Source: Methanospirillum hungatei JF-1
Lineage (GTDB): Archaea; Halobacteriota; Methanomicrobia; Methanomicrobiales; Methanospirillaceae
Direction: 5' to 3'
Assembly: GCF_000013445.1 (NCBI RefSeq)
Contig: NC_007796.1
Span: 434,001-498,000, forward strand
Length of the DNA: 64,000 nucleotides
Shown here: positions 1 to 64,000 of the stretch, in pieces
Numbering within the stretch: the stretch's first letter is position 1
How the letters are laid out: the number at the start of each line of letters is the position of its first letter
Notes under the pieces: model-generated
Told to the model about the DNA's origin: nothing
Seen by the model: only the letters and a program-made list of their open reading frames with translations
The model's database searches: none
Position numbers and translations under genes: made by a program

Positions 1-136
1 GAGCTTTTACCTTACTACCATATCTACCCCACCCTAGAATAACTACCTCATTGCCTGCATTAGATAGTGTTGTCGCTTCTTTTTCTAACCTTACATCTGG
101 ATTAATGGGATGAGATCGTACCATTATTATTTTCAT
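1..136 (-). CDS. Glycosyltransferase family 4, N-terminal fragment (runs off the window)
   Basis: The reverse strand reads from an ATG at 136 without a stop to the window edge, about 45 codons. The start MKIIMVRSHPINPDVRLEKE and the following NEVVILGW are typical of the N-terminal Rossmann half of GT4/GT-B glycosyltransferases, where a sugar-acceptor-side loop follows the first strand. It would transfer a sugar from a nucleotide donor on the cytoplasmic face. It is the last visible gene of the minus-strand polysaccharide group and is AT-rich like its upstream neighbour. The catalytic half lies outside the window, so the donor and acceptor cannot be judged. Confidence 0.65.
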   Translation of the reverse strand, partial: MKIIMVRSHPINPDVRLEKEATTLSNAGNEVVILGWGRYGSKVKA

Positions 137-207
137 GAGAAGATAAATCCGGATTTCATTTGTTTGATAAATATCCTAGGGAATAACAAATCAGATTATA
201 TTATTTA

Positions 208-1761
208 TTACGTATAATAATATGTAATAATATTGTTACAATATAATTTATCAAATATATTTAACTTATTTGATTCTCCCGGAAGTATTTTAATAAAATT
301 ATATTGTCCCATATGTTCCCCAAATTGATGAAGGAAACCAGTTTTTATATTGAGTTTATTATAATCTAATAGAGACCTTGAAGGGATATCATTAATATTT
401 ATTTGGCCAGAATTTAACAATGGCAAGTTGGAGATTTGGTTATTATCTTTTGTGGTATAAATTGATTTCCACTCCTTGAAAACTATTTCTTGCTCTGTAT
501 CATATAATTTATAATATGATAAATGTTCATCGACAAAAGGACTAGTTTCAAAGCCCGCGATAGTTGATGAAAGTGAAAAGGAAGATAATAGGATAAGGAT
601 TACAGTTGCGGTAACAATTTTTCCTTTATCGGTTTTTATCCTTCCAAGAAAAAATAGCAATCCTTCTGCTGCTAAAAAAATTAGTGAAAAAATTTGCAAT
701 AATGGATATAGTCTATCAGGTAGGAGAGCTACCTGTTTAAAGCCGATTCCGAGGACAAGAAAAATGGATAAGACTAAAGAAATAGATATTATGAAAAGGT
801 CTGGTATTGTTCTTCGTCGCAAAAAAATTAAAAATCCAGATACGGCCAAACCTAGTAAAATCGAAGATCCAATCGTATTGATAAAGATAGTTTTTATTGG
901 GACTTGATCATATACAGTTGACTCTACCAGATTCATCGAAATATCCTGAAAAGATATATAGTAATTATTTATTATCTGGATAAGACTTCCAAAAAGATTT
1001 GAATAATACATCAATTGTAAGGAGAGTATCAATAAAAAGATCAAAAAAATAGGCCATAAAATTGCCTTCTGTTTGGATAATTTTTTTTTCACATAAATTT
1101 CCAAAAATGCTAATATGCCTAATAAAATTAAAATAATCATTGCAGAAAAATGATGGGTAAATATGATCAATATCGTTAATATTATAATGCAGGGTATATA
1201 TCGCAAATTTGTGGACGAAAAATATAACAAAATTATTGATAATAACATCACCGAAAAAGAATAATTGTATGCTTGATGCTCTGGATGTGCTCCATACATC
1301 AAATAATAATCAAGACAGTTAAATAAAATTACCGTTATTAGCGCATAATTATTGTTCCAAAATGCCCTTGCGATTAAAAAAATAAATATTACTGTGGAAC
1401 AAAGTAAAAAACCACCCAGAATTATGTATGTACTTTTTGGGTCTGAACCGCAGACCAATATATTAATTGCAGCGAAAATGTGATGGCAAGGGAAAAAATC
1501 GTATGTACCTGTAAATATGATTGGGTGAGGGATATAACCATTTTTTAGGATTGGAATGACAAATGCACTAAAATGTAAATCAAAATCAGGTAAAGCAATT
1601 CCTTTGGGAAAAATGATTTGATTACTTAATGAAATATTCAAAGATAAAAAAAAAGATTTTAAGACTAAAAAAATCCCTTTTACATGGGTATTAATAATTA
1701 GCGCTTCGATTATGAGGATTGCTGTGCATATTGATATTAGAACATAATAGAGTGGATTTTT
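208..1761 (-). pseudogene. C-terminal part of an IS-interrupted polytopic membrane protein
   Basis: An open frame continues upstream of the TTG at 1641 as far as the IS1 element, encoding about 37 more residues that form a further hydrophobic helix (YYVLISICTAILIIEALII). The 477-residue remainder has roughly ten predicted membrane helices, with a hydrophilic tail of about 120 residues. A conserved-looking loop HPIIFTGTYDFFPCHHIFAA and YGAHPEHQAY resemble the extracytoplasmic acidic/His loops of GT-C-type or surface-polysaccharide membrane enzymes, but no family was recognised with certainty. Joined across the IS to the fragment ending at 2859, the intact protein would be about 623 residues. 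The part 3' of the IS could only be translated from an internal start. Confidence 0.75.
1754..1761. repeat. Target-site duplication GGATTTTT (second copy at 2859-2866)
   Basis: The octamer GGATTTTT stands immediately before the left end of the IS1-family element and again immediately after its right end. Removing the element and one copy restores a continuous minus-strand reading frame through GAA AAA AAT CCA CTC TAT, i.e. EKNPLYY. An 8-bp duplication fits the 8-9 bp usual for IS1. Confidence 0.9.
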
Positions 1762-1858
1762 GGTAGTGCCCTGTTAGCAAGCTGGTAATACTAAGTGCAA
1801 ATAAAGTATTAAATTTTATGTACTAAAAATTAATATAAGTTTAGATATAATTATTTTC

Positions 1859-2844
1859 ATGGTTGGAAAACGTGGTCCTATATTGATTACGTGTCAAAAT
1901 CCGGATTGTACTTATTTTCAAATTGAAGATGGAAAGAATATTACTAAAAATGGGCATAATTCTGCAGGCAATCAACAGTACTATTGCCATCACTGTCGAC
2001 GTTTTTTTATTGAAACTAAAAATACTCCTCTGTATGATTCTCGTTTACCACGAACTGCTGTTCTCATAATTGCGAAACACTCGACTGAAAAAACTTCAAT
2101 TCGAGGAGTATCTCGAGTTACCGGACACCATCGCGACACTATATCTCGATATTATCACTTAATCGGTGAACATGCTGAAAAACTCAACGATTATTTTATT
2201 CATGACATTTCCGCGGGGGATTGTGAGATGGATGAAATTTGGGAGTTTGTTCAAAAAAAAACAAGAATCTCCTAACAACTGACTCTGAAGAATTAGGTGA
2301 TTGTTGGTCCTATACTTGTTTTAAAAGGGATTCTGGATTATTTTTAGCATTTGAATCTGGAAAAAGAAATATTGATACTTGTGCAGATATGTTAGTTCGA
2401 TTTTTTAACCGAATGGAACTTCCAACGCCAGAAAACAAAATATCGATTTTTACTGATGGAAACGTCCAATATAGCATTTGTTTACCTGAATTATATTGTG
2501 AGCCATGCTTGGATTATGGTCAGGTGATCAAAGTAAAAGAGAAGAATAAACTTGTTTATGTCATTCGAGAGAAAATTATGGGAAATCCAGATAGTAAAGC
2601 AATCTCTACCTCAGTCATTGAGGGCTACAATAATAAAATCAGACAACGATTGAGCCGTTTTGGAAGGAAAACTGCCTCTTTTTCAAAAAAACTCAATAGA
2701 TTCATTTCAGCGCTAAATATCTTTCAATTTGTGCATAATTTTATCGAAGTAAAAAGTAGTCACAAGTCTCCAGCAATGTTAGAAAGTATTACTGATCATC
2801 TTTGGAATTGGAGTGAGTTTTTAAACTACCATGTTCAGTTCTAA
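1859..2844 (+). CDS. IS1-family transposase, InsA/InsB' joined by -1 frameshift
   Basis: The first frame (1859-2275) starts with a zinc-finger-like segment (CQNPDCTYF, then YYCHHCRRFF) followed by a helix-turn-helix region, as in InsA. The second frame (2239-2844) carries the rest of the catalytic domain. The DDE residues can be assigned as D in MDEIWEF, D in FTDGN and E in SVIEGYNN, followed by the basic RQRLSRFGRKT segment typical of IS1. The second frame has no good start of its own. A -1 slip on the A9 run near 2253-2261 joins them into a protein of about 328 residues. Product: DNA transposase that cuts and joins the element ends. Confidence 0.9.
2252..2262 (+). promoter_or_regulatory. 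Probable programmed -1 ribosomal frameshift site (CA9C)
   Basis: A run of nine A followed by C lies inside the 37-nt overlap of the two transposase frames. The upstream frame reads CAA AAA AAA ACA and the downstream frame is in the -1 register. This has the same form as the A6C slip site of bacterial IS1. The unshifted product stops at 2275 and would be an InsA-like DNA-binding regulator. Confidence 0.7.
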
Positions 2845-2858
2845 AGGAGGCCAGTACC

Positions 2859-3184
2859 GGATTTTTTTCATAGAATCCATACATTAATGATAAGAAACTT
2901 AATCCGTAGAAAAAAGGGAAAAGAATTGATAGAATAATCAGAGTTTTGTTCCTTTTCTTAAATGATAATGGAAAAGAAAATTTTTGATATGGTGCATTTT
3001 TAAATAATATTTTAATAATAATTAAAAGAAAAAGAACCCCAATTATTGATAAGAGCATTAGTAAATAACTATAATATCCCTTTGAGTAAAAAAAGATGAA
3101 TATGAGTGAAAATGCAAAAAGGAGACCATACTCAATATTATTAATAATTACTGAAGGTTTCAGAAAATCAATTAATGGATTCAT
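2859..3184 (-). pseudogene. N-terminal part of the IS-interrupted polytopic membrane protein
   Basis: From an ATG at 3184, 109 residues match the continuation of the downstream fragment: three strong hydrophobic helices (LLFAFSLIFIFF, LLMLLSIIGVLFLLIII, LIILSILFPFFYGLSFL) ending in MYGFYEKNP. Past that point the frame runs into the IS and makes a short artificial tail, stopping at 2789. The gene follows the GT4 gene at 3237 by about 50 bp and reads in the same direction, so it was probably the third gene of a polysaccharide operon. Its likely role is membrane transfer or polymerisation of surface glycan, but this rests on context. Confidence 0.75.
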
Positions 3185-3236
3185 AATTAAAAAAATTGGT
3201 TTTATTCTTTATATGGACAAACTTTCATTTGTTGAT

Positions 3237-4427
3237 TCAGCGAAAAAATGTCTTAATTTTTTCATTGATTGGTTCTATTTCCGTATTTTTGAGATTTAAA
3301 AATATTTTCTCATATTCGCAAATAATCTTATCCCATGTGTAATGAGAAAGGATAAATTCTTTTCCTTTAGATGAGAGTTCTCTAGCTAATTCTTCATTAT
3401 CCAGAATATGTATCACCGCATCAGCGATTTTTTGTGAATCACGAGGTTGAACAAGTATTGCATGATCAGCAAAATGATCTCTCACTCCAGGAATATCTGA
3501 TGATATTACTGGAAGATTGAAGTACATAGCTTCTAAGATGGTCGTTGGAAGGCCTTCCGATAGGGATGGAAGGATAAAAAGATTGGAGGACTGATAAAAT
3601 GCAATTAAATCTTTTTTACTGACTGATCCAGTAAACAGAGTATTTTTTTCTATTTCTAATTCCTTCACTAGGTTGAGCGATTCGTAATAATAATCTCCAT
3701 TTCCGATAAAAAGGAATAATACATTTTTCTTTGTTTTTTTAATAATTAAGGGTATTGAATAAAGGAGGTATAAAATTCCCTTTCTATGAATAATTTGTCC
3801 AACAAACAAAATAATAAATTTATTTGATAAGTTATTTTTTACTCTAAAGGATTCAATTTCTTGATTGCTTAATTGATCAGTATTTAATTCAATTGGATCT
3901 ATTCCATTTGGTATTATGTGAATTTTTTCCGGTTTAATTCCCAAAGATTCAACATATTTTTTATCTGAAGAAGATAATACAATAATTGCATTTGCTTTGG
4001 TAAATATTATTTTTCCGATGATTTTACTATAAATTTTTTCTATGAAGTCAATTATAGGATTTCCAAAAAAGAGTTGACCATGGCAAGTTATTACAAGAGG
4101 TTTTCTTTTTGATACCGAGTGAAAAATTGATGTTATCGCTGCATAGCTATGTTCGTTATGTGTGTGAATTACATCATATCCTTTGATTTCTTGATCGGGG
4201 ATAAAAAAACTTGGACTGATAGGATTTCTTAATGGTCTGATAATACATGAATATCTAAAAATATTTATTCCTTCATATCTCTCTCTTTTTTTTGATTTAG
4301 GAAAATTACTTACAATCAAATCAATGTCATGTCCTTTTTTTATCAAATACTTACATAGATTTTTGATATAAATTTCTTGGCCACCTATATATGGAATAAA
4401 ATACGGGGCAATCTGTAAAATTTTCAT
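3237..4427 (-). CDS. GT4-family glycosyltransferase
   Basis: About 396 residues. The N-terminus MKILQIAPYFIPYIGGQEIY carries the GG loop of GT4 enzymes. The middle has VITCHGQLFF and IVLSSSDKKYV. The C-terminal half has the nucleotide-sugar site: IPNGID, FVGQIIHRKGI, LPSLSEGLPTTILEAM with the E-x7-E motif, and IPGVRD. It transfers a hexose from a nucleotide donor at the cytoplasmic face, probably in surface polysaccharide or glycoprotein glycan assembly. The start at 4427 is preferred over the upstream ATG at 4457 because GGAGGGGTG lies about 11 nt before it. The gene is clearly more AT-rich than the epimerase gene 32 bp upstream. Confidence 0.88.
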   Translation of the reverse strand: MKILQIAPYFIPYIGGQEIYIKNLCKYLIKKGHDIDLIVSNFPKSKKRERYEGINIFRYSCIIRPLRNPISPSFFIPDQEIKGYDVIHTHNEHSYAAITSIFHSVSKRKPLVITCHGQLFFGNPIIDFIEKIYSKIIGKIIFTKANAIIVLSSSDKKYVESLGIKPEKIHIIPNGIDPIELNTDQLSNQEIESFRVKNNLSNKFIILFVGQIIHRKGILYLLYSIPLIIKKTKKNVLFLFIGNGDYYYESLNLVKELEIEKNTLFTGSVSKKDLIAFYQSSNLFILPSLSEGLPTTILEAMYFNLPVISSDIPGVRDHFADHAILVQPRDSQKIADAVIHILDNEELARELSSKGKEFILSHYTWDKIICEYEKIFLNLKNTEIEPINEKIKTFFR

Positions 4428-4459
4428 TGATAAATCCACACCCCTCCCATGGATCAAAA

Positions 4460-5563
4460 TTATTTTGCCCTTTTTGTAATAATATTTACTATCTTCTCCC
4501 CGGCAGTTCCATCCCCATATGGATTACTCCACCCCCCGGATCCTCCAATCATCTTCTGCACACCTGCCAGAATCCTTTCCGGTTCTGTCCCGACAATAGT
4601 ATTTGCCCTGACATCCACTGTCTCCGGTCGTTCGGTATTCTCCCGGAGAGTAACACAGGGCACTCCAAGAATACAACACTCTTCCTGCACACCACCTGAA
4701 TCGGTGAGGACAAGTCGGGCTTTGGATTCAAGCTGGAGAAAACTGAAAAACCCAATAGGGTCGGTCAGGAATATCCCGTTTACCGGAATCTGAAACTGAT
4801 CTATCATCTTTCGTGTCCGGGGATGAACTGGAAAAATGATAGGGATAGTATATTGTTTATGAATCGTCGTCAGGGCACTGATAATATGCTGCAATTTCTC
4901 CGGGTTATCCACGTTCTCCTGCCGGTGAGCGGTAACGAGGAAATATTCCTTTGGCCTGACTTCAAAGGTCTTTAGGGCATCACCCCTCTTTTTCGCGATC
5001 TCCAGGTTCTGGTACACTGCATCGACGATGGTATTGCCGGTGACCAGGATCTTACTCTCATCAATTCCTTCTTTCAGCAAATTCTCCCGTGCCTTCTCCG
5101 TCGGTGCAAAGAGCCAATCCCCCACATGATCCGACACTACCCGGTTCACCTCTTCCGGCATCGTCCGATCATAACTCCGCAGCCCGGCCTCCACATGCCC
5201 CAGTGGAACCCTCATCTTAGCCGCAACCAGACTCCCGGCAAGAACCGTGTTGGTATCCCCCTGGACCAACACCACATCTGGCCGCTCCTCTTCATACACC
5301 CGTCCAATCCCGCTCATAATAGCCCCGGTCTGGTCGGCATGAGACCCTGACCCGACATCCAGATGATGATCCGGCACCGGGAGGTTCAGTTCCTCAAAAA
5401 AAATCCGGTCCATCTCATATGAGTAATGCTGGCCGGTGTGGAGAAGAGAAAAATCGATATTTCGTCTCTGGCACTCCCGGATGATCGGGGACATCTTGAT
5501 AATCTCCGGCCTCGTGCCAACAATAATACTGATCATATGATGATGAGATGAATCTTTCTGCAT
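4460..5563 (-). CDS. wecB: UDP-N-acetylglucosamine 2-epimerase (non-hydrolysing)
   Basis: Converts UDP-GlcNAc to UDP-ManNAc, a precursor for N-acetylmannosamine (uronic acid) in archaeal surface glycans and N-glycans. Seen motifs: VGTRPEIIKMSP at the N-terminus, LLHTGQHYSYEM, VLVQGDTNTVLAG, GHVEAGLRSYDRTMPEE, VTAHRQENVDN and TDSGGVQEE with the usual order and spacing. The length, 358-367 residues, is normal. The ATG at 5563 gives a short MQKDSSHHH extension, and the ATG at 5536 would start directly at MISIIVGTRPE. Neither has a convincing ribosome site. First gene of the minus-strand polysaccharide group. It is GC-richer than the genes that follow, suggesting the downstream genes were acquired separately. 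Confidence 0.93.
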   Translation of the reverse strand: MQKDSSHHHMISIIVGTRPEIIKMSPIIRECQRRNIDFSLLHTGQHYSYEMDRIFFEELNLPVPDHHLDVGSGSHADQTGAIMSGIGRVYEEERPDVVLVQGDTNTVLAGSLVAAKMRVPLGHVEAGLRSYDRTMPEEVNRVVSDHVGDWLFAPTEKARENLLKEGIDESKILVTGNTIVDAVYQNLEIAKKRGDALKTFEVRPKEYFLVTAHRQENVDNPEKLQHIISALTTIHKQYTIPIIFPVHPRTRKMIDQFQIPVNGIFLTDPIGFFSFLQLESKARLVLTDSGGVQEECCILGVPCVTLRENTERPETVDVRANTIVGTEPERILAGVQKMIGGSGGWSNPYGDGTAGEKIVNIITKRAK

Positions 5564-6271
5564 CCGGGGGATGGTTCATAGGGTGGATGGTCAGGGTTTG
5601 TTTGAAATTACAGCCCGAAACCCCTTATTTTGTACTAACGTAAAATATGACCTTTATTTTAATAAATATATCGTAATAACTCATGATTCTGGGGTATATT
5701 TTGATATCCTCTCTGGCAGGTGCAGCAGAACGCGATAGATGATATCACTGTGAAGGGGGGGGTTGTCATGATAGTTCTTCTCCCGCTCCGGTCTGAAAAT
5801 CACGAGATACCAAGTCCTCCAGGAGAGTGTTATTCTGGTTGGTATTTTGACATTATTCAATGAGGATGCCCAGGATAACGGGGTAATTCTGAAGTGATAA
5901 TTACCTATCACTCGAAAAAACGACAGAGCCTCCTCCCTCGGGAAAAAATCAGGAACACAAATTTACCCCGGAATGAGTGTATAATTTTCCTGGAGGGTTG
6001 TAGTCAGGCGGTTTTCTTCCCGTTGATGTCCTGGTGAAATCAGGGTAAAAACGAACAAGAGAAAGACGATAATCTTTCAATATCGCTAATTTTATGTGAT
6101 TTTTTACAAGAAAATCTATATGGAATCATGAATGAAGTTCAAAATGAAGATTTTAATTCGTCAGGCTTGAGGCTTCGCCTCATAGGGGTTTTACAAGAAA
6201 ATTTAATTTTTCATTCGTCTCGCCAGGATCTCCAATGGGCACCATTAGGTTTGGAGACCTATTTATATGCA
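5564..6271. other. Gene-poor stretch, 708 bp
   Basis: No convincing gene. A possible promoter for wecB (on the minus strand, ATATATTTATTAAAATAAAG) lies around 5650-5675. A small hairpin TGAGGC-TTC-GCCTCA is at 6168-6182. TTTTACAAGAAAAT occurs twice (about 6103 and 6189), which suggests an old duplication or decayed repeat. The 76-codon open frame at 5681-5911 has no recognisable features. Confidence 0.4.
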
Positions 6272-6426
6272 TTAAGATTTGAACTCAGAAAACCCCCCAG
6301 CCCAATCCTGACGAAGCGGCCTGGCCGGATGCTTCTTATGTTCTTCCATGAGAGAATCGATATAAATCTTAACCTTAACCCGAATATCCGGGGTAATGAT
6401 CTGACTGCATCTTCAATTGTACTCAT
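6272..6426 (-). pseudogene. Frameshifted DUF2281-like antitoxin remnant
   Basis: From the ATG at 6426 the minus strand reads MSTIEDAVRSLP. After a frame change at the CCCC run near 6391 it continues DIRVKVKIYIDSLMEEHKK, then RPLRQDWAGGFSEFKS and a stop at 6272. The order (short N-terminal helix, IDSLMEE helix, basic linker, W-A-G-G) resembles DUF2281-type antitoxins. The total length, 155 nt, is not a multiple of three, consistent with a one-base insertion or two-base loss. No partner toxin gene was recognised next to it. Confidence 0.5.
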
Positions 6427-6757
6427 ACAGTTCTCTATGCTTATTTGTTCTTTACCGATTCAACAATTTTCTGTTTTCAGTGGGAGGTAGCCATCTGCTT
6501 TCAATAAGAAAATCTGAGGGAATTTCAAGAGACTGCATCTGCATAATGTCCATGTTGATGAAGTTCTTTAGTCAAGGATAGTAATTTATCATGCAATTTC
6601 TGAAAGAATAGAGAAATTTCTTTTGTATCAGACAATGGCTATCCCGCCCCGTAATACTTCCTGGATGAATAAAAAATCTTCATCATGGTGCATTGTTCTT
6701 CGATCATGACCTTCGGAGATGTCAGAACGAAAAAACCGGTATAAAAATTTTATTATA
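6427..6757. other. Non-coding or decayed stretch, 331 bp
   Basis: On the minus strand around 6530-6640 there is a short protein-like reading, SDTKEISLFFQKLHDKLLSL followed by TKELHQHGHYADAVS and a stop, with no usable start codon. It may be the tail of a decayed gene. Nothing else was recognised. Confidence 0.3.
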
Positions 6758-7154
6758 TTAATATGACAATACTGATAAATCAGGTATTTTATTGAAATGA
6801 GAATCCCTTGTAAGTATATTTTGATTATGAGCAAGACATATCGCTGCAATCACTTCATCAATATCTCCGATTCTATTACCATTTTTCAGAAGAGAGGCTG
6901 AAAGCTTTCCAAAGATTTCCTGAACACCAGAATCAATTTGTAAGTGAATAAGGCTTGAAATTATTTCTTCAACCTGAAGCAGGTTTTTCTCTATTTGTGA
7001 TGAGAGATATGCTCCCTTAAAAATTTCAAGAATGTTAATTATTGTTGAACATATCATTTCATCATTTCTTTCAAGCTCTTTTAGTTTTTCGATTGCTGCA
7101 GGATCTTTTTTTTTAAATAATATCAACAAGAAATGAGGAATCCAGAACTACCAT
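6758..7154 (-). pseudogene. vapC: VapC-type PIN-domain toxin, frameshifted
   Basis: The ATG at 7154 overlaps the antitoxin stop (TAATG) and reads MVVLDSSFLVDII before hitting TAA in an A/T homopolymer. The next frame carries the rest of a PIN domain: KKKDPAAIEKL, NILEIFKGA, IGDIDEVIAAICLAHN and ILTRDSHFNKI. The acidic residues of a PIN ribonuclease are all present (D5, E in LEIF, D in GDID, D in TRD). Deleting one T in ATTATTTAAAA restores one frame (VDIIKKKDP). The family cleaves RNA, often initiator tRNA or rRNA. Either the toxin is dead or the long A/T run hides a sequencing error or slippage. Confidence 0.75.
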
Positions 7155-7360
7155 TAGAATAGAACCTCACGCATAGTGCTGGAACGCATCTCTTCTGAAG
7201 TTTTTTTAATACTCATGGCAAGATCCACATTTGGTTCATAATGAGACAGGATATCTGATAGACAAATTCCTTCTGAAGTTATGGCCTGGGGATTTCTGTC
7301 TCTTCCTGCCTCTATCTCTTTCATAATTTCACTTGATGGTGGCTCATCATTAACTGCCAT
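7154..7360 (-). CDS. vapB: VapB-type antitoxin
   Basis: 68 residues, acidic N-terminal half (DEPPSSEIMKEIEAGRDRNP) and a C-terminal helix region DLAMSIKKTSEEMRSSTMRE. The assignment rests mainly on position: the stop TAA overlaps the ATG of the PIN toxin gene as TAATG, the usual order and coupling of vapBC operons. The N-terminal part is not a clear AbrB, CopG or PHD domain, so the subtype is unknown. It should bind and neutralise the PIN protein and repress its own promoter. Confidence 0.6.
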   Translation of the reverse strand: MAVNDEPPSSEIMKEIEAGRDRNPQAITSEGICLSDILSHYEPNVDLAMSIKKTSEEMRSSTMREVLF

Positions 7361-7742
7361 GCATATCAGCCGCTCAATACTAATACTGTATGGTTATCTG
7401 GATGCTCTATAAAGGACTCTGATCTGGATATAATGTTTTTTTTATTCACTCTGATAAGTTCAGCAGATGTATCCCTCAGTTTCCTTATAGGAACACATAA
7501 ACAGATCTCTCCTCTCTGGTGGGAATACACCCGGAAATTTAATGAATGAATACTTAGTTCTGGTGACCAGTATATTCTTTATTGGCGATCTGTCAAAATA
7601 AGAATTATATCATTTGAATTCCATAAAAGGTGAGTATATTGCCGCGATAACATAATTGGAGGGCCTTTTTTAGCAATGACTTTATCGAGGCCCCCTTTTT
7701 TGATATACTTCTAAATATTATATAAACATAGTATTGAGATAT
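7361..7742. promoter_or_regulatory. Intergenic region with divergent promoters for vapBC and hicBA
   Basis: 382 bp without a gene. The strongest signal is an archaeal TATA-like element AATATTATATAAAC at about 7714-7727, only some 20-25 bp before the hicB ATG, so the hicBA message is probably leaderless or nearly so. The poly-C/poly-T stretch at 7691-7700 may act as an upstream element. No operator palindrome was recognised. Confidence 0.45.
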
Positions 7743-7958
7743 ATGATGTTCGATATCATCCTTGAAAAAGAAGAGGATGGTTACTGGTCTGTCCATTGTC
7801 CTGCCCTTAAAGGATGCCATTCTCAGGGTTCTTCCAAAGAGGAAGCCATTGAAAATATGAAAGAGGCAATTGAATTATACCTCGAAGTAGCACATGAAAA
7901 GGCTATGACATTAACTAATTCTCAGTCTGGATTATCTCTCGTTACAATTGCAGTATGA
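7743..7958 (+). CDS. hicB: HicB-family antitoxin
   Basis: About 71 residues beginning MMFDIILEKEEDGYWSVHCP, followed by ALKGCHSQGSSKEEAIENM and a helix KEAIELYLEVA. This is the partially degraded RNase-H-like fold of HicB, with the GYW/P-x-L-x-G-C signature. It would bind HicA directly and may repress the operon. The ATG at 7743 is chosen over the TTG at 7734 because the protein starts directly with the first beta-strand. It overlaps hicA by 4 bp (ATGA). The antitoxin-first order is common in archaea. Confidence 0.88.
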   Translation: MMFDIILEKEEDGYWSVHCPALKGCHSQGSSKEEAIENMKEAIELYLEVAHEKAMTLTNSQSGLSLVTIAV

Positions 7959-8179
7959 ACCATAGACTTCTACCGGTTTCCGGAGTCGAAATGGTTAAAG
8001 TCTTCAAAAAAATTGGATTTCAGGTTATAAGACAAAAAGGCAGCCATATTATGTTGTCTAGGGGTGAAGATTTTTTGGTTGTCCCAAATCATTCAACGAT
8101 TGCAAAAGGGACACAGCGTGATCTTATCAAAGATTCAGGCCTTTCTGTCGAAGAATTCAATGATTTGCTGAAAGAATAA
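7955..8179 (+). CDS. hicA: HicA-family mRNA interferase toxin
   Basis: 74 residues with the double-stranded-RNA-binding-like fold of HicA: LPVSGVEMVKVFKKIGF, then VIRQKGSHIMLSR with the catalytic His in GSH, VVPNHSTIAKGT and a C-terminal helix DLIKDSGLSVEEFNDLL. All features of an active toxin are present and the frame is intact, in contrast to the vapC locus 0.8 kb away. It cleaves mRNA independently of translation when free of HicB. Start ATG overlaps the hicB stop. Confidence 0.9.
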   Translation: MNHRLLPVSGVEMVKVFKKIGFQVIRQKGSHIMLSRGEDFLVVPNHSTIAKGTQRDLIKDSGLSVEEFNDLLKE

Positions 8180-8186
8180 TTCTGAA

Positions 8187-8369
8187 TCAGTACGATTGTA
8201 GATCTTTGTTTATGAGATTTACATCTCCCCGGATTTTTAAAAGACCCTGAACCAGATCAATCAAATCACCCCAGTCAATCCAGTCGTCCTCCTCTTTATA
8301 TCGGGGTCCCTGTGTTTTAGTTTTCGTATCAAATTCTTCATAGGTAATTTCGTATTTCCACTCCAGCAA
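8187..8369 (-). CDS. Small acidic hypothetical protein, likely TTG start
   Basis: About 60 residues: LLEWKYEITYEEFDTK, then GPRYKEEDDWIDWGDLIDLVQGL and a polar tail. The sequence looks like real protein and extends 150 bp beyond the DUF2283 gene that it overlaps. No ATG precedes it in frame close by. The TTG at 8369 would overlap the DUF2283 stop by about 30 bp and suggests coupling. No family recognised. The longer in-frame extension to 8486 lies in the DUF2283 gene and looks like its shadow. Confidence 0.45.
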   Translation of the reverse strand: MLEWKYEITYEEFDTKTKTQGPRYKEEDDWIDWGDLIDLVQGLLKIRGDVNLINKDLQSY

Positions 8370-8568
8370 CCTGATGTATGTCAACGGGATAATGAGTAAT
8401 GATATTATCTTCCATCTCACTTTGATCAGCATGCTGCGGTTTTCGAAAACTGATATACAACACATCATCCTCTTCATCGTAATCACACCATATCCGACTG
8501 GATGGCAGACGAAGGAGGTCAGGTATGAGATTCAGGACCGCATCAGTAATAGTGTTTTTCGGTTTCAT
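8338..8568 (-). CDS. DUF2283-family small protein
   Basis: About 76 residues. The second half has the family pattern: CDYDEEDDVLYISF, then a variable polar loop, DNIITHYPV and a closing VAGVEI strand. DUF2283 proteins are small, often found beside toxin-antitoxin genes and plasmid genes; their function is unknown. The N-terminal 28 residues (KPKNTITDAVLNLIPDLLRL) form an extra helix pair beyond the core family. The ATG at 8568 is preferred to the GTG at 8574. It likely forms a two-gene unit with the following small acidic gene. Confidence 0.7.
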   Translation of the reverse strand: MKPKNTITDAVLNLIPDLLRLPSSRIWCDYDEEDDVLYISFRKPQHADQSEMEDNIITHYPVDIHQVAGVEIRNYL

Positions 8569-8574
8569 TATCAC

Positions 8575-9087
8575 ATTCGAGATAGTTCTTTTCTTAAATA
8601 ATGCTGACCAGTGTGATAAATCTGATTCGTATCTGAATATGATATATTATGAATTGACCCTTCGATACTACCTATCCGTAGATATACCGTTCACATAAAG
8701 GCACTAAAAAATAGAGGCAAAATTGGCCGTATTTTCTTTTTCCTTATCCATCGATCAGAAAAATAAGGTCATATTGGCGATATTTCCCCACACTCATAAA
8801 AATAAGTCCTTAAAATCTCTCTTTTGTCTAAAAATCAGCGGAATGCATGTCACCTAACGCTCACCAATGCACGGTATGGCCACCTGTTATGAGATGATCT
8901 ATGTAATGGGTAAAATAAAAAACCTCGATATAATCGGTCTGTGAGAATATAATTTTGGACATATATAATTAACAAAGGGCAAATGGGTATAATTATCATT
9001 TGATTCGATGCATGCCCTACCTTTTATCAACTCCAATGCCGTATTTTAGATTGCAAGATTATCTGGGGCAGCTTTGGATGATGTTCG
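8575..9087. other. Intergenic region, 513 bp
   Basis: AT-rich and without a recognisable gene. An imperfect repeat of the type ATTGGC-(C/G)(G/A)-TATTT occurs at about 8722 and 8773, each near a run of AAATAAG. No promoter or RNA gene could be assigned with confidence. Confidence 0.35.
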
Positions 9088-9294
9088 TTATTCATCACGT
9101 ATTTCACGAATAATATCGGAAAATTTGCCTTTGACCTTTGCATTCAATATTCGACGTGCCTCATTACAATCACATATCTCTGTCTGAATCATACTCTCCA
9201 GAAGTTCAGGTGGGAATAAAGGTACATTCTTTGTATTCCTGTTTTCTGGTTTATCGCATCTATCTTTCATGCTTGGTTCATTGTACATTCCCAT
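9088..9294 (-). CDS. Small hypothetical protein
   Basis: 68 residues, with a polar N-terminus and a helical C-terminal half PPELLESMIQTEICDCNEAR, then ILNAKVKGKFSDIIREIRDE. The ATG at 9294 is preceded by GAGGATATGATGGATGGG, which includes a plausible ribosome site. The amino-acid composition is natural, but no family is recognised. It may be a small regulatory or antitoxin-like protein given its neighbours, but nothing in the sequence shows this. Confidence 0.45.
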   Translation of the reverse strand: MGMYNEPSMKDRCDKPENRNTKNVPLFPPELLESMIQTEICDCNEARRILNAKVKGKFSDIIREIRDE

Positions 9295-9519
9295 CCATCA
9301 TATCCTCTTTCTGAGTGATTCATATTTTAAGTTGATAACATTTTATTCTCTTTCATGATTACATATTAAAACTTAATAAACCCACTTTTGACACCAATAC
9401 ATTCACGGATGAGTCGAAAATTTGTATTTGATCACTCCAGATACATCTGTTGTCATCCATTCATGGTTCATCTCATATAAACAATGAAATCTTCATGTAT
9501 CCAATACACTGGTACAGGT

Positions 9520-10258
9520 ATGAACGCTGGCAAACTTCCCATCGGCATTCAGTCTTTCAAAGAAATCCGAACCCATGGCTATTTGTACGTAGATAAAACC
9601 CCTTAATCTTCCGGAACTTGACAATCTTCTTGCTGGTGAAGAACTCCTCAGTTCATCTGATATTGAGGATGTTCGCCCTGAGTCTCTCCTCTTTCAGACC
9701 GGCTATCTTACGATAAAGGGAGAGACTTTTGCAGGATCTAAATGACTGTATAATGTAGGGTTTCCAAATCTTGAAGTCAAATCAGCCTTTTCTCAGTTGA
9801 TGTTGACATCCCTGACGGAAAAAGGGAATATTTCTGCAAACCAGGTCAGGCTTGCCAACCTGCTGAGGGCAGGGATGTGGGTGGGTTAAAAGAGGTTTTT
9901 AATCATTTTCTGCCTCGATTCCTCATAACTGGTAACGGAAAATCAGATATCCGTTTTTGAAGAGTATTATGCAAGTATCGTCTATGCATATGTTGTAAGC
10001 CTTGGATATCTGGTCATACCTGAAGATACCACAAATCATGGACCGGTAGACATGACGGTTCAAACCTTATATGCTATTTGGCTTTTTGAGTGTAAAGTTC
10101 AGGATCAGACTAATAGAGGTGCATATCAGAAAAGTCCTCTTCTGCAATTGCAGGAGAAAAAATATGCTGAAAAGTACCGAAGCTGTGAAAAACCGCTCTA
10201 ACTTGTTGGAATTGTTTTTGATCCTGTGCAGAGGAATATTGTTCTGTTGGAGACATAA
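9520..10258 (+). pseudogene. Decayed AAA-ATPase-like/PD-(D/E)XK nuclease gene
   Basis: The first 28 codons read MNAGKLPIGIQSFKEIRTHG then YLYVDKTP and a stop: the usual N-terminus of the AAA-ATPase-like (PF09820-type) family. Directly after, in another frame, come C-terminal pieces: LPELDNLLAGEELL, ESLLFQTGYLTIKGETF, YNVGFPNLEVKSAFSQL, then ASIVYAYVVSLGYLVIPEDT, AIWLFECKVQ and LQEKKYAEKYRS, ending VGIVFDPVQRNIVLLE. These are the terminal PDDEXK nuclease (ECK core) of the same family. About 300 residues covering the ATPase core are missing and at least three frame changes or stops are present. It belongs to a different subfamily from the three genes at 20-36 kb. Confidence 0.8.
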
Positions 10259-10523
10259 AAATCACCGAATGAGAGTAGTGGATAGATTCTGTTGACCTGT
10301 ATGATACTATCGTTCGGTAATTTTACGTCTCATTTGCGTCGCATCAATATGCGTCGTACCTGACTGACCTTCCCGTTTTTTCCCGTTCGATGAGTTATTC
10401 TCTATTAAGTTGTTTAACTCCCTGATTGCTGTATCTTTTGAGATAATCAGGAGGTCCACGCATTCAGTTCAAGTAAATGAACCTCTTCGTAAATATTTAA
10501 GAATATAATCCTCTATCAGATAA
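10259..10523. other. Intergenic region
   Basis: 265 bp between two decayed genes. It contains ATGCGTCG-type direct repeats (GTCGCATCAATATGCGTCG near 10337-10355) and AT-rich sequence. No gene recognised. Confidence 0.3.
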
Positions 10524-10803
10524 TTAATTGGATTTTACACGGAACAGATCTCTTGTTGAATAGAGGGTCACCTGGGTACAATTTTCAGTTGAAATAATGG
10601 ATAGCATCGCAGGTTTGAGCGTTTGAGTTCCATACTCTTCTATTATTTTATCCAACCCTTCACCAAACGGCTATACGGAATGAACTCGTGATAGAATGCT
10701 GGTAATAATTTGGTTCCTGGAATATTGATTGAATTTTGTTATCCGGAGTAATGTCTTTCATCAGTTCTCCAATATTTGAAAATTCAATCCTATCATCAAA
10801 CAT
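10524..10803 (-). pseudogene. Possible RecG-like/Schlafen-type ATP-binding protein remnant
   Basis: Directly after the GT2 stop, the minus strand reads MFDDRIEFSNIGELMKDITP in one frame. Another frame gives GEGLDKIIEEYGTQTLKPAM, then LSIISTENCTQVTLYSTRD and a stop. The order (N-R-I-E-type strand, G-L, then G-x-G-L-x-K-I-I-x-E-Y-G, then a VTL strand) resembles the C-terminal HATPase_c_4 part of AlbA_2/Schlafen-type regulators. At least two frame changes occur, so it would be non-functional. The assignment is tentative. Confidence 0.35.
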
Positions 10804-11838
10804 TTACCCGCGATGAATCAACTGATATATGAACCCGTAACTTCCCATGATCATAGTAAAAAGCCCGATGGAAAGGAGATGAATCTCAATAAACGGTCTG
10901 GATAATAACCCTGAAAGAAAAGCGAAGAATATTGCAGCCCCGAAGATGAGCGTTGTCATTGACGGGACTTTGGAGAGGATCTGACTGTTTCTGGTAATAT
11001 TACAGAGTAAATGGGAGATAATACCCACCCCATGACGGAGGGGATTCATCTTGTGCTTATTTGGCACATCATATCTGACGGTAATCGGGACCTCAACCAT
11101 CCTCATTCCAATCGAAGCAAAATGGGTTATCATATCTGATTCAAGGTTATATCCCTTTGATGTGAAGTTCAGGTTCTCCAGTGCCCGTTTACCGAGAACC
11201 CGAAAACCGGATTGTGAATCGGTGATGGCAATCTGGGATGCCAGTCTGGTGACGCCGTTCAGAATCTGCTGACCGGCCCTCCGATATCGGGGAATCTGAT
11301 TCTTCTCTCCCATGAATCGTGAACCAATGACCATATCCGCAACTCCTGTCATGACCGGAGCAGCAACAACTGGTATTTCCCTGGGATCATGCTGCCCGTC
11401 ACCGTCAAGGAGAATGATGGTTTCGATGCCGTGTTTCTTTGCATAGGAGCATCCGATCATTACTGCCCCTGCTTTCCCCTGGTTCTCACGTAACCGAATT
11501 ACATCAGCCCCTGCACCAGTTGCCTGTTCAGCGGTATTATCAGCGGATCCATCGTCGATAACAATTACCATTGGGATAATTTTTCGCGCCTCTCTCACTA
11601 CCGAACCGATAATCTGCCCTTCATTGTATGCAGGGATGAGGACTGCAGTGGATGAAAATGGATTGATCGGAAGATGTCCGGAATCTTCTTCAGGACTAAA
11701 CTGATATCTGAAAGAAGAGGGTATGGTGTGATATGAGAAATCATGATTATTTGAACTGATTTCGGAATGGTACCAGAGATCATCACATGCCGGAGTAATC
11801 TCTCCCTGAAAGCACCATTGCTCATGTGATGAATTCAT
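10804..11838 (-). CDS. GT2-family glycosyltransferase (dolichyl-phosphate mannosyltransferase-like)
   Basis: 344 residues. An unusual hydrophilic N-terminal extension of about 60 residues precedes the GT-A domain: AVLIPAYNEGQIIGSVV, VIVIDDGSADNT, LRENQGKAGAV, LLDGDGQHDPREI, VIGSRFMG and SQSGFRVLGKRAL. The C-terminus has two membrane helices (MTTLIFGAAIFFAFLSGLL and LLSIGLFTMIMGSYGFIY). The DGDGQHD motif binds the metal and nucleotide sugar. This family makes polyprenyl-phosphate sugars used in archaeal N-glycosylation and surface glycan synthesis. The donor cannot be read from the sequence. An alternative start at the codon preceding the core domain would remove the extension. Confidence 0.88.
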   Translation of the reverse strand: MNSSHEQWCFQGEITPACDDLWYHSEISSNNHDFSYHTIPSSFRYQFSPEEDSGHLPINPFSSTAVLIPAYNEGQIIGSVVREARKIIPMVIVIDDGSADNTAEQATGAGADVIRLRENQGKAGAVMIGCSYAKKHGIETIILLDGDGQHDPREIPVVAAPVMTGVADMVIGSRFMGEKNQIPRYRRAGQQILNGVTRLASQIAITDSQSGFRVLGKRALENLNFTSKGYNLESDMITHFASIGMRMVEVPITVRYDVPNKHKMNPLRHGVGIISHLLCNITRNSQILSKVPSMTTLIFGAAIFFAFLSGLLSRPFIEIHLLSIGLFTMIMGSYGFIYQLIHRG

Positions 11839-12176
11839 AATATCACAGGATATGAGTCTGGAATTGGACCCTCACGTAAAAGCCCCCTCCATTCCCTGTA
11901 AGATGTTCACCTGCATCACTTTTGAGCATTTCGAAATTACTCTGCCCTGATCAGAACACACCATAATGGATTTTGGACCCCCGTCCTGTCTGCATCATGA
12001 TCTAAATATATATTGTTTGAATATAATACAATATGATATAAATAGTTTACTTCTTTCATCTAAAAAAATGAGATTGTCTTTCGAAGGAAAGAGAGATGTG
12101 GAATAAAAATCCCACTGTACATAAAAGCAGGTGTAATGAATTCATGGAACGGTCATACTCCTGGTAATAATCAGCC
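11839..12176. promoter_or_regulatory. Divergent intergenic region between GT2 gene and membrane operon
   Basis: 338 bp. The strongest TATA-like stretch is AATATGATATAAATAG near 12029-12044, in the middle of a very AT-rich segment, suggesting a promoter for the plus-strand operon starting at 12177 with a leader of about 110 nt. TTCGAAGGAAAGAGAG at 12079-12094 is purine-rich. No operator palindrome was identified. Confidence 0.4.
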
Positions 12177-12443
12177 ATGACAATATCAAAAAAACCCCTG
12201 ATAATTGGATGCATCGTCTCCTGGCTTATTATTATCATCACATTCATGTTCCTGGCCAGATCTTTTGATATTGAGGTTCTTTTTATTCTCTGGCTTATTG
12301 GCATTCTCATCATTGCCGAACTCATCGATACCCGGTATGTCCGTCCCGGATATGCACGAATGATCATGATCATTGCAGGAGCCGGGACCGTTCTTTTTGG
12401 TATTATTGTGCTTCGAAAGGTCTGGGTGATATTATACGGGTGA
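12177..12443 (+). CDS. Small membrane protein, first gene of MoxR-type operon
   Basis: 88 residues with three hydrophobic helices: PLIIGCIVSWLIIIITFMFL, VLFILWLIGILIIAEL and MIMIIAGAGTVLFGIIVL, separated by short charged loops (DTRYVRPGYAR). Three-helix proteins of this kind are often the first gene of archaeal MoxR/DUF58 clusters, but no named family was recognised. The stop overlaps the GTG start of the next gene (GTGA), so they are translationally coupled. Confidence 0.75.
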   Translation: MTISKKPLIIGCIVSWLIIIITFMFLARSFDIEVLFILWLIGILIIAELIDTRYVRPGYARMIMIIAGAGTVLFGIIVLRKVWVILYG

Positions 12444-14203
12444 ATTGCCAGGTAAAGCGGCATCTCTTTTATCTTGTTTATGCTACGCTTTGTCTCCTTG
12501 TTGCAGGTCTTCTGATCGGAAACGGGCTACAACCACTTCTCTATCCTGCTGAGAAGAGTGTCCGTGAGACCAGATATCATATGAATATCGACGACCTCCG
12601 AAAACAGGCATTTAACAGTTCCACAGATCTTCTCCCCCTGATGCAGGAACTTCTGGACTATAGCGGAACGATTGCTGTCACGTTGAGAAAATCTGATATC
12701 GAGTCCGCAAGTTCCGATCTTGCCCGGTATACAAGCCGGTACCATGATCTTCAGAATCTTATCATCCGACTGGATATGAATGAGAGCGAAATCGCCCGGT
12801 TTTCTCAGGATGCAGGTCAGCAAAAGGATATGCTCTCCCAGTTCGTAACAACATCGGAATCTTTGCAGTCACTTGAAAAACTGGAGATTCAGTATCAGAA
12901 CGAAGGGAATCCTGAATCCGTAACCAAAGTCAGGCTTCAGGGGAAAGCACTCAAAAACAGAATTCAGACCCTGCAGAACCAGTATGCAGATATAACCGAT
13001 TCATTGTCATCACGGGGGAAGACCCTTGGAGTAAATACTGAGCCCGTGATGCAGAGCAGGGTTGAATTTGATAAACTTACCGGGATGGTTGCAGAGCGGC
13101 AGAATGAACGTGACCGGTATACCCGCTTTGCCGATACCGGATCACCCTTTGTTTCATTCCTGGCAGTACCGAATAATGTGACATTTCAAGACAAGGTAGA
13201 TGTGTATGGGTTTATCGCCGGATCACAGGGCCGCTCATTCCCGGTCGTTATTACTCTGGATAATGAGCCTTTTTTGGAAGTTATCCCTAATGAAATTGGT
13301 GAATTCCGTTCAACGGTGCAGATCCATAATATTTCCGCTGGAGAACATATCCTCACCGCCCGATGGGGCATTGTGGTCTCTGATCCGTCTCATTTGGTCG
13401 TAAAGCCTCTGGAAGCTACGCTGGGACTTCAGGTACTCCCGGTAAAAGGTATGTCTGCGGTTAATCTGACCGGCACTCTAACTGCACGTGACCCGGTTCC
13501 GGATGTTCCGGTCAGCATCCTTGTTCAGGATAAGGTATGTGATACGGTCATGACGAATGCAGCGGGGACGTACCTGGTGACGGTACCTCTGTCTGAAGGA
13601 AGGTATGATGTATTTACCCGGTTTGATGATCCCTCATATCCCTTGCTTCAATCAGAAAGTCAGCATTATATCGTTGAATCTGACGGGACACGTATCACAT
13701 CCGTCACCAGTTCAAAGGCCGGCCCTATCCCGCCGTGGATACTTGTACTACCTGGTATTCTTCTCTTTACAATTCCTATCTGGTATCTCTGGCGAAAGGG
13801 GATAGTTCAGAGATCTGTCAGCCAGGTTGAAGATTCATCCAAATTGAAAGATGTACGCGAACAGTGGGTTGGTGGGAGTGCAGTTGATGGTATGATTGAT
13901 TCGGATAGCATCCCTGCAGCGGAGTATCCCTCCGGTCCTGAAGAATTACCCCGGAAAATATACCTGGAGATGCTCTCATTCCTGTCAAGTCATCAGGTTT
14001 TTGAGATATCACCTGTTATGACCCCGCGGGAGATAGCCCGGGCCTTGCCGGAGGAGGTGTGTAAAGCCCGGTTCACCAGGTTTATCGGATGGTATGAACG
14101 TATCAGATACGGGGGATGTCAGGATGTGCGGTGCACCGAAGGTCTGATTAAGGCAGCAGATGCGGTCCGAAAGTCTTGCCAGGAGATGAGAGATGAAGCG
14201 TAA
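12440..14203 (+). CDS. Membrane protein with coiled coil, Ig-like domain and DUF4129 C-terminus
   Basis: 587 residues starting at GTG 12440. Order: a membrane helix (FYLVYATLCLLVAGLLIG, residues 10-27); a helical coiled-coil-like region to about residue 230 (ESLQSLEKLEIQYQ, KALKNRIQTLQNQYAD); two beta-rich Ig/carboxypeptidase-regulatory-like domains (VTFQDKVDVYGFIAG, then VNLTGTLTARDPVPDVPVSI); a second helix (IPPWILVLPGILLFTIPIWY, about residue 430); and a cytoplasmic C-terminal DUF4129-type tail (YLEMLSFLSSH, MTPREIARALP, RFTRFIGWYERIRYGG). DUF4129 tails accompany MoxR/DUF58 systems. The N-terminal part should lie outside the membrane and could sense or bind surface material. It overlaps the next gene by 11 bp. 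Confidence 0.8.
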   Translation: MNCQVKRHLFYLVYATLCLLVAGLLIGNGLQPLLYPAEKSVRETRYHMNIDDLRKQAFNSSTDLLPLMQELLDYSGTIAVTLRKSDIESASSDLARYTSRYHDLQNLIIRLDMNESEIARFSQDAGQQKDMLSQFVTTSESLQSLEKLEIQYQNEGNPESVTKVRLQGKALKNRIQTLQNQYADITDSLSSRGKTLGVNTEPVMQSRVEFDKLTGMVAERQNERDRYTRFADTGSPFVSFLAVPNNVTFQDKVDVYGFIAGSQGRSFPVVITLDNEPFLEVIPNEIGEFRSTVQIHNISAGEHILTARWGIVVSDPSHLVVKPLEATLGLQVLPVKGMSAVNLTGTLTARDPVPDVPVSILVQDKVCDTVMTNAAGTYLVTVPLSEGRYDVFTRFDDPSYPLLQSESQHYIVESDGTRITSVTSSKAGPIPPWILVLPGILLFTIPIWYLWRKGIVQRSVSQVEDSSKLKDVREQWVGGSAVDGMIDSDSIPAAEYPSGPEELPRKIYLEMLSFLSSHQVFEISPVMTPREIARALPEEVCKARFTRFIGWYERIRYGGCQDVRCTEGLIKAADAVRKSCQEMRDEA

Positions 14204-15101
14204 TTTCATTATTGGATTGATGATTTGCACCGCTCTCCTTATCCTGGGGATATTTCTTACCACAAATACTTTGGAATTCTCACAGGATAATATCGGCTGG
14301 AACGGGAGTTCAGGATTCTTCTCCCGGCTGGATCGTCATACAACTGAAATGATTACTGATATCTCTGCACTGGAAACGAAGGAAAATACGACTCTTCTGA
14401 TAATTGCACCGAATGAATCGTGGTCAGGTGAGGAGATAAGGATTATCCATGCATTTCTGAAAAGAGGGAATACGGTATTCCTTGCAGATGAGACCGATAC
14501 CGGAAACAGCCTTCTATCGGGTCTTGGCAGTTCCATCAGGATAGGGCCCTCGTATCTTGCCGGGATTGACCGGGCATATAACAACTCCTCAATTCTCATC
14601 ACCAGCCCGGTACAGGAGCATCCTCTCACCCGTGGCATTGGCTCGCTTGTTCTTGATAAGGCAAAACCCCTGACCGGGGGAACTCCTTTGATACAGACTG
14701 GTATCATGAGCTGGATTGATACCAATAATGATTTTCGCATCTCATCCGATGAGTCATTTGGACGATATACCGTTCTTTCACAAGAACAAATGGGAAATGG
14801 AGAGATAATCGTCCTGTCTGACTCGGGAGTTTTTATCAATTCTATGTCCGGAATTGAATCAGAGTATGGGAATGGGCAGTTTTTATCACGTTGCATTCAG
14901 TACAGGCCAAATCTTCTTATTGAACAGATTCACAGCCGGACAGCGGATTACAGTGGCATGGGGTGGTTATTTCGGCATATTCGGCTGGATTCCTTTTTGA
15001 AGACCATGATAGTTCTGGTCTCCCTCCTCGCCTGTGCATTTCTTTTCAGAAAGAGGCCTCCGGGATTTTCAGATATCGGTTCTGAACCGGTGATGATGTA
15101 A
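14193..15101 (+). CDS. DUF4350-type membrane protein
   Basis: 302 residues: an N-terminal helix (FIIGLMICTALLILGIFL), a soluble alpha/beta domain, and a C-terminal helix (FLKTMIVLVSLLACAFLF) before a short RKRPP tail. The soluble part has the ThuA/glutamine-amidotransferase-like pattern of DUF4350: LLIIAPNESWSGEEIRII, FLKRGNTVFLADETDTG and GEIIVLSDSGVFINSM. In this family the domain is thought to be non-catalytic and sits outside the membrane. The gene lies between the DUF4129 protein and the MoxR ATPase, the usual order in archaeal clusters. Confidence 0.8.
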   Translation: MKRNFIIGLMICTALLILGIFLTTNTLEFSQDNIGWNGSSGFFSRLDRHTTEMITDISALETKENTTLLIIAPNESWSGEEIRIIHAFLKRGNTVFLADETDTGNSLLSGLGSSIRIGPSYLAGIDRAYNNSSILITSPVQEHPLTRGIGSLVLDKAKPLTGGTPLIQTGIMSWIDTNNDFRISSDESFGRYTVLSQEQMGNGEIIVLSDSGVFINSMSGIESEYGNGQFLSRCIQYRPNLLIEQIHSRTADYSGMGWLFRHIRLDSFLKTMIVLVSLLACAFLFRKRPPGFSDIGSEPVMM

Positions 15102-15137
15102 AGAAGAGCAGATAAATGATAGGATGTATTGAAAGCC

Positions 15138-16139
15138 ATGACTGACCGTGATATGGATCAGACCATTGATTATTATGGAGATGAGGAGGATATCTCTGCA
15201 CTTGCACAACTTCATACTGCCGTTATATCCGCTCTTTCTCCATTTATCGTCGGAAACCAGGATCTCATTGAACTCATATTGATTGCCCTCCTCGCAGAAG
15301 GTCATATCCTGATTGAAGGGCTCCCGGGGACTGCGAAGACTACTATTGCAAAAGCCATTGCCATGGTGACCGGGTGTGAATTTGCACGGATTCAGGGAGC
15401 CGTTGATCTACAGCCTGCTGATATGATCGGAGTCCGCATCTATGATCAGCAGTCATGTGAATTCAACCTTCGCAAGGGGCCTATTTTTACCAATGTCCTG
15501 CTTGCTGACGAGATGAACCGGGTTCACCCAAAGGCTCAGTCGGCATTTATTGAAGCCATGAGTGAGCGACAGGCGACCATTGATGGGATAACTCTCCCCG
15601 TACCCCGTCCGTTCATCGTTATTGCAACCCAGAACTCCTTTGAACTTGAAGGAACCTTTCCCCTCATTGAGGCTCAGCGTGACCGGTTCATGTTCAGTAT
15701 CGGCATCTCTCCGCTCAGTCCTGATGAGGAACTAGCGGTAATTAAACGGGCTTCAGATGGAACCCTGACCTGGAACCGGTTTGCTGAAACACTCAAGCCG
15801 GTCACATCGCCAGACGCACTGCAGGCAGCCATTGCGCAGGTTTCACGGGTCAGGATGGAGGATCCAATCCATCGGTATATCCGGGATATCGTCATTGCTA
15901 CCCGGAACCATCCGGATATCGGGCTTGGGGCATCCAGCAGGGCGTCAATATCTTTTGTAAAAGGGGCAAAAGGTGCCGCGGCTCTTGCCGGCAGGGCGTA
16001 TGTCATTCCGGATGATGTGAAGAAAATCGCCCTCTCTGTTCTGATTCACCGGCTGTACCTCACACGGGAGGCGGAGATTGAAGGGGTTCGCCCGGGAGAT
16101 ATTATCCGGGATATCATGGACCGTATTGAGGTGCCGTAA
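15138..16139 (+). CDS. MoxR-family AAA+ ATPase
   Basis: About 333 residues. Walker A GLPGTAKTTIAKA, Walker B VLLADEMNRVHPKAQ, sensor 1 VIATQNSFELEGTFPLIEAQ and the arginine-finger region AQRDRF are complete; the C-terminal lid domain (SSRASISFVKGAKGAA, DVKKIALSVLIHR) is the MoxR type. MoxR proteins act as chaperone-like ATPases that mature or assemble partner complexes, here presumably with the DUF58 protein three bases downstream. The ATG at 15138 is preferred over the TTG at 15129 reported by a longest-frame rule. Cytoplasmic, peripherally associated with the membrane partners. Confidence 0.93.
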   Translation: MTDRDMDQTIDYYGDEEDISALAQLHTAVISALSPFIVGNQDLIELILIALLAEGHILIEGLPGTAKTTIAKAIAMVTGCEFARIQGAVDLQPADMIGVRIYDQQSCEFNLRKGPIFTNVLLADEMNRVHPKAQSAFIEAMSERQATIDGITLPVPRPFIVIATQNSFELEGTFPLIEAQRDRFMFSIGISPLSPDEELAVIKRASDGTLTWNRFAETLKPVTSPDALQAAIAQVSRVRMEDPIHRYIRDIVIATRNHPDIGLGASSRASISFVKGAKGAAALAGRAYVIPDDVKKIALSVLIHRLYLTREAEIEGVRPGDIIRDIMDRIEVP

Positions 16140-16142
16140 CCG

Positions 16143-17447
16143 GTGAAGCTCACTCCCTGCTCTACGGGTCTGCTTGCAGTCTTTCTCATCCTCATCTTTC
16201 TTGCCATTATCCTGGATGATCCAGTCCTCCTCATGGCAGGAACGTCAGTCGGACTACTGCTCATGGGCCTCTGTCTTCAATTTCTTCATACGGTTGAAAA
16301 AACCTACCGGACAATCAGCGGTTCATGGAAGATGGAAAAATCGCTCATTCGGCAGGGGAAAAGTAATGCCATTGATTGCACCCTCTGCCTGGAAATCCCA
16401 CCTGGATACAAGGTTCGATATCTGGATACTGTTCCGGCTATGTGCAGCCTTGAGTCTGGAGAGAACCAGACCTGGACTGACATTGCCGGATCACAGATCC
16501 TCACCCTCTCCTACCGGTTTATCCCTCACTATCATGGGACCATATATCATCAGGGGGGTATTATCACGATTCAGAACCGGTTCTTTTCAAGTTCACTGCC
16601 CCTTCGACCGGAAAAATCATCAGTTCCCTCAGTGCAGGTACAACCCTGGCCATTATTTGGTCCGGTTGAAAAACACGGATCCGGAAAGGATCTTGAACGT
16701 ATCGGACCGGTGAAAGGATATTCAATCAGGCAGTTTCGGGAATATCTCCCCGGAGATGACATCCGGCATGTTGACTGGAAGATATCGGCAAAACGGGGAA
16801 CTCTCTATATCCGTGAGTATGCAACGCCATCTGATGAACTCCCCATGGTCATTGTTGATCTCCCGGATAGCGGACAGCAGATCGATATGCAGGCATTTTC
16901 ACGGATGGTCAGTTCAATTTCCGGGTACGTTGAGTCGAAACTAGCGAAGAAGGAACCAATTCGTCTTATGGGGATATCAGGACCGAATATGAGTGATCTG
17001 TATTATGAGGGATATGATATGGCCCATTGCCTGACGATAATCCGTGAAAGAATCCATCCTGTTCCCCGGACATTTCATCTATTCAGGTTCATGATGCGAT
17101 CAGATATGAGAAAAGAGATACATCACGCTGCGTTATCTATGGACAGGTCGGAAATTTCTGGTGATGAACGGTCATATATTGTCAGGGTCCGGGATATCAG
17201 AAAACAGCATATCCAGGAAGTGAAAACCACCAGGTTTGCCCATGCCATGAACACTATTCTCATGCAACGGCATTTTCATGAGATTATTCTGTATTCACTT
17301 TGTGATGGAGATATGAGTCATATCAGGGAGGTAGCAGCCCTTGCAGGCAGGCAGAGCATTCCATTCCGGATACGAACCCCGAAACGATCCGATCTATCAG
17401 GTATGAGTCTCTTCTCCCTCTGTGGAGAACCGGTTGAGGTGATCTGA
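16143..17447 (+). CDS. DUF58-domain protein
   Basis: 434 residues, GTG start at 16143. Two N-terminal membrane helices (LLAVFLILIFLAIIL and VLLMAGTSVGLLLMGL) are followed by a beta-sandwich segment and the DUF58 signature VKGYSIRQFREYLPGDDIRH followed by VDWKISAKRGTLYIREY. The rest has the vWA-like fold (LPMVIVDLPDSG with an aspartate in the MIDAS-like position). DUF58 proteins are the regular partners of MoxR ATPases and are anchored at the membrane. The start is 3 bp after the MoxR stop, and its stop overlaps the next start (ATGA), so the group is one operon. Confidence 0.9.
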   Translation: MKLTPCSTGLLAVFLILIFLAIILDDPVLLMAGTSVGLLLMGLCLQFLHTVEKTYRTISGSWKMEKSLIRQGKSNAIDCTLCLEIPPGYKVRYLDTVPAMCSLESGENQTWTDIAGSQILTLSYRFIPHYHGTIYHQGGIITIQNRFFSSSLPLRPEKSSVPSVQVQPWPLFGPVEKHGSGKDLERIGPVKGYSIRQFREYLPGDDIRHVDWKISAKRGTLYIREYATPSDELPMVIVDLPDSGQQIDMQAFSRMVSSISGYVESKLAKKEPIRLMGISGPNMSDLYYEGYDMAHCLTIIRERIHPVPRTFHLFRFMMRSDMRKEIHHAALSMDRSEISGDERSYIVRVRDIRKQHIQEVKTTRFAHAMNTILMQRHFHEIILYSLCDGDMSHIREVAALAGRQSIPFRIRTPKRSDLSGMSLFSLCGEPVEVI

Positions 17448-17926
17448 TGACTTTGAATATGGCACGGATTTTCTCTCTTCTATCTGGTATTCTCATTCTC
17501 TCCCTGGTTCTGTATGCATTGGTTTTTCCTGATTACCAAACCTATTTGGGAATCTCTCTATTCGCACTGTATGTCATGGTGGGATATATCTGGCGGCACA
17601 CACCGTCCCACCAATTCACCAGGTTTTGCTTGGGGGAAAGTGCAGTCATTGCTCTCTGGTTTGTCTCTCCTCTCCTGGGTGTGATAACTGCACTCCTTAT
17701 TACTGCAGAATTTCTGACCGGGCTTGATGTTATGAAGAACCGGAATGGGTATTCCCTTTTTGCTCTCTGGGCGGTTGGTACCGGTCTTTTGGCATTCATG
17801 TCAGAGAGGATTCAGCATACGCTCCTCCCCTGTATGGCGGTATTATTCATCGCCGGTCTTGTTGCTCTTGCCCTGCTGCTCTATGAATTCCGGATGATTT
17901 ACCATGCAGGAGGGAATGATTTATGA
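17447..17926 (+). CDS. Polytopic membrane protein of the MoxR cluster
   Basis: 159 residues, five or six hydrophobic helices covering almost the whole length (IFSLLSGILILSLVLYALVF, YLGISLFALYVMVGYIW, VIALWFVSPLLGVITALLI, LFALWAVGTGLLAFM, LPCMAVLFIAGLVALALLLY). No named family recognised. It is coupled at both ends: its ATG overlaps the DUF58 stop and its stop overlaps the next ATG. It may be a membrane platform for the DUF58/MoxR pair. The inference rests on gene order only. Confidence 0.75.
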   Translation: MTLNMARIFSLLSGILILSLVLYALVFPDYQTYLGISLFALYVMVGYIWRHTPSHQFTRFCLGESAVIALWFVSPLLGVITALLITAEFLTGLDVMKNRNGYSLFALWAVGTGLLAFMSERIQHTLLPCMAVLFIAGLVALALLLYEFRMIYHAGGNDL

Positions 17927-18696
17927 AACTCCCATCTCCCGGGCGATATGTATTTGGCTCTTTTATTCTCCTCCTCACCGCAGGCATATGTGCCGGAGTA
18001 GTCAGCATCACCGGAAGACAGGACATCATCTCTGCAGCACTTCTTATATCAGCAGTCATCCTCTTTCTGACTGCAATCCTGCTTCTGGTGTTTCATCGTC
18101 CGGATTCACTTGATCAACGATTTGTTTCACTGCTCCAGGTTCAGGGAACTATAAATACATGCACGGTTGCTGCAGATCTTGGTCTCTCTGGTTTATCCTG
18201 TTTTCTCCCTCAAAGCCGGTCAGAATCACAGGGTGTTATGCATCTGATCCCCGTGTCCCGATATTCTGGGGAACCGGTGGCCGGGTCAGTCTTTGTCTCC
18301 GGAGAAGGCTTTTCAGGGCTATTATTACCGCCGGTTTGCACTCCGCTGCTCAATGAACTGAAAAAGACCAATCAACTCACCATACCCGAAACACAGGGGG
18401 AACTCTCAACACTCCTGCATGAGGTAGCGGTTGATGTTCTGGAAGTCACCAGCGAAATACAGATTTCCTGGTCAGATACCAGTGTTCACATCCACATGGA
18501 AGGATATCGGCTGTGTGAGGGATGCCTATTCGTGACCCGTGAGTCCCCAGCCTGCTGTACATTAAGTCCCTGTGTTATCTGCAGCCTCTTTGCCACCTGT
18601 ATTGCACACGGACTGGATAGGCCGGTTCAGGTTGACCGGTGTGTTCCGGTAAAAAAAGGCGATTCGGTAGAGATGATATTTACTCTTTTCCCGTAA
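17923..18696 (+). CDS. Cysteine-rich membrane protein of the MoxR cluster
   Basis: 257 residues. Two helices near the N-terminus (YVFGSFILLLTAGICAGVV and ISAALLISAVILFLTAILLL) form a hairpin; the remaining 200 residues are soluble and, given the short loops, probably cytoplasmic. The C-terminal 70 residues contain nine cysteines in CEGC, ACC, SPCVICSLFATC and DRC contexts. It resembles archaeal DUF7982-like membrane proteins, but I cannot confirm the family. The clustered cysteines could bind a metal or form disulfides. It is the last plus-strand gene of the coupled operon; the next gene is convergent, 3 bp away. Confidence 0.65.
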   Translation: MKLPSPGRYVFGSFILLLTAGICAGVVSITGRQDIISAALLISAVILFLTAILLLVFHRPDSLDQRFVSLLQVQGTINTCTVAADLGLSGLSCFLPQSRSESQGVMHLIPVSRYSGEPVAGSVFVSGEGFSGLLLPPVCTPLLNELKKTNQLTIPETQGELSTLLHEVAVDVLEVTSEIQISWSDTSVHIHMEGYRLCEGCLFVTRESPACCTLSPCVICSLFATCIAHGLDRPVQVDRCVPVKKGDSVEMIFTLFP

Positions 18697-18699
18697 AAA

Positions 18700-19206
18700 T
18701 CAGGGAAGGACCCTGGATATTGCCGGGATTTTATTGGTATCGAAAAATTCCTCGACATATCCGTCCGGGTAGGTGATGGTTGCAATCTCCGCAGTGTAAT
18801 CTGCCTGAACGAGAGGAGCAAACCAGTATTTTTGCAGTGCCTTCTCAGCCATGGTAAATGATATCTCCGGAGTCTTCATGAGGACCGATCCGTTTGTTTC
18901 GGTGATATTTGAAAAGGCCTCCACCCTGAACCGTGCTGAATTGTTCGTGACCTCATCCACTGTCACTGGATGATGGAACATATCTTCGAGTGCTTTTTTC
19001 AGTTCTGCATTTGGATCGGCGATCTTCAGATAGACTGCAACCTGCTCAGCCATGTTCAGGGTGTATTCGAATGCGATATATGCATCGCCATCATCCAGAA
19101 GATCAACTGCCAGCCGGTCAGATGAAAACGCCTGAACCGGCCCGGTACCAATCAAAATGATGAGTAGTATTCCACAAATTATGAGTTTTGTGCCTGTTCT
19201 TCTCAT
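18700..19206 (-). CDS. Secreted protein of unknown function
   Basis: 168 residues starting at ATG 19206, chosen because GGAGGCAGGTAT lies just before it. A typical signal peptide (MRRTGTKLIICGILLIILIG then TGPVQA, likely cut after QA) is followed by about 140 residues with mixed alpha/beta character (AYIAFEYTLNMAEQVAVYLK, NSARFRVEAFSNITETNG, FAPLVQADYTAEIATITYPD). Two N-x-S/T sites are present. No family recognised. It is convergent with the MoxR-type operon and divergent from the DUF1616 gene, so it may belong functionally to either. Confidence 0.65.
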   Translation of the reverse strand: MRRTGTKLIICGILLIILIGTGPVQAFSSDRLAVDLLDDGDAYIAFEYTLNMAEQVAVYLKIADPNAELKKALEDMFHHPVTVDEVTNNSARFRVEAFSNITETNGSVLMKTPEISFTMAEKALQKYWFAPLVQADYTAEIATITYPDGYVEEFFDTNKIPAISRVLP

Positions 19207-19288
19207 ATACCTGCCTCCCATCGGATATGATTGCTCCACATGACTCCGATGATCCAGCTATAAACAATACTGGTTCCAATACTTTAAA

Positions 19289-20278
19289 GTGCATCCGGCT
19301 GACAGAGACAGTCCTGTCCTTCATATACTTTATTTATCCTTTCTTCAGACCCGCATCTTTTCAGATCTGAAATTCATAATTCTCTGGCTTATTGGTGCCA
19401 TTACATGTATATACGTCCCGATTTTAAATGAAACATCTATCAGGGTACTTCTGGCACTCCCCCTTGTTCTCTTCATACCAGGGTATGCCCTCATTGCTGC
19501 CCTGTTTCCCACCGATGAAGATCTGGACCTTATCGAGCGTATTGCCCTGTCTTTTGGTCTCTCTATTGCAGTCGTACCTCTCATTGGTCTTGGTCTGAAT
19601 TATACGCCCTGGGGGATCAGGCTTGACCCGATTGTTATCTCTCTCTCCCTGTTTACGATTATTATGGTCCTTATTGCCCAGGGGCGCCGGGCGATGACTG
19701 ATCCTGATGACCGGTACCAGTTCCCTGCAGATGAGATAATGGCAGGGATTCGTGAGGAGTTCTTTCCGACTGAGGGGAACAGAACAGATAAAATACTCTC
19801 CATCATCCTTCTGATATCGATTCTTGCTGCGATTGGGACGACCATCTTTGTTATTGTCTTTCCCAAGGAAGGGGAGAAATTTACTGAATTTTATATCCTG
19901 GGGGAGAAGCGGATGGCAGCTGATTACCCTGACCGATTGTTCATCGGGGAAGAGTATTCGATGTATATCGGGGTTGGAAATCATGAGTATCGGAATGTTT
20001 CCTATACGATTGAAGTCCACCAGATAACCATGGAGACCGATGAATCTGGGAATGTCTCGTATATCACCCGGATGAATATGACTGACCGGTTATCTGTCGC
20101 TGTTCCTCATAATGAAACCGTGACGTTGCCCTATAATCTAACTGCGGCAGATAAAGGATATAACAGGATTGAGTTTTTATTATTTAATGAGTCTGTTCCT
20201 GATAGATCTGTCTGGGGTATGGAACGGATAAACCAGAGTTACCGGGATCTGCATCTATGGGTGAAAGTATTGGAGTAA
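19289..20278 (+). CDS. DUF1616-type membrane protein
   Basis: 329 residues from the GTG at 19289; the true start may be a later codon, since the family usually begins just before the first helix (KFIILWLIGAITCIYVPIL). The family pattern LLALPLVLFIPGYALIAALF PTDEDLDLIERIALSFGLSI is followed by VVPLIGLGLNYTPWGI and a further helix, then a long cytoplasmic loop, a fourth helix (ILSIILLISILAAIGTTIFV) and an extracellular beta domain (LFIGEEYSMYIGVGNHEYRN) with several N-x-S/T sites. DUF1616 proteins occur in methanogen surface and MoxR-linked clusters, with unknown role. Confidence 0.78.
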   Translation: MHPADRDSPVLHILYLSFLQTRIFSDLKFIILWLIGAITCIYVPILNETSIRVLLALPLVLFIPGYALIAALFPTDEDLDLIERIALSFGLSIAVVPLIGLGLNYTPWGIRLDPIVISLSLFTIIMVLIAQGRRAMTDPDDRYQFPADEIMAGIREEFFPTEGNRTDKILSIILLISILAAIGTTIFVIVFPKEGEKFTEFYILGEKRMAADYPDRLFIGEEYSMYIGVGNHEYRNVSYTIEVHQITMETDESGNVSYITRMNMTDRLSVAVPHNETVTLPYNLTAADKGYNRIEFLLFNESVPDRSVWGMERINQSYRDLHLWVKVLE

Positions 20279-20345
20279 TTTTTTGGAAATATATATTGGG
20301 GGTTACATTTTTATCATTTAAAAATAGTTACCTGATCTTCCGATT

Positions 20346-22064
20346 TTAAACTTCAAATACCCGAAAGCCCTGGTTCCCGATACAATATATGACAAAAAGT
20401 CGGATTGATGCTTCTGGATATTCCTGCATGAGGCCTTGTGCATACCCCTGAATCTGTCTGGTATCTTCTTCTTTCAAGGGGATATCTTCGATTTTGCACT
20501 TCATTTTTGAGAATTCAGTATTGGAAAAGTATTTGAATTCAATCACCCAGCGGAGGTTCGCAAACCGTTCATGATATTTTCCCACGAACTCAAGATCAGA
20601 TCTTCCCTGAGGATATGATCGCTCAATGTTCCAGATAAACCAGTTTGAGAGATATCTGCTGCAGAGTTCATAAAAAGTCGTGCGGTAAAAATTCTCATTG
20701 ACCTGAGTGAAGACTGCTTCAGGAAACTGTCTGATATATAGATCCCAATAATTAGAAAAGAGCCTCTCCAAATCAGGATTATCGATAAAGTCCTGCATCA
20801 TGGATGCATACCGGGTAGATACATCGATATGAAGGAGTTCGTTGTAATATTCTGTAAAGATCTTCCTCATGGAGAGATTGGGCAGTTCAAGGGAAAAATC
20901 ATCTTTTCTGGTGAGCATCCCAAGGTAAAATAATGAGATTGGATAGTAATTTTTATTAAAGAACTGGGATTTGTTAAATTTCGAAATGAGGTATTCCTCA
21001 TCATAGGGTATAGTATTGGTTTTGAGAATGTCGGTGAGAATCTCTTCAGTATTCTCAGGTTGGTTGGTAATCCGCTTAACCCATGACAGATCTGTTCGAA
21101 GGTTCAGATCCGTAAGGTTTTTTGGAATTATTTTTTGATCACAGAATTCCCGAAGGAAGAACATGAGCATTGTTGGGTTATATAAGGCATCAGAATTGGT
21201 ATGAACAAAATGATACCCGTTATACTGACTTTTAATAACTTCATTTACCTGTTTTCGAGTGGAAAAATCCATTCCATAGTCTCTATATATAAAATCCAGA
21301 AGTTGATCAACTTCTGTCTGGGTAAATCCAAGCATGTGTTCAAAGGATGGGTCCAGTGTAAGAAATGTTCCAATATTATAACTAGAGGTGAGATCATCAA
21401 TAGTAATGGGCAATACACCGGTGATGAAGAGATTTGCGATAGACCCGGTTTGTCTTCCATTTTTAAGAACTTTAAAAAAACTCCTGAAAAAACTTTCAGT
21501 TGATGTAATGTCCTTATACAGATGATCCTGATGACTGGTAATGAAATGGTTGACAAAATTATCATATTCATCAATAATTACATAAACCGGTGGGCCACCG
21601 GATAATTGAATTGCATCCAGCCATATCCCAAGGTTTGTAGAGGCTGGATTATCTACGGGAAGATCCGGAGCTGATCCCAAGACTCCTGAATAAGACTTTT
21701 GAAGTAATATGAGCAGGTTATTGCAGTATTGTTTAAAATTATGCTCAATTTTCTCTATTGAATTTTCAGGTTCAACTCTAGAAAAATCCAGGTGTAAAAT
21801 AATATACTTGTTATGGTTATGAGTGGGATGCTGTCCAATCCAGGTATGGCTGAAATATTTTTCAAAATTATCTTTCTCTTTAATATCATAATAATACTTG
21901 AGCATTGAACAGAAGAGTGATTTTCCAAACCTTCTTGGCCGTAAGAAAATGGGGTTTTTTATTAGCTCCAATTCTGATATATATTGTGTTTTATCAATGA
22001 AATAACGGTCTTCCAGAATTAATTCGGCAAAATTCATTATTCCATAGGGGATATTTTTTTGCAT
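20346..22064 (-). CDS. AAA-ATPase-like protein with C-terminal PD-(D/E)XK nuclease domain
   Basis: 572 residues. N-terminal PYGIMNFAELILEDRYFIDK, degenerate Walker A FLRPRRFGKSLFCSM (about residues 40-53), Walker B PVYVIIDEYDNFV (about 187) and sensor FITGVLPITIDDLTS. The C-terminus has the nuclease core QGRSDLEFVGKY, then RWVIEFKYF and a terminal FVIYCIGNQGFRVF. Families PF09820 plus PDDEXK_9-type. The intact core residues suggest an ATPase-driven nuclease or DNA-processing protein; the biological role of the family is not established. It is nearly identical in places to the broken gene downstream, indicating recent tandem duplication. Start ATG 22064 with no strong ribosome site. Confidence 0.88.
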   Translation of the reverse strand: MQKNIPYGIMNFAELILEDRYFIDKTQYISELELIKNPIFLRPRRFGKSLFCSMLKYYYDIKEKDNFEKYFSHTWIGQHPTHNHNKYIILHLDFSRVEPENSIEKIEHNFKQYCNNLLILLQKSYSGVLGSAPDLPVDNPASTNLGIWLDAIQLSGGPPVYVIIDEYDNFVNHFITSHQDHLYKDITSTESFFRSFFKVLKNGRQTGSIANLFITGVLPITIDDLTSSYNIGTFLTLDPSFEHMLGFTQTEVDQLLDFIYRDYGMDFSTRKQVNEVIKSQYNGYHFVHTNSDALYNPTMLMFFLREFCDQKIIPKNLTDLNLRTDLSWVKRITNQPENTEEILTDILKTNTIPYDEEYLISKFNKSQFFNKNYYPISLFYLGMLTRKDDFSLELPNLSMRKIFTEYYNELLHIDVSTRYASMMQDFIDNPDLERLFSNYWDLYIRQFPEAVFTQVNENFYRTTFYELCSRYLSNWFIWNIERSYPQGRSDLEFVGKYHERFANLRWVIEFKYFSNTEFSKMKCKIEDIPLKEEDTRQIQGYAQGLMQEYPEASIRLFVIYCIGNQGFRVFEV

Positions 22065-22453
22065 ATTTAATAGTCCATTAGATTGTGATTCCGGTGGTAA
22101 ATATTTAACTTATACTTGGTTAAGGGCGATAAGAGGTATGATGAATTGTCTACGGAATGTATCTGATTGTGATCAGCCTATTGATGAAAGGTGCCCTGAA
22201 TTTTCAAATATTTGCCCTCTCATCGCCAGCGTTATAAATTCATTAAAGTTATATCGAACGACCCTATGGTCACATTGACATCTTGTAGGCCGAACGTTTT
22301 TTTATGTAGAGTGGTGATGATAAAAATAGAGTAACGGTTTTTATTGGAGATGTATCGACAATTTCTATAATCGGATTTTCATTCTGTTGTGATGACAATT
22401 AATAAATCCTGATCAAGTCATGACAGGCTGAAATCGTGCCGTATCTTCCTATT
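22065..22453. other. Intergenic region, 389 bp
   Basis: Spacer between the two tandem AAA-ATPase-like copies. It holds TATA-like AT stretches around 22100-22130 that could serve the minus-strand copy at 20346-22064. No gene was recognised. Confidence 0.35.
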
Positions 22454-23113
22454 TCATATTCCAAATATTTTAAACCCGGTGTTACCTATGCAATATATCA
22501 CAAACAGCCGGATATGTGCCTCAGGATTTTCCTGTATCAAGCTTTTTGCATACCCTTCTATCTGGATCGTATCCTCTTTCCTCATTTTAAAATCTTCAAG
22601 TTTTTCTTTCATCCGGGAAAATTCAGTATTTGACAGGTATTTAAATTCAATAACCAATCGAAGTCCGGCAAACCGCTCATGATATTTTCCAACAAATTCA
22701 AGATCAGATCTTCCTTCAGGTATGATCGTTCAACGTTCCAGGTAAACCAGGTTGAGAGATATCTGCTACAGAGTTCATAAAAAGTCGTGCGATAAAAATT
22801 TTCATTCACCGAAGTGAAGATTGCTTCAGGGAATTGCCTGATATAAAGTTCCCAATAATCTGTGAAGAGTTGTTCAAGGTTTGGATTATGAATGAACTTC
22901 TGCATCATGGATGCATACCGGGTAGATACATCGATATGAAGGAGTTCGTTATAGTATTCGGTAAAGATCTTTCTCATGGAAAGATTGGGAAGTTCCAGCA
23001 TAAACTCATCTTTCCTGGTGAGCATGCCAAGGTAAAACAAAGAGATTGGGTAATAATTCCTATTAAAAAATTGATTTTTGTTGAATTTTGAAACAAGATA
23101 TTCCTCGTCATAA

Positions 23114-24873
23114 GAGGCTGTTGCACAAACACAAAAAAAGCTTAATATAAATTATTAAAGCTTAATTATATATATTATTAAGATCAATATATTATATGTC
23201 TCATCGCTATAACATGATTAGAGGATATGGTAATGAACAACAATTTTTACTCCCTGTCAATGCGATGGACTGGCTATCTGAAAATGATATTACTTATGGC
23301 ATATTAGAAATTCTTTCGATTCTCGATATTAGTCCATTTATTAATAAATATCGTGACGATGGTCGCGGTTCTGCCTTTTTTGATCCTCGTTCAATGCTTG
23401 GAATAATAATTTATTCAATGATTCGTGGAGAAAAATCTAGCAGAAAAATTGAGATGTGCTGCCATTATGATATTGGATATCGGATCGTCGCCAATAATCT
23501 TACACCTGACCATACAACGATCTATCGTTTCAAGAAGAATAATTCAAAAGAAATCAAATCCCTTTTTAAACAATTATCTCAAATTATCGTAGAATCCGGG
23601 ATAGCAAGAATCGGTGTCCTAGCCCTCGATGGATCAAAATTTGGCTGTAATGCCTCTTTATCAGCCAATAAAAAATTAAAATACCTTGAAGCAGAGCTAG
23701 GTCGGCTTTTTGATGAATCACAGGAAATTGATGAGTTAGAAAACGATGATATAAATATTCAGGATATGGAGATTAACCGACTACCTGAGCATCTTTCAAC
23801 AAAAGAAAAACGAAAGGAAGTTCTTAATCGGGCTAAAGAGAAATTAATTGAACGACATGATATCGAATCTAAAAAACAAGAAGAAAAGATTCTGGACCGC
23901 GAAAAAGAAGAATTAGAATCGGGTAAAAAGAAACGAGGTAGAAAGCCTTTAGAGCCTAAAAAAGAGCCATCTTCAGATTCAAAAGTAAATCTCACTGATC
24001 CTGAAAGTCAGATAATGTCAACCACCAATGGCTGGATTCAAGGGTATAATGGGCAGATTATCGTTTCTGAAAATCAATTTATCCTCGCTGCAATGATATC
24101 AGATGAGCAAAACGATAAAAAATTATTAATACCTATGCTAAATGAACTCGAAGACCTTTTTACGGGTATTCATCCATCAATTTCGCCTAATATACTACTA
24201 TCTGATGCAGGTTATTTCTCATACCCGAATTCTTTAGCAGAATTGGATTATGGCATTCAACTCATCATCCCTCCTTCTAAAGAAAGAAAAATTCCAGAAT
24301 ATTCAGATAATGATGGGTATATCTCACGAATGGAAATGATATGTCGGGCGATTTGTATGGGAGAAATAATCACATTTCCGGAATTGCAAAGTATCGGGAC
24401 GTTTGTTTGGCAATCTTTTATGAACAGAGAGAAACAAGCAACAACTCAGGAAATTTGTAAACGAGTTATGGAAGTACGTGTGAAATCCCCCACTGGTAGA
24501 GAGTTATATCGAAAACGAAAATACATGGTCGAACCAGTTTTTGGTAATATGAAACATAATATGAGGTTTAGGAGTTTCTCTCAAAAAGGGAAAGAGAATT
24601 GCGAGGGAGAATTCTTTTTAGCTGCATTAGTGCATAATATAAAAAAACTTATCAGATTTGAGGGTATAGTTAAAATTAAAGAATTTGCTACGAATATTAT
24701 AAAACCGTCAAGAGGTTCAGGTTTTTCCTATATTTTTGCAAACACAGTATGTAAAGTGGGAATTGATACATGCAGGTTCATACATCAATTAGTCTATTTT
24801 GGTTGATAGCTTAAGGGGTAGAGATCGATCATTTGTGATCCTGCATGATATTGATCATTGGTGCAACACCCTC
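23114..24873 (+). mobile_element. IS1182-family insertion sequence, 1760 bp, complete
   Basis: Ends are GAGGCTGTTGCACAAA at the left and, read inward, GAGGGTGTTGCACCAA at the right. The flanking direct repeat is ATAA (23110-23113 and 24874-24877). Excising the element and one ATAA restores the reading frame IPYDEEYL of the host gene exactly as in the intact paralogue (TIPYDEEYL). One transposase gene fills the element. It looks intact. Confidence 0.93.
23196..24806 (+). CDS. IS1182-family transposase
   Basis: 536 residues. N-terminal DUF772-like region (DISPFINKYRDDGRGSAFFD, MLGIIIYSMIRGEKSSRKIE, LTPDHTTIYRF) followed by the DDE domain: LALDGSKFGCNAS (first D), a long charged insertion of about 130 residues rich in K and E, LLSDAGYFSYPN (second D), and RKYMVEPVFGNMKHN (E). 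The frame is complete and reads from ATG 23196. It cuts and rejoins the terminal GAGGNTGTTGCA repeats. It is distantly related to, but clearly not a recent copy of, the transposase at 29008-30645. Confidence 0.93.
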   Translation: MSHRYNMIRGYGNEQQFLLPVNAMDWLSENDITYGILEILSILDISPFINKYRDDGRGSAFFDPRSMLGIIIYSMIRGEKSSRKIEMCCHYDIGYRIVANNLTPDHTTIYRFKKNNSKEIKSLFKQLSQIIVESGIARIGVLALDGSKFGCNASLSANKKLKYLEAELGRLFDESQEIDELENDDINIQDMEINRLPEHLSTKEKRKEVLNRAKEKLIERHDIESKKQEEKILDREKEELESGKKKRGRKPLEPKKEPSSDSKVNLTDPESQIMSTTNGWIQGYNGQIIVSENQFILAAMISDEQNDKKLLIPMLNELEDLFTGIHPSISPNILLSDAGYFSYPNSLAELDYGIQLIIPPSKERKIPEYSDNDGYISRMEMICRAICMGEIITFPELQSIGTFVWQSFMNREKQATTQEICKRVMEVRVKSPTGRELYRKRKYMVEPVFGNMKHNMRFRSFSQKGKENCEGEFFLAALVHNIKKLIRFEGIVKIKEFATNIIKPSRGSGFSYIFANTVCKVGIDTCRFIHQLVYFG

Positions 24874-25476
24874 ATAAGGAATTGTATTTGATTGAATGAG
24901 ATCGGTGAGGATCTCTTCAGTGTTCTCCGGTCGGTTGGTAATCCGCTTAACCCATGAAAGATCTGTTCGAAGGTTCAGATCAGTGAGATTTTTTGGAATA
25001 ATTTTCTGGTCACAGAATTCCCGGAGAAAGGACATAAGCATTGTCGGGTTATATACTGCATCGATATTTGTGTTGACAAAATGGTAGCCATTATACTGGC
25101 TTTTTATTACCTCATCAACCAGCTTCCTGGTAGATGGATCAATTCCATAATCCTGGTAGATTGTATCTATGAGAGAATTCACTTCAGTCTGGGTGAACCC
25201 AAGCATATGTTCAAAGGAAGAACCAAGGGTAAGAAATGTTCCGATATTATAACTGGAAGTCAGATCCTCAATAGTAATTGGGAGGACTCCGGTAATAAAT
25301 ACGTTTGCAACAGATCCTGTCTGTCTGCCTTCTTTAAGCACCTTGAAAAAGGTCCTGAAAAAACTGTCCCCCGATGTGATTTCCTCGTACAACCGGTCCT
25401 GATTCAAGGTAATAAGTTGGTTTACAAAGTTATCATATTCATCAATTATTATATATACCTGGGGGAATCCGGATTT

Positions 25477-25829
25477 AAGAGTATGGGATTAAATAATTAC
25501 TCTTCTTCGTATTACAATGGCGTTTACACAATTTCTATTTGAAATCTATGAAATGGCAAATGCTCGATATCACGAGCCATGAAACAGGATTGGTAATGAC
25601 TTTCATGATGCAGATACATGAGAATGTAGGTCAAAGAATATAAGAAAATTGTCGATAGTAATCAAACACCAAAACCTATTCATGATACATATTAATAATC
25701 TATACTTTCTCAACTTATTAATTGGGAGATCCTGTTACTGGCAATTCTCTCTTCATTCCTGAAAATTTTCACCACAATTATTTTCTTCCAATAGGACAAA
25801 TTAGGAATTGCAATACTAATTTGGCAAAA
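25477..25829. other. Intergenic region, 353 bp
   Basis: Lies between the truncated AAA-ATPase-like gene and the DUF4143 ATPase. Homology to the intact paralogue ends around 25476, so the left breakpoint of the N-terminal deletion is here. TATA-like sequence ATACATATTAATAATC at about 25685-25700 may drive the DUF4143 gene. No further gene seen. Confidence 0.4.
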
Positions 25830-27008
25830 ATGATGATTCAGAGAACTGCCGGAGAGAAGCTGAAACAATTAGCCATTGGATTTCCAGCTGTTGCAGTAAT
25901 CGGACCGCGTCAATCTGGAAAAACGACATTAGTCAGGGATATCTTTCCAGATATACCATATACGCTGCTTGAAGACCCGGATACCCGGCGGTTTGCTGAA
26001 GAAGACCCCCGGACTTTTCTTCTTCAATATACAAAAACAGGGGCAATTATTGATGAAGCTCAGCATGTTCCTCAGTTATTCTCCTACCTTCAGGGAATCA
26101 TAGACAACAAGGACACGACTGGCAGATTCATTCTTACCGGATCCCAGAATTTCCTATTGATGGAAAAGATATCCCAGTCCCTTGCAGGAAGGATTGGAAT
26201 TCTCAAGTTACTCCCCCTCTCCATGGATGAGTTACATCGGAATGGAATTCACAAAAAAAACTATGAAGATTATCTCTATCAGGGGTGCTACCCCAGACTT
26301 TACACCGATACTATCATTCCATCTGATTACTATTCCGCATATGTTCAGACATATCTGGAACGGGACCTCAGGCAATTAAAGCAGGTCCAGAATCTCTCAT
26401 TATTCCAGACATTCCTGAGGATGTGTGCAAACCGGGTTGGACAAATTGTAAATTTTTCCTCACTTGGAAATGATTGTGGAATAAACTATAAAACTGCTCA
26501 GGATTGGTTATCGCTATTAGAGACATCCTTCATTGTATTTCTGGTAAGAACTCACCACAAAAATTTTAATAAAAGGCTTGTGCAAATGCCGAAACTCTAT
26601 TTTACTGATCCCGGTCTTGCCGCCTATCTTATCGGAATCCGCTCATCTGAAGAGATTTTAAATCATCCCATGAAAGGCGGGCTATTTGAAACCTTTATCA
26701 TCGGTGAGTTCCTGAAATACCGGTTAAACCGGGGATTTGAAAGTAATCTCTATTTCTGGAGAGATAAGAGTGGATATGAGATAGACTGTCTGATTGACAG
26801 GGCAGGGACTGAATTAATACCTGTTGAGATGAAAGCCGGAAGGACAATATCCGGAGATTATTTTAAGAATATTGAATATTGGAATAGATTATCCGGTCAG
26901 AAACCTGAGAGATCCTTTGTAGTGTATGGTGGTGTGACTAATCAGATGAGAGGTCAGTGTCATGTGCTACCCTATGATTCATTAGGGCCGATCTATGATT
27001 TACTCTAA
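25830..27008 (+). CDS. AAA ATPase with DUF4143 C-terminal domain
   Basis: About 392 residues from ATG 25830, preceded by nothing in the way of a clear ribosome site. Walker A VIGPRQSGKTTLVRDIF, Walker B AIIDEAQHVPQLF, sensor FILTGSQNFLLMEKISQSLA, the middle winged-helix region (DCGINYKTAQDWLSLLETSF) and the DUF4143 end KLYFTDPGLAAYLIGI, then LFETFIIGEF, YFWRDKSGYEIDCLI and VEMKAG, a PD-(D/E)XK-like core. The family is widespread in prokaryotes with unknown role; the nuclease-like end is intact here. It reads away from the broken AAA-ATPase-like gene. Confidence 0.92.
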   Translation: MMIQRTAGEKLKQLAIGFPAVAVIGPRQSGKTTLVRDIFPDIPYTLLEDPDTRRFAEEDPRTFLLQYTKTGAIIDEAQHVPQLFSYLQGIIDNKDTTGRFILTGSQNFLLMEKISQSLAGRIGILKLLPLSMDELHRNGIHKKNYEDYLYQGCYPRLYTDTIIPSDYYSAYVQTYLERDLRQLKQVQNLSLFQTFLRMCANRVGQIVNFSSLGNDCGINYKTAQDWLSLLETSFIVFLVRTHHKNFNKRLVQMPKLYFTDPGLAAYLIGIRSSEEILNHPMKGGLFETFIIGEFLKYRLNRGFESNLYFWRDKSGYEIDCLIDRAGTELIPVEMKAGRTISGDYFKNIEYWNRLSGQKPERSFVVYGGVTNQMRGQCHVLPYDSLGPIYDLL

Positions 27009-27179
27009 AATTCCCGCCATTGAACCATTATATTGGTACCTGACACCAGATTTTCAGGAGGATTGGTTGGCATTTAGTTTTTCCCGTTGATAATCAGGCC
27101 GGGGGATTTCGGGTTATGAATAATAATATTTCATTGTAAATTAAAATTTATTTATTTTTTGTGACATTGAAAGAGTATA

Positions 27180-28610
27180 TTGAATGCCTTAGAAATACAT
27201 AATAATTATAAATATAATGATTATGAATGTAATTATATAAAATTTTATGGAAGACAGGATGAGTTATCACTGTTAACCATGCTCCATGAGAAGGCACCCT
27301 CATTTGCAGTCATAACCGGCCGGAGACGTATCGGAAAAACAGAACTTATTAAGGAATTTTTGAAAGGGAAGGATGGCATATACCTGTATGTTGATCCTCA
27401 CAAAAATATTGATATCCTGATTGCTGAATATACCTCATACATTCGAGAAGTCCTTTCCCTTCCTCAATATATCTCATTTCCAACTCCCGAAGCCTTTCTG
27501 GAATTTCTCTTTGGGATTGAAAGACCATTTATCGTAGTTTTTGATGAATTCCAACGTTTCTTAGACATTTATCCCGCTTTTATTTCACAGCTTCAGAACA
27601 TGTGGGATCTAAAGGGGAAAGAATCACATCTCTTTCTCATTGCTTCAGGTTCATCAGTCGGAATGATACAGAAGATCTTTATCGATACTAAAGCTCCTCT
27701 TTTCCGTCGGGCAGACTCAATTATCACCTTAAAGCCATTCCAGGCATCTGAATGCTTCTCCATTCTTGATGATCTTTGTGTCAACAACAGGGAAGAAAAA
27801 CTACGATTGTATCTCCTCTTTGGTGGAATAATCTATTATTATCACATACTTGAGAAATATGGTTGTCATTCTTTTGAAGAAGCCCTGGATAGAGTGATTC
27901 TGAGTAATCTCGCTCCTCTTTCTCAGGAGATGAGTGCCATGCTGATAGAAGAGTTTGGTGGGGGTCATACGACATACTACGAGATTCTTGGAGCACTTGC
28001 AGACGGGAGATCTACCCAGAAGACGATTGCAGATCTGACTCATATTGCTCCAAGTTCTCTCCCCCCATATCTCACCGAATTATCAGATATTCTTGGCATC
28101 ATTGAATACCGGGTGCCGGTAACTGAGGAGCGGTTCCATTCAAAAATGGGAAGATATCTCCTGAAAGATCCGTTTATCCGGTTTTATTGCAGGTATATCT
28201 ATCGGAATATGACTCTGTACCAACATGGAAGGTATGACCTCCTGAAACAAAAAATCCTGGATGAATGGAATGATTTTGCCGGATGGCAGGTTGAAGAGAT
28301 GGTCAGGGAATTATTGGTTCCCCGGCTTGCTACTGATTATGAACGGTTTGGATCCTGGTGGAACAGGCGGGGTGATGAGATTGATCTTCTTGCAATAGGG
28401 TCTGCTGGATCACTTGCTGTGGAGATAAAAAACCGGGAGCTGAGTTATGAAGATACGGAAATCATCCTGAAAAACCTTGAGGTGAAAACCGGTATGGTGA
28501 AGAGATTAACATATCCGGTAACCCTGGGCATAGCTGCAAGGACTGTAGAAGGGAGAGATATATTTACGAATAAAGGGGTTAAGGTTTTTGAACTGAATGA
28601 GTTAATCTGA
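27180..28610 (+). CDS. AAA_2-type ATPase with DUF234-like C-terminal domain
   Basis: 476 residues from a TTG at 27180; no in-frame ATG lies before FYGRQDELSLL, so the start is uncertain. Motifs: VITGRRRIGKTELIKEFL (Walker A), FIVVFDEFQRFLDIYP (Walker B), LFLIASGSSVGMIQKIF (sensor), then a winged-helix part (STQKTIADLTHIAPSSLPPY) and the DUF234 end LKDPFIRFYCRYI, WWNRRGDEIDLLA and LAVEIKNRELS, another PD-(D/E)XK-like core. This archaeal-type ATPase family has no settled function. It is co-directional with the DUF4143 ATPase gene 171 bp upstream. Confidence 0.9.
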   Translation: MNALEIHNNYKYNDYECNYIKFYGRQDELSLLTMLHEKAPSFAVITGRRRIGKTELIKEFLKGKDGIYLYVDPHKNIDILIAEYTSYIREVLSLPQYISFPTPEAFLEFLFGIERPFIVVFDEFQRFLDIYPAFISQLQNMWDLKGKESHLFLIASGSSVGMIQKIFIDTKAPLFRRADSIITLKPFQASECFSILDDLCVNNREEKLRLYLLFGGIIYYYHILEKYGCHSFEEALDRVILSNLAPLSQEMSAMLIEEFGGGHTTYYEILGALADGRSTQKTIADLTHIAPSSLPPYLTELSDILGIIEYRVPVTEERFHSKMGRYLLKDPFIRFYCRYIYRNMTLYQHGRYDLLKQKILDEWNDFAGWQVEEMVRELLVPRLATDYERFGSWWNRRGDEIDLLAIGSAGSLAVEIKNRELSYEDTEIILKNLEVKTGMVKRLTYPVTLGIAARTVEGRDIFTNKGVKVFELNELI

Positions 28611-28992
28611 TCCAGAAACCAGAGAGATCCATCGTGATTCATGAACAAACCCTGCATAGAGTTTTAAGGGTATTTATATCAGAATTAATATTGCCGAAAC
28701 TCTAATTATCTCCTGATGAAAAGAAAGAGTATCACATTAATCCTGCAGTCAGGTTTTTTCTGGGATGATGGAACAAACTGCAGGTTATGAGCTGAGAAAG
28801 TTGAATAATAATGATGGTTACCTTTCGTACATTCATTTTTCGAGAAGAGTAGGAAAAATACAGAAAATTAGGTGATACTCTTTCAAATATCAGTCATGGA
28901 TCATTGGAAAAGTGATAGAGCCGTTGATCATATCGTTTTTTGACCTTATACAGATCGGTAAGTTTTATCTAGTCATAATTTATTATAGATTA
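28611..28992. other. Intergenic region, 382 bp
   Basis: AT-rich spacer before the second IS1182-family element, which is inserted at its end. Nothing coding was recognised on either strand. The target ATTA duplication starts at 28989. Confidence 0.4.
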
Positions 28993-30734
28993 GAGGGTGT
29001 TGCATGACTAAAATTTGGAAAATTTTTGGTAAGTACTTTTTCTTATCAACATCTTTAGAAAATTGTCTCCGATCATTCTGCCCAAAGATGATAATGCATC
29101 GGACAATATTGAATAAGGTATTCTAATACCCACTCCCTTATTACAGATAATATGCCGCTTCTTTTGCAGGATCAGTTCTCTGAATTTCTTCAACTCCCCT
29201 CTTGAACAGACCTTCCGAAGATTCTGTGTTAAACAAATCAAACTCCATTCATCCTGACAATGTGATATTCCCCTTCTCTGCAATTTTCTTAAATTGCGAT
29301 TTTCTTTAATCCATCCAAATGCGGGTTCAACAATCGTTTTTCGTTGTGAATATGTCTTTTTGGCACCATACGGAGTCATTGTCACTTCCATAATCCCTTT
29401 AGCAATAGAAGCGGGTGTTGGAATATTATCATCTTGAATGAGATTTCTCGTACACCAATCACCAATAGATGCTAACGTTGGAATACTGCAAATGCCATCA
29501 AAAAGTTGATCGGAAATTCGTTCAAGTTCAAGTAAACTTCTCTCGAGGCCTCTAATACTGAAAATATCTGGTTCATGGCATGTAGAACAGAGAAATCCAA
29601 TATCCTGCTGTTTCATATACAGATAGTTTTCATAGCTCCAATAACCAGCATCAGTAAGTAAATTAAGATATTCAAGCGATAAGCCGGTTAATTGAGCAAT
29701 TTCCTCTAATCTTTCATAACATGGTTGAAGTAATCTGTAATCAACGGGTGAATTACTTAAAAACGGAACCAGAATATAGCCATCCTGGTTTACAATTATC
29801 TGGCCATTATATCCTTGAATACAACCAGGCCCACTTTTCATTATTGAACTATCAGGATCTGTAGTGTTTGCAAGACTTTGTTCATCAGGGTTTTTTGCAG
29901 GCTTTTTAGGTTTTCTACCTCGTTTCCTTTTTCCAGACTCTCTCTCCTCTTCCTCCCTTTGGGCAATCTTCTCTTCCTTTTTTTGGGATTTCTCCTTATG
30001 TTCAGCCTCAAGTCGTTCTTTTGCTTGAATGAATCGTTTTATCCTTTTTGAGTGAGTCTTAAAATCATCGGGAACCTCGTTACCTGATTTATCCGGGCCA
30101 TAAAGACGATCCTCGACATCATCTTTTTCTTGGACTTCCTTTAGATATTTTTGAATTTCTCCCTCAATCTTTTCATATGGCATGTTCGATCCAAGTGAAG
30201 CATTCGCCTTTAGTTTTGTTCCATCCAAGGCGAGAAGGACGTTATTGATTAATCCTGCTTCATTAAGGAGAGTCAATACTGGAATGAAAAGTTGTCCAAT
30301 AAAAGAACTGTTTTTCTTGATAAATCGCGAGATTGTGGAATGGTCTGGGAGAGAATTGCGGGTTACTATTCTAAATCCTACATCGTATCTGCATTTATTC
30401 TCTATTTGACGGCTTGAACGAACTCCATTAAAATATGAGTAAATGATCAAACCAGTCATTATTTCTGGATGATAAAATGCCGCACCTTGGCCGTCTTCCC
30501 GGTATTCCTTATATAATGGGGATAGGTCGAGAATTGAGATTAAATCAATTAATATATGACAGAAATCATCACTCGGAACCCAGTCTCTAATATCCTCAGG
30601 GAGAAGGTAAAGTTGTTCAAAATCCCGACCTATCGTATTATACATTGAGTATATGTTGGACGTACTAAGGTAAAGTACTTTTGATTGACCTTAGTTAAAA
30701 AATTATGGGGGGATCTGAGTTGTGCAACACCCTC
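28993..30734 (-). mobile_element. Second IS1182-family insertion sequence, 1742 bp, complete
   Basis: Terminal repeats GAGGGTGTTGCATGAC (left) and GAGGGTGTTGCACAAC (read inward from the right). Flanking direct repeat ATTA at 28989-28992 and 30735-30738. The transposase gene lies on the minus strand. It shares the terminal core GAGGGTGTTGCA with the element at 23114-24873, although the transposases differ clearly. It landed in non-coding sequence just before the beta-helix gene. Confidence 0.92.
29008..30645 (-). CDS. IS1182-family transposase
   Basis: 545 residues, ATG at 30645. Same layout as the other IS1182 transposase: N-terminal DUF772-like part (LDLSPLYKEYREDGQGAAFY, LPDHSTISRFIKK), DDE domain with LALDGTKLKANAS, a charged insertion (KEKSQKKEEKIAQREEEER, GKRKRGRKPKKP), LLTDAGYWSYENY and KTIVEPAFGWIKENR. 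A FLCSTCHEPD segment is a possible zinc site. The frame is intact. Confidence 0.93.
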   Translation of the reverse strand: MYNTIGRDFEQLYLLPEDIRDWVPSDDFCHILIDLISILDLSPLYKEYREDGQGAAFYHPEIMTGLIIYSYFNGVRSSRQIENKCRYDVGFRIVTRNSLPDHSTISRFIKKNSSFIGQLFIPVLTLLNEAGLINNVLLALDGTKLKANASLGSNMPYEKIEGEIQKYLKEVQEKDDVEDRLYGPDKSGNEVPDDFKTHSKRIKRFIQAKERLEAEHKEKSQKKEEKIAQREEEERESGKRKRGRKPKKPAKNPDEQSLANTTDPDSSIMKSGPGCIQGYNGQIIVNQDGYILVPFLSNSPVDYRLLQPCYERLEEIAQLTGLSLEYLNLLTDAGYWSYENYLYMKQQDIGFLCSTCHEPDIFSIRGLERSLLELERISDQLFDGICSIPTLASIGDWCTRNLIQDDNIPTPASIAKGIMEVTMTPYGAKKTYSQRKTIVEPAFGWIKENRNLRKLQRRGISHCQDEWSLICLTQNLRKVCSRGELKKFRELILQKKRHIICNKGVGIRIPYSILSDALSSLGRMIGDNFLKMLIRKSTYQKFSKF

Positions 30735-30803
30735 ATTATTATTTAATTATTTTGATATTTCGAAGGGACAGGTTTGCGAGTTATTCATGGGGAGAGTAGG
30801 GAT

Positions 30804-32552
30804 ATGTGTTTAAGGAATGTGATGATTACCACGTTTTTTTGCATCGGTTTGATTACAGGCATCTTTCATGTTTCAGCCCAATTAAGTGATTCAGGTATCT
30901 TTGGAGTTCAAAATATTGGAATACCGCTTATACCTGGTCATTCTGGTTCTGATTATATATTCATTGGTGATTATTCGGATGGGCAGATTCGGATCCTTGC
31001 TCCGGGTTTGTATTACTGCACAGATAATATGAGAACCACATCAGAAGACTATGCAATCCGACTCGAAAATCAGAGCGTTACACTGGATGGAAGTGGCCAC
31101 CAGGTCATGGGTTCTGGAGGATTTTGTGATGGTGTGCAAATCCTGCCAGAGAGTTATCAGTGTATTATTAGAAATTTCAGTCTGATTTCAGATTTTTACC
31201 ATGGTATTTATTCTGAAGGTGAATACGCATTCATACATAATAACACGATCAGAAATGCATCAGCCCATGGTATTCAATCAAGAGGAAATTATTCACAGAT
31301 ACATTTTAATACGGTTGAAGATACTGGTGATGTTTGTATCTTTTCATATGGTGATAATTCATCTTTATATCATAATTATGTCTTTCGGGGGAGGAACGGG
31401 ATATTAAATCATGGAAATCATGCAGATATCTCAAGGAACTATGCTATCAATAATTATCGATATGGGATTGCTGCTGGAGGTGTCTATGTAGGTCCTGATC
31501 CTGGTGATACAGGAAAAGGGTACTATACGATCATGAAGGATAATATTGCCCTCATGAATGGGTATAGTGGATTGATCAGCTACATGCCGCATGGGGTTGT
31601 TCACGACAATATTGCCATTCAGAATTCTCGAGCTGGAATAGATACAACAGCTCGTAGTAATAATACGACTCTTTCAGGAAATATGGTGGTGAACAATTCT
31701 CTCGGTATCAGGATATCTGACCAGGCACGAGACCTCATCGTACGACATAATCGTATCACCGCTCATACACAGGCTGACCTCTTTATTCTTCAGAATAACA
31801 GTTGTGGGTATGGTGCGATATTTGATAATTACTTTGGGAGCCTTGTGCATCTTGATGGAGCAGGGCATATAGAAAATATCACCTGGACAAATCCGAATGG
31901 ACCGACTCCAGGTAAAAACATCATATCAGGACCATTTATTGCAGGTAATTATTGGAGTAATCCTGATGGGAACGGCTGGTCTGATATCCAGGCTCCATCA
32001 GTGACCGGGTATTCGCAGGTTCCCTACGAGGTGAAGTCTGGCCAGGGTGTGTATGATACCGCTCCACTAGTCAGAATCGGTCATAATGTGTCATCTTTTG
32101 CTGATGAATGGACAATTATCCATCCCATTGGAAATATCACCTATCCCCGGTATTCAGATCCATACTATATAACACAGGCAAAACCCGGGGCTGTATTGAA
32201 TAATCTCCGGGTAGATGGATTTTTGAATGCATCGGCTCCTTCTTATACCTTTTCATCTATTGATCAGGATCATATCATAGAAACGAATGGCAGCCCTGAA
32301 CAGGATCAGGTTCATGTCCGGTTTACGTACTCACCCAGTGTTGGGAACTATCCTCTGAAAGTGCAATTTACTGATAATTCAATTGGAAGTCCGAATTCCT
32401 GGTACTGGCAGTTTGGTGATGGCAGTAATTCAACAGAGAAGGATCCGGAACATATATATATGATTCCTGGACGGTATTCGGTTTCACTCAGAGCGTTTAA
32501 TGATATAACTGGGGGTAATTCAGTCTGTAATAATTGTATTACCGTTCTATAG
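30804..32552 (+). CDS. Secreted parallel beta-helix protein with C-terminal PKD module
   Basis: About 582 residues from ATG 30804, chosen over the TTG at 30774. A signal peptide (VMITTFFCIGLITGIFHVSA) is followed by a NosD/right-handed beta-helix region of roughly 300 residues with repeated N-rich turns (HNNTIRNASAHGIQSRGNYS, NHGNHADISRNYAINNY, DNIALMNGYSGLISYM, HNRITAHTQADLFILQ). After residue 430 comes the shared tail: DEWTIIHPIGN, YYITQAKPGAVLNNLRVDG, then a PKD domain (YPLKVQFTDNS, SWYWQFGDG, RYSVSLRAFND) and a CNNCI ending. Surface or carbohydrate-binding/lyase-like protein; no catalytic residues could be assigned. The leader is 60-70 nt after the IS. Confidence 0.85.
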   Translation: MCLRNVMITTFFCIGLITGIFHVSAQLSDSGIFGVQNIGIPLIPGHSGSDYIFIGDYSDGQIRILAPGLYYCTDNMRTTSEDYAIRLENQSVTLDGSGHQVMGSGGFCDGVQILPESYQCIIRNFSLISDFYHGIYSEGEYAFIHNNTIRNASAHGIQSRGNYSQIHFNTVEDTGDVCIFSYGDNSSLYHNYVFRGRNGILNHGNHADISRNYAINNYRYGIAAGGVYVGPDPGDTGKGYYTIMKDNIALMNGYSGLISYMPHGVVHDNIAIQNSRAGIDTTARSNNTTLSGNMVVNNSLGIRISDQARDLIVRHNRITAHTQADLFILQNNSCGYGAIFDNYFGSLVHLDGAGHIENITWTNPNGPTPGKNIISGPFIAGNYWSNPDGNGWSDIQAPSVTGYSQVPYEVKSGQGVYDTAPLVRIGHNVSSFADEWTIIHPIGNITYPRYSDPYYITQAKPGAVLNNLRVDGFLNASAPSYTFSSIDQDHIIETNGSPEQDQVHVRFTYSPSVGNYPLKVQFTDNSIGSPNSWYWQFGDGSNSTEKDPEHIYMIPGRYSVSLRAFNDITGGNSVCNNCITVL

Positions 32553-32728
32553 TTGGATGATGCAGATGAGAGTCTTGCTATTCACCCATAATTTTTCTCA
32601 TGTTTTTGTTGTAATGTCTCTTTAATTTTGCATTAATTATGGATTTTTATCGCGAAAAGAATGAATTATTAATTGAAATCTCGATATGTGATAGATAATA
32701 TAATAATGTTATACATAGAAGAAAATGT

Positions 32729-34690
32729 ATGGATGGGCTACATTCAGGACTAATAAAGACAATAATCTGTGTGGGTTTAGTACTCCTTCTGGGAGGGCTC
32801 ATTCCTGTTATGGCTGAAGAACAGCCTGACCTGCATCATAAGATGTTTAATTCAGGAGTAAAAAGTTCGCTCTTTTTGGAAGACAGGGATGTAAATTACT
32901 CCCGAGAGAAGATACCGTCTGAAATGAGTAATTATGGTCCAAGAATGGAAACCCGGCAAGAAAATACTTCACTCTTTTCCACTGCCGGAATCCCGGTTGT
33001 AGAGCGGAACTGGCAGAGATCAGTAGGAGGATCAGATGATGAAGGGATCTGGTCCGTTCTTCATACAAATGATGGGGGATATCTAATTGGAGGGTATACA
33101 TATTCAACAGATGGGGATGTCACTGGAAACCATGGATGGGATGATGCCTGGATTGTGAAACTGGGTCCTGCCGGCAACCTTCTCTGGCAGAAATGTCTGG
33201 GCGGTACTGATTTTGACAGCGCACGTTCTACCATTCAGACTTCTGGTGGCGGATATTTAGTGACCGGATTTACGGATTCAAATGATGGTGATGTCTCCGG
33301 CAATCATGGCTGGTCAGACATGTGGGCTCTGAAAACCGATTCCTCAGGTAATCTGGTTTGGCAGAAATGCCTTGGTGGAACAGATGATGAGAGTTCTCGT
33401 TCGGTCATTGAGACTACTGATGGCGGGTATCTTCTTGCCGGATACACCTGGTCAGATGATGGGGATGTTTCAGGCAATCATGGGTTGTCTGATTATTGGA
33501 TTGTTAAAATCGATAACCTCGGCAATCTGATCTGGCAGAAGTGTTTTGGTGGTTCCGAATACGATCATGCATATTCAGTCATTGAGACATCTGACGGGGG
33601 ATACCTGGTTGCAGGATATTCGTATTCCACTGATGGCGATGTCTCCGAAAATCATGGCAACAGTGATTATTGGGTAATAAAGATTGATAAATCCGGTAAT
33701 CTGATCTGGCAGAAATGTCTGGGTGGTTCGGATTTTGAGTATGCACATTCAGTTATTGAGACATCTGACGGGGGATACCTGATTGCAGGATATTCGTATT
33801 CCAATGACGGCGATGTCTCCGAAAATCATGGCAACAGTGATTATTGGGTAATAAAGATTGATAAATCCGGTAATCTGATCTGGCAGAAGAGTCTAGGTGG
33901 ATCAGATGATGATCATGCATATTCAGTCATTGAGACTTCAGATGGCGGATATCTGCTTGCCGGATATTCCTGGTCAGATGATGGCGATGTCTCTGGAAAT
34001 CACGGATATGCTGACTATTGGGTAGTAAAACTTGATAATTCCGGTAATCTGATCTGGCAGCAATGCCTTGGTGGATCAGACTATGATGGTGCATATAGAG
34101 TAGTTCAAAATACTGATGGCAGATATTTTATTGGAGGTGATTCAGAATCAAATGACGGTGATGTTTCTGGAAATCATGGCTGGAGTGATATCTGGGTTAC
34201 ATTGGTCTCTCCAATGCATTCCATTTCCGCTTCGTCTGATCCTTGGTCGCTTGTCCATCCGTATGGGACAAAATCATATGTTGAAGGAACGAATGCACTG
34301 TATCTGACTCAGGGAAAACCTGGTGCCATCCTTGAAGATGTTCAGGTGGATGAGGTTTCACAGGGGAACATCTCACATTACACCTTTACTGATATCAATG
34401 ATACCCATTCGATTAATACAACTGGAACGCCTGTACCTGGCCAAATTCATGTGATATTTACTATCTCTCCACAATCCGGAAGTGTTCCTCTAACAGTCGA
34501 GTTCAATGATACTTCTATAGGAGGACCTTCATCTTGGTACTGGCAGTTAGGTGATGGAACGAGCTCTCCGTTACAGAATTTGACCCATACCTACACCATT
34601 CCAGGAACATACACGGTCTCTCTCCGGGCTTATAACAGTCAGACCGGTGGATATGGAGTATGTAATGATTGTATCCAGGTAAATTCTTAA
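32729..34690 (+). CDS. Secreted seven-bladed beta-propeller protein with C-terminal PKD module
   Basis: 653 residues, ATG 32729. Signal peptide (LIKTIICVGLVLLLGGLIPV MA), a short polar region, then seven repeats of 58 residues, each built as CLGGSDxD-AYSVIETSDGGYLLAGY-S-DGDVSGNHG-SDYWVVKID-SGNLIWQ. Seven such four-strand units are expected to close as a propeller. The repeats end near residue 495, followed by the shared tail (DPWSLVHPYGTKSYVEGTN, YLTQGKPGAILEDVQVDE, PKD with WYWQLGDG, and CNDCI). No enzyme residues could be assigned; a binding or adhesive surface protein is likely. Confidence 0.88.
   Translation: MDGLHSGLIKTIICVGLVLLLGGLIPVMAEEQPDLHHKMFNSGVKSSLFLEDRDVNYSREKIPSEMSNYGPRMETRQENTSLFSTAGIPVVERNWQRSVGGSDDEGIWSVLHTNDGGYLIGGYTYSTDGDVTGNHGWDDAWIVKLGPAGNLLWQKCLGGTDFDSARSTIQTSGGGYLVTGFTDSNDGDVSGNHGWSDMWALKTDSSGNLVWQKCLGGTDDESSRSVIETTDGGYLLAGYTWSDDGDVSGNHGLSDYWIVKIDNLGNLIWQKCFGGSEYDHAYSVIETSDGGYLVAGYSYSTDGDVSENHGNSDYWVIKIDKSGNLIWQKCLGGSDFEYAHSVIETSDGGYLIAGYSYSNDGDVSENHGNSDYWVIKIDKSGNLIWQKSLGGSDDDHAYSVIETSDGGYLLAGYSWSDDGDVSGNHGYADYWVVKLDNSGNLIWQQCLGGSDYDGAYRVVQNTDGRYFIGGDSESNDGDVSGNHGWSDIWVTLVSPMHSISASSDPWSLVHPYGTKSYVEGTNALYLTQGKPGAILEDVQVDEVSQGNISHYTFTDINDTHSINTTGTPVPGQIHVIFTISPQSGSVPLTVEFNDTSIGGPSSWYWQLGDGTSSPLQNLTHTYTIPGTYTVSLRAYNSQTGGYGVCNDCIQVNS
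33017..34203 (+). repeat. Tandem 174-bp coding repeats (propeller blades)
   Basis: Seven in-frame units of 174 bp. Unit boundaries are visible at the GGCAG(A)A(A)TG(T/C)CT(T/G)GG(T)GG motif near 33189, 33363, 33537, 33711, 33885 and 34059. Units four and five are almost identical over their last third, including the stretch around GGTAATAAAGATTGATAAAT. The high DNA identity points to recent duplication or homogenisation. Confidence 0.9.
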
Positions 34691-34724
34691 TCTTATATTT
34701 TATCGGTCCGTTTTAGAAAATTCT

Positions 34725-36461
34725 TCACGAATGCTGTTTTGTAATTTCAAATATACGAAAACCAATGTTGCCTATGCAGTATAGAATAAACATCTGAATT
34801 CTGGCTTGTGGATATTCCTGTTTCAGGTTTTCTCCATATCTAAGGATCTGCGATGTATCCTGTTCCTGAAGATCCAATGTTTCTAGTGGGATTTTCAGTT
34901 TTTTCCATTCAGTATTGGAATAGTATTTGAATTCAATAATCCATCTGAGGCCAGCAAACCGCTCATGATATTTCCCTACGAATTCGAGATCTGTTCTTCC
35001 CTGTGGATATGAACGCTCAATATTCCAGGTAAACCATGAAAAGAGGATCTGGCTGCAGAACGAATAAAAAGTTGTCCGGTAAAAATTTTCATTCACCTGG
35101 GTAAATATTGCTTCGGGAAGTTTCTTAATATAGAGTTCCCAGTATTTGGAAAAGAGCATGTGAAGATCCGGATTCCTTCCAAACTCCTCCTGCACTGCTC
35201 CATAATCTGTTGTTATATCCATATGGTTTATCTCATTGAAATATTCAACCATGATGGCCCGCATTGAAAGATTAGGCAATTCTAATCTGAATTCATCTTT
35301 TTTTGTCAGCATTCCAAGATAAAAGAATGAGATCGGGTAAAAGTTCCGTTCAAAGAACTGACTCATATTAAACTTAGATACGAGGAGATTTCTGTTATAC
35401 TGGATAGTGTCCTGCACCGTCAGTTCATGGACAAATTCCCCGGTCGTTTTCGGGTTACTACCAGTAATTCTTTTTACCCAGGATAAATCAGTTCGGAGGT
35501 TCAAATCGATAAGGTCTATTGGGATCTTCTGTTGCTCACATAGGAGATCTAGAAAATACATGAGCATGGTAGGATTATACAATTTTTCTCCTTCGGGATT
35601 CACAAAGGTATATCCGTTATATTGGTTTTTTATTGTCTCTTCTACCTGATCTCGCGAATCAGAAGGAAGGGAATAATCGTGAAATATCCTGTCAAGGAGA
35701 TGATTTACCTCTTCCTTGGTAAATCCAAGCATATGTTCAAAGGTTGGAGATAAGGTGATAAATTTTCCAATATTGTAACTGGAAGTCAGGTCATCGATGG
35801 TAATCGGAAGAACTCCGGTGATAAAAACATTGGAAATAGCTCCCGTTTGCCTGCCCGCTTTTAGTACTTTAAAGAATGTTCTAAAAAAACTGTCTCCGGA
35901 GGTTATCTCCCGATACAGATGGTCCTGGTGAGTCGTAATGAGCTGATTTACGAAATTGTCATATTCATCAATAATAACATACACCTGGATTGAATGCGTA
36001 ATGGCTATTTTATCCAACCATACAGATAAATTGGTGGAGGCGTTTCCTTCAGGTTGAACCGGTGGAAAGTCTTTTAATATATCTTCATAAGCAGACTGGA
36101 CACTGATGAGGAGTTCATTGCAATATCGATTAAAATTATGCTCAATTTCAGAAAAATTTTTTGAGATTGGAATCGTTGAAAAATCATATTTGAGGACAAT
36201 GAATGTATTGTGGGTATAAGTCGGGTTTTTTCCAATCCATGTGTGACCAAAAAGTGTTTGGAAACGCCCTGCTTCCTTTTTATCATAATAATAGTGAAGC
36301 ATTGAGCAGAGTAGGGATTTTCCAAATCTTCGTGGTCTTAAAAAAACCGGGTTGTTAACGCTTTCAAGGTCATATATATATTTAGTTTTATCGATAAAGT
36401 AATAGGAGCCATTAATAATTTCTGCATAATTCATCACACCGTAAGGGATTTTTTGTTTCAT
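34725..36461 (-). CDS. AAA-ATPase-like protein with C-terminal PD-(D/E)XK nuclease domain
   Basis: 578 residues; ATG 36461. Same architecture as 20346-22064: KIPYGVMNYAEIINGSYYFIDK, FLRPRRFGKSLLCSML (Walker A-like), VYVIIDEYDNFVNQLIT (Walker B), ITGVLPITIDDLTSSYNIGK (sensor), GRTDLEFVGKYHERFAGLRW and IIEFKYYSNTEW (nuclease core), ending YCIGNIGFRIF. It sits between two plus-strand surface-protein genes and reads against both. It is more diverged from the tandem pair at 20-25 kb than they are from each other. Function is not established. Confidence 0.88.
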   Translation of the reverse strand: MKQKIPYGVMNYAEIINGSYYFIDKTKYIYDLESVNNPVFLRPRRFGKSLLCSMLHYYYDKKEAGRFQTLFGHTWIGKNPTYTHNTFIVLKYDFSTIPISKNFSEIEHNFNRYCNELLISVQSAYEDILKDFPPVQPEGNASTNLSVWLDKIAITHSIQVYVIIDEYDNFVNQLITTHQDHLYREITSGDSFFRTFFKVLKAGRQTGAISNVFITGVLPITIDDLTSSYNIGKFITLSPTFEHMLGFTKEEVNHLLDRIFHDYSLPSDSRDQVEETIKNQYNGYTFVNPEGEKLYNPTMLMYFLDLLCEQQKIPIDLIDLNLRTDLSWVKRITGSNPKTTGEFVHELTVQDTIQYNRNLLVSKFNMSQFFERNFYPISFFYLGMLTKKDEFRLELPNLSMRAIMVEYFNEINHMDITTDYGAVQEEFGRNPDLHMLFSKYWELYIKKLPEAIFTQVNENFYRTTFYSFCSQILFSWFTWNIERSYPQGRTDLEFVGKYHERFAGLRWIIEFKYYSNTEWKKLKIPLETLDLQEQDTSQILRYGENLKQEYPQARIQMFILYCIGNIGFRIFEITKQHS

Positions 36462-36708
36462 GTTTTCATCAAATGTATATCTATGTGAGTTCCTGGTCTG
36501 GATCCATGCAGCTCTTTTTGTCTCAATTCATTTATAATTTGCCGGTAGGTTAGTGAGATTGGAATAATTCTGCCTCATTATTTCTATTATCTCTTGTATT
36601 ATTCCTATTTTTTATAGTTTTGCAAGAAAATCATTTTCATCGATATATTTATTAGATAGTATATTAAAAAACTCATTAATCTATATTTATTCAAGGGGGA
36701 GTAATGAA

Positions 36709-39700
36709 ATGATGGGGAATTTTTTCAAACTTAAAAACATTTTATTGGTACTTTTTGTACTTATTAGCATAACATTATCCTGTTATGGGGAAGAAAATGC
36801 GGCAGATGTTCCTGTGGCATCATCAGCTCCAATTAATCCAGAATACCTGAAGTATTTGGAAAGGGTTAATGCTTTAAATGAGACCGGTGAATTTGCACTT
36901 GGCTATGAACCTCCGGTGATTTCATTTGATCATCTGATTGGGAAACGTCCCTTTGATTCAAATGTTCAGGATTTGTATCCTTCATCGTATGATCTCAGAA
37001 CCTTTGATAAATTAACACCAATTAAAAATCAGAATCCCTGGGGTACCTGCTGGGCATTTGGATCACTTGCATCACTTGAGTCTTCACTGAAACCAAATCA
37101 GACTTACGATTTTTCTGAAAAACATGTAGTCAATCGCAATCTCTGGCTCACTGGTCCTAATACCGGAGGGAATTATCTTAAATCCGGAGGTTATCTTGTC
37201 GCCTGGATGGGGCCGGTGAATGAGACGACCGACCCGTATCCTGTTGACACATGGAATTATACTTCCCCTTCAGGTCCTATAACGAAACATGTTCAGGAAA
37301 TTTACTGGATTCCAGGTATGGCTAACGCTTCAGATCTGGAGACAATTAAGAGTTCAATTGTAAACAATGGTGCTTTGATTAGTTCGTTTTACTGGAATCC
37401 CGCGTCGTATAATTTCACCCATAAATCATATTACTGTCCGACATGTTCAGGTTCCAACCATTGTATTAATCTGGTAGGTTGGGATGATAATTACAACAGG
37501 AATAATTTCACCACTCCTGCGCCTGGTGATGGTGCATTTCTGCTTAGAAACAGTTGGGGTACCAGCTGGGGTGATCAGGGATATGGATGGATATCGTATC
37601 ATGATCCGACAATTGGGAAATACAATGCCCATATCTTTGGTTCGGATGTGAATGATTATTCGGGTATTTATCAGTATGATCCTGCTGGGACTTCATCGTA
37701 TATTGGCATTCCCTCAACAAGCATCTGGGGCGGAAATATTTTTACTGCGACGGCAGATGAAAACCTTACCGCAGTTGGTTTTTATACAAATGATGTCTCT
37801 GCTACCTACGATGTTCGTGTTTATAAAAATCCAACAGCAGGAGGGCCAGTTGGTTCGACCATTCTTTCACAGAAGACTGGGACAATACCGATGAGTGGGT
37901 ATCATACAATTAGTCTTGATACACCAGTTTTCCTTTCCGTTGGTGATATCTTTTCAATTGTTGTTCACTTGACAAATCCAAGTTATGGATATCCACTTGC
38001 AGTCGAGAATCCTGCTTCTGGGCCTATTGGTAATACATGGTCTGCAAATCCGGGTGAAGGATATGTCAGTTCAGATGGAAATTCCTGGACTGATATAGTA
38101 ACAATTCCTGGTTTTGTAAATACCAGCATATGCATTAAGGGGTATACCAATACTATAACACCTCCTCCTGTAGCCAATTTCACCTCGAATGTGACAACAG
38201 GTCTTGTTCCTCTTACTGTCCAGTTCACCGATACGTCAACAGGCAGTCCCACGTCCTGGCTATGGAACTTTGGTGAAGGAAATACTTCATCAAGCCAGAA
38301 TCCGGTTCACACGTATACCACTGCAGGTTTGTATACCGTAAACCTGACTGCTTCGAATGCCGGTGGTTCAGATACAAGAGTTGCACCAGGTTATATCAAT
38401 GTAACAAATCCGGTCCCATTGCCTCCTGTTGCCAGCTTTACCTCAAACGTCACATCTGGAGACATCCCCCTCTGTGTCCAGTTTAATGATACATCTACCG
38501 GAAATCCAACGTCGTTTTACTGGACATTTGGAGATGGTGCAAATACTACAATCCGAAACCCGATTCATACCTATGAAACACCCGGCCTGTATACCGTAAC
38601 CCTCTCCGTCGCAAACTCTGCTGGCTCTAACCTGACGTCAAAAGCGGGTTATATTAATGCAACATCTCCTCTTCCGAATCCATTCGTGACAGGTATCTAT
38701 CCGAATTTTACAAAGGCTGGAATGAATGTAGGATTTAATCTTACTGGTAATTATTTCAGTGAAGGCTCGATAGTCAACCTTACCATGAGTGGTTATAGTA
38801 ATATCACTACATTTGGTAATCTGTCAGGAAGCAATCTGACTGGATTTTTTGATATTCCATCTGGTACTGCAACAGGGATGTGGAATGTCAGTGTGAACCG
38901 CTTTGGTCAGTATAGTAATGATAATGTTCAGTTTCAAGTGCTGCCACCCGTTCCTCCGGTAGCAAGTTTCATTGGAATTCCACGTACTGGTGTGGCCCCG
39001 CTGTTTGTTCAGTTTGCTGATACATCCACTGGCGGTCCGACATCATGGAGCTGGAGTTTTGGCGATGGTGGTCTTTCTACCGATCAGCATCCAAGTCACA
39101 CATATTCTGGAGCTGGTCTGTATACGGTGAGTCTGAATGTCTCGAACAGTGGCGGTTCCAATGTTACGACTGCTCCTGGTTATATCAACGTGACAAGTTC
39201 TGTTGTTCCACCTGTAGCGAGTTTTACTGGCAGTCCCCGTAGCGGTGTTGCCCCGTTATCGGTTCAATTTACTGATACATCCACTGGCGGACCAACCAAC
39301 TGGACCTGGAGTTTTGGCGACGGTGGTCTTTCTACCGATCAGCATCCAAGCCACACATATTCCGGAGCTGGTCTGTATACGGTGAGTCTGAATGTCTCGA
39401 ACAGTGGCGGTTCCAATGTTACGACTGCTCCTGGTTATATCAACGTGTCAAGTTCTGTTGTTCCACCTGTAGCGAGTTTTACTGGCAGTCCCCGTAGCGG
39501 TGTTGCCCCATTATCGGTTCAGTTCACAGATTCCTCAACTGGTAATCCTACTACATGGAACTGGAACTTTGGCGATGGGCTTTCATCTACGATGCAACAC
39601 CCAATGCACACCTATGCAGGACCAGGGCAGTTTACCGTCAATCTAACCGTATCGAATACAGCAGGAACTGACACCCTCACAGCACCAGATTATATTTCGG

Positions 39701-40419
39701 TTTCTGGACCTCCCTCACATTATTCAATTAACGCAAGTTCCGGACCAAACGGGCGAATAGATCCCTCAGGGTTAATAATTATCCCTGCCGGTGGAAATCA
39801 GAGATTTTCCATGATTTCGGATACCGGTTATCAGGTCGGTGATGTTCTTGTTGATCAGGCAAGTGTTGGGCCAGTCGGATGGTATGAATTCAGGAATATC
39901 AGTACTAATCATACCATTTCGGTCAATTTCGAGAGAATACCTGGACAGAAATTAGTGAATGCTTCGGCAAACCGTTGGAGTATCGTGTATCCTCCAGGTA
40001 TTTCAGCATACCAGGAAGGAACGAATTGTACATATATTACTCAGGCAAAACCGGGGGCAGAAATGAAACAGATTTTAATTGATTCAGTCGAACAGAATCT
40101 TTCAGAATTCTGGACATTTACAAATATTTCTGATGATCATAATATCTACACATATAGCGAACCAATACCTGATCAGATCCATGTATTCTTCAGAGGGGCA
40201 CCTTCAACTGGATCAGCTCCTCTGGGCGTGCAGTTTATTGATGAATCCATTGGTACCCCTACGTCCTGGCTCTGGCAATTTGGCGATGGTGAAAAATCAT
40301 ACGATCAAAATCCATATCATGAGTACCAGTCACCTGGAATTTACACCGTAACACTTCGTGCATATAATGGAAAGACCGGGGGGTATGGTGTATGGAGCGA
40401 TGGGGTAATCGTCAAATAA
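36709..40419 (+). CDS. Secreted papain-family (C1) peptidase with lectin-like and PKD domains
   Basis: 1236 residues; ATG 36709 with GGGGGAG about 8 nt upstream. Signal peptide (ILLVLFVLISITLSCYG). Peptidase C1A domain: IKNQNPWGTCWAFGSLASLE with nucleophile Cys114, SGSNHCINLVGWDDNY with His251, FLLRNSWGTSWGDQGYGW with Asn281. Next a lectin-like C1-associated domain (GIYQYDPAGTSSY, FLSVGDIFSIVVHL). Then five PKD-like domains, an IPT/filamin-like stretch at 38670-38940, a beta domain around 39718-39940 (SINASSGPNGRIDPSG) and the shared tail with a final PKD. All catalytic residues are present, so an active extracellular protease is likely. Many N-x-S/T sites are present. Confidence 0.92.
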   Translation: MMGNFFKLKNILLVLFVLISITLSCYGEENAADVPVASSAPINPEYLKYLERVNALNETGEFALGYEPPVISFDHLIGKRPFDSNVQDLYPSSYDLRTFDKLTPIKNQNPWGTCWAFGSLASLESSLKPNQTYDFSEKHVVNRNLWLTGPNTGGNYLKSGGYLVAWMGPVNETTDPYPVDTWNYTSPSGPITKHVQEIYWIPGMANASDLETIKSSIVNNGALISSFYWNPASYNFTHKSYYCPTCSGSNHCINLVGWDDNYNRNNFTTPAPGDGAFLLRNSWGTSWGDQGYGWISYHDPTIGKYNAHIFGSDVNDYSGIYQYDPAGTSSYIGIPSTSIWGGNIFTATADENLTAVGFYTNDVSATYDVRVYKNPTAGGPVGSTILSQKTGTIPMSGYHTISLDTPVFLSVGDIFSIVVHLTNPSYGYPLAVENPASGPIGNTWSANPGEGYVSSDGNSWTDIVTIPGFVNTSICIKGYTNTITPPPVANFTSNVTTGLVPLTVQFTDTSTGSPTSWLWNFGEGNTSSSQNPVHTYTTAGLYTVNLTASNAGGSDTRVAPGYINVTNPVPLPPVASFTSNVTSGDIPLCVQFNDTSTGNPTSFYWTFGDGANTTIRNPIHTYETPGLYTVTLSVANSAGSNLTSKAGYINATSPLPNPFVTGIYPNFTKAGMNVGFNLTGNYFSEGSIVNLTMSGYSNITTFGNLSGSNLTGFFDIPSGTATGMWNVSVNRFGQYSNDNVQFQVLPPVPPVASFIGIPRTGVAPLFVQFADTSTGGPTSWSWSFGDGGLSTDQHPSHTYSGAGLYTVSLNVSNSGGSNVTTAPGYINVTSSVVPPVASFTGSPRSGVAPLSVQFTDTSTGGPTNWTWSFGDGGLSTDQHPSHTYSGAGLYTVSLNVSNSGGSNVTTAPGYINVSSSVVPPVASFTGSPRSGVAPLSVQFTDSSTGNPTTWNWNFGDGLSSTMQHPMHTYAGPGQFTVNLTVSNTAGTDTLTAPDYISVSGPPSHYSINASSGPNGRIDPSGLIIIPAGGNQRFSMISDTGYQVGDVLVDQASVGPVGWYEFRNISTNHTISVNFERIPGQKLVNASANRWSIVYPPGISAYQEGTNCTYITQAKPGAEMKQILIDSVEQNLSEFWTFTNISDDHNIYTYSEPIPDQIHVFFRGAPSTGSAPLGVQFIDESIGTPTSWLWQFGDGEKSYDQNPYHEYQSPGIYTVTLRAYNGKTGGYGVWSDGVIVK
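38951..39715 (+). repeat. Tandem 255-bp PKD-encoding repeats (three units)
   Basis: Three in-frame units of 255 bp (85 codons) begin at TTCC(T/A)CC(G/T)GTAGC positions 38951, 39206 and 39461. The second half of unit one and unit two are nearly identical, and units two and three share an identical first 60 bp (CCCCGTAGCGGTGTTGCCCC). This shows recent homogenisation of coding repeats. Confidence 0.9.
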
Positions 40420-40799
40420 TTTTTTCATCTTGGATTATTTTATGATAAACTCAAAAAATAATTTTCATGCTTTTTTTCTTAAAATATGATTTAAAATGGG
40501 ATTAAGGCAAGCGCATCGTTGAATATTCCACTTGTATTTGGGTTGTGTTCTTTTAAATTACCAATAATGATATAGATTGAGTTGTCATTATAGAACGAAT
40601 AGAGGAAAAAAATTTATCTTGTTAATATATTGTTTTGTACTCAGATTTAAGAAAAAGATTCCTCAATCGTTTTTTAAAATTAAAAGAAAAAAATAGTTAA
40701 TATTTCATATATCTTTATAACCCATAATCTATATAACCTATTCAATAATTAATACTATTATCCTGATCAAGGGAATGATGGTTATTTGGTGGGGTTATA
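40420..40799. promoter_or_regulatory. Intergenic region with promoter-like AT stretch
   Basis: 380 bp, very AT-rich. A TATA-like stretch TTCATATATCTTTATAACCC at about 40704-40723 and TCTATATAACC at 40731-40741 lie 60-100 bp before the next gene, and GGTGGGGTTATA just precedes its ATG. T-rich runs near 40419-40480 could end the upstream message. Confidence 0.45.
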
Positions 40800-43658
40800 A
40801 TGATAGAGAGTAACATCGAAAAAATATTTTCCAAGACCTATTTGGTAAAATGGTTAGTATGTCTTCTAACCTTTTTAATGTCTTTAGTTTTGGTCCAACC
40901 TGGGACAGCACTATTGTACCCGTCTTTTTATGGGATGAACCAGGCAAATATGACTCTGGTTGTATCAGATAATTTCTCTCAGGATAATCTGGCATATGGA
41001 GATTTTTTATATCTGTTTGATACCACGACTGCAAGTGCCGGTGATTCAGTTAATACGAGACATTGGAATATTACGGTAACAGAACCAACTGCATATAGTG
41101 GATCACGTGATTCATATATTCCAAATCCAGTATTCGGTCCGTTTTTAAATGAAACTTCGATTATTGTAAATCTTACGTTAACAAACGCCACATCTGTCAG
41201 TTATAATGGAACTGATGTGTACCAGGTTATAGATGGTAGGAAATGGATTAGACCATCATATTCGGTAACCGCTGATTTCCGAAACAAAACAGCAACTAAT
41301 CCGATAGGGACAATCCGGTTTAATGACACTTCTGAAGAACTCCTGTTTCCGATGGCAGAGATCACCGATTGGTGGTGGAAGGTAACCGATAATTCTGGTG
41401 TACCACAAAACACGTCAGGTTGGGATAATTTTACAGTCAATATGACTGATACCGATTATTATCAGGTAAATCTGACCGTGAGGAATAGTCAGGGGAATCT
41501 TGCCTCCTTATCTGGGTATACTGGAGCTCCAGAGGATGGAAATGGTCTTATTGCTAATTTTGCTGCAGTACCTGTTGCTGGAACTGCTCCCTTAAATGTG
41601 AGTTTTATTGATCTTTCATCTGGGGAAATAACAAGTTGGGATTGGGATTTTGATTTCCTCGGTATTGATTCCACGAATTTACATAGTTCATATAATCAGA
41701 ATCCCACTCATACCTATAAGAAACCAGGGATTTATTCTGTTAATCTCACAATTTATGAGGGTTCGAACAGTAAATCTTGTCTAGCTGGAGACATGATCAC
41801 GGTTTATCCTCCTCCGGTTTACCTGGCTGTAGCTCCAACAAAAGGTGAGAAGCCATTGAATGTTACGGTTATTTCACGGTCCTATGGGCTGAATGCATCA
41901 CCAATATATGAATGGGACTTCGGAAATGGAATGGTAGTTAATACCACAACACCTTCGTACGTGTATACCTATAATCCGGGTGGTGTGAATCCATCTCAAT
42001 CATGGAATTATACTATTCGTCACACCGTGTATTCTGACGGGGTTGCGTATCCTGCGCAAAATACCCAGAATGTAACTATTGAAACACCTGCTCCACCCAG
42101 GGCACGATTTGCAGCGGTTCCACAATCTGGACCAGCCCCGCTGAAAGTATCTTTTGTTGATCAGTCTGAAGGGAAAGAACCATTTGATTATATCTGGAAT
42201 TTCGACGATGGAAAACCGAATGTGTATGATGTTCAGAATCCTACGGTAACTTTTGAGACGCCGAAAGTCTACAATGTTACGTTATACTTTAATGCATCAA
42301 ATGGTGCTGATCAGGCGTATGTTCTAGTGAATGTTACTGAACCTGTTCCTCCAGTCATTGATTTCGCCGTCGCGCCGACAAAGGGTTATAACCCTCTGAA
42401 TGTGACGGTGATATCTCAGTGCAGCGGTCTGAATGAATCCCCTGTTTTTGAGTGGGACTTTGGTAATGGAACAAAAAGGACGACTACTGATTTATCATAT
42501 GTGTATCAGTACAAGCCATATAGTCCAAATCCGAATATGGTGTGGGAATATCCGATAAATCTTACGGTTTACTCGGATGGGCTGATTTACTATGCATCGA
42601 AAAGCAGAAATGTGACTGTGGAAAATGCACCAACTCCAAAAGCTGCATTTAATGCTTATCCCCGAATCGGGTCGAGACCTCTTGAGGTTTCATTCTTTGA
42701 TCAGTCAATTGGACAGGAACCTATCAATTATGAGTGGTATTTTGGAGATAATACTCCAAAGGTATTTGAGCAGAACCCGGTTCATGTGTACAATGAAACT
42801 GGAGAATTTAATGTTACTTTGATGATTCATGCGAAGAATGGGAATGACATAATTAATCAAACTGGTTTAATCCGCGTGACAGATTATCCGATTCCTAATG
42901 TATCATTTAGTATGGCTCCTGTGAGTGGATACGCGCCCTTGAAAGTATCCTTCATTGATCAGACTTGTAAACAGGACTGTTCATATGAATATTTCTGGCA
43001 GTTTGGTGAAGGAAATACTTCTACGAAAAGGAATCCGGTCTGGGAATATGTGACGCCTGGTAATTATTCTGTAAATCTTACTGTGACGGATAAGTATGGA
43101 GTCAGTGGAAAAGGAAATGGTCTGGTGAATGTTACAGTCATGCAGCCTTCTGGTGGGGATGATGGGCAGTTAGTTGCGAATTTTACTGCATTATCCACAA
43201 GAGGAGTAGCACCTTTTGAGGCTCATTTTATTGACCAGTCAAGTGGCAATCCAAAAGGTTGGAGATGGGATTTTAGTGATAAAAATGTTTCATTTGATCA
43301 AAGTCCAAATCACACTTTTTTCAAACCTGGAATATACAACGTTACCTTAGAGGTATATAATAAGACATCGTATTCATCAAATATTACAAAACTTGATTAT
43401 ATTACTGCAATATCTCCCATAATTGATGCATGGTTTTCATTTCGATATATTGGTGATCAATCAACCCGCCTTGTTCAATTTTTTGATGGTTCAAAAGGAG
43501 TTGGAATAAATAGCTGGGAATGGACATTTGGGGATGGAACTACTTCAACAGAGATCAACCCTGTTCATTTATATAGTTCGAAAGGAATTTACAATGTAAA
43601 ATTGCTAGTATCCAATGGATATGCTAAGGATATTTTTGAGTATGTAGTTTACATTTAA
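40800..43658 (+). CDS. Large secreted multi-PKD surface protein
   Basis: 952 residues; ATG 40800 with a GGTGGGG-type ribosome site. Signal region LVCLLTFLMSLVLVQPGTAL. A unique N-terminal domain of about 230 residues (YGDFLYLFDTTTASAGDSV, RHWNITVTEPTAYSG, WIRPSYSVTADF), then about eight PKD domains (WDWDF, YIWNFDDG, WYFGDN, FWQFGEG, WRWDFSD, WEWTFGDG). A 540-bp block coding a PKD pair is present twice (about 41816-42355 and 42356-42892). No C-terminal anchor was seen. The N-terminal part resembles methanogen S-layer or sarcinarray-type N-termini; I did not recognise a named family with certainty. Dense N-glycosylation sites. Confidence 0.8.
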   Translation: MIESNIEKIFSKTYLVKWLVCLLTFLMSLVLVQPGTALLYPSFYGMNQANMTLVVSDNFSQDNLAYGDFLYLFDTTTASAGDSVNTRHWNITVTEPTAYSGSRDSYIPNPVFGPFLNETSIIVNLTLTNATSVSYNGTDVYQVIDGRKWIRPSYSVTADFRNKTATNPIGTIRFNDTSEELLFPMAEITDWWWKVTDNSGVPQNTSGWDNFTVNMTDTDYYQVNLTVRNSQGNLASLSGYTGAPEDGNGLIANFAAVPVAGTAPLNVSFIDLSSGEITSWDWDFDFLGIDSTNLHSSYNQNPTHTYKKPGIYSVNLTIYEGSNSKSCLAGDMITVYPPPVYLAVAPTKGEKPLNVTVISRSYGLNASPIYEWDFGNGMVVNTTTPSYVYTYNPGGVNPSQSWNYTIRHTVYSDGVAYPAQNTQNVTIETPAPPRARFAAVPQSGPAPLKVSFVDQSEGKEPFDYIWNFDDGKPNVYDVQNPTVTFETPKVYNVTLYFNASNGADQAYVLVNVTEPVPPVIDFAVAPTKGYNPLNVTVISQCSGLNESPVFEWDFGNGTKRTTTDLSYVYQYKPYSPNPNMVWEYPINLTVYSDGLIYYASKSRNVTVENAPTPKAAFNAYPRIGSRPLEVSFFDQSIGQEPINYEWYFGDNTPKVFEQNPVHVYNETGEFNVTLMIHAKNGNDIINQTGLIRVTDYPIPNVSFSMAPVSGYAPLKVSFIDQTCKQDCSYEYFWQFGEGNTSTKRNPVWEYVTPGNYSVNLTVTDKYGVSGKGNGLVNVTVMQPSGGDDGQLVANFTALSTRGVAPFEAHFIDQSSGNPKGWRWDFSDKNVSFDQSPNHTFFKPGIYNVTLEVYNKTSYSSNITKLDYITAISPIIDAWFSFRYIGDQSTRLVQFFDGSKGVGINSWEWTFGDGTTSTEINPVHLYSSKGIYNVKLLVSNGYAKDIFEYVVYI

Positions 43659-43805
43659 TAATCCTTTTTGCATCTTTTTTGATTATTGCTACAGAGGAAA
43701 TTTAGTTAAATTTATATATTATTTTTTATATAGCATAATCTATTGATTGTTTGGTTTTTGTGGTCTGACCATGATCAAACATATTCATTGGGGGAGCAAT
43801 TCAAA

Positions 43806-46595
43806 ATGATTGAAAAAACATTTGAATTTCAGGAAAGAAATTCTAAACTACAAAATCGATGGGGTTTTGGTATTGTTGTACTGATGTGTTCTGTACTTTG
43901 TTTAATCATTTTTTCTAATATTGTATCAGCTGAAATGACAATCAGTGGTCCTGATTCGGTTAAGCGGGGGAATGATTCTTTTACGGTTATTGTTAATGAA
44001 ACAGTTCGGCCATCAGAATCATATTATTTTGGTTTGATCATTAATCCTCAAACAATGACTGGTGATGTATGCGATAGACCTCCCTACATTATTGATGATT
44101 TTATTTATTCAAAAATACCAGGTCAGGCATGGGATGCATATTATGAGCCGGAACAGGATAAAGGAGAAAAATTTTATGAATTATCTCCCAATAATCTCTC
44201 GTACCCATCAAATAGCACATGCTGGGATGTTCCATGGAATGGTACGCATTATATGGTAGAATTATGGGCTGATCAATACAATACCGGAGATTGGTATTTA
44301 ACACCAGATGGAATATGGCACCATGATATAAATATTGGCTTAAGATATCCGGATTTTTCAACCTCCGTGAAACCCGGTGAATATACTTTTCATGTTCAAA
44401 AAGCATCAGCTCATCGTAAACCAAATCTGCCAAAACCAGTAAGTCCAGTTCGGAAAATTGATTTTGAGGATTATAAGGTAAATATTGTTGTTGGTGGTTT
44501 TGACTTTTCTTTTTATGATTATTCGGCATATTATAGTATACCACCTGAATTGATACCCGTTAACTCAGCTGGTAAAGGTGAAAAAGTTATATTGAATGGA
44601 ACAAATTTTGATAGCGATGCTATTTATCTTTGGATTACTGGTGAAGGCTTACCGAAATGTGGAACGTCATTAAAGGTTAATAATTTACCCGTAAATTCTA
44701 ATGACCCTCTTATTGTAGGCTTCACTGATCGAAAGAATGGGACTTGGGAATATAAATGGGATATTTCTGAAACAATTCTTGAGCCTGGCAAATATACGAT
44801 ATATGCATCGACAATTAATCCCGATGATCTAGTAACAGAATTTTTCAATCGTCCAAATGAATGTGGATCAATTTGTAAAACACGAGAAGAAGGTGTTTGT
44901 GCATTACTGGATTGTCCTACCTGCACCTGTTTGGCACCAATTATCAAAAAAGATTTTACAATTACTGAATTAACAACGAATATTAATTCAATTGATAAGG
45001 TTGAACCCTGTTGTTGCCCTGGTTACCCATGTGGGTTTACGTCATCTTTGGTCAATATTACATTAAGTGGTATATTTGGTGATTCACGAACTCCCATGCA
45101 GATTTGGATGTTTGGTAATAATCAAATATATGATAAGAATTATCTATTTACTGATAATTTCACGACCTTCCTGGATGCAGATGGAAGCTTCCAATTAGAT
45201 ATTTATGAGTATTTATTAAAGCCAAATGGGTTAGATTTATGTGATTTGGATAATGGAGAGTATTATTTACTTGTTCAACTACCCGGACAAACAAACCAGT
45301 CAAAACAAGTTTTTGATGTTACATTAGAAAATTCAACATTTTATAAAAAAATCTCCACTTTAGAGCCGAATACATTTTTAATGTCTAACCTCACAAAAGA
45401 CAATCTGTATGTTGTAAAGTCAGATCCATTTTTCTGGACAAAGGCATTTCCAGTTTTAGGTCCGAATTCATATACTGGTAAACGAGCCTTTGATAAATTA
45501 ACAACCCTTTTAGATGAGGCATGGGTCAGGGACCGATATGTGACAACATCATTCTTCCTAGAACCTATCCGTTGTAAACAAGATGCTTTAAGCTTCATTG
45601 CTACCCCGCAGGAAGGCTATGTTCCATTAACGGTTCAATTTACAGATCAATCAACCTTTAATGGGACCGCTTATTCTTGGGATTTTGGAGATGGTTTAAC
45701 ATCTACAGAGAAAAACCCTCAACACATTTATAATAAATCTGGAATTTATGATGTTACATTAACAATTGAGGGTACAGGGACAGACGGAAAGCAGAAGAAT
45801 CCGTTAAGGAAATACAATTATATTATTGTACGGGACATTCCTGCAAAATATTATGATCCAGTTGCAGACTTTACCATATCCAAGGTTGCAAATGAACCAT
45901 TCAGTATTCAGTTCATCGATCAGAGTTATGGTGCAACCCCGCTGACAAGTATCTGGGACTTTGGGGATAACTCAACATCTGGAGAGAAGAGTCCAAAACA
46001 CCAGTATGCATCTGCTGGAACATATACTGTTAATCTGACAGTAAAGGATCAGTATGACAAAGAATCAACCAAGACTCAGGACATCCTTGTCCCATCGGTC
46101 AGTCCTCCGGTTCCTGACTTTGAATTTACTATAAACCCCAATCAGATGAAACAGGTGCAGTTTACTGACAAATCCCAAGGAGAGATCACCTCATGGAAAT
46201 GGACCTTTGGTGACGGTCTGGGCTCATCAATACAAAGCCCTGAACACCTGTATACCACGTATGGAACATTTTCAGTCACTCTGACGGTTGGAAATAATGC
46301 CGGTTCACAGTCATTCACAAAGGAAATCACACTGATCGATCCAAAGGTCTCTGCAGACTTTTCATGGGAAGATATTGGTGAGAGAACCGTGAGGTTTTTG
46401 GACAATTCGAAGGGGCTCATCACCGAGTGGACTCTTGAGTATGGCGATGGCAAAGTCGACCAGTTCACAGAAGCATGGGATGAAGTCGAGCATACCTACT
46501 CTCAACTCGGCAGATATTATGCGAAATTGACTGTTAAAAATGATTATAATAAAGATTCTGTTACAAAACAGATCGATGTTCTCAAACGGCAATAA
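43806..46595 (+). CDS. Secreted surface protein with cysteine-rich cassette and PKD domains
   Basis: About 929 residues from ATG 43806, preferred over 43743 because GGGGGAGC lies 9 nt upstream. Membrane-type signal (FGIVVLMCSVLCLIIFSNIV SA). It then has TISGPDSVKRGNDSFTVIVN, MTGDVCDRPP, a tall beta region, ANPDD-type turns and the cassette VCALLDCPTCTCL and EPCCCPGYPCGFT shared with the next three genes. The last 310 residues are four PKD-type domains (YSWDFGDG, SIWDFGDN, WKWTFGDG, and a degenerate TLEYGDG). The 5' two-thirds are AT-rich; the last 750 bp are much richer in G+C. It lacks the DUF3821 N-terminal domain of the next gene. Confidence 0.82.
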   Translation: MIEKTFEFQERNSKLQNRWGFGIVVLMCSVLCLIIFSNIVSAEMTISGPDSVKRGNDSFTVIVNETVRPSESYYFGLIINPQTMTGDVCDRPPYIIDDFIYSKIPGQAWDAYYEPEQDKGEKFYELSPNNLSYPSNSTCWDVPWNGTHYMVELWADQYNTGDWYLTPDGIWHHDINIGLRYPDFSTSVKPGEYTFHVQKASAHRKPNLPKPVSPVRKIDFEDYKVNIVVGGFDFSFYDYSAYYSIPPELIPVNSAGKGEKVILNGTNFDSDAIYLWITGEGLPKCGTSLKVNNLPVNSNDPLIVGFTDRKNGTWEYKWDISETILEPGKYTIYASTINPDDLVTEFFNRPNECGSICKTREEGVCALLDCPTCTCLAPIIKKDFTITELTTNINSIDKVEPCCCPGYPCGFTSSLVNITLSGIFGDSRTPMQIWMFGNNQIYDKNYLFTDNFTTFLDADGSFQLDIYEYLLKPNGLDLCDLDNGEYYLLVQLPGQTNQSKQVFDVTLENSTFYKKISTLEPNTFLMSNLTKDNLYVVKSDPFFWTKAFPVLGPNSYTGKRAFDKLTTLLDEAWVRDRYVTTSFFLEPIRCKQDALSFIATPQEGYVPLTVQFTDQSTFNGTAYSWDFGDGLTSTEKNPQHIYNKSGIYDVTLTIEGTGTDGKQKNPLRKYNYIIVRDIPAKYYDPVADFTISKVANEPFSIQFIDQSYGATPLTSIWDFGDNSTSGEKSPKHQYASAGTYTVNLTVKDQYDKESTKTQDILVPSVSPPVPDFEFTINPNQMKQVQFTDKSQGEITSWKWTFGDGLGSSIQSPEHLYTTYGTFSVTLTVGNNAGSQSFTKEITLIDPKVSADFSWEDIGERTVRFLDNSKGLITEWTLEYGDGKVDQFTEAWDEVEHTYSQLGRYYAKLTVKNDYNKDSVTKQIDVLKRQ

Positions 46596-46849
46596 ATATC
46601 TTTACAATCTCTCTTTTTCTCTTTTAAAAAAGTGATAATCTTTTTTTTTCTTCAGTATTAAAAAAGAATAATAGAAATATTTATATTCTTCATTAAATAT
46701 ATGATGTATATTATCACAGAATGGGGGCTATTGAGCAATCAATTTGGTGAGATGGAGGAAGCGACGACAAATCTGATTTGAATTTTTTCAATCGGTATTG
46801 GCGGTCATTTCTTTCAGGTTAGAGAAATCTCATGGATGGAGTGGTGTTG
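46596..46849. promoter_or_regulatory. Promoter and long leader of the DUF3821 surface-protein gene
   Basis: T-rich termination-like runs (TCTCTTTTTCTCTTTT, CTTTTTTTTTC) follow the previous gene. A TATA-like element ATATTTATATTC near 46676-46687 is followed by about 150 nt of leader that becomes GC-richer and contains GGGGGCT and GGAGGAAGCGACGAC. A ribosome site GGAGTGGTG precedes the ATG at 46850. A long leader is unusual for archaea with many leaderless mRNAs and may carry structure. Confidence 0.5.
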
Positions 46850-49800
46850 ATGAAAAAAGACAAATTAATCGATTTTAAGAAAGGTCTGTTCGCACTCATG
46901 GTGCTCTGTGGTATAGGCATTCTCCTTATACCGCAAGTATCGGCCGCAGGGATTAATATTAATGTTCCGATTGTAGAACAGAATACCACGGTTTTCATTG
47001 GTGAAGAAGGGCTTGATATATCAAATGCGCTGATAGATCCAAACACTGGAAACCCGGTATATCTCCTCGGATGGTGGGGGGATGATGTTGAATCTGGTGG
47101 ACATACATCAGCAGATAAATATATCACGATCGCTCCGGGGAGTGTGACCAACTATTATGTCAACCCGACTGAGTATATGATGAATAATCGATACACAGAG
47201 GGTTCTTTTTATATCTGTGATGAGACTACTGGTCAGGCTATTTATTATAATGGATACCCTGTTGTCGCTTTTTATGTAGAGTTACCTCATCTTGAACTCG
47301 TTCCGGCTGATGATGTATGTCCTGATGTAAACCGGACCGGGCAGGTCTTCCTTGGAACAAATCTGAACTTTAACATTAAGACCAACCTGTACAAGATTCA
47401 GAACAGGCCTGGAGGTCAGAACAGCGCGATATTTGATATCAATGTCATCGGACCGAATGGAAAGGATTACAACTACCTCCTCGGTCCTGATGCCGGAGGG
47501 TGTAACTGTCCGGATTGTAATCCGAATTATCCGGCAATAGGTATCAAGGATATCAATATTCTGACCAACAAGCATCAGTGGCAGACTTGGGATACCGATG
47601 CAATCGATCCACAAACCGGTCTTTTGTATTCACCTCAGGGAACATATGCCATATCGGCAACCTGCTGGGCAAATCACATATTAGACAATTACGTAACAAT
47701 AGGTGGGGCAAAATCAGCCACAACAAATCTGGAACTGGTTGTAGAGACCGTGAGTGTTACGGTAAATCCTGGGACCATTCTAAGAACCGAAACGGCAACT
47801 GCCACGGTGACGGGGAAACCACAGACTGAGTACATCATCGCTCTCATGGAATGTCCTCTTAAGATGACCGGTGAGATCTGTGACCGCCCGCCATGGTTTG
47901 AGAATGATCCACTTAATGTTGCGTTGCAGTTTGATCCTGAAGGCGGTCCATATACCATAGGAAAAGAAATTGTCTATCCGTCCTGTTGTGATGGGCTAAC
48001 CTTCAGAGATGTCGTGCCAAAGGTATACCATGACGGTGTGCTCTATTATGCAAGTATTACCACTGACTGTCTTGGAAAAGCAACGATAGACATCAAAGTG
48101 GATAATACGGTCTGGAAAGCGGATAATAACCCTGTATATACGATCCATGTTCAGAAACGTGCTCCCGAATGTAATGGAATTCACCTGTTTGCGGAGACTG
48201 AATTAACTGTTAAAAAGGGTGATATTTCCATCCAGATCTCACAGGCATCAGATACAACAAATGCACCCATCACTGAGGCATATCTTGGTGATACCCTCAA
48301 GATCGCTGGATCAAATACCGACAGTCTGAGAACCTATCTGTACATGACCGGTCCATGTCAGCCTGAATGTGGTGGAGGCCTGATACCGATTCCATATCCA
48401 CATGGACCAATTGGAGATGGACCTGAAGTCATTGATGTAAGTCTTCCACCCATCGAAGGATTTGACTGGATATTTACCAACAATGATGCCACTGGAAAGC
48501 CACGGTACTGGGAGACCAGATACCTGCCTATGAATCCAGGGACCTATACCATATGGGCGATTAGTAACTGGCCGCCAAACTGTCCAAATTGTCTTGATTG
48601 CGGTGGTCATCCGTGCTTTACAAACCCGGAGACTTGTCCTGGATGTGATGGAAAGGTATGTTCACTCCTTGATTGCCCGAACTGTGATGTGTATGCCGTT
48701 GCAACTATCGAACTGAAGGCTCCTGAACTTACCGCGATTACTGAGGATATTGAGCGGTGCTGTTGCTCAGGATATCCCTGTGGAACCACCATCGATAGTC
48801 ATCCTATCAACGTTAGTGGAGTTTCAACCGGAAATCCGAAGAAAGAGCTGAATGTCTGGCTCTTTGGCAAAGGAAAGATCGGCGACGAGAAGTTCATGAA
48901 CATAAAAGTGCCTGTCAATTGTGACGGGACGTTTGTATTTGATGTGGTGAAAGATATTCTCGGATATTATGGTATTCCATTGTGCAGAATAGATTCAGGT
49001 ACCTATGATCTGATCATTCAGGATGCAGGATATAATCATCAGTATGATGTCATCTATGAGGATGATCTTGATCCTTCAATATGGGCCAGACCTGTGGAAG
49101 TGAACAAAAAATGGATCATCATGGGTCATCCAGACATCGGTCCGGTAGAGAATTATTCAGAGATTAATCCTGGAGAACAAAATCCAAATGAAGATTTCCT
49201 TACTCATGTGGATACAACAACTTTAGTTGTTCCCGATCCAGACTCCCAGAAGTTCTACGACGACGACTGGCGTAAACTCGTCCAGGTAGAAGGACCGGGG
49301 TACAAGCTCGGAACTGAAGTCCTCTATGCTCTCATCAAGGGCCTTGACGATCCAAGCGTTGACGACAACTATGTCCACATCCAGTTCACCGTCACAGACA
49401 AATCCTGTCTGGTTGGAACTGACTTTGATGCAGATCGGACTTACGGAAACAAACCGCTGACCGTCCGGTTCACTGACAAGAGTTACAATGCAACATCATG
49501 GCTCTGGAACTTTGGAGATGGAACAACCTCCACTGAACAGAACCCAACACACACCTTCACTGAAGAAGGCCGGTATACAATCAGCCTTACCACCAATGGT
49601 GATGAGAAGGGTAAAGCAGTAAAGAACGATTACATCCGGGTAGCAAAAGGCCCGACTGCAAAGTTCGCCTTTGCACCAAAAGATGTAACGGTAGGAACTG
49701 AAGTTCAGTTCACTGACCTCTCGTCAGGTAACCCGACCTCCTGGATGTGGCACTTTGGTGATGGTTCATCCTCACCACTCCAGAGTCCGGTGTATACCTA

Positions 49801-50137
49801 CATGGCCCCTGGTGTGTATACTGTCATGCTCACGGTGAGTGATGAAACCGGAATCAGTGGTGACTCTGCAACCCAGACCATCACAGTCCAGGGTTCATCA
49901 ACCCCGGTCGTTGCGGATTTCAAAACCGAAGTAACCAATGGAACCAATGTCCAGTTCACTGACCTCTCTTCAGGTTTTGGCATAACAAGCTGGGTCTGGG
50001 ACTTTGGTGATGGATCGACCTCAACTGAGAGAAATCCGAAGCATACCTACCTTAAGGAAGGAACCTATCAGGTCTCTCTCACCGTCTCGAATGGCAGCTA
50101 TGAAAACACTGCCAAAAAACCCATTGGAATTCGTTAA
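46850..50137 (+). CDS. DUF3821-type surface protein with cysteine-rich cassette and PKD domains
   Basis: About 1095 residues. Start ATG 46850 follows GGAGTGGTGTTG. Signal peptide (GLFALMVLCGIGILLIPQVS AA). DUF3821-type N-terminal domain: QNTTVFIGEEGLDISNAL, YLLGWWGDD, VNPTEYMMNNRYTEGSFYIC, then FLGTNLNFNIKTNLY. Middle: CNCPDCNPNYP, MTGEICDRPPWF, VYHDGVLYYA and the cassette VCSLLDCPNCD / CCCSGYPCG. The C-terminal 250 residues are three PKD domains (LWNFGDG, MWHFGDG, VWDFGDG). Codon use is biased to GC-ending codons in the last third. It is probably an abundant cell-envelope protein. No C-terminal membrane helix or PGF-CTERM was seen. Confidence 0.85.
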   Translation: MKKDKLIDFKKGLFALMVLCGIGILLIPQVSAAGININVPIVEQNTTVFIGEEGLDISNALIDPNTGNPVYLLGWWGDDVESGGHTSADKYITIAPGSVTNYYVNPTEYMMNNRYTEGSFYICDETTGQAIYYNGYPVVAFYVELPHLELVPADDVCPDVNRTGQVFLGTNLNFNIKTNLYKIQNRPGGQNSAIFDINVIGPNGKDYNYLLGPDAGGCNCPDCNPNYPAIGIKDINILTNKHQWQTWDTDAIDPQTGLLYSPQGTYAISATCWANHILDNYVTIGGAKSATTNLELVVETVSVTVNPGTILRTETATATVTGKPQTEYIIALMECPLKMTGEICDRPPWFENDPLNVALQFDPEGGPYTIGKEIVYPSCCDGLTFRDVVPKVYHDGVLYYASITTDCLGKATIDIKVDNTVWKADNNPVYTIHVQKRAPECNGIHLFAETELTVKKGDISIQISQASDTTNAPITEAYLGDTLKIAGSNTDSLRTYLYMTGPCQPECGGGLIPIPYPHGPIGDGPEVIDVSLPPIEGFDWIFTNNDATGKPRYWETRYLPMNPGTYTIWAISNWPPNCPNCLDCGGHPCFTNPETCPGCDGKVCSLLDCPNCDVYAVATIELKAPELTAITEDIERCCCSGYPCGTTIDSHPINVSGVSTGNPKKELNVWLFGKGKIGDEKFMNIKVPVNCDGTFVFDVVKDILGYYGIPLCRIDSGTYDLIIQDAGYNHQYDVIYEDDLDPSIWARPVEVNKKWIIMGHPDIGPVENYSEINPGEQNPNEDFLTHVDTTTLVVPDPDSQKFYDDDWRKLVQVEGPGYKLGTEVLYALIKGLDDPSVDDNYVHIQFTVTDKSCLVGTDFDADRTYGNKPLTVRFTDKSYNATSWLWNFGDGTTSTEQNPTHTFTEEGRYTISLTTNGDEKGKAVKNDYIRVAKGPTAKFAFAPKDVTVGTEVQFTDLSSGNPTSWMWHFGDGSSSPLQSPVYTYMAPGVYTVMLTVSDETGISGDSATQTITVQGSSTPVVADFKTEVTNGTNVQFTDLSSGFGITSWVWDFGDGSTSTERNPKHTYLKEGTYQVSLTVSNGSYENTAKKPIGIR

Positions 50138-50664
50138 TCGATCCTCATTTCTTTTTTACTTTTATTTTTATACTATCCGCAATTTCTCATCATGTGGCAC
50201 CTCTGAAAATAAGAGCAAATTAAGAATATTTCAAAGCCCCTTATTTCCGCGGCATACATGCATCAGAGCGATCTGAAAAACCTGAAAGATAATAGTACCT
50301 TTCCGAATTAAAATCATCAGTGAATTTTTCTCTTTGAAATCACAAGGAAAGCATTCGTGATTTTTCGATTTATCTACATATATTGGAAAAAATATATATC
50401 ATCTTGTGAAATATCTTCGATGCAGTTTTCGATGCTTCAATGTGTAATATAAATAGGATATATTTCGAAAAACCTTATTTTTGAGATACTTATGGAAATA
50501 TTTATATTAGAAATAATATATAGGATTTTTATTATCTACGTATGGGAGTTGAATACGCCACAGAAGCTACCATGGGGTGTGATAGACAGATCGGTGAGTG
50601 CCATACCTGTATCATTCTGGTACGGGGATGATATGAGATCTGCCTGAACGTGGGGTGTTTTCAG
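50138..50664. promoter_or_regulatory. Terminator, promoter and long leader between two DUF3821-type genes
   Basis: 527 bp. A T-rich run (TTTCTTTTTTACTTTTATTTTT, 50150-50171) after the stop suggests termination. A second promoter-like region, GGAAATATTTATATTAGAAA at about 50492-50511, is followed by roughly 140 nt of leader rich in G (ATGGGAGTTG, CATGGGGTGTG, GTACGGGGATG) before the ATG at 50665. The leader has several short inverted repeats but no recognised riboswitch. Confidence 0.5.
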
Positions 50665-53600
50665 ATGAGGGAGAAAATGAACAGATATCTACTAATGGCG
50701 ACATGCATCGTCCTGATGACATGCGTTGCGATAGTATCTGCTGAATCCTTTGATAATATTGATCAAAATCTGATTATCAAACAGATCCGGCAAAACCATA
50801 CTGTCTACTTTGGTGAGGAACACCTGGATATCACCAATTGTCTGGGTGGAAACGGGTATATTGTAACGTTGGATGTGGTCAGAAATGTGACAGATCACAT
50901 AAAAATAAATGATCCGACTGACTTCAATATGCCCACGGATAAAGAAGAGAACGTCTGGTACCAGGCACGAGATGCGAAAACACCGGTATTAGATCCGCAG
51001 GGAAATCCGGTCCCGGCATTCATTACTCAGGAACCGGTTCTTTCATTCGATATCTGGAATCTGAATACTGACATGAAAGCGAACGCTTCGGTCCAGAGGG
51101 GTACGCTTCTTCAGTTCAAGATGACCACCGATACGAACCTCGATGACATAACCAGTCGTCTTGATTACACTCCCGGTCAGGGATATGTAAATATCGGTGT
51201 ACGAGCACCTAATGAAACCAATCCAAAAGATCCAACTGGGGAAACTCTTTTAAAATTAATGACGCTCGGGAAAAACTCCGGTGATGTTGAGATTAAACCG
51301 ACAATTAATCTGGAAGTTGATCCATCAGCAGCATGGGTATGGCCTGAAAACCTGAACTCTGAAACCGCAGATCCAACCGGGTGGATGACCGGATGGCGTG
51401 ATGCAGGAACTGGTGTTGAGACTGATTACAACTACAAGCTGGGAACCTATGATGTGACCGCTGTCTGTAATGTCAACAACATGTTCAAGAACCGTCAGCG
51501 TCAGGGCTTTACCTGGGATTCACAGAAAGTGGAACTGACAGCACGTGAGATCAAGGTTGATGTATCTGCACCGGTCGGAAAGAGCAGAGATGTCCAGTTT
51601 ACCGCAACGGTAACCGGTATGCCAAATACGCTCTATGAGATCTTCATTTATGATGAGTGTCCGCCGAAAATCAGCGGAAAGATCTGTGACCGGCCACCGT
51701 TTATTAGGGAAGACCGAGCAGCTCTCATGGGGAAAGGCATCGAACTTGATCCGATTGACGGACCATATCCGATTGGAACACGGCTTGTTGTGGATTGCTG
51801 TACCCAGGGTATGAACATCCGTCAGGCTGTACCGTCAGGAGATGCATTCCCGTCACAGGGTAAGAATGTCTTTGAGAAAGGTACTCGCTATTATGCACAG
51901 GTCAGAACCGGACCTGATGGAAAGGTTACTGTTCCATTCTGGATTGATACCACAGTCGGTCCTGGCACCTACACGATTCAGGCACAGGATATCCTGTATA
52001 ACCTGAAGTCAACTGCCACCATTACTGTTCCTCAGGGGACTATTACCGGTGCAACAAAGGATCCGGCCGGCGTTGCCAAGACCGAGTTCTACCTGGGTGA
52101 TGAGATATGGATCGATGGTACAAACTCTGACAGCAACATGACCTACATCTGGCTGACCGGTCCAGGTCTGAACCCCTGTGGTGTCAACCTCTTCAGCCCG
52201 CTTGACAGCAATGATCCGGTCAGAGCAGTTGTCTATGACACCAAGGATGGAATTGCCAACTACTGGCGTGTGGAACCAAACTGGGACACGGGGGCTGTCC
52301 CGATTAGTGAAGGCAAGTATACCATCTGGATGGCAAGTGTTGATCCAGGATGCCGGTTCTGTCAGTGTGATGCTGCCGGAGGCGGAGAATGTGGATTTGG
52401 TGACTGTTTCGGAGTAGCATGTGAGGAAGGAGTATGCAGCCTTCTCAATTGTCCGGAATGCGCAGCAGTATCCAGCATTGATGTTACACTCATCAAGCCT
52501 GACATAACCGCTGAGGTGGATGATGTAACCCGCTGTTGTTGTCCTGGCTACCCCTGTGGTCAGCTGGGTGGAGTCCAGGAGATCTGGATTGAAGGAAGCT
52601 CAGGCGGTAACTCCTGCAAGCAGCTTCAGGTCTGGCTCTTTGGCCAGAGTCAGTTCGGTCTTAAGAATTATCTGATGACAGTAACTCCCATTTACTGCGA
52701 TGGCACATACAAGTTCGAACTCAATAAGGGACTTCTGCAGGCAAATGGCATTGACCTCTGCAGCATAGCAACCGGTAAATATGATGTGATTGTCCAGGCA
52801 CCCGGAGCGAACAATAACTTTGATATTCGCCTTGGAGAACCTGAAAACACGGGAGACCGGTTTGTCCTGACAACCATGCCAACTGATGACAGCAAATTAT
52901 TCAAGATAGAGGGCAAGGATTCCCTGTATGCAGGAGTTGCAGTCAAAGCTCTGATTGATGGGTTTAACCAGGATGGCATTGATGACCTGTATGCTCATGT
53001 GACCTTTGAGCTGAAAGACAAGGCCTGTGAAGGCAATGTTGATTTCACAGCCGATAAGACACAGGGCAATGCTCCTCTATCAGTGCAGTTCACTGACACG
53101 TCTGTTATGCAGGGTGTCAGCTGGGCATGGACTGCAAATGGTGAGGCATTCTCAACTGAGCAGAACCCGAAGAAGGTCTTTGACAAAACCGGGAAGTATA
53201 CGATTGAACTGACCGTAACCGATGCAGAGGGAGTCAGCAACACCGCAACCAAGGATAGTTATATTAATGTAATATCCGGTCCGGTTGCAGACTTCAGCTT
53301 CAATCCTGCGTCACCAGTTACCGGAGAGACGGTTCAGTTCATTGATGAATCTTTGGGATCTCCGGCATCCTGGCAGTGGAGCTTTGGTGATGCAACCTCT
53401 TCATCAGTGCAAAGTCCTGCTCATGTCTATTACCTGCCAGGGACCTATAATGTGACCCTGACCGTGAGTGACAAGTACGGTGACTCGAGTATATCCAAAT
53501 CGGTAACCGTCACTGGTAATCCGATCTCCACCGGTTTAGTTGCTGATTTCACCATGGCTCCGGCATCTGCCTATGCAGGTGACCAGATTCAGTTCACCGA

Positions 53601-54543
53601 TAAGTCAACCGGTGGAACACCGACATCCTGGCAATGGGAGTTCGGCGATAATACAACCTCGTCACTTCAGAGCCCGGTACACATCTATGAAAAACCAGGT
53701 ACATACCAGGTTATTCTGAATGTAGGAGACAGCCGGGGAGTTGGCGTTCCAAAGATCGTTGATTACCTGGTTATGAACGATGCACCGGTTGCAGCATTCT
53801 CTGCAGATCCGTTATCATCCGAATTCTACCCGGTTCAGGTGGAGTTCACTGATGAATCAACCGGTGTTGTTGATGAATGGAACTGGCAGATTCTGCGTGA
53901 AGGAAAGGTAGTTGCAACATCAGTTGAACAGAATCCGACGATTACATTTACTGTTCCGGGTATCTACACGGTAACCCTGACGGTGAAGAATAATGGTGGT
54001 TCCAACTCCGTCACAAAAGACAATTATATTACAATCGGAACCGGCAGTCAGTTTACGATTGAACAGGGATGGAACCATGTGTCAGTCCCCATGGCTGTAA
54101 CAGATGACTACAACACCGTCAGCAAACTGTTTAAGGGTATCCAGACCGGAGGAGTTCCTTATGCAGTCTTCAATAATGCTGCAAATGAATGGGTGAATGT
54201 GACTGATGATTATCCGGTTAAGCCACTTGAAGCGCTCAGAGTATGGAAGGAGGATCCAGGATCAATCGTGATAACTCCGGATTACACAAAGGGAGGTATC
54301 TTTACCCGTGATCTGAAGCTAGGCTGGAACGGTATCGGAATCATGTTCATGCAGCCAACTCCTGCTAATGTAGCCCTTGCCTCACTGGGAGAAGCCTGGA
54401 ACAAGACGCTCATGTTCAATCCGTTAACCCAGCGGTGGGAGTATCCGATTATCAGGGGAGTGGATGATGACAAATTCATGTATCCAACAGTCGGCTATCT
54501 CATCGAGATGAACACTGACGGGATACTGATTGGTGGTGAGTAA
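50665..54543 (+). CDS. DUF3821-type surface protein with cysteine-rich cassette, PKD domains and GWN-type C-terminus
   Basis: About 1292 residues from ATG 50665, with GTGGGGTG 7 nt upstream. Signal (LLMATCIVLMTCVAIVSA). DUF3821-type domain (NHTVYFGEEHLDITNCLGG), MPTDKEENVWYQ, then ISGKICDRPPFI, the cassette VCSLLNCPECA / CCCPGYPCGQL, and four PKD domains (a diverged WAWTANG, then WQWSFGDA, WQWEFGDN and the diverged WNWQILREG). The last 160 residues form a separate domain beginning EQGWNHVSVPMAV with two GWN motifs and ending IGG E. No C-terminal membrane helix. The downstream gene starts 1 bp after its stop. Confidence 0.85.
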   Translation: MREKMNRYLLMATCIVLMTCVAIVSAESFDNIDQNLIIKQIRQNHTVYFGEEHLDITNCLGGNGYIVTLDVVRNVTDHIKINDPTDFNMPTDKEENVWYQARDAKTPVLDPQGNPVPAFITQEPVLSFDIWNLNTDMKANASVQRGTLLQFKMTTDTNLDDITSRLDYTPGQGYVNIGVRAPNETNPKDPTGETLLKLMTLGKNSGDVEIKPTINLEVDPSAAWVWPENLNSETADPTGWMTGWRDAGTGVETDYNYKLGTYDVTAVCNVNNMFKNRQRQGFTWDSQKVELTAREIKVDVSAPVGKSRDVQFTATVTGMPNTLYEIFIYDECPPKISGKICDRPPFIREDRAALMGKGIELDPIDGPYPIGTRLVVDCCTQGMNIRQAVPSGDAFPSQGKNVFEKGTRYYAQVRTGPDGKVTVPFWIDTTVGPGTYTIQAQDILYNLKSTATITVPQGTITGATKDPAGVAKTEFYLGDEIWIDGTNSDSNMTYIWLTGPGLNPCGVNLFSPLDSNDPVRAVVYDTKDGIANYWRVEPNWDTGAVPISEGKYTIWMASVDPGCRFCQCDAAGGGECGFGDCFGVACEEGVCSLLNCPECAAVSSIDVTLIKPDITAEVDDVTRCCCPGYPCGQLGGVQEIWIEGSSGGNSCKQLQVWLFGQSQFGLKNYLMTVTPIYCDGTYKFELNKGLLQANGIDLCSIATGKYDVIVQAPGANNNFDIRLGEPENTGDRFVLTTMPTDDSKLFKIEGKDSLYAGVAVKALIDGFNQDGIDDLYAHVTFELKDKACEGNVDFTADKTQGNAPLSVQFTDTSVMQGVSWAWTANGEAFSTEQNPKKVFDKTGKYTIELTVTDAEGVSNTATKDSYINVISGPVADFSFNPASPVTGETVQFIDESLGSPASWQWSFGDATSSSVQSPAHVYYLPGTYNVTLTVSDKYGDSSISKSVTVTGNPISTGLVADFTMAPASAYAGDQIQFTDKSTGGTPTSWQWEFGDNTTSSLQSPVHIYEKPGTYQVILNVGDSRGVGVPKIVDYLVMNDAPVAAFSADPLSSEFYPVQVEFTDESTGVVDEWNWQILREGKVVATSVEQNPTITFTVPGIYTVTLTVKNNGGSNSVTKDNYITIGTGSQFTIEQGWNHVSVPMAVTDDYNTVSKLFKGIQTGGVPYAVFNNAANEWVNVTDDYPVKPLEALRVWKEDPGSIVITPDYTKGGIFTRDLKLGWNGIGIMFMQPTPANVALASLGEAWNKTLMFNPLTQRWEYPIIRGVDDDKFMYPTVGYLIEMNTDGILIGGE

Positions 54544-54544
54544 G

Positions 54545-57500
54545 ATGAGTATGGTGATGAAAGGAATCGGAGTCTGTCTCCTGATCCTTCTTCTTCTTGC
54601 AGGTATAGCGCCGGCAATGGCAGAGGATGTGGAGATTAAGCAGCTGGTCCCGATGTTTCTGAAAGGGACGGTTTATATCGGAGATACACCTGCAAAACCC
54701 GGAATAACAGTGGAATCTGACATCCTTGGATTCTGGGGTGGTTCGGCTGTAACAATGTCGAATGGAACATACGGAACGGAATCTCAGCCGATGATGGTTC
54801 AGGCAGGAGCAAACGAGACACTGAAAGGTGAACCGGTTACCTTCTGGCTGAATGGAGTAAAAGCTGAAGAAACAATTCTGTATCAGCCAGGTATCAACCT
54901 TGACCTTGACCTGCATTTCTCTAGTGCAGCAGAGAATAAGTTAACCGTAATTCCTCAGGGAGGAGACGTCTTCATTGGTGAGGAGGGACTTGATGTATCC
55001 CTGTTCCTGAAGAGTGGAGATACTATCGCCTGGTTTGACCCGACTTCAGAAGCATATCTTACCGAACCAGTTGGTTCTATTGTTATCGACAACCCGAAGC
55101 AATTCTTCATTGACCCGGCACAGTTCATGAATCGTACTGGCAGATGGTGGATCTGGTCCGGAGATAAATCCAAGCAACTTGCATTTATTGTAAAAGATCC
55201 ATCCATTGCTCTTCGTATATGGAATCAGAACGAAGACCAGGATATTAATGAGGATGGAGGAAAGATTCCGGCAGGGAACTTTGTAAACTTCCGGATTGAA
55301 TCAAATCTTTACTCTGCAATCATTCAGCGAGGAAAAGGACTTGCACCTGAAGACCTTGGTATCATCAACATGGTCGGGTCTTCCAACGTGACTCAGGTGA
55401 CCTATAAATTCCTCCGTGGAACCCTCAATGGAGTTCCAGACTCAGATATTGCTCTTCGTGAACTGGTAGTTGATGCAAATCCATGGTTCTGGCCGGATAA
55501 TGATAAGACAACCTCCGGATGGAATACTGGAGCATTAGGAACTGATCTAAATCGTTTATATCCGAATGGCGAATACAACTTCTATGCTGAAGTTGATCTG
55601 AATAATATCAGAAAGAATTATCCAGGAGATCAGACTGGAAAAGCAATTACCAAGGTGATTCCGGCGGTTATTGCAGATGACTCGATAGATGTTATCGTCA
55701 ATCCGGGAACCGTAACCCGTAATTCGTCCTTCTTCGTAACCATAGGAGGAAGACCGGGTAAAGACTATATCATCGTTATCATGGAATGTGCACCAGGAGA
55801 AGACGATCCAAAGGATTGCTGTGCTCTCAAGATGAGTGGTGCACCCTGTGAGCGTCCACCGATGATCCGCCCCGACCAGAGTGGTGTTGCAGACGGAACA
55901 ATCGGGTTTGACAGTAAGGAAGGACCGTTTACTATCGGTGATACAAAACTTTCACCAGATTGCTGTGAGAAGAGTGGTACTATCCGTTCAGTCGTTCCGA
56001 CCGATGACAAGCCCAACGCACGGGATGTCTATGAGAATGGTGTCTACTACTATGCTCAGGTCAGAACTGACAATGATAACGAGCCAACTCCAGGATATAA
56101 GACGGTAGAATTTACTGTCGGACCGGACGTTGCACCTGACCGTCCATATCGTATCCATGTGCAGAGTGTCGAGTCTGATCCATCTCTGGTCATTGATGGA
56201 GATGCTCTTGTTCAGGTGAACAAGGGAGTAGTTACTCTTGATGTGAAAGAAGAGCCTCCATACTATCTGGGCAATGATATCACCCTGTCAGGAACCAATA
56301 CCGATAGTAATGTTGTCTACCTGTTCATGACCGGCAGCCAGTGCCAGAACAAGTGTGGAAATGACCTCCTTGGATGGAAACGTCCGGACGAGACTGAAAA
56401 CATCATCCAGCCAGGACTAGATATGATTGAGCTTGGCTGTAAGGAAGAGTCTGATCAGTTCACAACCATTGCAGTTCCGGTCAAGAGCGACGGAACATGG
56501 ACCTACACCTGGAAGACTCAGAAGGCACCGATTAATCCGGGAACATACACCGTCTATGCATCCAGTCAGCCGATCAACGGATGTTGTCTGGACTGTGCTT
56601 GTGCGGTCACCGCATCACGTGATATTATCCTTGAGGAGCCATGCTTTGATGCAATCCTCGAGCCGGATGTCATCACCAAACCGGTTGAGTGCTGTCCGAA
56701 TGGCTGTAGCTGGACCTCTATGGATGAGATCATGCTGACTGGAAAGGCATGTGGGTTCCCACACACCGGTGAAGGCGATAATGTCACTAAGGAGATCAAC
56801 ATGTGGATCTTCGGAGAAGAGAAAGTCGGCAATGACAAGTATGTTAATGCAAAGATTCCTGTCTTCTGCGATGATACCTTTGAAGTAAACCTGCTCAACT
56901 ACATCAACCTCTGTGATCTCAAACCTGGTGCATACAGCATCATTCTGCAGCACCCGATGTATAATCACAAGTTTGACATGGTAGAGGAGACCGATGTCCG
57001 CGATCCAATCGAATCCAACCGGATCTGGATGGTTACCTCCTATCCGGATGAGTGGAGCAAGCTCTTCCCACTCGACGGTCCGGGTTACTACCAGGGTGAG
57101 CAGGCAGTCACTGCAATCAAGAACTTCCTTGACCAGCGGCTGGTGGATGACAAATACATCATCCTCACCCTCAGAATTGTTGATGACCGGGTTCCAACCG
57201 CTGCATTCAGTGCAGACCCGACCCAGGGAAGCAGACCGCTTGAAGTCCAGTTTAAGGATGAATCGACCGGTAAGAACCTGACTGAGCGATACTGGGAGTT
57301 TGGAGACGGAACAACTTCAACAGAGACCAATCCAAAGCACAGCTACAGTGAAGCAGGTGTCTACACTGTCTCCCTGACGGTCATGAACAAGGAAGGAGCA
57401 AAAGACACTGCAACAAAGCCTGATTACATTACCGTTCGTGAACCACGGATTAAAGCAGACTTCGTTGCAAGCCCCACCTCAGGGGCAGCACCCCTTTCCG

Positions 57501-58240
57501 TCAAGTTCTCTGACAAGTCAACCGGATCACCAACCAACTGGTTCTGGGACTTTGGTGACGGATTCACCTCCGCAGGAGTAAAAGATCCATCCCACGTCTA
57601 CCAATATGGTGGCAAGTACACGGTTACCCTGACCATCACCCTTGGTGATGAGATCGACCGGGCAATCAAGAAAGATTACATCACAGTCATCGGGGGACCA
57701 CAACCGACCCCGACCATCGGACCATATGATCCGACCAAGATTCAGCTATATAGTGGCTGGAACTTCATCTCCGTAGCACGGACCCTTGCTGATGGATACA
57801 GCAATGCAAGTGCGGTATTCCGCGATGTTCCAACCGGTGGACATGCAATCTGGGCATATGATCCGGCACGGCAGTACTGGGATCAGGTTCTGACCCAGAC
57901 GGTTATAGCACCATTGAATGGATACTGGATCTACTCGGTTACTCCGTTTACGATTAACCTGACATTCAAGAACGATCCAATCAGTGCTCCAGTTACCAGA
58001 AGCCTTCCAACCGGATGGGCAGCAATCGGATTTACCGGAGGTACCCCTGCAACCGCAAAGGACACCCTGAAATCAGTCAAGGATGCATGGATTTATGCCC
58101 GTGGCTATGATGCACAGCACCAGCAGTGGGAAGCAACCATTGTGAACGGTGGACAGGGTGAGAACACGTATCTCTTCCCATCGAGGGGATACTGGCTCTA
58201 CATGGAAAAGCCTGGAACACTGGCTGCCATTGGTGTGTGA
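54545..58240 (+). CDS. DUF3821-type surface protein with N-terminal FYG-like domain and GWN-type C-terminus
   Basis: About 1231 residues, ATG 54545 with GGTGGTGAG four nt before it. Signal (GVCLLILLLLAGIAPAMA). An extra N-terminal domain of about 100 residues (FLKGTVYIGDTPAKPG, VTFWLNGVKA, LYQPGINLDLDL) precedes the DUF3821-type part (DVFIGEEGLDVSLFL, FIDPAQFMNRTGRWWI). Next MSGAPCERPP, the cassette in a variant form (GCCLDCACAV and ECCPNGCSW), two PKD domains (YWEFGDG, FWDFGDG) and a GWN-type C-terminal domain (YSGWNFISVARTL, LPTGWAAIGFTGG) ending in PGTLAAIGV. No membrane helix at the C-terminus. Confidence 0.85.
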   Translation: MSMVMKGIGVCLLILLLLAGIAPAMAEDVEIKQLVPMFLKGTVYIGDTPAKPGITVESDILGFWGGSAVTMSNGTYGTESQPMMVQAGANETLKGEPVTFWLNGVKAEETILYQPGINLDLDLHFSSAAENKLTVIPQGGDVFIGEEGLDVSLFLKSGDTIAWFDPTSEAYLTEPVGSIVIDNPKQFFIDPAQFMNRTGRWWIWSGDKSKQLAFIVKDPSIALRIWNQNEDQDINEDGGKIPAGNFVNFRIESNLYSAIIQRGKGLAPEDLGIINMVGSSNVTQVTYKFLRGTLNGVPDSDIALRELVVDANPWFWPDNDKTTSGWNTGALGTDLNRLYPNGEYNFYAEVDLNNIRKNYPGDQTGKAITKVIPAVIADDSIDVIVNPGTVTRNSSFFVTIGGRPGKDYIIVIMECAPGEDDPKDCCALKMSGAPCERPPMIRPDQSGVADGTIGFDSKEGPFTIGDTKLSPDCCEKSGTIRSVVPTDDKPNARDVYENGVYYYAQVRTDNDNEPTPGYKTVEFTVGPDVAPDRPYRIHVQSVESDPSLVIDGDALVQVNKGVVTLDVKEEPPYYLGNDITLSGTNTDSNVVYLFMTGSQCQNKCGNDLLGWKRPDETENIIQPGLDMIELGCKEESDQFTTIAVPVKSDGTWTYTWKTQKAPINPGTYTVYASSQPINGCCLDCACAVTASRDIILEEPCFDAILEPDVITKPVECCPNGCSWTSMDEIMLTGKACGFPHTGEGDNVTKEINMWIFGEEKVGNDKYVNAKIPVFCDDTFEVNLLNYINLCDLKPGAYSIILQHPMYNHKFDMVEETDVRDPIESNRIWMVTSYPDEWSKLFPLDGPGYYQGEQAVTAIKNFLDQRLVDDKYIILTLRIVDDRVPTAAFSADPTQGSRPLEVQFKDESTGKNLTERYWEFGDGTTSTETNPKHSYSEAGVYTVSLTVMNKEGAKDTATKPDYITVREPRIKADFVASPTSGAAPLSVKFSDKSTGSPTNWFWDFGDGFTSAGVKDPSHVYQYGGKYTVTLTITLGDEIDRAIKKDYITVIGGPQPTPTIGPYDPTKIQLYSGWNFISVARTLADGYSNASAVFRDVPTGGHAIWAYDPARQYWDQVLTQTVIAPLNGYWIYSVTPFTINLTFKNDPISAPVTRSLPTGWAAIGFTGGTPATAKDTLKSVKDAWIYARGYDAQHQQWEATIVNGGQGENTYLFPSRGYWLYMEKPGTLAAIGV

Positions 58241-58246
58241 GGAATC

Positions 58247-60697
58247 ATGAATACAGGAACCGTAGCCGCCCGGACGGCTCTGGCTACACTCCTCCTGTTT
58301 TCCTTTGTACTTATCTGTTCTGCCGGGGCTCCGGCACTTCCCTGTGAGTTCTACGGAACTGTAACCATTGACGGCTCCCCTGCACCGGCAGGGACTATTC
58401 TGTCAGCCAAGATCAATGATGCGGAACGTGGCCGGTATGTCCTCGAGGAAGCAGGAACGTATGGAGGACCGGGGACGTTTGACCAGCGGCTGAAAGTAGT
58501 TGCTGAAGAAGGTGATCTTTCATCCGGAAGTGCGCAGATCACCTTCTGGATAGACGGACAGAAAGCATGGCAGGAGACCGCATTCCAACCCGGAGTCAGC
58601 ATGAAACTGGATCTCTCGGTTGGTGGTGATGCACCGGCAGTGACGAATGTTCCATCATCGGATACCCTCGTGCATACTGTGCCCGAAACTGGAACTGAAA
58701 CTAATACCATTATTCAGGAAATACCGGTAGAAGCTGAAATCACAGAAGAACCTATCCCTGAACAGCAGGTTCAGACTGATATTCAACCGGTTATCAGTGA
58801 CATGCCACCGCAGCTCCCTGAAATGGAAAACCCGGTTCCGGTTACTGATTCTCCGGCTGATGTTCTGATTGCAGACTTTGTAGGAGAACCGGTATCCGGA
58901 ATTGTCCCGTTAACCGTGACCTTCACAGATCTCTCAACCGGAGGACCAACCATGTGGGCATGGGACTTTGGTGATGGCACAACGGATACGGTCGCAAATC
59001 CGGTTCACCAGTACATGCTCCCAGGATCCTACACGGTCAGACTAACGGTCTCAAATCAGGATTCAAGTGCAACTCAGCTCAAGGAAGGGTATATCACGGT
59101 ATCTGACTCAGGAACTCTTCATGCAGACTTTACTGCACAGCCGACATCCGGAAAACCGCCTCTTACGGTGAAGTTTACCGATACATCCTCCGGCAGTCCC
59201 ACGATGTATGCATGGACATTTGGTGACGGAACCGGAGACATGGTCGCAAATCCGACTCATACCTACACGAGTCCCGGAAAATATACCGTCAACCTGACAA
59301 TTGCCGATGCAACCGGTATGAGTTCAACTGCTGCACGAAAAGACCTGATTCAGGTAGAAGGAGCGGTTACTCCTGTCCCAACTCTGACACCCATCCCGGT
59401 GCCGGCTGTTCCCCAGACCTTTGTCGGAACGGTTGAGATCTATGGAAAACCAATTCAGAGTGGGGGAACAGTAGAGGCACGGATACCCGGATATGACATA
59501 TCCGGACAGTTCAATCCGATCAAAACAGCAAAAGGAGTATTCGGAAAAACAGGAACCTTCTCTCCAAAATTACAGGTACAAGGAGTTCCTGCAGATTCAG
59601 AAATAGAATTCTGGGTTGCTGATGAGATGACCCGGATGGTTCGGGCATACATCCTGCAGGATGATGGGACTTATCTCTGGACCGTTCCCTATCAGCCGGG
59701 TAAAGAGACACAACTCAGACTCGTTGTTCTGAAAAACCCGCCAAATGAAATTCCACCAATTCCGGTAACTCCGGTACCGACCGGCTGTGCTGGAGTTCCA
59801 TCCATCCCGATGAGTATTCAGGGTGATGTCAGGATAACTGATGGTACTGAATATCTGGATGCAGATGGGACCTGTTACAACTGTCAGCCAAATATCAAGA
59901 TCGGTGGCATGATTGAGGCCAGGATTGAGGGACATGATGTTTCAGGACCTGAGAATCCCTTCACCATGGTCAGCACCGGCTATTTCGGGAGTGGAAACAG
60001 CAGCTGGGCAGATAAACTCACCATTCAGGGAAAATGTCTCCCGGAGAATTCCAATATCACCTTCTGGGTCAAGGATGACGGATGGCCACGGTATACCCAG
60101 GCATGGGTGATCAATGAGGCCATCGATGACAACGAGACCATCAGTGTCCTTGGAGAGACCAGGGAGATCCCATATGAAGGGGGAATTTCACGGACTGTTC
60201 ACCTCTGGGCCGGACCATTACCAACCGTTCCACCAACACCGACTCCGACACCTGCACCTTCAGCATGGGAGCCACAGTACTTCTATGGAAAAGCAGAGTT
60301 CAATGGGTACCCACTCAGAGTTGGCGATCGGGTAATGGCAACCAGAGAAGGGATCGATCTCTCCAATCCGACAAATCCGGTTTCAGTCCTGAAATTTGGA
60401 GAGTATGGAGATCTTGTCGGAAAGGAGATGCTCGCCGTTGACGTTCCGTATGAATCAATGGAGCAGCGTGATCCGATCACCTTCTGGATTAAGCCCCAGG
60501 ACTTTGAGTATTGGTATAAAGCGGAGGTAAAGAACCCCTTGTCCAGTGCAGACTGGAGTGATACCTATCCGTTTACCCCAGGTTCAATAACCAATCTTGA
60601 TCTCAGATCAAATGACCGGGCAGATTTCATGTACTTCTACGATATTGTAGAAACCATAAGCAACGTAATCCTGCCGGATGATTACACCGGCTGGTAA
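58247..60697 (+). CDS. Secreted protein with four FYG-type domains and two PKD domains
   Basis: 816 residues; ATG 58247, GTGAGGA just upstream, 6 bp after the previous stop. Signal (LATLLLFSFVLICSAGAPA). Domain order: FYG-type domain 1 (PCEFYGTVTIDGSPAPAGT, ITFWIDGQKA, FQPGVSMKLDLSV); a Pro/Glu-rich linker; PKD 1 and 2 (WAWDFGDG, YAWTFGDG); FYG-type domain 2 (TFVGTVEIYGKPIQSGG); domain 3 (with CYNCQPN insertion, ITFWVKDDGW); domain 4 (YFYGKAEFNGYPLRVGD, ITFWIKPQDF). It shares the FYG-type domain with the genes on both sides. No catalytic site recognised; probably a structural or ligand-binding envelope protein. Confidence 0.8.
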   Translation: MNTGTVAARTALATLLLFSFVLICSAGAPALPCEFYGTVTIDGSPAPAGTILSAKINDAERGRYVLEEAGTYGGPGTFDQRLKVVAEEGDLSSGSAQITFWIDGQKAWQETAFQPGVSMKLDLSVGGDAPAVTNVPSSDTLVHTVPETGTETNTIIQEIPVEAEITEEPIPEQQVQTDIQPVISDMPPQLPEMENPVPVTDSPADVLIADFVGEPVSGIVPLTVTFTDLSTGGPTMWAWDFGDGTTDTVANPVHQYMLPGSYTVRLTVSNQDSSATQLKEGYITVSDSGTLHADFTAQPTSGKPPLTVKFTDTSSGSPTMYAWTFGDGTGDMVANPTHTYTSPGKYTVNLTIADATGMSSTAARKDLIQVEGAVTPVPTLTPIPVPAVPQTFVGTVEIYGKPIQSGGTVEARIPGYDISGQFNPIKTAKGVFGKTGTFSPKLQVQGVPADSEIEFWVADEMTRMVRAYILQDDGTYLWTVPYQPGKETQLRLVVLKNPPNEIPPIPVTPVPTGCAGVPSIPMSIQGDVRITDGTEYLDADGTCYNCQPNIKIGGMIEARIEGHDVSGPENPFTMVSTGYFGSGNSSWADKLTIQGKCLPENSNITFWVKDDGWPRYTQAWVINEAIDDNETISVLGETREIPYEGGISRTVHLWAGPLPTVPPTPTPTPAPSAWEPQYFYGKAEFNGYPLRVGDRVMATREGIDLSNPTNPVSVLKFGEYGDLVGKEMLAVDVPYESMEQRDPITFWIKPQDFEYWYKAEVKNPLSSADWSDTYPFTPGSITNLDLRSNDRADFMYFYDIVETISNVILPDDYTGW

Positions 60698-60702
60698 AAT
60701 TA

Positions 60703-60725
60703 GGTGAAATTTTCACCATTTTTTA
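60703..60725 (+). terminator. Hairpin plus T-run between two surface-protein genes
   Basis: GGTGAAATTTTCACC at 60703-60717 is a near-perfect palindrome (stem GGTGA/TCACC, AT-rich centre), followed by ATTTTTTATG. This resembles an intrinsic terminator or attenuator. It lies 6 bp after the stop of the 816-residue gene and just before the next ATG, so it could lower expression of the downstream gene. Confidence 0.5.
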
Positions 60726-60732
60726 TGATACT

Positions 60733-61302
60733 ATGACAATCAAGTGTACCATCTGGATGCCGGTTCTTCTCATTGCCGGCATGTGTATCGCTGTATGCGG
60801 ACTGGTATCCGCTGCATCACCCCAGCTTCCGTGTGAATTTTATGGAACTGCTACAATCGGGGGCTCCCCGGTTCCGGCTGGAACGGTCATTACTGCATAC
60901 GTGAACGGAACCCCGCAAGGAAGGATCACTGTAACCGAAGCAGGCAAATTTGGTGGAACCGGAACATTTGATGAACGGCTCATTGTTATGGCCGGGGAAA
61001 AAGATTTTGCAAACGGGGTTCCGACCATAACGTTCAAGATCAATGAACAGAATGCCGATCAGTCTGCACCATACCAGCCAGGAGCAAGTACCCAGCTGAA
61101 TCTTTCCGTCGCTGGACAGGCAGCAGTTCCTGCGCCGGTAGAGCCAGTCACACAATCAAATAATTCAACTCAGGTGCCGGTCATTGTAGCCCAGGTTCCG
61201 GTCCAGGTACAGACTCCTGCACCAACTCCGGTTATAACACCGGTGCAGAACCAAAGTTCACAGGCTGTTCAGCCGGCATGTGTCTCTGCTCCTGCTCAGT
61301 AA
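60733..61302 (+). CDS. Small secreted protein with one FYG-type domain and Pro/Gln tail
   Basis: 189 residues. Signal (WMPVLLIAGMCIAVCGLVSA), then one FYG-type domain closely matching domain 1 of the preceding gene: PCEFYGTATIGGSPVPAGT, EAGKFGGTGTFDERL, ITFKINEQNA and YQPGASTQLNLSVAG. The last 60 residues are rich in Pro, Val, Gln and Thr (PVQVQTPAPTPVITPVQNQ), a cell-wall-spacer-like composition. It looks like a minimal version of the previous gene, probably made by partial duplication. A ribosome site is not obvious. Confidence 0.78.
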   Translation: MTIKCTIWMPVLLIAGMCIAVCGLVSAASPQLPCEFYGTATIGGSPVPAGTVITAYVNGTPQGRITVTEAGKFGGTGTFDERLIVMAGEKDFANGVPTITFKINEQNADQSAPYQPGASTQLNLSVAGQAAVPAPVEPVTQSNNSTQVPVIVAQVPVQVQTPAPTPVITPVQNQSSQAVQPACVSAPAQ

Positions 61303-61304
61303 TC

Positions 61305-61335
61305 CCTATTTCTTCATTTTTATTTTTTTTATATC
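61305..61335 (+). terminator. T-rich transcription termination region
   Basis: The stop of the small secreted protein gene is followed by ATTTCTTCATTTTTATTTTTTT, the kind of U-rich run at which archaeal RNA polymerase terminates. It ends the surface-protein cluster before the toxin-antitoxin locus. Confidence 0.5.
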
Positions 61336-61361
61336 GATATCATTTTGAATATGATAATCAA

Positions 61362-61823
61362 ATGAGAAAGAGTATTGATCATATGACCTTTCAGAGTGAC
61401 CGCGTTCAAATACGGAAAATATTTGCCGATTATAAGATTCCACCTGACGAGCAGAACGATATAATCAATTTATTGCATGATTTATCAAAAAATTGTCAGA
61501 TACTTGCGATATATTTGTTTGGATCTTATGCTCGTAATGAACCAAAACCATATTCTGACATTGATATAGCAGTTATTACCCGGATGACAGATCCTCCACG
61601 AGATCTGAAAGAGATAATTGGATCTTATTCCTCAAAAAAACTCGACGTTCAGGTTTTTGCTGACCTCCCCCTTTCAGCACAGATGCAGGTTTTGGCTCAG
61701 GGAGTTCCTTTGTATATCAGAAATGAGGATTCTTTATGGTCAGTTATTAAATCAGTAAGTCTGTCCTTTATGGATCTTGAACCAATGAGAAACCGGTGTA
61801 GAGAACGATTATTAGGTGTGTAA
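61362..61823 (+). CDS. mntA: MntA-type nucleotidyltransferase antitoxin
   Basis: About 153 residues from ATG 61362; the longer frame from 61278 overlaps the previous gene and is not needed. The minimal nucleotidyltransferase signature LFGSYARNEPKPYSDIDIAV contains G-S and the D-x-D metal pair, followed by LDVQVFADLPLSAQMQVLAQ and a further acidic position. In characterised MntA/HepT pairs this protein adds AMP groups to a tyrosine of the HepT RNase and silences it. The stop TAA overlaps the ATG of the next gene by one base (TAATG). Confidence 0.88.
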   Translation: MRKSIDHMTFQSDRVQIRKIFADYKIPPDEQNDIINLLHDLSKNCQILAIYLFGSYARNEPKPYSDIDIAVITRMTDPPRDLKEIIGSYSSKKLDVQVFADLPLSAQMQVLAQGVPLYIRNEDSLWSVIKSVSLSFMDLEPMRNRCRERLLGV

Positions 61824-62248
61824 TGGATCTCCAAACAAGAGTTCTCACGATAATTTCAGATATTGATAGGTTTTTTCGTGATTATGAAAAAATCACTTCG
61901 GAAGGTGCGATACAGGATGCTGATACAACACGATTTCATGCAATATCGATGGTTCTATTTACGATATTGAACCTCTCTTTTGAACTTGGAGAAGAGGTTA
62001 TCGGGTATCGGCATGCTGGTCTACCGAGCACGTATCGGGATATTTTTCGGATACTCTGGGAAGAAAAGCTAATTGATGAGAATATTCGTGAAAAAATGTC
62101 TCACATGGTATATTATCGGAACCGTCTTGCTCATCAATATGCTGGGTTAAACCGAGAAGATATCGATGCAATAATCTCTAATATCGATGTTATTAAAAAT
62201 TATATCCAAAAAATGAAGGTCGCTTTAAAGGAAGTATCATCTTGTTAG
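61823..62248 (+). CDS. hepT: HepT-family (DUF86) RNase toxin
   Basis: 141 residues, all-helical. It carries the RNase motif R-x4-6-H with the modified tyrosine: YYRNRLAHQYAGL, i.e. RN-RLA-H-Q-Y, and an upstream helix AISMVLFTILNLSFELGEEV. All expected residues are present. Coupled to mntA by the TAATG overlap. Together they form an intact toxin-antitoxin module downstream of the surface-protein cluster. Confidence 0.9.
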   Translation: MDLQTRVLTIISDIDRFFRDYEKITSEGAIQDADTTRFHAISMVLFTILNLSFELGEEVIGYRHAGLPSTYRDIFRILWEEKLIDENIREKMSHMVYYRNRLAHQYAGLNREDIDAIISNIDVIKNYIQKMKVALKEVSSC

Positions 62249-62385
62249 TCAGATGTGTGATCTGTAACACATTTTTCTATATATTTTTGTGTTTTCTTAT
62301 CACATTATTCATTATGTAGTCCGTGATTATTTAAGCAATTATCCTTATGTATCTGTGAGGTCTATTAGTAAATAAAGAGCATATC

Positions 62386-63710
62386 ATGGAGAGATTAGTA
62401 CTACAAAATCTTCATTCATGGCGAAATAAGAAAAACCGTCTCCCATTAATTCTGAAAGGGGCACGGCAGGTTGGAGAAACGTGGCTTTTGAAAGAATTTG
62501 GAAGGACCGGTTTTAAGGACTATCTTTATATAAATTTTGAAAATAATCCTTCGATGTCAGATTTATTTGAAGGTTCCATTGATCCCCATAGAATTCTCGA
62601 ATTAGTTGGAGCACTTCACGGGAAAAAATAACTCCCGGAGATACTCTCCTGATATTTGAAGAAATTCAGGAAGTGCCACGAGCCCTGACATCTCTAAAAT
62701 ATTTTGCAGAAGAAGCACCTGAGTATTCAATCTGTTCGGCAGGATCTTTACTTGGGATAGCACTTCATGAAGGCACATTATTAACCGTCGGGAAAGTGGA
62801 TATTCTAACACTTGAGCCCCTTACATTCCAAGAGTTTCTTCTAGCCAATGATGAATATGAATTACTCTTATCTCTTCAAAATTCCGGATTGGAGCCTCTG
62901 CCCTTACTCCTTCTGGAGAAACTACACGATTATCTGAAAAAGTATTATATCATTGGAGGGATGCCAGCAGCAGTGAATATCTGGATTGAACAGCGTGACT
63001 TTTCCCAAGTTGAAATAAAGTTAAAAAATATTTTAGAAACGTACCAACAAGATTTCTCGAAACATGCTCCTCGTTCGATGGTCCCAAAACTCAGGTTTAT
63101 TTGGAATAGTATTCCTTCACAACTTACACGGAAGAATAAAAAATTCCTTTATGGACTGGTAAAGAGTGGTGCCAGAGCTCGTGAATACGAAGATGCGTTA
63201 TTATGGCTATTGGATTGTGGGCTTATCAGACGGGTTGGGAGAATCACGAAGGGAGCCATACCCATGAAACCGGATGAAGATCTCCATGATTTTAAGATAT
63301 ATCATCTTGATGTCGGTTTGCTCCGGGTCATGAGTCAACTTCCATTTCAGGTGATTCTTGAACGAAATAAGGTTTTTGAGGAGTTTAATGGGGCATTAAC
63401 TGAGCAGTATGTTCTCCAGCAACTTTCATCGATAATAACCGGTTCAATTTACTATTGGACATCAGAAGCGACAGCTGGAGTGGATTTTGTCATCTCAAAT
63501 GGGACTGGTGTAATACCTGTTGAAGTAAAAGCCGGAGTGAATGTTAAAGCTAAGAGCCTCAGGGTGTATATTGACAGGTATCAGCCGGAGATTTCCATTC
63601 GGACTTCCCTTTCAAACGTGCATCGTGATGGATCCCTCTTAAATATCCCTCTCTCCATGGTTTTTCACCTGGAACAGTACCTCGAACTCTGCAAAAATCC
63701 TGATACATAA
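62386..63710 (+). pseudogene. DUF4143-type AAA ATPase, frameshifted and with altered Walker motifs
   Basis: The 5' frame (ATG 62386) reads LILKGARQVGETWLLKEFGR and ends at LHGKK-stop at 62631. With one more A in the A6 run near 62623 it would continue ITPGDTLLIFEEIQEVPRAL into the second frame (SLKYFAEEAPEYSICSAGSL, LGIALHE, then LEPLTFQEFLLANDE, YIIGGMPAAVNIWI, YHLDVGLLRVMSQLP and VIPVEVKAG). The Walker A lysine is replaced by Glu (GGA GAA ACG) and the Walker B has E-E where D-E is usual. Loss of the lysine suggests the ATPase was inactive before or besides the frameshift. The C-terminal nuclease-like core is retained. Confidence 0.85.
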
Positions 63711-64000
63711 TTGAATCAAAACTTGGAACCCAGCCACCTCTTAGGATATGGTGCGTAAGCTAGGGATTACGATGAACTTTTATGAGATCTGCCCTTCTCC
63801 CTGCATCCTTCCTGTGGTACCATGAGCTCAAATCTGGCCCCTTCTATATGACGGCTCGTTGTGTCCATCAGGTTTTCAAGAATCGTTTCAATTATTGGGC
63901 CAGTCATTAATTCAAAAAATTGTGGAATGAACTTATCTGGCAAGTTCTGCCATGAATGCATAATCGGAATTAAACGGAGTTAATTCAAATACTCTGTAAA
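63711..64000. other. End of window, no supported gene
   Basis: 290 bp. A 64-codon minus-strand frame at 63767-63961 (GPIIETILENLMDTTSRHIE) has protein-like composition but no recognised family or ribosome site; it may be a remnant of a transposase-related gene continuing outside the window. Confidence 0.3.

Follow-up and report, generated by a model that had tools for sequence, protein, structure and literature searches.

Methanospirillum hungatei is a sheathed methane-producing archaeon, and how proteins are delivered to and retained in sheathed envelopes is little settled. A window of 64,000 nucleotides from the type strain JF-1 (NC_007796.1, positions 434,001 to 498,000 of the forward strand) poses this question in concrete form: three of its genes encode surface proteins that end alike. 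A sequence-only reading of the window had taken the common ending for a candidate undescribed module for surface attachment or secretion, with exchangeable effector domains. We asked what this tail consists of, how widely it occurs, and which function best fits its distribution and surroundings.

The three proteins – by gene counting probably Mhun_0417, Mhun_0418 and Mhun_0420 – have unrelated N-terminal parts, as had been read: NosD/beta-helix in the first, a repeat propeller in the second, and papain (C1), Lectin_like and PKD domains in the third (Table 1). The shared C-terminal pattern was borne out. Tails of ~157 residues (32079-32549, 34214-34687 and 39946-40416) align without large gaps, those of the propeller protein and the protease being 47% and 43% identical to the first (mean column identity 68%). 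All of the motifs on which the pattern had been recognized are present, namely W-x-[IL]-[VI]-[HY]-P, Y[IL]TQ[AG]KPGA, H-x-I-x-T, Q[IV]HV-x-F, WQ[FL]GDG and an ending of the type CNNC, CNDC or WSDG. With the propeller tail as query against the whole genome, we recovered the other two tails over their full length (E = 1.1e-49 and 5.7e-49). Only these three proteins of the genome carry the whole tail; the remaining 135 matches were PKD domains or weak repeats.

Table 1. Features of the window, with positions counted from its first nucleotide.
Feature	Position	Strand	Evidence
Beta-helix (NosD-like) protein with terminal module	30774..32552	+	ORF; PF05048 7e-33, PF13229 2e-14
Module domain 1 (InlB-B-repeat-like beta domain), beta-helix protein	32079..32327	+	Alignment, domain search
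Module domain 2 (terminal PKD), beta-helix protein	32328..32549	+	PF18911 1.2e-12; CNNC near end
Repeat beta-propeller protein with terminal module	32729..34690	+	ORF; NF047494 partial match 9e-12, below its cut-off
Module domain 1, propeller protein	34214..34462	+	Domain search; AlphaFold pLDDT 94
Module domain 2 (terminal PKD), propeller protein	34463..34687	+	PF18911 1.4e-12; CNDC near end
Papain-like protease with Lectin_like and PKD domains, terminal module	36709..40419	+	PF00112 8e-21, PF18560 2e-48, PF18911
Generic InlB-like repeat, internal, just before protease module	39718..39948	+	E 1.1e-5, 33% identity to tail domain
Module domain 1, papain-like protease	39946..40194	+	Alignment, domain search
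Module domain 2 (terminal PKD), papain-like protease	40195..40416	+	Pfam PKD; WSDG replaces CxxC
PKD-repeat surface protein, conserved neighbour, Mhun_0421 by counting	40800..43658	+	Pfam PKD; synteny G182, G163, G167, G510
S-layer-like/PKD protein, conserved neighbour, Mhun_0422 by counting	43743..46595	+	NF041431 partial 9e-21, below its cut-off; synteny
DUF3821 S-layer-protein paralog, Mhun_0423 by counting	46832..50137	+	PF12863 1.4e-48
DUF3821 S-layer paralog, most likely Mhun_0424	50650..54543	+	PF12863 3e-41
DUF3821 S-layer paralog, most likely Mhun_0425, ~100-residue N-terminal extension	54530..58240	+	PF12863 at residues 143-361

The module is made up of a beta domain of ~83 residues (domain 1) and a terminal PKD domain (domain 2). 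Sequence and structure both show this C-terminal half to be a PKD domain of the ordinary Pfam kind. It scores 48 bits against PF18911 in Pfam (cut-off 27), and a structure search with an AlphaFold model of the whole propeller tail – a two-domain beta structure with pLDDT 96 and pTM 0.69 – gave PDB matches through the PKD half. The best of these was 1l0q, an M. mazei surface-layer protein with a YVTN propeller and a PKD domain; collagenase PKD structures also matched this half (TMt 0.73-0.78). The model of domain 1 alone (pLDDT 94) gave no PDB match below E 0.2. PKD similarity is ruled out as the sole explanation of the shared tail, because domain 1 alone, used as query in its own genome, still found the other two tails (E = 1.4e-20 and 1.5e-16), and such matches were limited to these proteins. 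A CxxC near the end of domain 2 is kept in two of the three JF-1 copies, in the cluster of a second Methanospirillum genome (G182) and in one copy of a third (G512); a cysteine link to the disulfide-bonded sheath is ruled out as a general mechanism, since CxxC occurs only in some copies.

Domain 1 is less easily named. We found no credible Pfam or NCBIfam model for it, and neither the three tails nor the internal copy in the protease matched PF18998 in Pfam, even at E 10. A profile of the module did match residues 605-679 of another module protein (L051), a stretch that Pfam assigns to PF18998. Generic repeats of the PF18998 (Flg_new_2) type share with domain 1 a skeleton of I4, P16, G18, G37, V43, V45, D46, G51, T57, F58, H65 and I67, and domain 1 appears to be derived from this ‘divergent InlB B-repeat’ type. 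Superimposed on the skeleton is a genus-specific module signature (in motif form W/Y/TQxKPGA/GQVHVxF) of W11, Y22, Q33, K35, A38, W56 and G71, found in 80-97% of module copies and in 0% of 50 generic repeats, while P36 is found in 100% versus 14% and Q77 in 98% versus 38%; as residues were compared on the profile’s own alignment, the precise figures are biased in favor of the module. The internal repeat of the protease scores 46-52 bits in profile searches that give the tails at least 106. It is a more generic fourth copy of domain 1, lacks the signature residues and is not a module.

To find other proteins ending in the tail, we built a module profile from 27 copies and ran it on 12 genomes of the genus, 108 genomes of the GTDB family and a 394-genome sample of the phylum. 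This gave 41 copies, all from Methanospirillum and present in 7 of the 12 genomes; at least 38 proteins beyond the three of JF-1 thus end in the module, with up to ten per genome in JF-1 relatives. In the genus scan, 40 copies scored at least 109 bits, one frameshifted copy scored 86 and everything else scored 59 or less, which sets the module cleanly apart from generic repeats. Taken with the seven signature residues, this gap rules out an ordinary InlB repeat as a full account. The family scan held no module copy outside Methanospirillum, matches outside the genus in the phylum sample were generic repeats (best 61 bits), and a single-sequence query of a named-genome collection yielded nothing beyond a PKD match in a Bacteroidetes bin.

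The position of the module is constant. It was the last element in 41 of 41 copies, with domain 1 followed by one or two PKD domains and nothing else; copies in the middle of proteins, which would count against a terminal module, were looked for in all 41 and none was found. A single PKD domain (74-79 residues) follows domain 1 in JF-1 (G000), in G182 and in single copies of G511 and G512, PKD-linker-PKD (169-170 residues) follows it in most other genomes, and two truncated copies carry a shorter stretch. Three of the genes (L060, L062 and L066) appear frameshifted or truncated. Some module genes lie in tandem or in clusters, and copies are also dispersed over the genomes.

We typed the cargo of the module by Pfam scans of 30 upstream parts. 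NosD/beta-helix domains were found in most, and repeat propellers and papain domains, with or without a lectin-like domain, were also present. Further cargos were a subtilase (L058), a combination of NosD, LVIVD and an alpha/beta hydrolase (L051) and DUF7948+SBBP+PKD (L052), and some of the 30 parts had no Pfam match. A tree built from the tails shows that related copies tend to share a cargo; over the whole tree, cargo type needs 12 changes where the minimum possible is 6, and the starred branches force at least four changes for beta-helix and at least three for papain. Because cargo changes in this way on the tail tree, the arrangement reflects domain exchange and not a single ancient family whose N-termini have diverged. 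The proposal made from the sequence, a fixed C-terminal module with exchangeable effectors, is therefore strongly supported by the 41 terminal copies and at least five cargo types.

We then considered export and anchoring, with signal and helix calls resting on hydropathy only. Where the 5' end of the gene model is intact, the protein starts with a signal-peptide-like hydrophobic segment (~1.9 or more). No tail exceeded a hydropathy of 1.62 (top 17-residue value 0.85 in the three JF-1 tails), against 2.36 in a PGF-CTERM control, and Pfam and NCBIfam scans of the JF-1 tails gave no match to a sorting model, in agreement with the sequence-only reading, which had seen neither a membrane helix nor a known sorting signal. 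The tails likewise do not show the combination of PGF motif, C-terminal membrane helix and basic end that marks a PGF-CTERM tag. The genome has archaeosortase A and a single PF18204 (PGF-CTERM) match, on the S-layer protein, and most members of the genus likewise have one. ORFs of 873 and 377 amino acids match the S-layer protein Mhun_2263 and the sheath protein Mhun_2271 (PGF-CTERM, expected gene spacing). Since the only PGF-CTERM sits on the S-layer protein and the tails have no helix, module proteins, if held at the envelope, would need other means.

The genomic context points to the envelope. In JF-1, the three module genes are followed by Mhun_0421, Mhun_0422 and three DUF3821 S-layer paralogs (Table 1). 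We read the last of these as most likely Mhun_0425, and the gene before it as Mhun_0424, because its DUF3821 domain starts at residue 143, which fits an N-terminal extension of ~100 residues reported for Mhun_0425 (PMC11641113). Mhun_0424 and Mhun_0425 were both detected by mass spectrometry in purified sheath preparations, and the main text of that study names S-layer protein (SLP) paralogs, not module-bearing proteins (PMC11641113). The same gene order, module gene(s)-0421-0422-SLP paralogs-0426, is shared by G000, G182, G163 and G167, and in G510 a module gene adjoins the 0421 ortholog. Two genomes without the canonical module, G149 and G171, carry in the same cluster a divergent module with PKD on cysteine-protease-like proteins, a type judged from sequence (e.g., GNCGNCWAWAS) without a family scan. 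Given these divergent versions, papain-like proteases that bear the tail recur in the S-layer/sheath cluster of the genus.

Co-occurrence with sheath genes was discarded as proof of a sheath role: of 199 genomes of the order, 37 hold MspA relatives, and most of these lack the module. MspA-type sheath genes also occur in Methanospirillum genomes that lack the module, which is thus not required for the sheath. One module gene (L050) adjoins an MspA homolog; genomes hold many MspA genes, and by a rough estimate we judged this within chance. The proteins of sheath plugs and of sheath assembly have been described as unknown, genome context having given no candidates (PMC11576556), and PKD proteins have been kept as possible plug proteins, the actual ones being unknown (PMC6242892).

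Surface attachment is what we infer as the best account of tail function. Genus restriction, terminal position, Sec-type N-termini, the lack of an anchor and linkage to S-layer paralogs together support a reading, towards which we lean by a modest degree, of the tail as a C-terminal module that docks non-covalently to the envelope (S-layer, sheath or plug) and carries exchangeable cargo. Proteins would first be exported by Sec; the folded module would then bind an envelope component non-covalently. The S-layer, the S-layer paralogs lying under the sheath, the sheath and the end plug would be the likeliest candidates. Such binding would retain proteases, beta-helix proteins and propeller proteins between membrane and sheath, against diffusion. 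As the module is narrower in range than the sheath gene family, a putative Methanospirillum-specific S-layer or plug partner is more likely than MspA. The conserved cluster adjoins sheath-associated S-layer paralogs and holds papain-like proteases, which suggests that some cargo may remodel the sheath, S-layer or plug in growth and division. A bolder version, which makes the module a non-covalent tag dedicated to sorting into sheath, S-layer or end plug and counts sheath builders, cutters and pluggers among the papain-like and other cargo, is tentative, and we rather doubt it.

In other proteins, domains of the PKD and InlB-like types also act as spacers or bind substrates. The tail could be an accessory that binds a substrate or partner and aims the effectors at an external ligand, for instance a syntrophic bacterium's surface or an extracellular polymer; the structural likeness of the PKD half to collagenase PKD domains favors this, and beta-helix, propeller and protease cargos would suit extracellular enzymes or adhesins. 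The same conserved module on functionally very different cargos, however, implies one common ligand, and its one-genus range, its strictly C-terminal place and its proximity to S-layer paralogs agree better with a ligand in the cell’s own envelope, leaving an outside ligand unlikely. We also think it improbable that the tail is a structural stalk or stabilizing cap, a duplicated pair of Ig-like spacers spread among surface genes by gene conversion and domain shuffling with no part in targeting. In favor of a stalk, both domains are of common spacer types, their generic relatives occur as tandem repeats anywhere in proteins, and some module genes are arranged in tandem or in clusters. Spacers tolerate internal positions, though, and every module copy is terminal; the signature residues, highly conserved in the module and absent from generic repeats, suggest a specific constraint; and copies are dispersed over genomes too.

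A secretion or processing signal, read by an export or sorting machine and perhaps cleaved, is by far the hardest function to credit. Its terminal place, exchangeable cargo and folded beta domain do resemble the layout of the Bacteroidetes type IX C-terminal domain. Methanospirillum has no outer membrane, however, and to our knowledge type IX machinery is not to be expected in a single-membrane archaeon. No dedicated machine was a conserved neighbour in the loci compared, no sorting model matched in Pfam or NCBIfam, and the intact gene models already start with a Sec-type hydrophobic segment, so the secretion role allowed for by the sequence-only reading is now less likely.

Read as envelope docking, the module yields a short candidate list for envelope retention, end plugs and sheath-hoop insertion – three proteins in JF-1 and as many as ten in each related genome, some of them proteases – and the tail could be used as a reporter fusion tag or as pull-down bait. 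If the module only binds outside ligands, it would still illustrate clearly how archaeal surface proteins exchange domains.

The term ‘undescribed’ holds for the module in part. Domain 1 has no Pfam or NCBIfam model, and in the literature searched, mostly outside subscription journals, we found no paper describing the module. Both of its domains are nevertheless variants of types already known, and what is apparently new, relative to that literature, is a fixed, genus-specific terminal module. Generic relatives of domain 1 are tandem repeats at any place in proteins, whereas the module domain, unlike the divergent InlB B-repeat, occurs once per protein, is always C-terminal and has a signature that the 50 generic repeats lack. 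Compared with PKD domains at large (PF18911/PF00801), the module version mostly has WQFGDG and LRAxNxxTGG, with a CxxC ending in some copies. The M. mazei protein 1l0q, like the module propeller protein, is an archaeal surface protein that joins a propeller to a PKD domain; by its PDB title it comprises these two elements only, and the module adds the InlB-like domain and a tail common to unrelated proteins.

Other known systems also deliver cargo through a C-terminal or terminal domain. The type IX C-terminal domain and the WxL, SLH and GW wall-binding domains are terminal domains that carry exchangeable cargo to a surface layer; models of these domains gave no match to the tails in Pfam and NCBIfam scans, and the module belongs to a different envelope and lineage. 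PGF-CTERM, with archaeosortase A, is a C-terminal tag that fixes proteins to the archaeal surface, as the module is predicted to do. PGF-CTERM, however, is a short motif with a membrane helix and a basic end that is processed by an enzyme, whereas the module is a folded beta structure of ~157 residues with no helix, and the two coexist in one genome, where the S-layer protein has the only PGF-CTERM.

Divergent versions of the C-terminal module, with an InlB-like domain and PKD, terminate cysteine-protease-like proteins encoded in the syntenic S-layer clusters of two other Methanospirillum genomes, G149 and G171 (loci L107 and L108). These tails carry a short additional end, YTFSNV or VLFFGP, and appear to form a second module subtype. 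The module genes of loci L060, L062 and L066 (genomes G163 and G167) appear to be disrupted within the tail by a frameshift or early stop – suggesting that gene loss is continuing among module copies. One module gene of genome G182 is preceded, at a distance of ~540 bases, by a gene for an MspA-type sheath protein; the two share a strand.

Within the window, a transposase-like gene is immediately upstream of the first module gene, and an AAA-type ATPase/nuclease-like gene sits between the propeller and protease genes; each is on the opposite strand to the module genes. Among the four ATPase/nuclease-like genes, the domain scan covered only the last listed below, identifying DUF4143. The nucleotidyltransferase and HepT pair is an MNT/HepT-type toxin-antitoxin module.

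Features in the window and in other Methanospirillum genomes (L coordinates are locus-internal)
Feature	Location	Strand	Remark
Transposase-like gene	window 29008-30645	-	IS1182-like by eye
AAA-type ATPase/nuclease-like gene	window 34725-36461	-	archaeal kind
AAA-type ATPase/nuclease-like gene	window 25722-27008	+	archaeal kind
AAA-type ATPase/nuclease-like gene	window 27180-28610	+	archaeal kind
AAA-type ATPase/nuclease-like gene	window 62673-63710	+	archaeal kind; DUF4143
Nucleotidyltransferase + HepT pair	window 61278-62248	+	
Cysteine-protease-like protein	L107 4390-9681		
Cysteine-protease-like protein	L108 4089-8569		
MspA-type sheath protein gene + module gene	L050 3133-6851	same strand	G182

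Follow-up and report, generated by a model that had tools for sequence, protein, structure and literature searches.

A secreted-type papain-like protease with Cwp84-like architecture, encoded among S-layer paralog genes, is a candidate coat-processing enzyme in Methanospirillum hungatei JF-1

The protease gene and its neighbourhood

The window analysed here is a 64,000-nucleotide stretch of the M. hungatei JF-1 genome (NC_007796.1, positions 434,001 to 498,000 of the forward strand). At positions 36709-40419 (+) it contains an open reading frame with an ATG start that encodes a protein of 1236 amino acids, with the following features.

36709..36783, +: signal-like N-terminus, residues 1-25 (from hydrophobicity; cleavage site assumed)
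36784..36978, +: propeptide-like segment, residues 26-90 (aligns with Cwp84)
36979..37599, +: papain (Peptidase_C1) catalytic domain, residues 91-297 (Pfam, residues, conservation and model)
37030, 37048, 37459 and 37549, +: codons of Gln108, Cys114, His251 and Asn281, respectively
37666..38148, +: Lectin_like domain PF18560, residues 320-480 (Pfam and whole-genome scan)
38164..39708, +: PKD array with other stretches, residues 486-1000 (Pfam PKD_4 / PKD)
39949..40416, +: C-terminal module, residues 1081-1236, its last part PKD-like (alignment to two upstream neighbours)

The Peptidase_C1 match (Pfam PF00112, residues 91-297) was far beyond chance, with an E value of 8.1e-21 and a score of 75.5 bits against a cut-off of 20.7. 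Directly behind the protease domain lies the Lectin_like domain (Pfam; E value 1.7e-48, 165.2 bits against a cut-off of 27), followed by six PKD stretches identified with Pfam; part of this array is encoded by a 255-bp tandem repeat at 38950-39575 (2.5 copies, 87% matches). Residues 108, 114, 251 and 281 were checked in the translation and are Gln, Cys, His and Asn, i.e. a Cys-His-Asn triad in papain order together with the oxyanion Gln. A sequence-only reading of the locus had described a secreted-type papain protease with all its catalytic residues, and the Cys114, His251 and Asn281 that it named are confirmed, with Gln108 as an addition; secretion and activity are what we infer from these features. 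The N-terminus is hydrophobic (all 19-residue segments beginning at residues 1-11 score above 1.6) and segments of the same length revealed no such stretch near the C-terminus, a combination consistent with a secreted protein that has no membrane anchor.

The same reading had given the protein a lectin-like and PKD tail. Both domains were found with Pfam, but the tail is not PKD alone, since residues ~1081-1236 form a module that is common to two neighbouring proteins. This module (residues 1081-1236) aligns with the C-termini of the two upstream neighbours at 51% and 43% identity. An 84-aa probe taken from it matched three places in the genome at an E value of 1e-5, all of them in the protease cluster, and at this threshold matches were obtained in 21 of the 108 genomes of the family; at 1e-10 or better, the probe matched in seven of the twelve Methanospirillum genomes searched, JF-1 included. 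With a longer query of 236 aa, weaker alignments (29-31% identity) overlapping the module were also obtained at other places in the genome, none of which the 84-aa probe recovered. A tail common to the protease and its two upstream neighbours suggests a common place on the cell surface.

The neighbouring genes considered here are as follows.

30774..32552, +: NosD/beta-helix and PKD protein with the same C-terminal module as the protease (upstream)
32729..34690, +: PKD protein with the same C-terminal module; beta-propeller likeness below the NCBIfam cut-off (upstream)
40800..43658, +: PKD protein (downstream)
43743..46595, +: PKD protein
46832..50137, +: DUF3821 and PKD protein (S-layer paralog by domain)
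50650..54543, +: DUF3821 and PKD protein, probably Mhun_0424
54530..58240, +: DUF3821 and PKD protein with ~95 extra N-terminal residues, probably Mhun_0425

Downstream of the protease and on the same strand are six PKD genes, three of which carry DUF3821, a domain also present in Mhun_2263, the S-layer protein of M. hungatei (PMC11641113). DUF3821 begins at residue 143 in ORF 54530-58240 compared with residues 48-50 in the other two DUF3821 proteins, and this later start agrees with the ~100 aa by which Mhun_0425 is reported to be extended at its N-terminus (PMC11641113); ORFs 50650 and 54530 are therefore probably Mhun_0424 and Mhun_0425. Counting back from these two, the protease is probably Mhun_0420. 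Both S-layer paralogs, Mhun_0424 and Mhun_0425, have been detected in enriched sheath preparations (PMC11641113), and a study of the sheath refers to PKD proteins as potential plugs (PMC6242892). On the upstream side, the NosD and PKD neighbours are followed by an AAA-ATPase_like gene on the other strand, directly before the protease, and an IS1182-like transposase gene (below its NCBIfam cut-off) is located ~6 kb upstream. Judging by titles and abstract starts, no paper on the protein was found in the literature on methanogen extracellular papain proteases or on the S-layer and proteolysis of M. hungatei, and PMC11641113, the one paper found by locus tag, does not mention Mhun_0419, 0420 or 0421.

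Predicted fold and comparison with Cwp84

The best match of the protease among solved proteins, by sequence, is Cwp84 of Clostridioides difficile (E value 2.6e-37, residues 39-482). An AlphaFold model of residues 25-482, computed from an alignment of 81 sequences, reached a pLDDT of 93.9 and a pTM of 0.93, and both Foldseek and VIA-align 2 ranked Cwp84 first for this model (Z 41.5, rmsd 2.7, 426 aligned residues, 29% identity; the best other entry had a Z of 26.9). The two proteins (Cwp84: PDB 4ci7, 4d59) have a propeptide, a C1A protease and a lectin-like domain in the same order and with the same fold, that of the M. hungatei protein being predicted. A single alignment to 4ci7 covers both the protease and lectin-like domains, and the propeptide-like segment is reached as well: the match to Cwp84 begins at residue 39 by sequence and by structure at model residue 6, which is residue 30 of the protein. 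The propeptide of Cwp84 reportedly differs from those of the other papain proteases (PMC4089489). Papain and cathepsins K, S and L also have the C1A fold, with Z values of about 25-27 against the predicted model, but are without the lectin-like domain. The C-terminal residues 1001-1236 were modelled from three window sequences with a pLDDT of 37.3, too low for use.

At the cell surface Cwp84 takes part in the maturation of the S-layer, whose precursor SlpA it cleaves; in a co-expression assay SlpA was left uncleaved by the Cys116Ala variant (PMC4089489). Gln, Cys and His of Cwp84 align with the residues of the M. hungatei protein, whereas in the sequence alignment Cwp84 has Ser in place of Asn281 of the NSWG motif. 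The two residues of the calcium site in the lectin-like domain of Cwp84 (Glu448, Asn487), matched by eye on the sequence alignment, correspond to Glu433, where Glu is found in 45 of 46 aligned rows, and to the position of Ser473, where Asn is found in 40 of 46. Where Cwp84 has CWB2 domains, the M. hungatei protein carries the PKD array and a tail of genus type; Pfam listed no CWB2 (PF04122) for it at an E value of 0.01. The acidic S2 residues Asp318 and Asp320 of Cwp84 align by sequence with Tyr305 and Ala307, positions that across the aligned rows are highly variable (305) or mostly Ala or Val (307), so that SlpA-type specificity is not transferable and the specificity of the M. hungatei enzyme probably differs from that of Cwp84. 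With the different S2 residues and no CWB2, a simple Cwp84 ortholog was ruled out.

Relatives, catalytic residues and gene context across genomes

Gln, Cys, His and Asn are invariant in an alignment of 46 rows, made up of the protein and 45 of the 57 other rows from the same class; the 12 rows omitted were L001, which has no lectin-like domain, and 11 further copies that keep all four residues. In a wider sample of relatives, aligned in 137 rows that include the protein itself and some identical genes from two sources, all four residues are kept in 134. The exceptions are L121 (Gly for Cys), L137 (Ser for Asn) and L152 (Leu and Thr), the last of which is a misalignment, its motif lying elsewhere in the fragment. 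The search patterns for relatives included the motifs around His251 and Asn281, which favours conservation of these two in the 80 rows so obtained, and did not include those around Cys114 or Gln108. Absence of the catalytic residues from homologues, which would have spoken against a protease, was thus not what we found; a pseudo-enzyme was ruled out by sequence, and with such conservation the enzyme is likely to be active.

A large, apparently active extracellular protease had been thought unexpected in a methanogen, a view that the spread of the family contradicts. Of the 232 genomes in the class, 100 carry PF18560 (67 of 135 when only those of good quality are counted; 27 of 40 genera), and the JF-1 genome itself has four papain-domain loci and two PF18560 loci. 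At least 584 related stretches were found, and the 80 of these that were retained include both methanogens and bacteria; the matches listed and the FastTree tree include Clostridia, Elusimicrobiota, Aminicenantes, Acidobacteriota, Methanosarcina and Methanobacteriaceae. The papain family has been reported in all major archaeal lineages (PMC10380794), papain-family domains occur among the adhesin-like proteins of two gut methanogens (PMC11532034), and the presence of the Cwp84 architecture in archaea was already noted in the Cwp84 paper (PMC4089489). The notion of the enzyme as a surprise for a methanogen was set aside on the class counts and the at least 584 related stretches. Enzyme type and architecture are already known, archaea included; what is new is the gene context.

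DUF3821 genes like those of this cluster are grouped in six other genomes examined (G207, G201, G208, G203, G200 and G130), and the genes further upstream differ in the G208 and G203 clusters. Only G207 has a protease in the slot (L060:5060-8314:+, identical to L059), where it precedes a gene like ORF 40800. This protein is the sister of the M. hungatei protease in the tree (100*) and has the same type of C-terminal module, but is 46% identical over the aligned region and has two PKD_4 stretches compared with six. Within stretches of 15.6-20 kb, nothing matching the catalytic part was found in the clusters of G201, G208, G203, G200 and G130; a related protease is encoded elsewhere in the G200 and G208 genomes and adjoins the M. 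hungatei/G207 pair in the tree. With a sister in the slot of one other Methanospirillum genome and none found in five other clusters, the protease is an accessory of the cluster. The JF-1 paralog (G000:C1:746845-750150; L066:1846-5151:-) likewise combines C1, Lectin_like and PKD domains but is 36% identical over the shared region and has a NosD and PKD tail. It lies at 746.8-750.2 kb, ~7 kb from a short DUF3821 gene, and belongs to a separate clade with several Methanospirillum genomes and G130. The tree (137 rows, FastTree only) has long branches between family members.

Proximity to DUF3821 genes was assessed in the 11 single-contig genomes out of 30, with related genomes counted as separate and rounded lengths used for seven of the eleven; four weak partial matches were omitted, namely two to DUF3821 (both in G207) and two to the lectin-like domain (one in G088, one in G120). 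All four lectin-like loci in the three closed Methanospirillum genomes lie at most 10 kb from a DUF3821 match (random mean 0.18), including both loci of JF-1 (2/2, p 0.013 for this genome alone). None of the 20 loci in the eight closed genomes of other genera is near DUF3821, giving 4 of 24 for all eleven genomes (p 0.012 at 10 kb, 0.055 at 20 kb). Among draft Methanospirillum genomes, one of the two G208 loci is within 10 kb, the G203 locus is at ~15 kb and the G200 locus is ~74 kb away. The eight genomes of other genera speak against proteases of this type accompanying DUF3821 genes as a general rule, and that idea was rejected. The Methanospirillum cases are two neighbourhoods, one for each paralog clade, within one lineage.

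Proposed role in the cell coat

Taking sequence, predicted model and analogy together, we give about an even chance to the reading that this is a coat-associated processing protease with Cwp84-like architecture. The product would be a secreted C1A protease, probably active, from which the propeptide would be removed after export and which the PKD array and C-terminal module may hold at the surface. Cleavage of at least one coat protein would be carried out by Cys114 and His251, the latter oriented by Asn281, and Gln108 would sit in the oxyanion hole. Our guess is that the substrates would most likely be PKD or DUF3821 S-layer-paralog proteins encoded in the same cluster, and their cleavage may serve maturation, remodelling or turnover between the S-layer and the sheath. 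The sequence-only reading had already ventured that the enzyme might process the surface coat; this fits both Cwp84 as the nearest solved relative and the position in a cluster of S-layer paralogs, with coat cleavage itself putative by analogy. We counted against coat processing the five of six related clusters in which no protease was found, the 0/20 loci near DUF3821 outside the genus, the differences from Cwp84 in the S2 residues and CWB2 domains, and the reported protease resistance of the sheath itself (PMC6242892).

A general extracellular scavenging protease, which would obtain amino acids or peptides by degrading proteins of foreign origin or from dead cells, is in our judgement unlikely. 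Secreted papain enzymes are often digestive, the absence of the acidic S2 pair of Cwp84 makes broad specificity possible, and in the eight closed genomes of other genera the family loci lie away from DUF3821. M. hungatei, however, grows on H2/CO2 or formate and, according to the genome paper, has pathways to every amino acid, apart from a gap in that for histidine (PMC4704411). The tail common to the neighbours and the siting of the gene in a coat cluster both argue that the enzyme is fixed at the surface. There is a similarly small chance that the protein is a competition or adhesion factor, i.e. a surface protease directed at proteins of partner or rival microbes and encoded by an accessory gene that is gained and lost. 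Patchy presence in the cluster, the long branches between members, relatives across several bacterial phyla and methanogens, and the AAA-ATPase_like and transposase genes upstream would agree with such a role, but no known immunity gene or effector-delivery part was found among the neighbours scanned with Pfam. A catalytically silent binding protein that uses the papain domain as a scaffold is less likely still: the Gly in place of the catalytic Cys in relative L121 indicates that silent members may arise, yet the M. hungatei protein has all four catalytic residues, as do nearly all of the aligned rows.

Within the preferred reading of a coat-processing protease, a narrower version can be drawn, to which we assign a low probability. 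The enzyme would be a lineage-specific maturation protease for a Methanospirillum S-layer-to-sheath linker system, with the sheath-associated S-layer paralogs encoded alongside it, or the surface proteins carrying the same module, as its substrates, so that the coat would be remodelled or loosened during sheath growth or chain separation. If true, this would be an archaeal counterpart of the processing of SlpA by Cwp84. The S-layer biogenesis pathway of M. hungatei is stated to be unknown (PMC11641113), and the protease offers one concrete candidate for it, being of a bacterial S-layer-maturing type, encoded among S-layer paralogs and belonging to a kind of enzyme for which a class of inhibitors (E-64) is known. 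Apart from its context, it is an unremarkable representative of a widespread family; it is the surrounding genes that make coat processing a testable idea.

Conserved and lost cysteines in the protease family

Cys475 of the window protease (codon 38131-38133), which lies in the lectin-like domain, is a cysteine in all 46 rows of the alignment of this protein with its 45 relatives from the class and in 74 of the 81 rows of the larger alignment, whereas in the Clostridioides difficile S-layer protease Cwp84 the residue placed opposite it, when the alignments were matched by eye, is not cysteine. In one relative, L121 from a Thermodesulfovibrio MAG, the catalytic cysteine position is occupied by glycine and, judged from sequence, this protein is possibly an inactive family member.

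Papain-subtilisin frames elsewhere in the genome

The M. hungatei JF-1 contig has two adjacent open frames, 1087 and 1105 codons long, within ~3,410.8-3,417.6 kb (locus L071):

L071:1284-4544, minus strand, open frame, one of the pair
L071:4836-8150, minus strand, open frame, the other of the pair

Each combines a subtilisin-type prodomain, a papain domain, PEGA repeats, a subtilisin domain and a PKD domain, and by pattern match both carry the papain Gln/Cys, His and Asn motifs as well as the subtilisin Asp and Ser motifs. The papain set lies between the prodomain and the catalytic domain of a subtilisin, an arrangement for which a brief literature search found no report.

Repeats, gene pairs and a shared C-terminal module in the window

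Part of the PKD-coding DNA of the protease gene (38950-39575) is a tandem repeat with a 255-bp unit (2.5 copies, 87% matches). Two gene pairs were also noted:

61278-61823 and 61823-62248, nucleotidyltransferase gene and HepT-like gene, side by side
20346-22064 and 34725-36461, two genes of identical AAA-ATPase_like + PDDEXK_9 make-up

The former resembles an MNT-HepT toxin-antitoxin pair, and the 34725-36461 gene of the latter sits amid surface-protein genes, immediately upstream of the protease. Three surface proteins in the window have in common a C-terminal module of ~155 aa, identified by sequence match among the copies:

39949-40416, module of the protease
34214-34687, module of the upstream neighbour ORF 32729-34690
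32079-32549, module of the upstream neighbour ORF 30774-32552

An 84-aa probe from this module matched as many as 12 places in a single related genome (E 1e-5), and the module is strongest in Methanospirillum.
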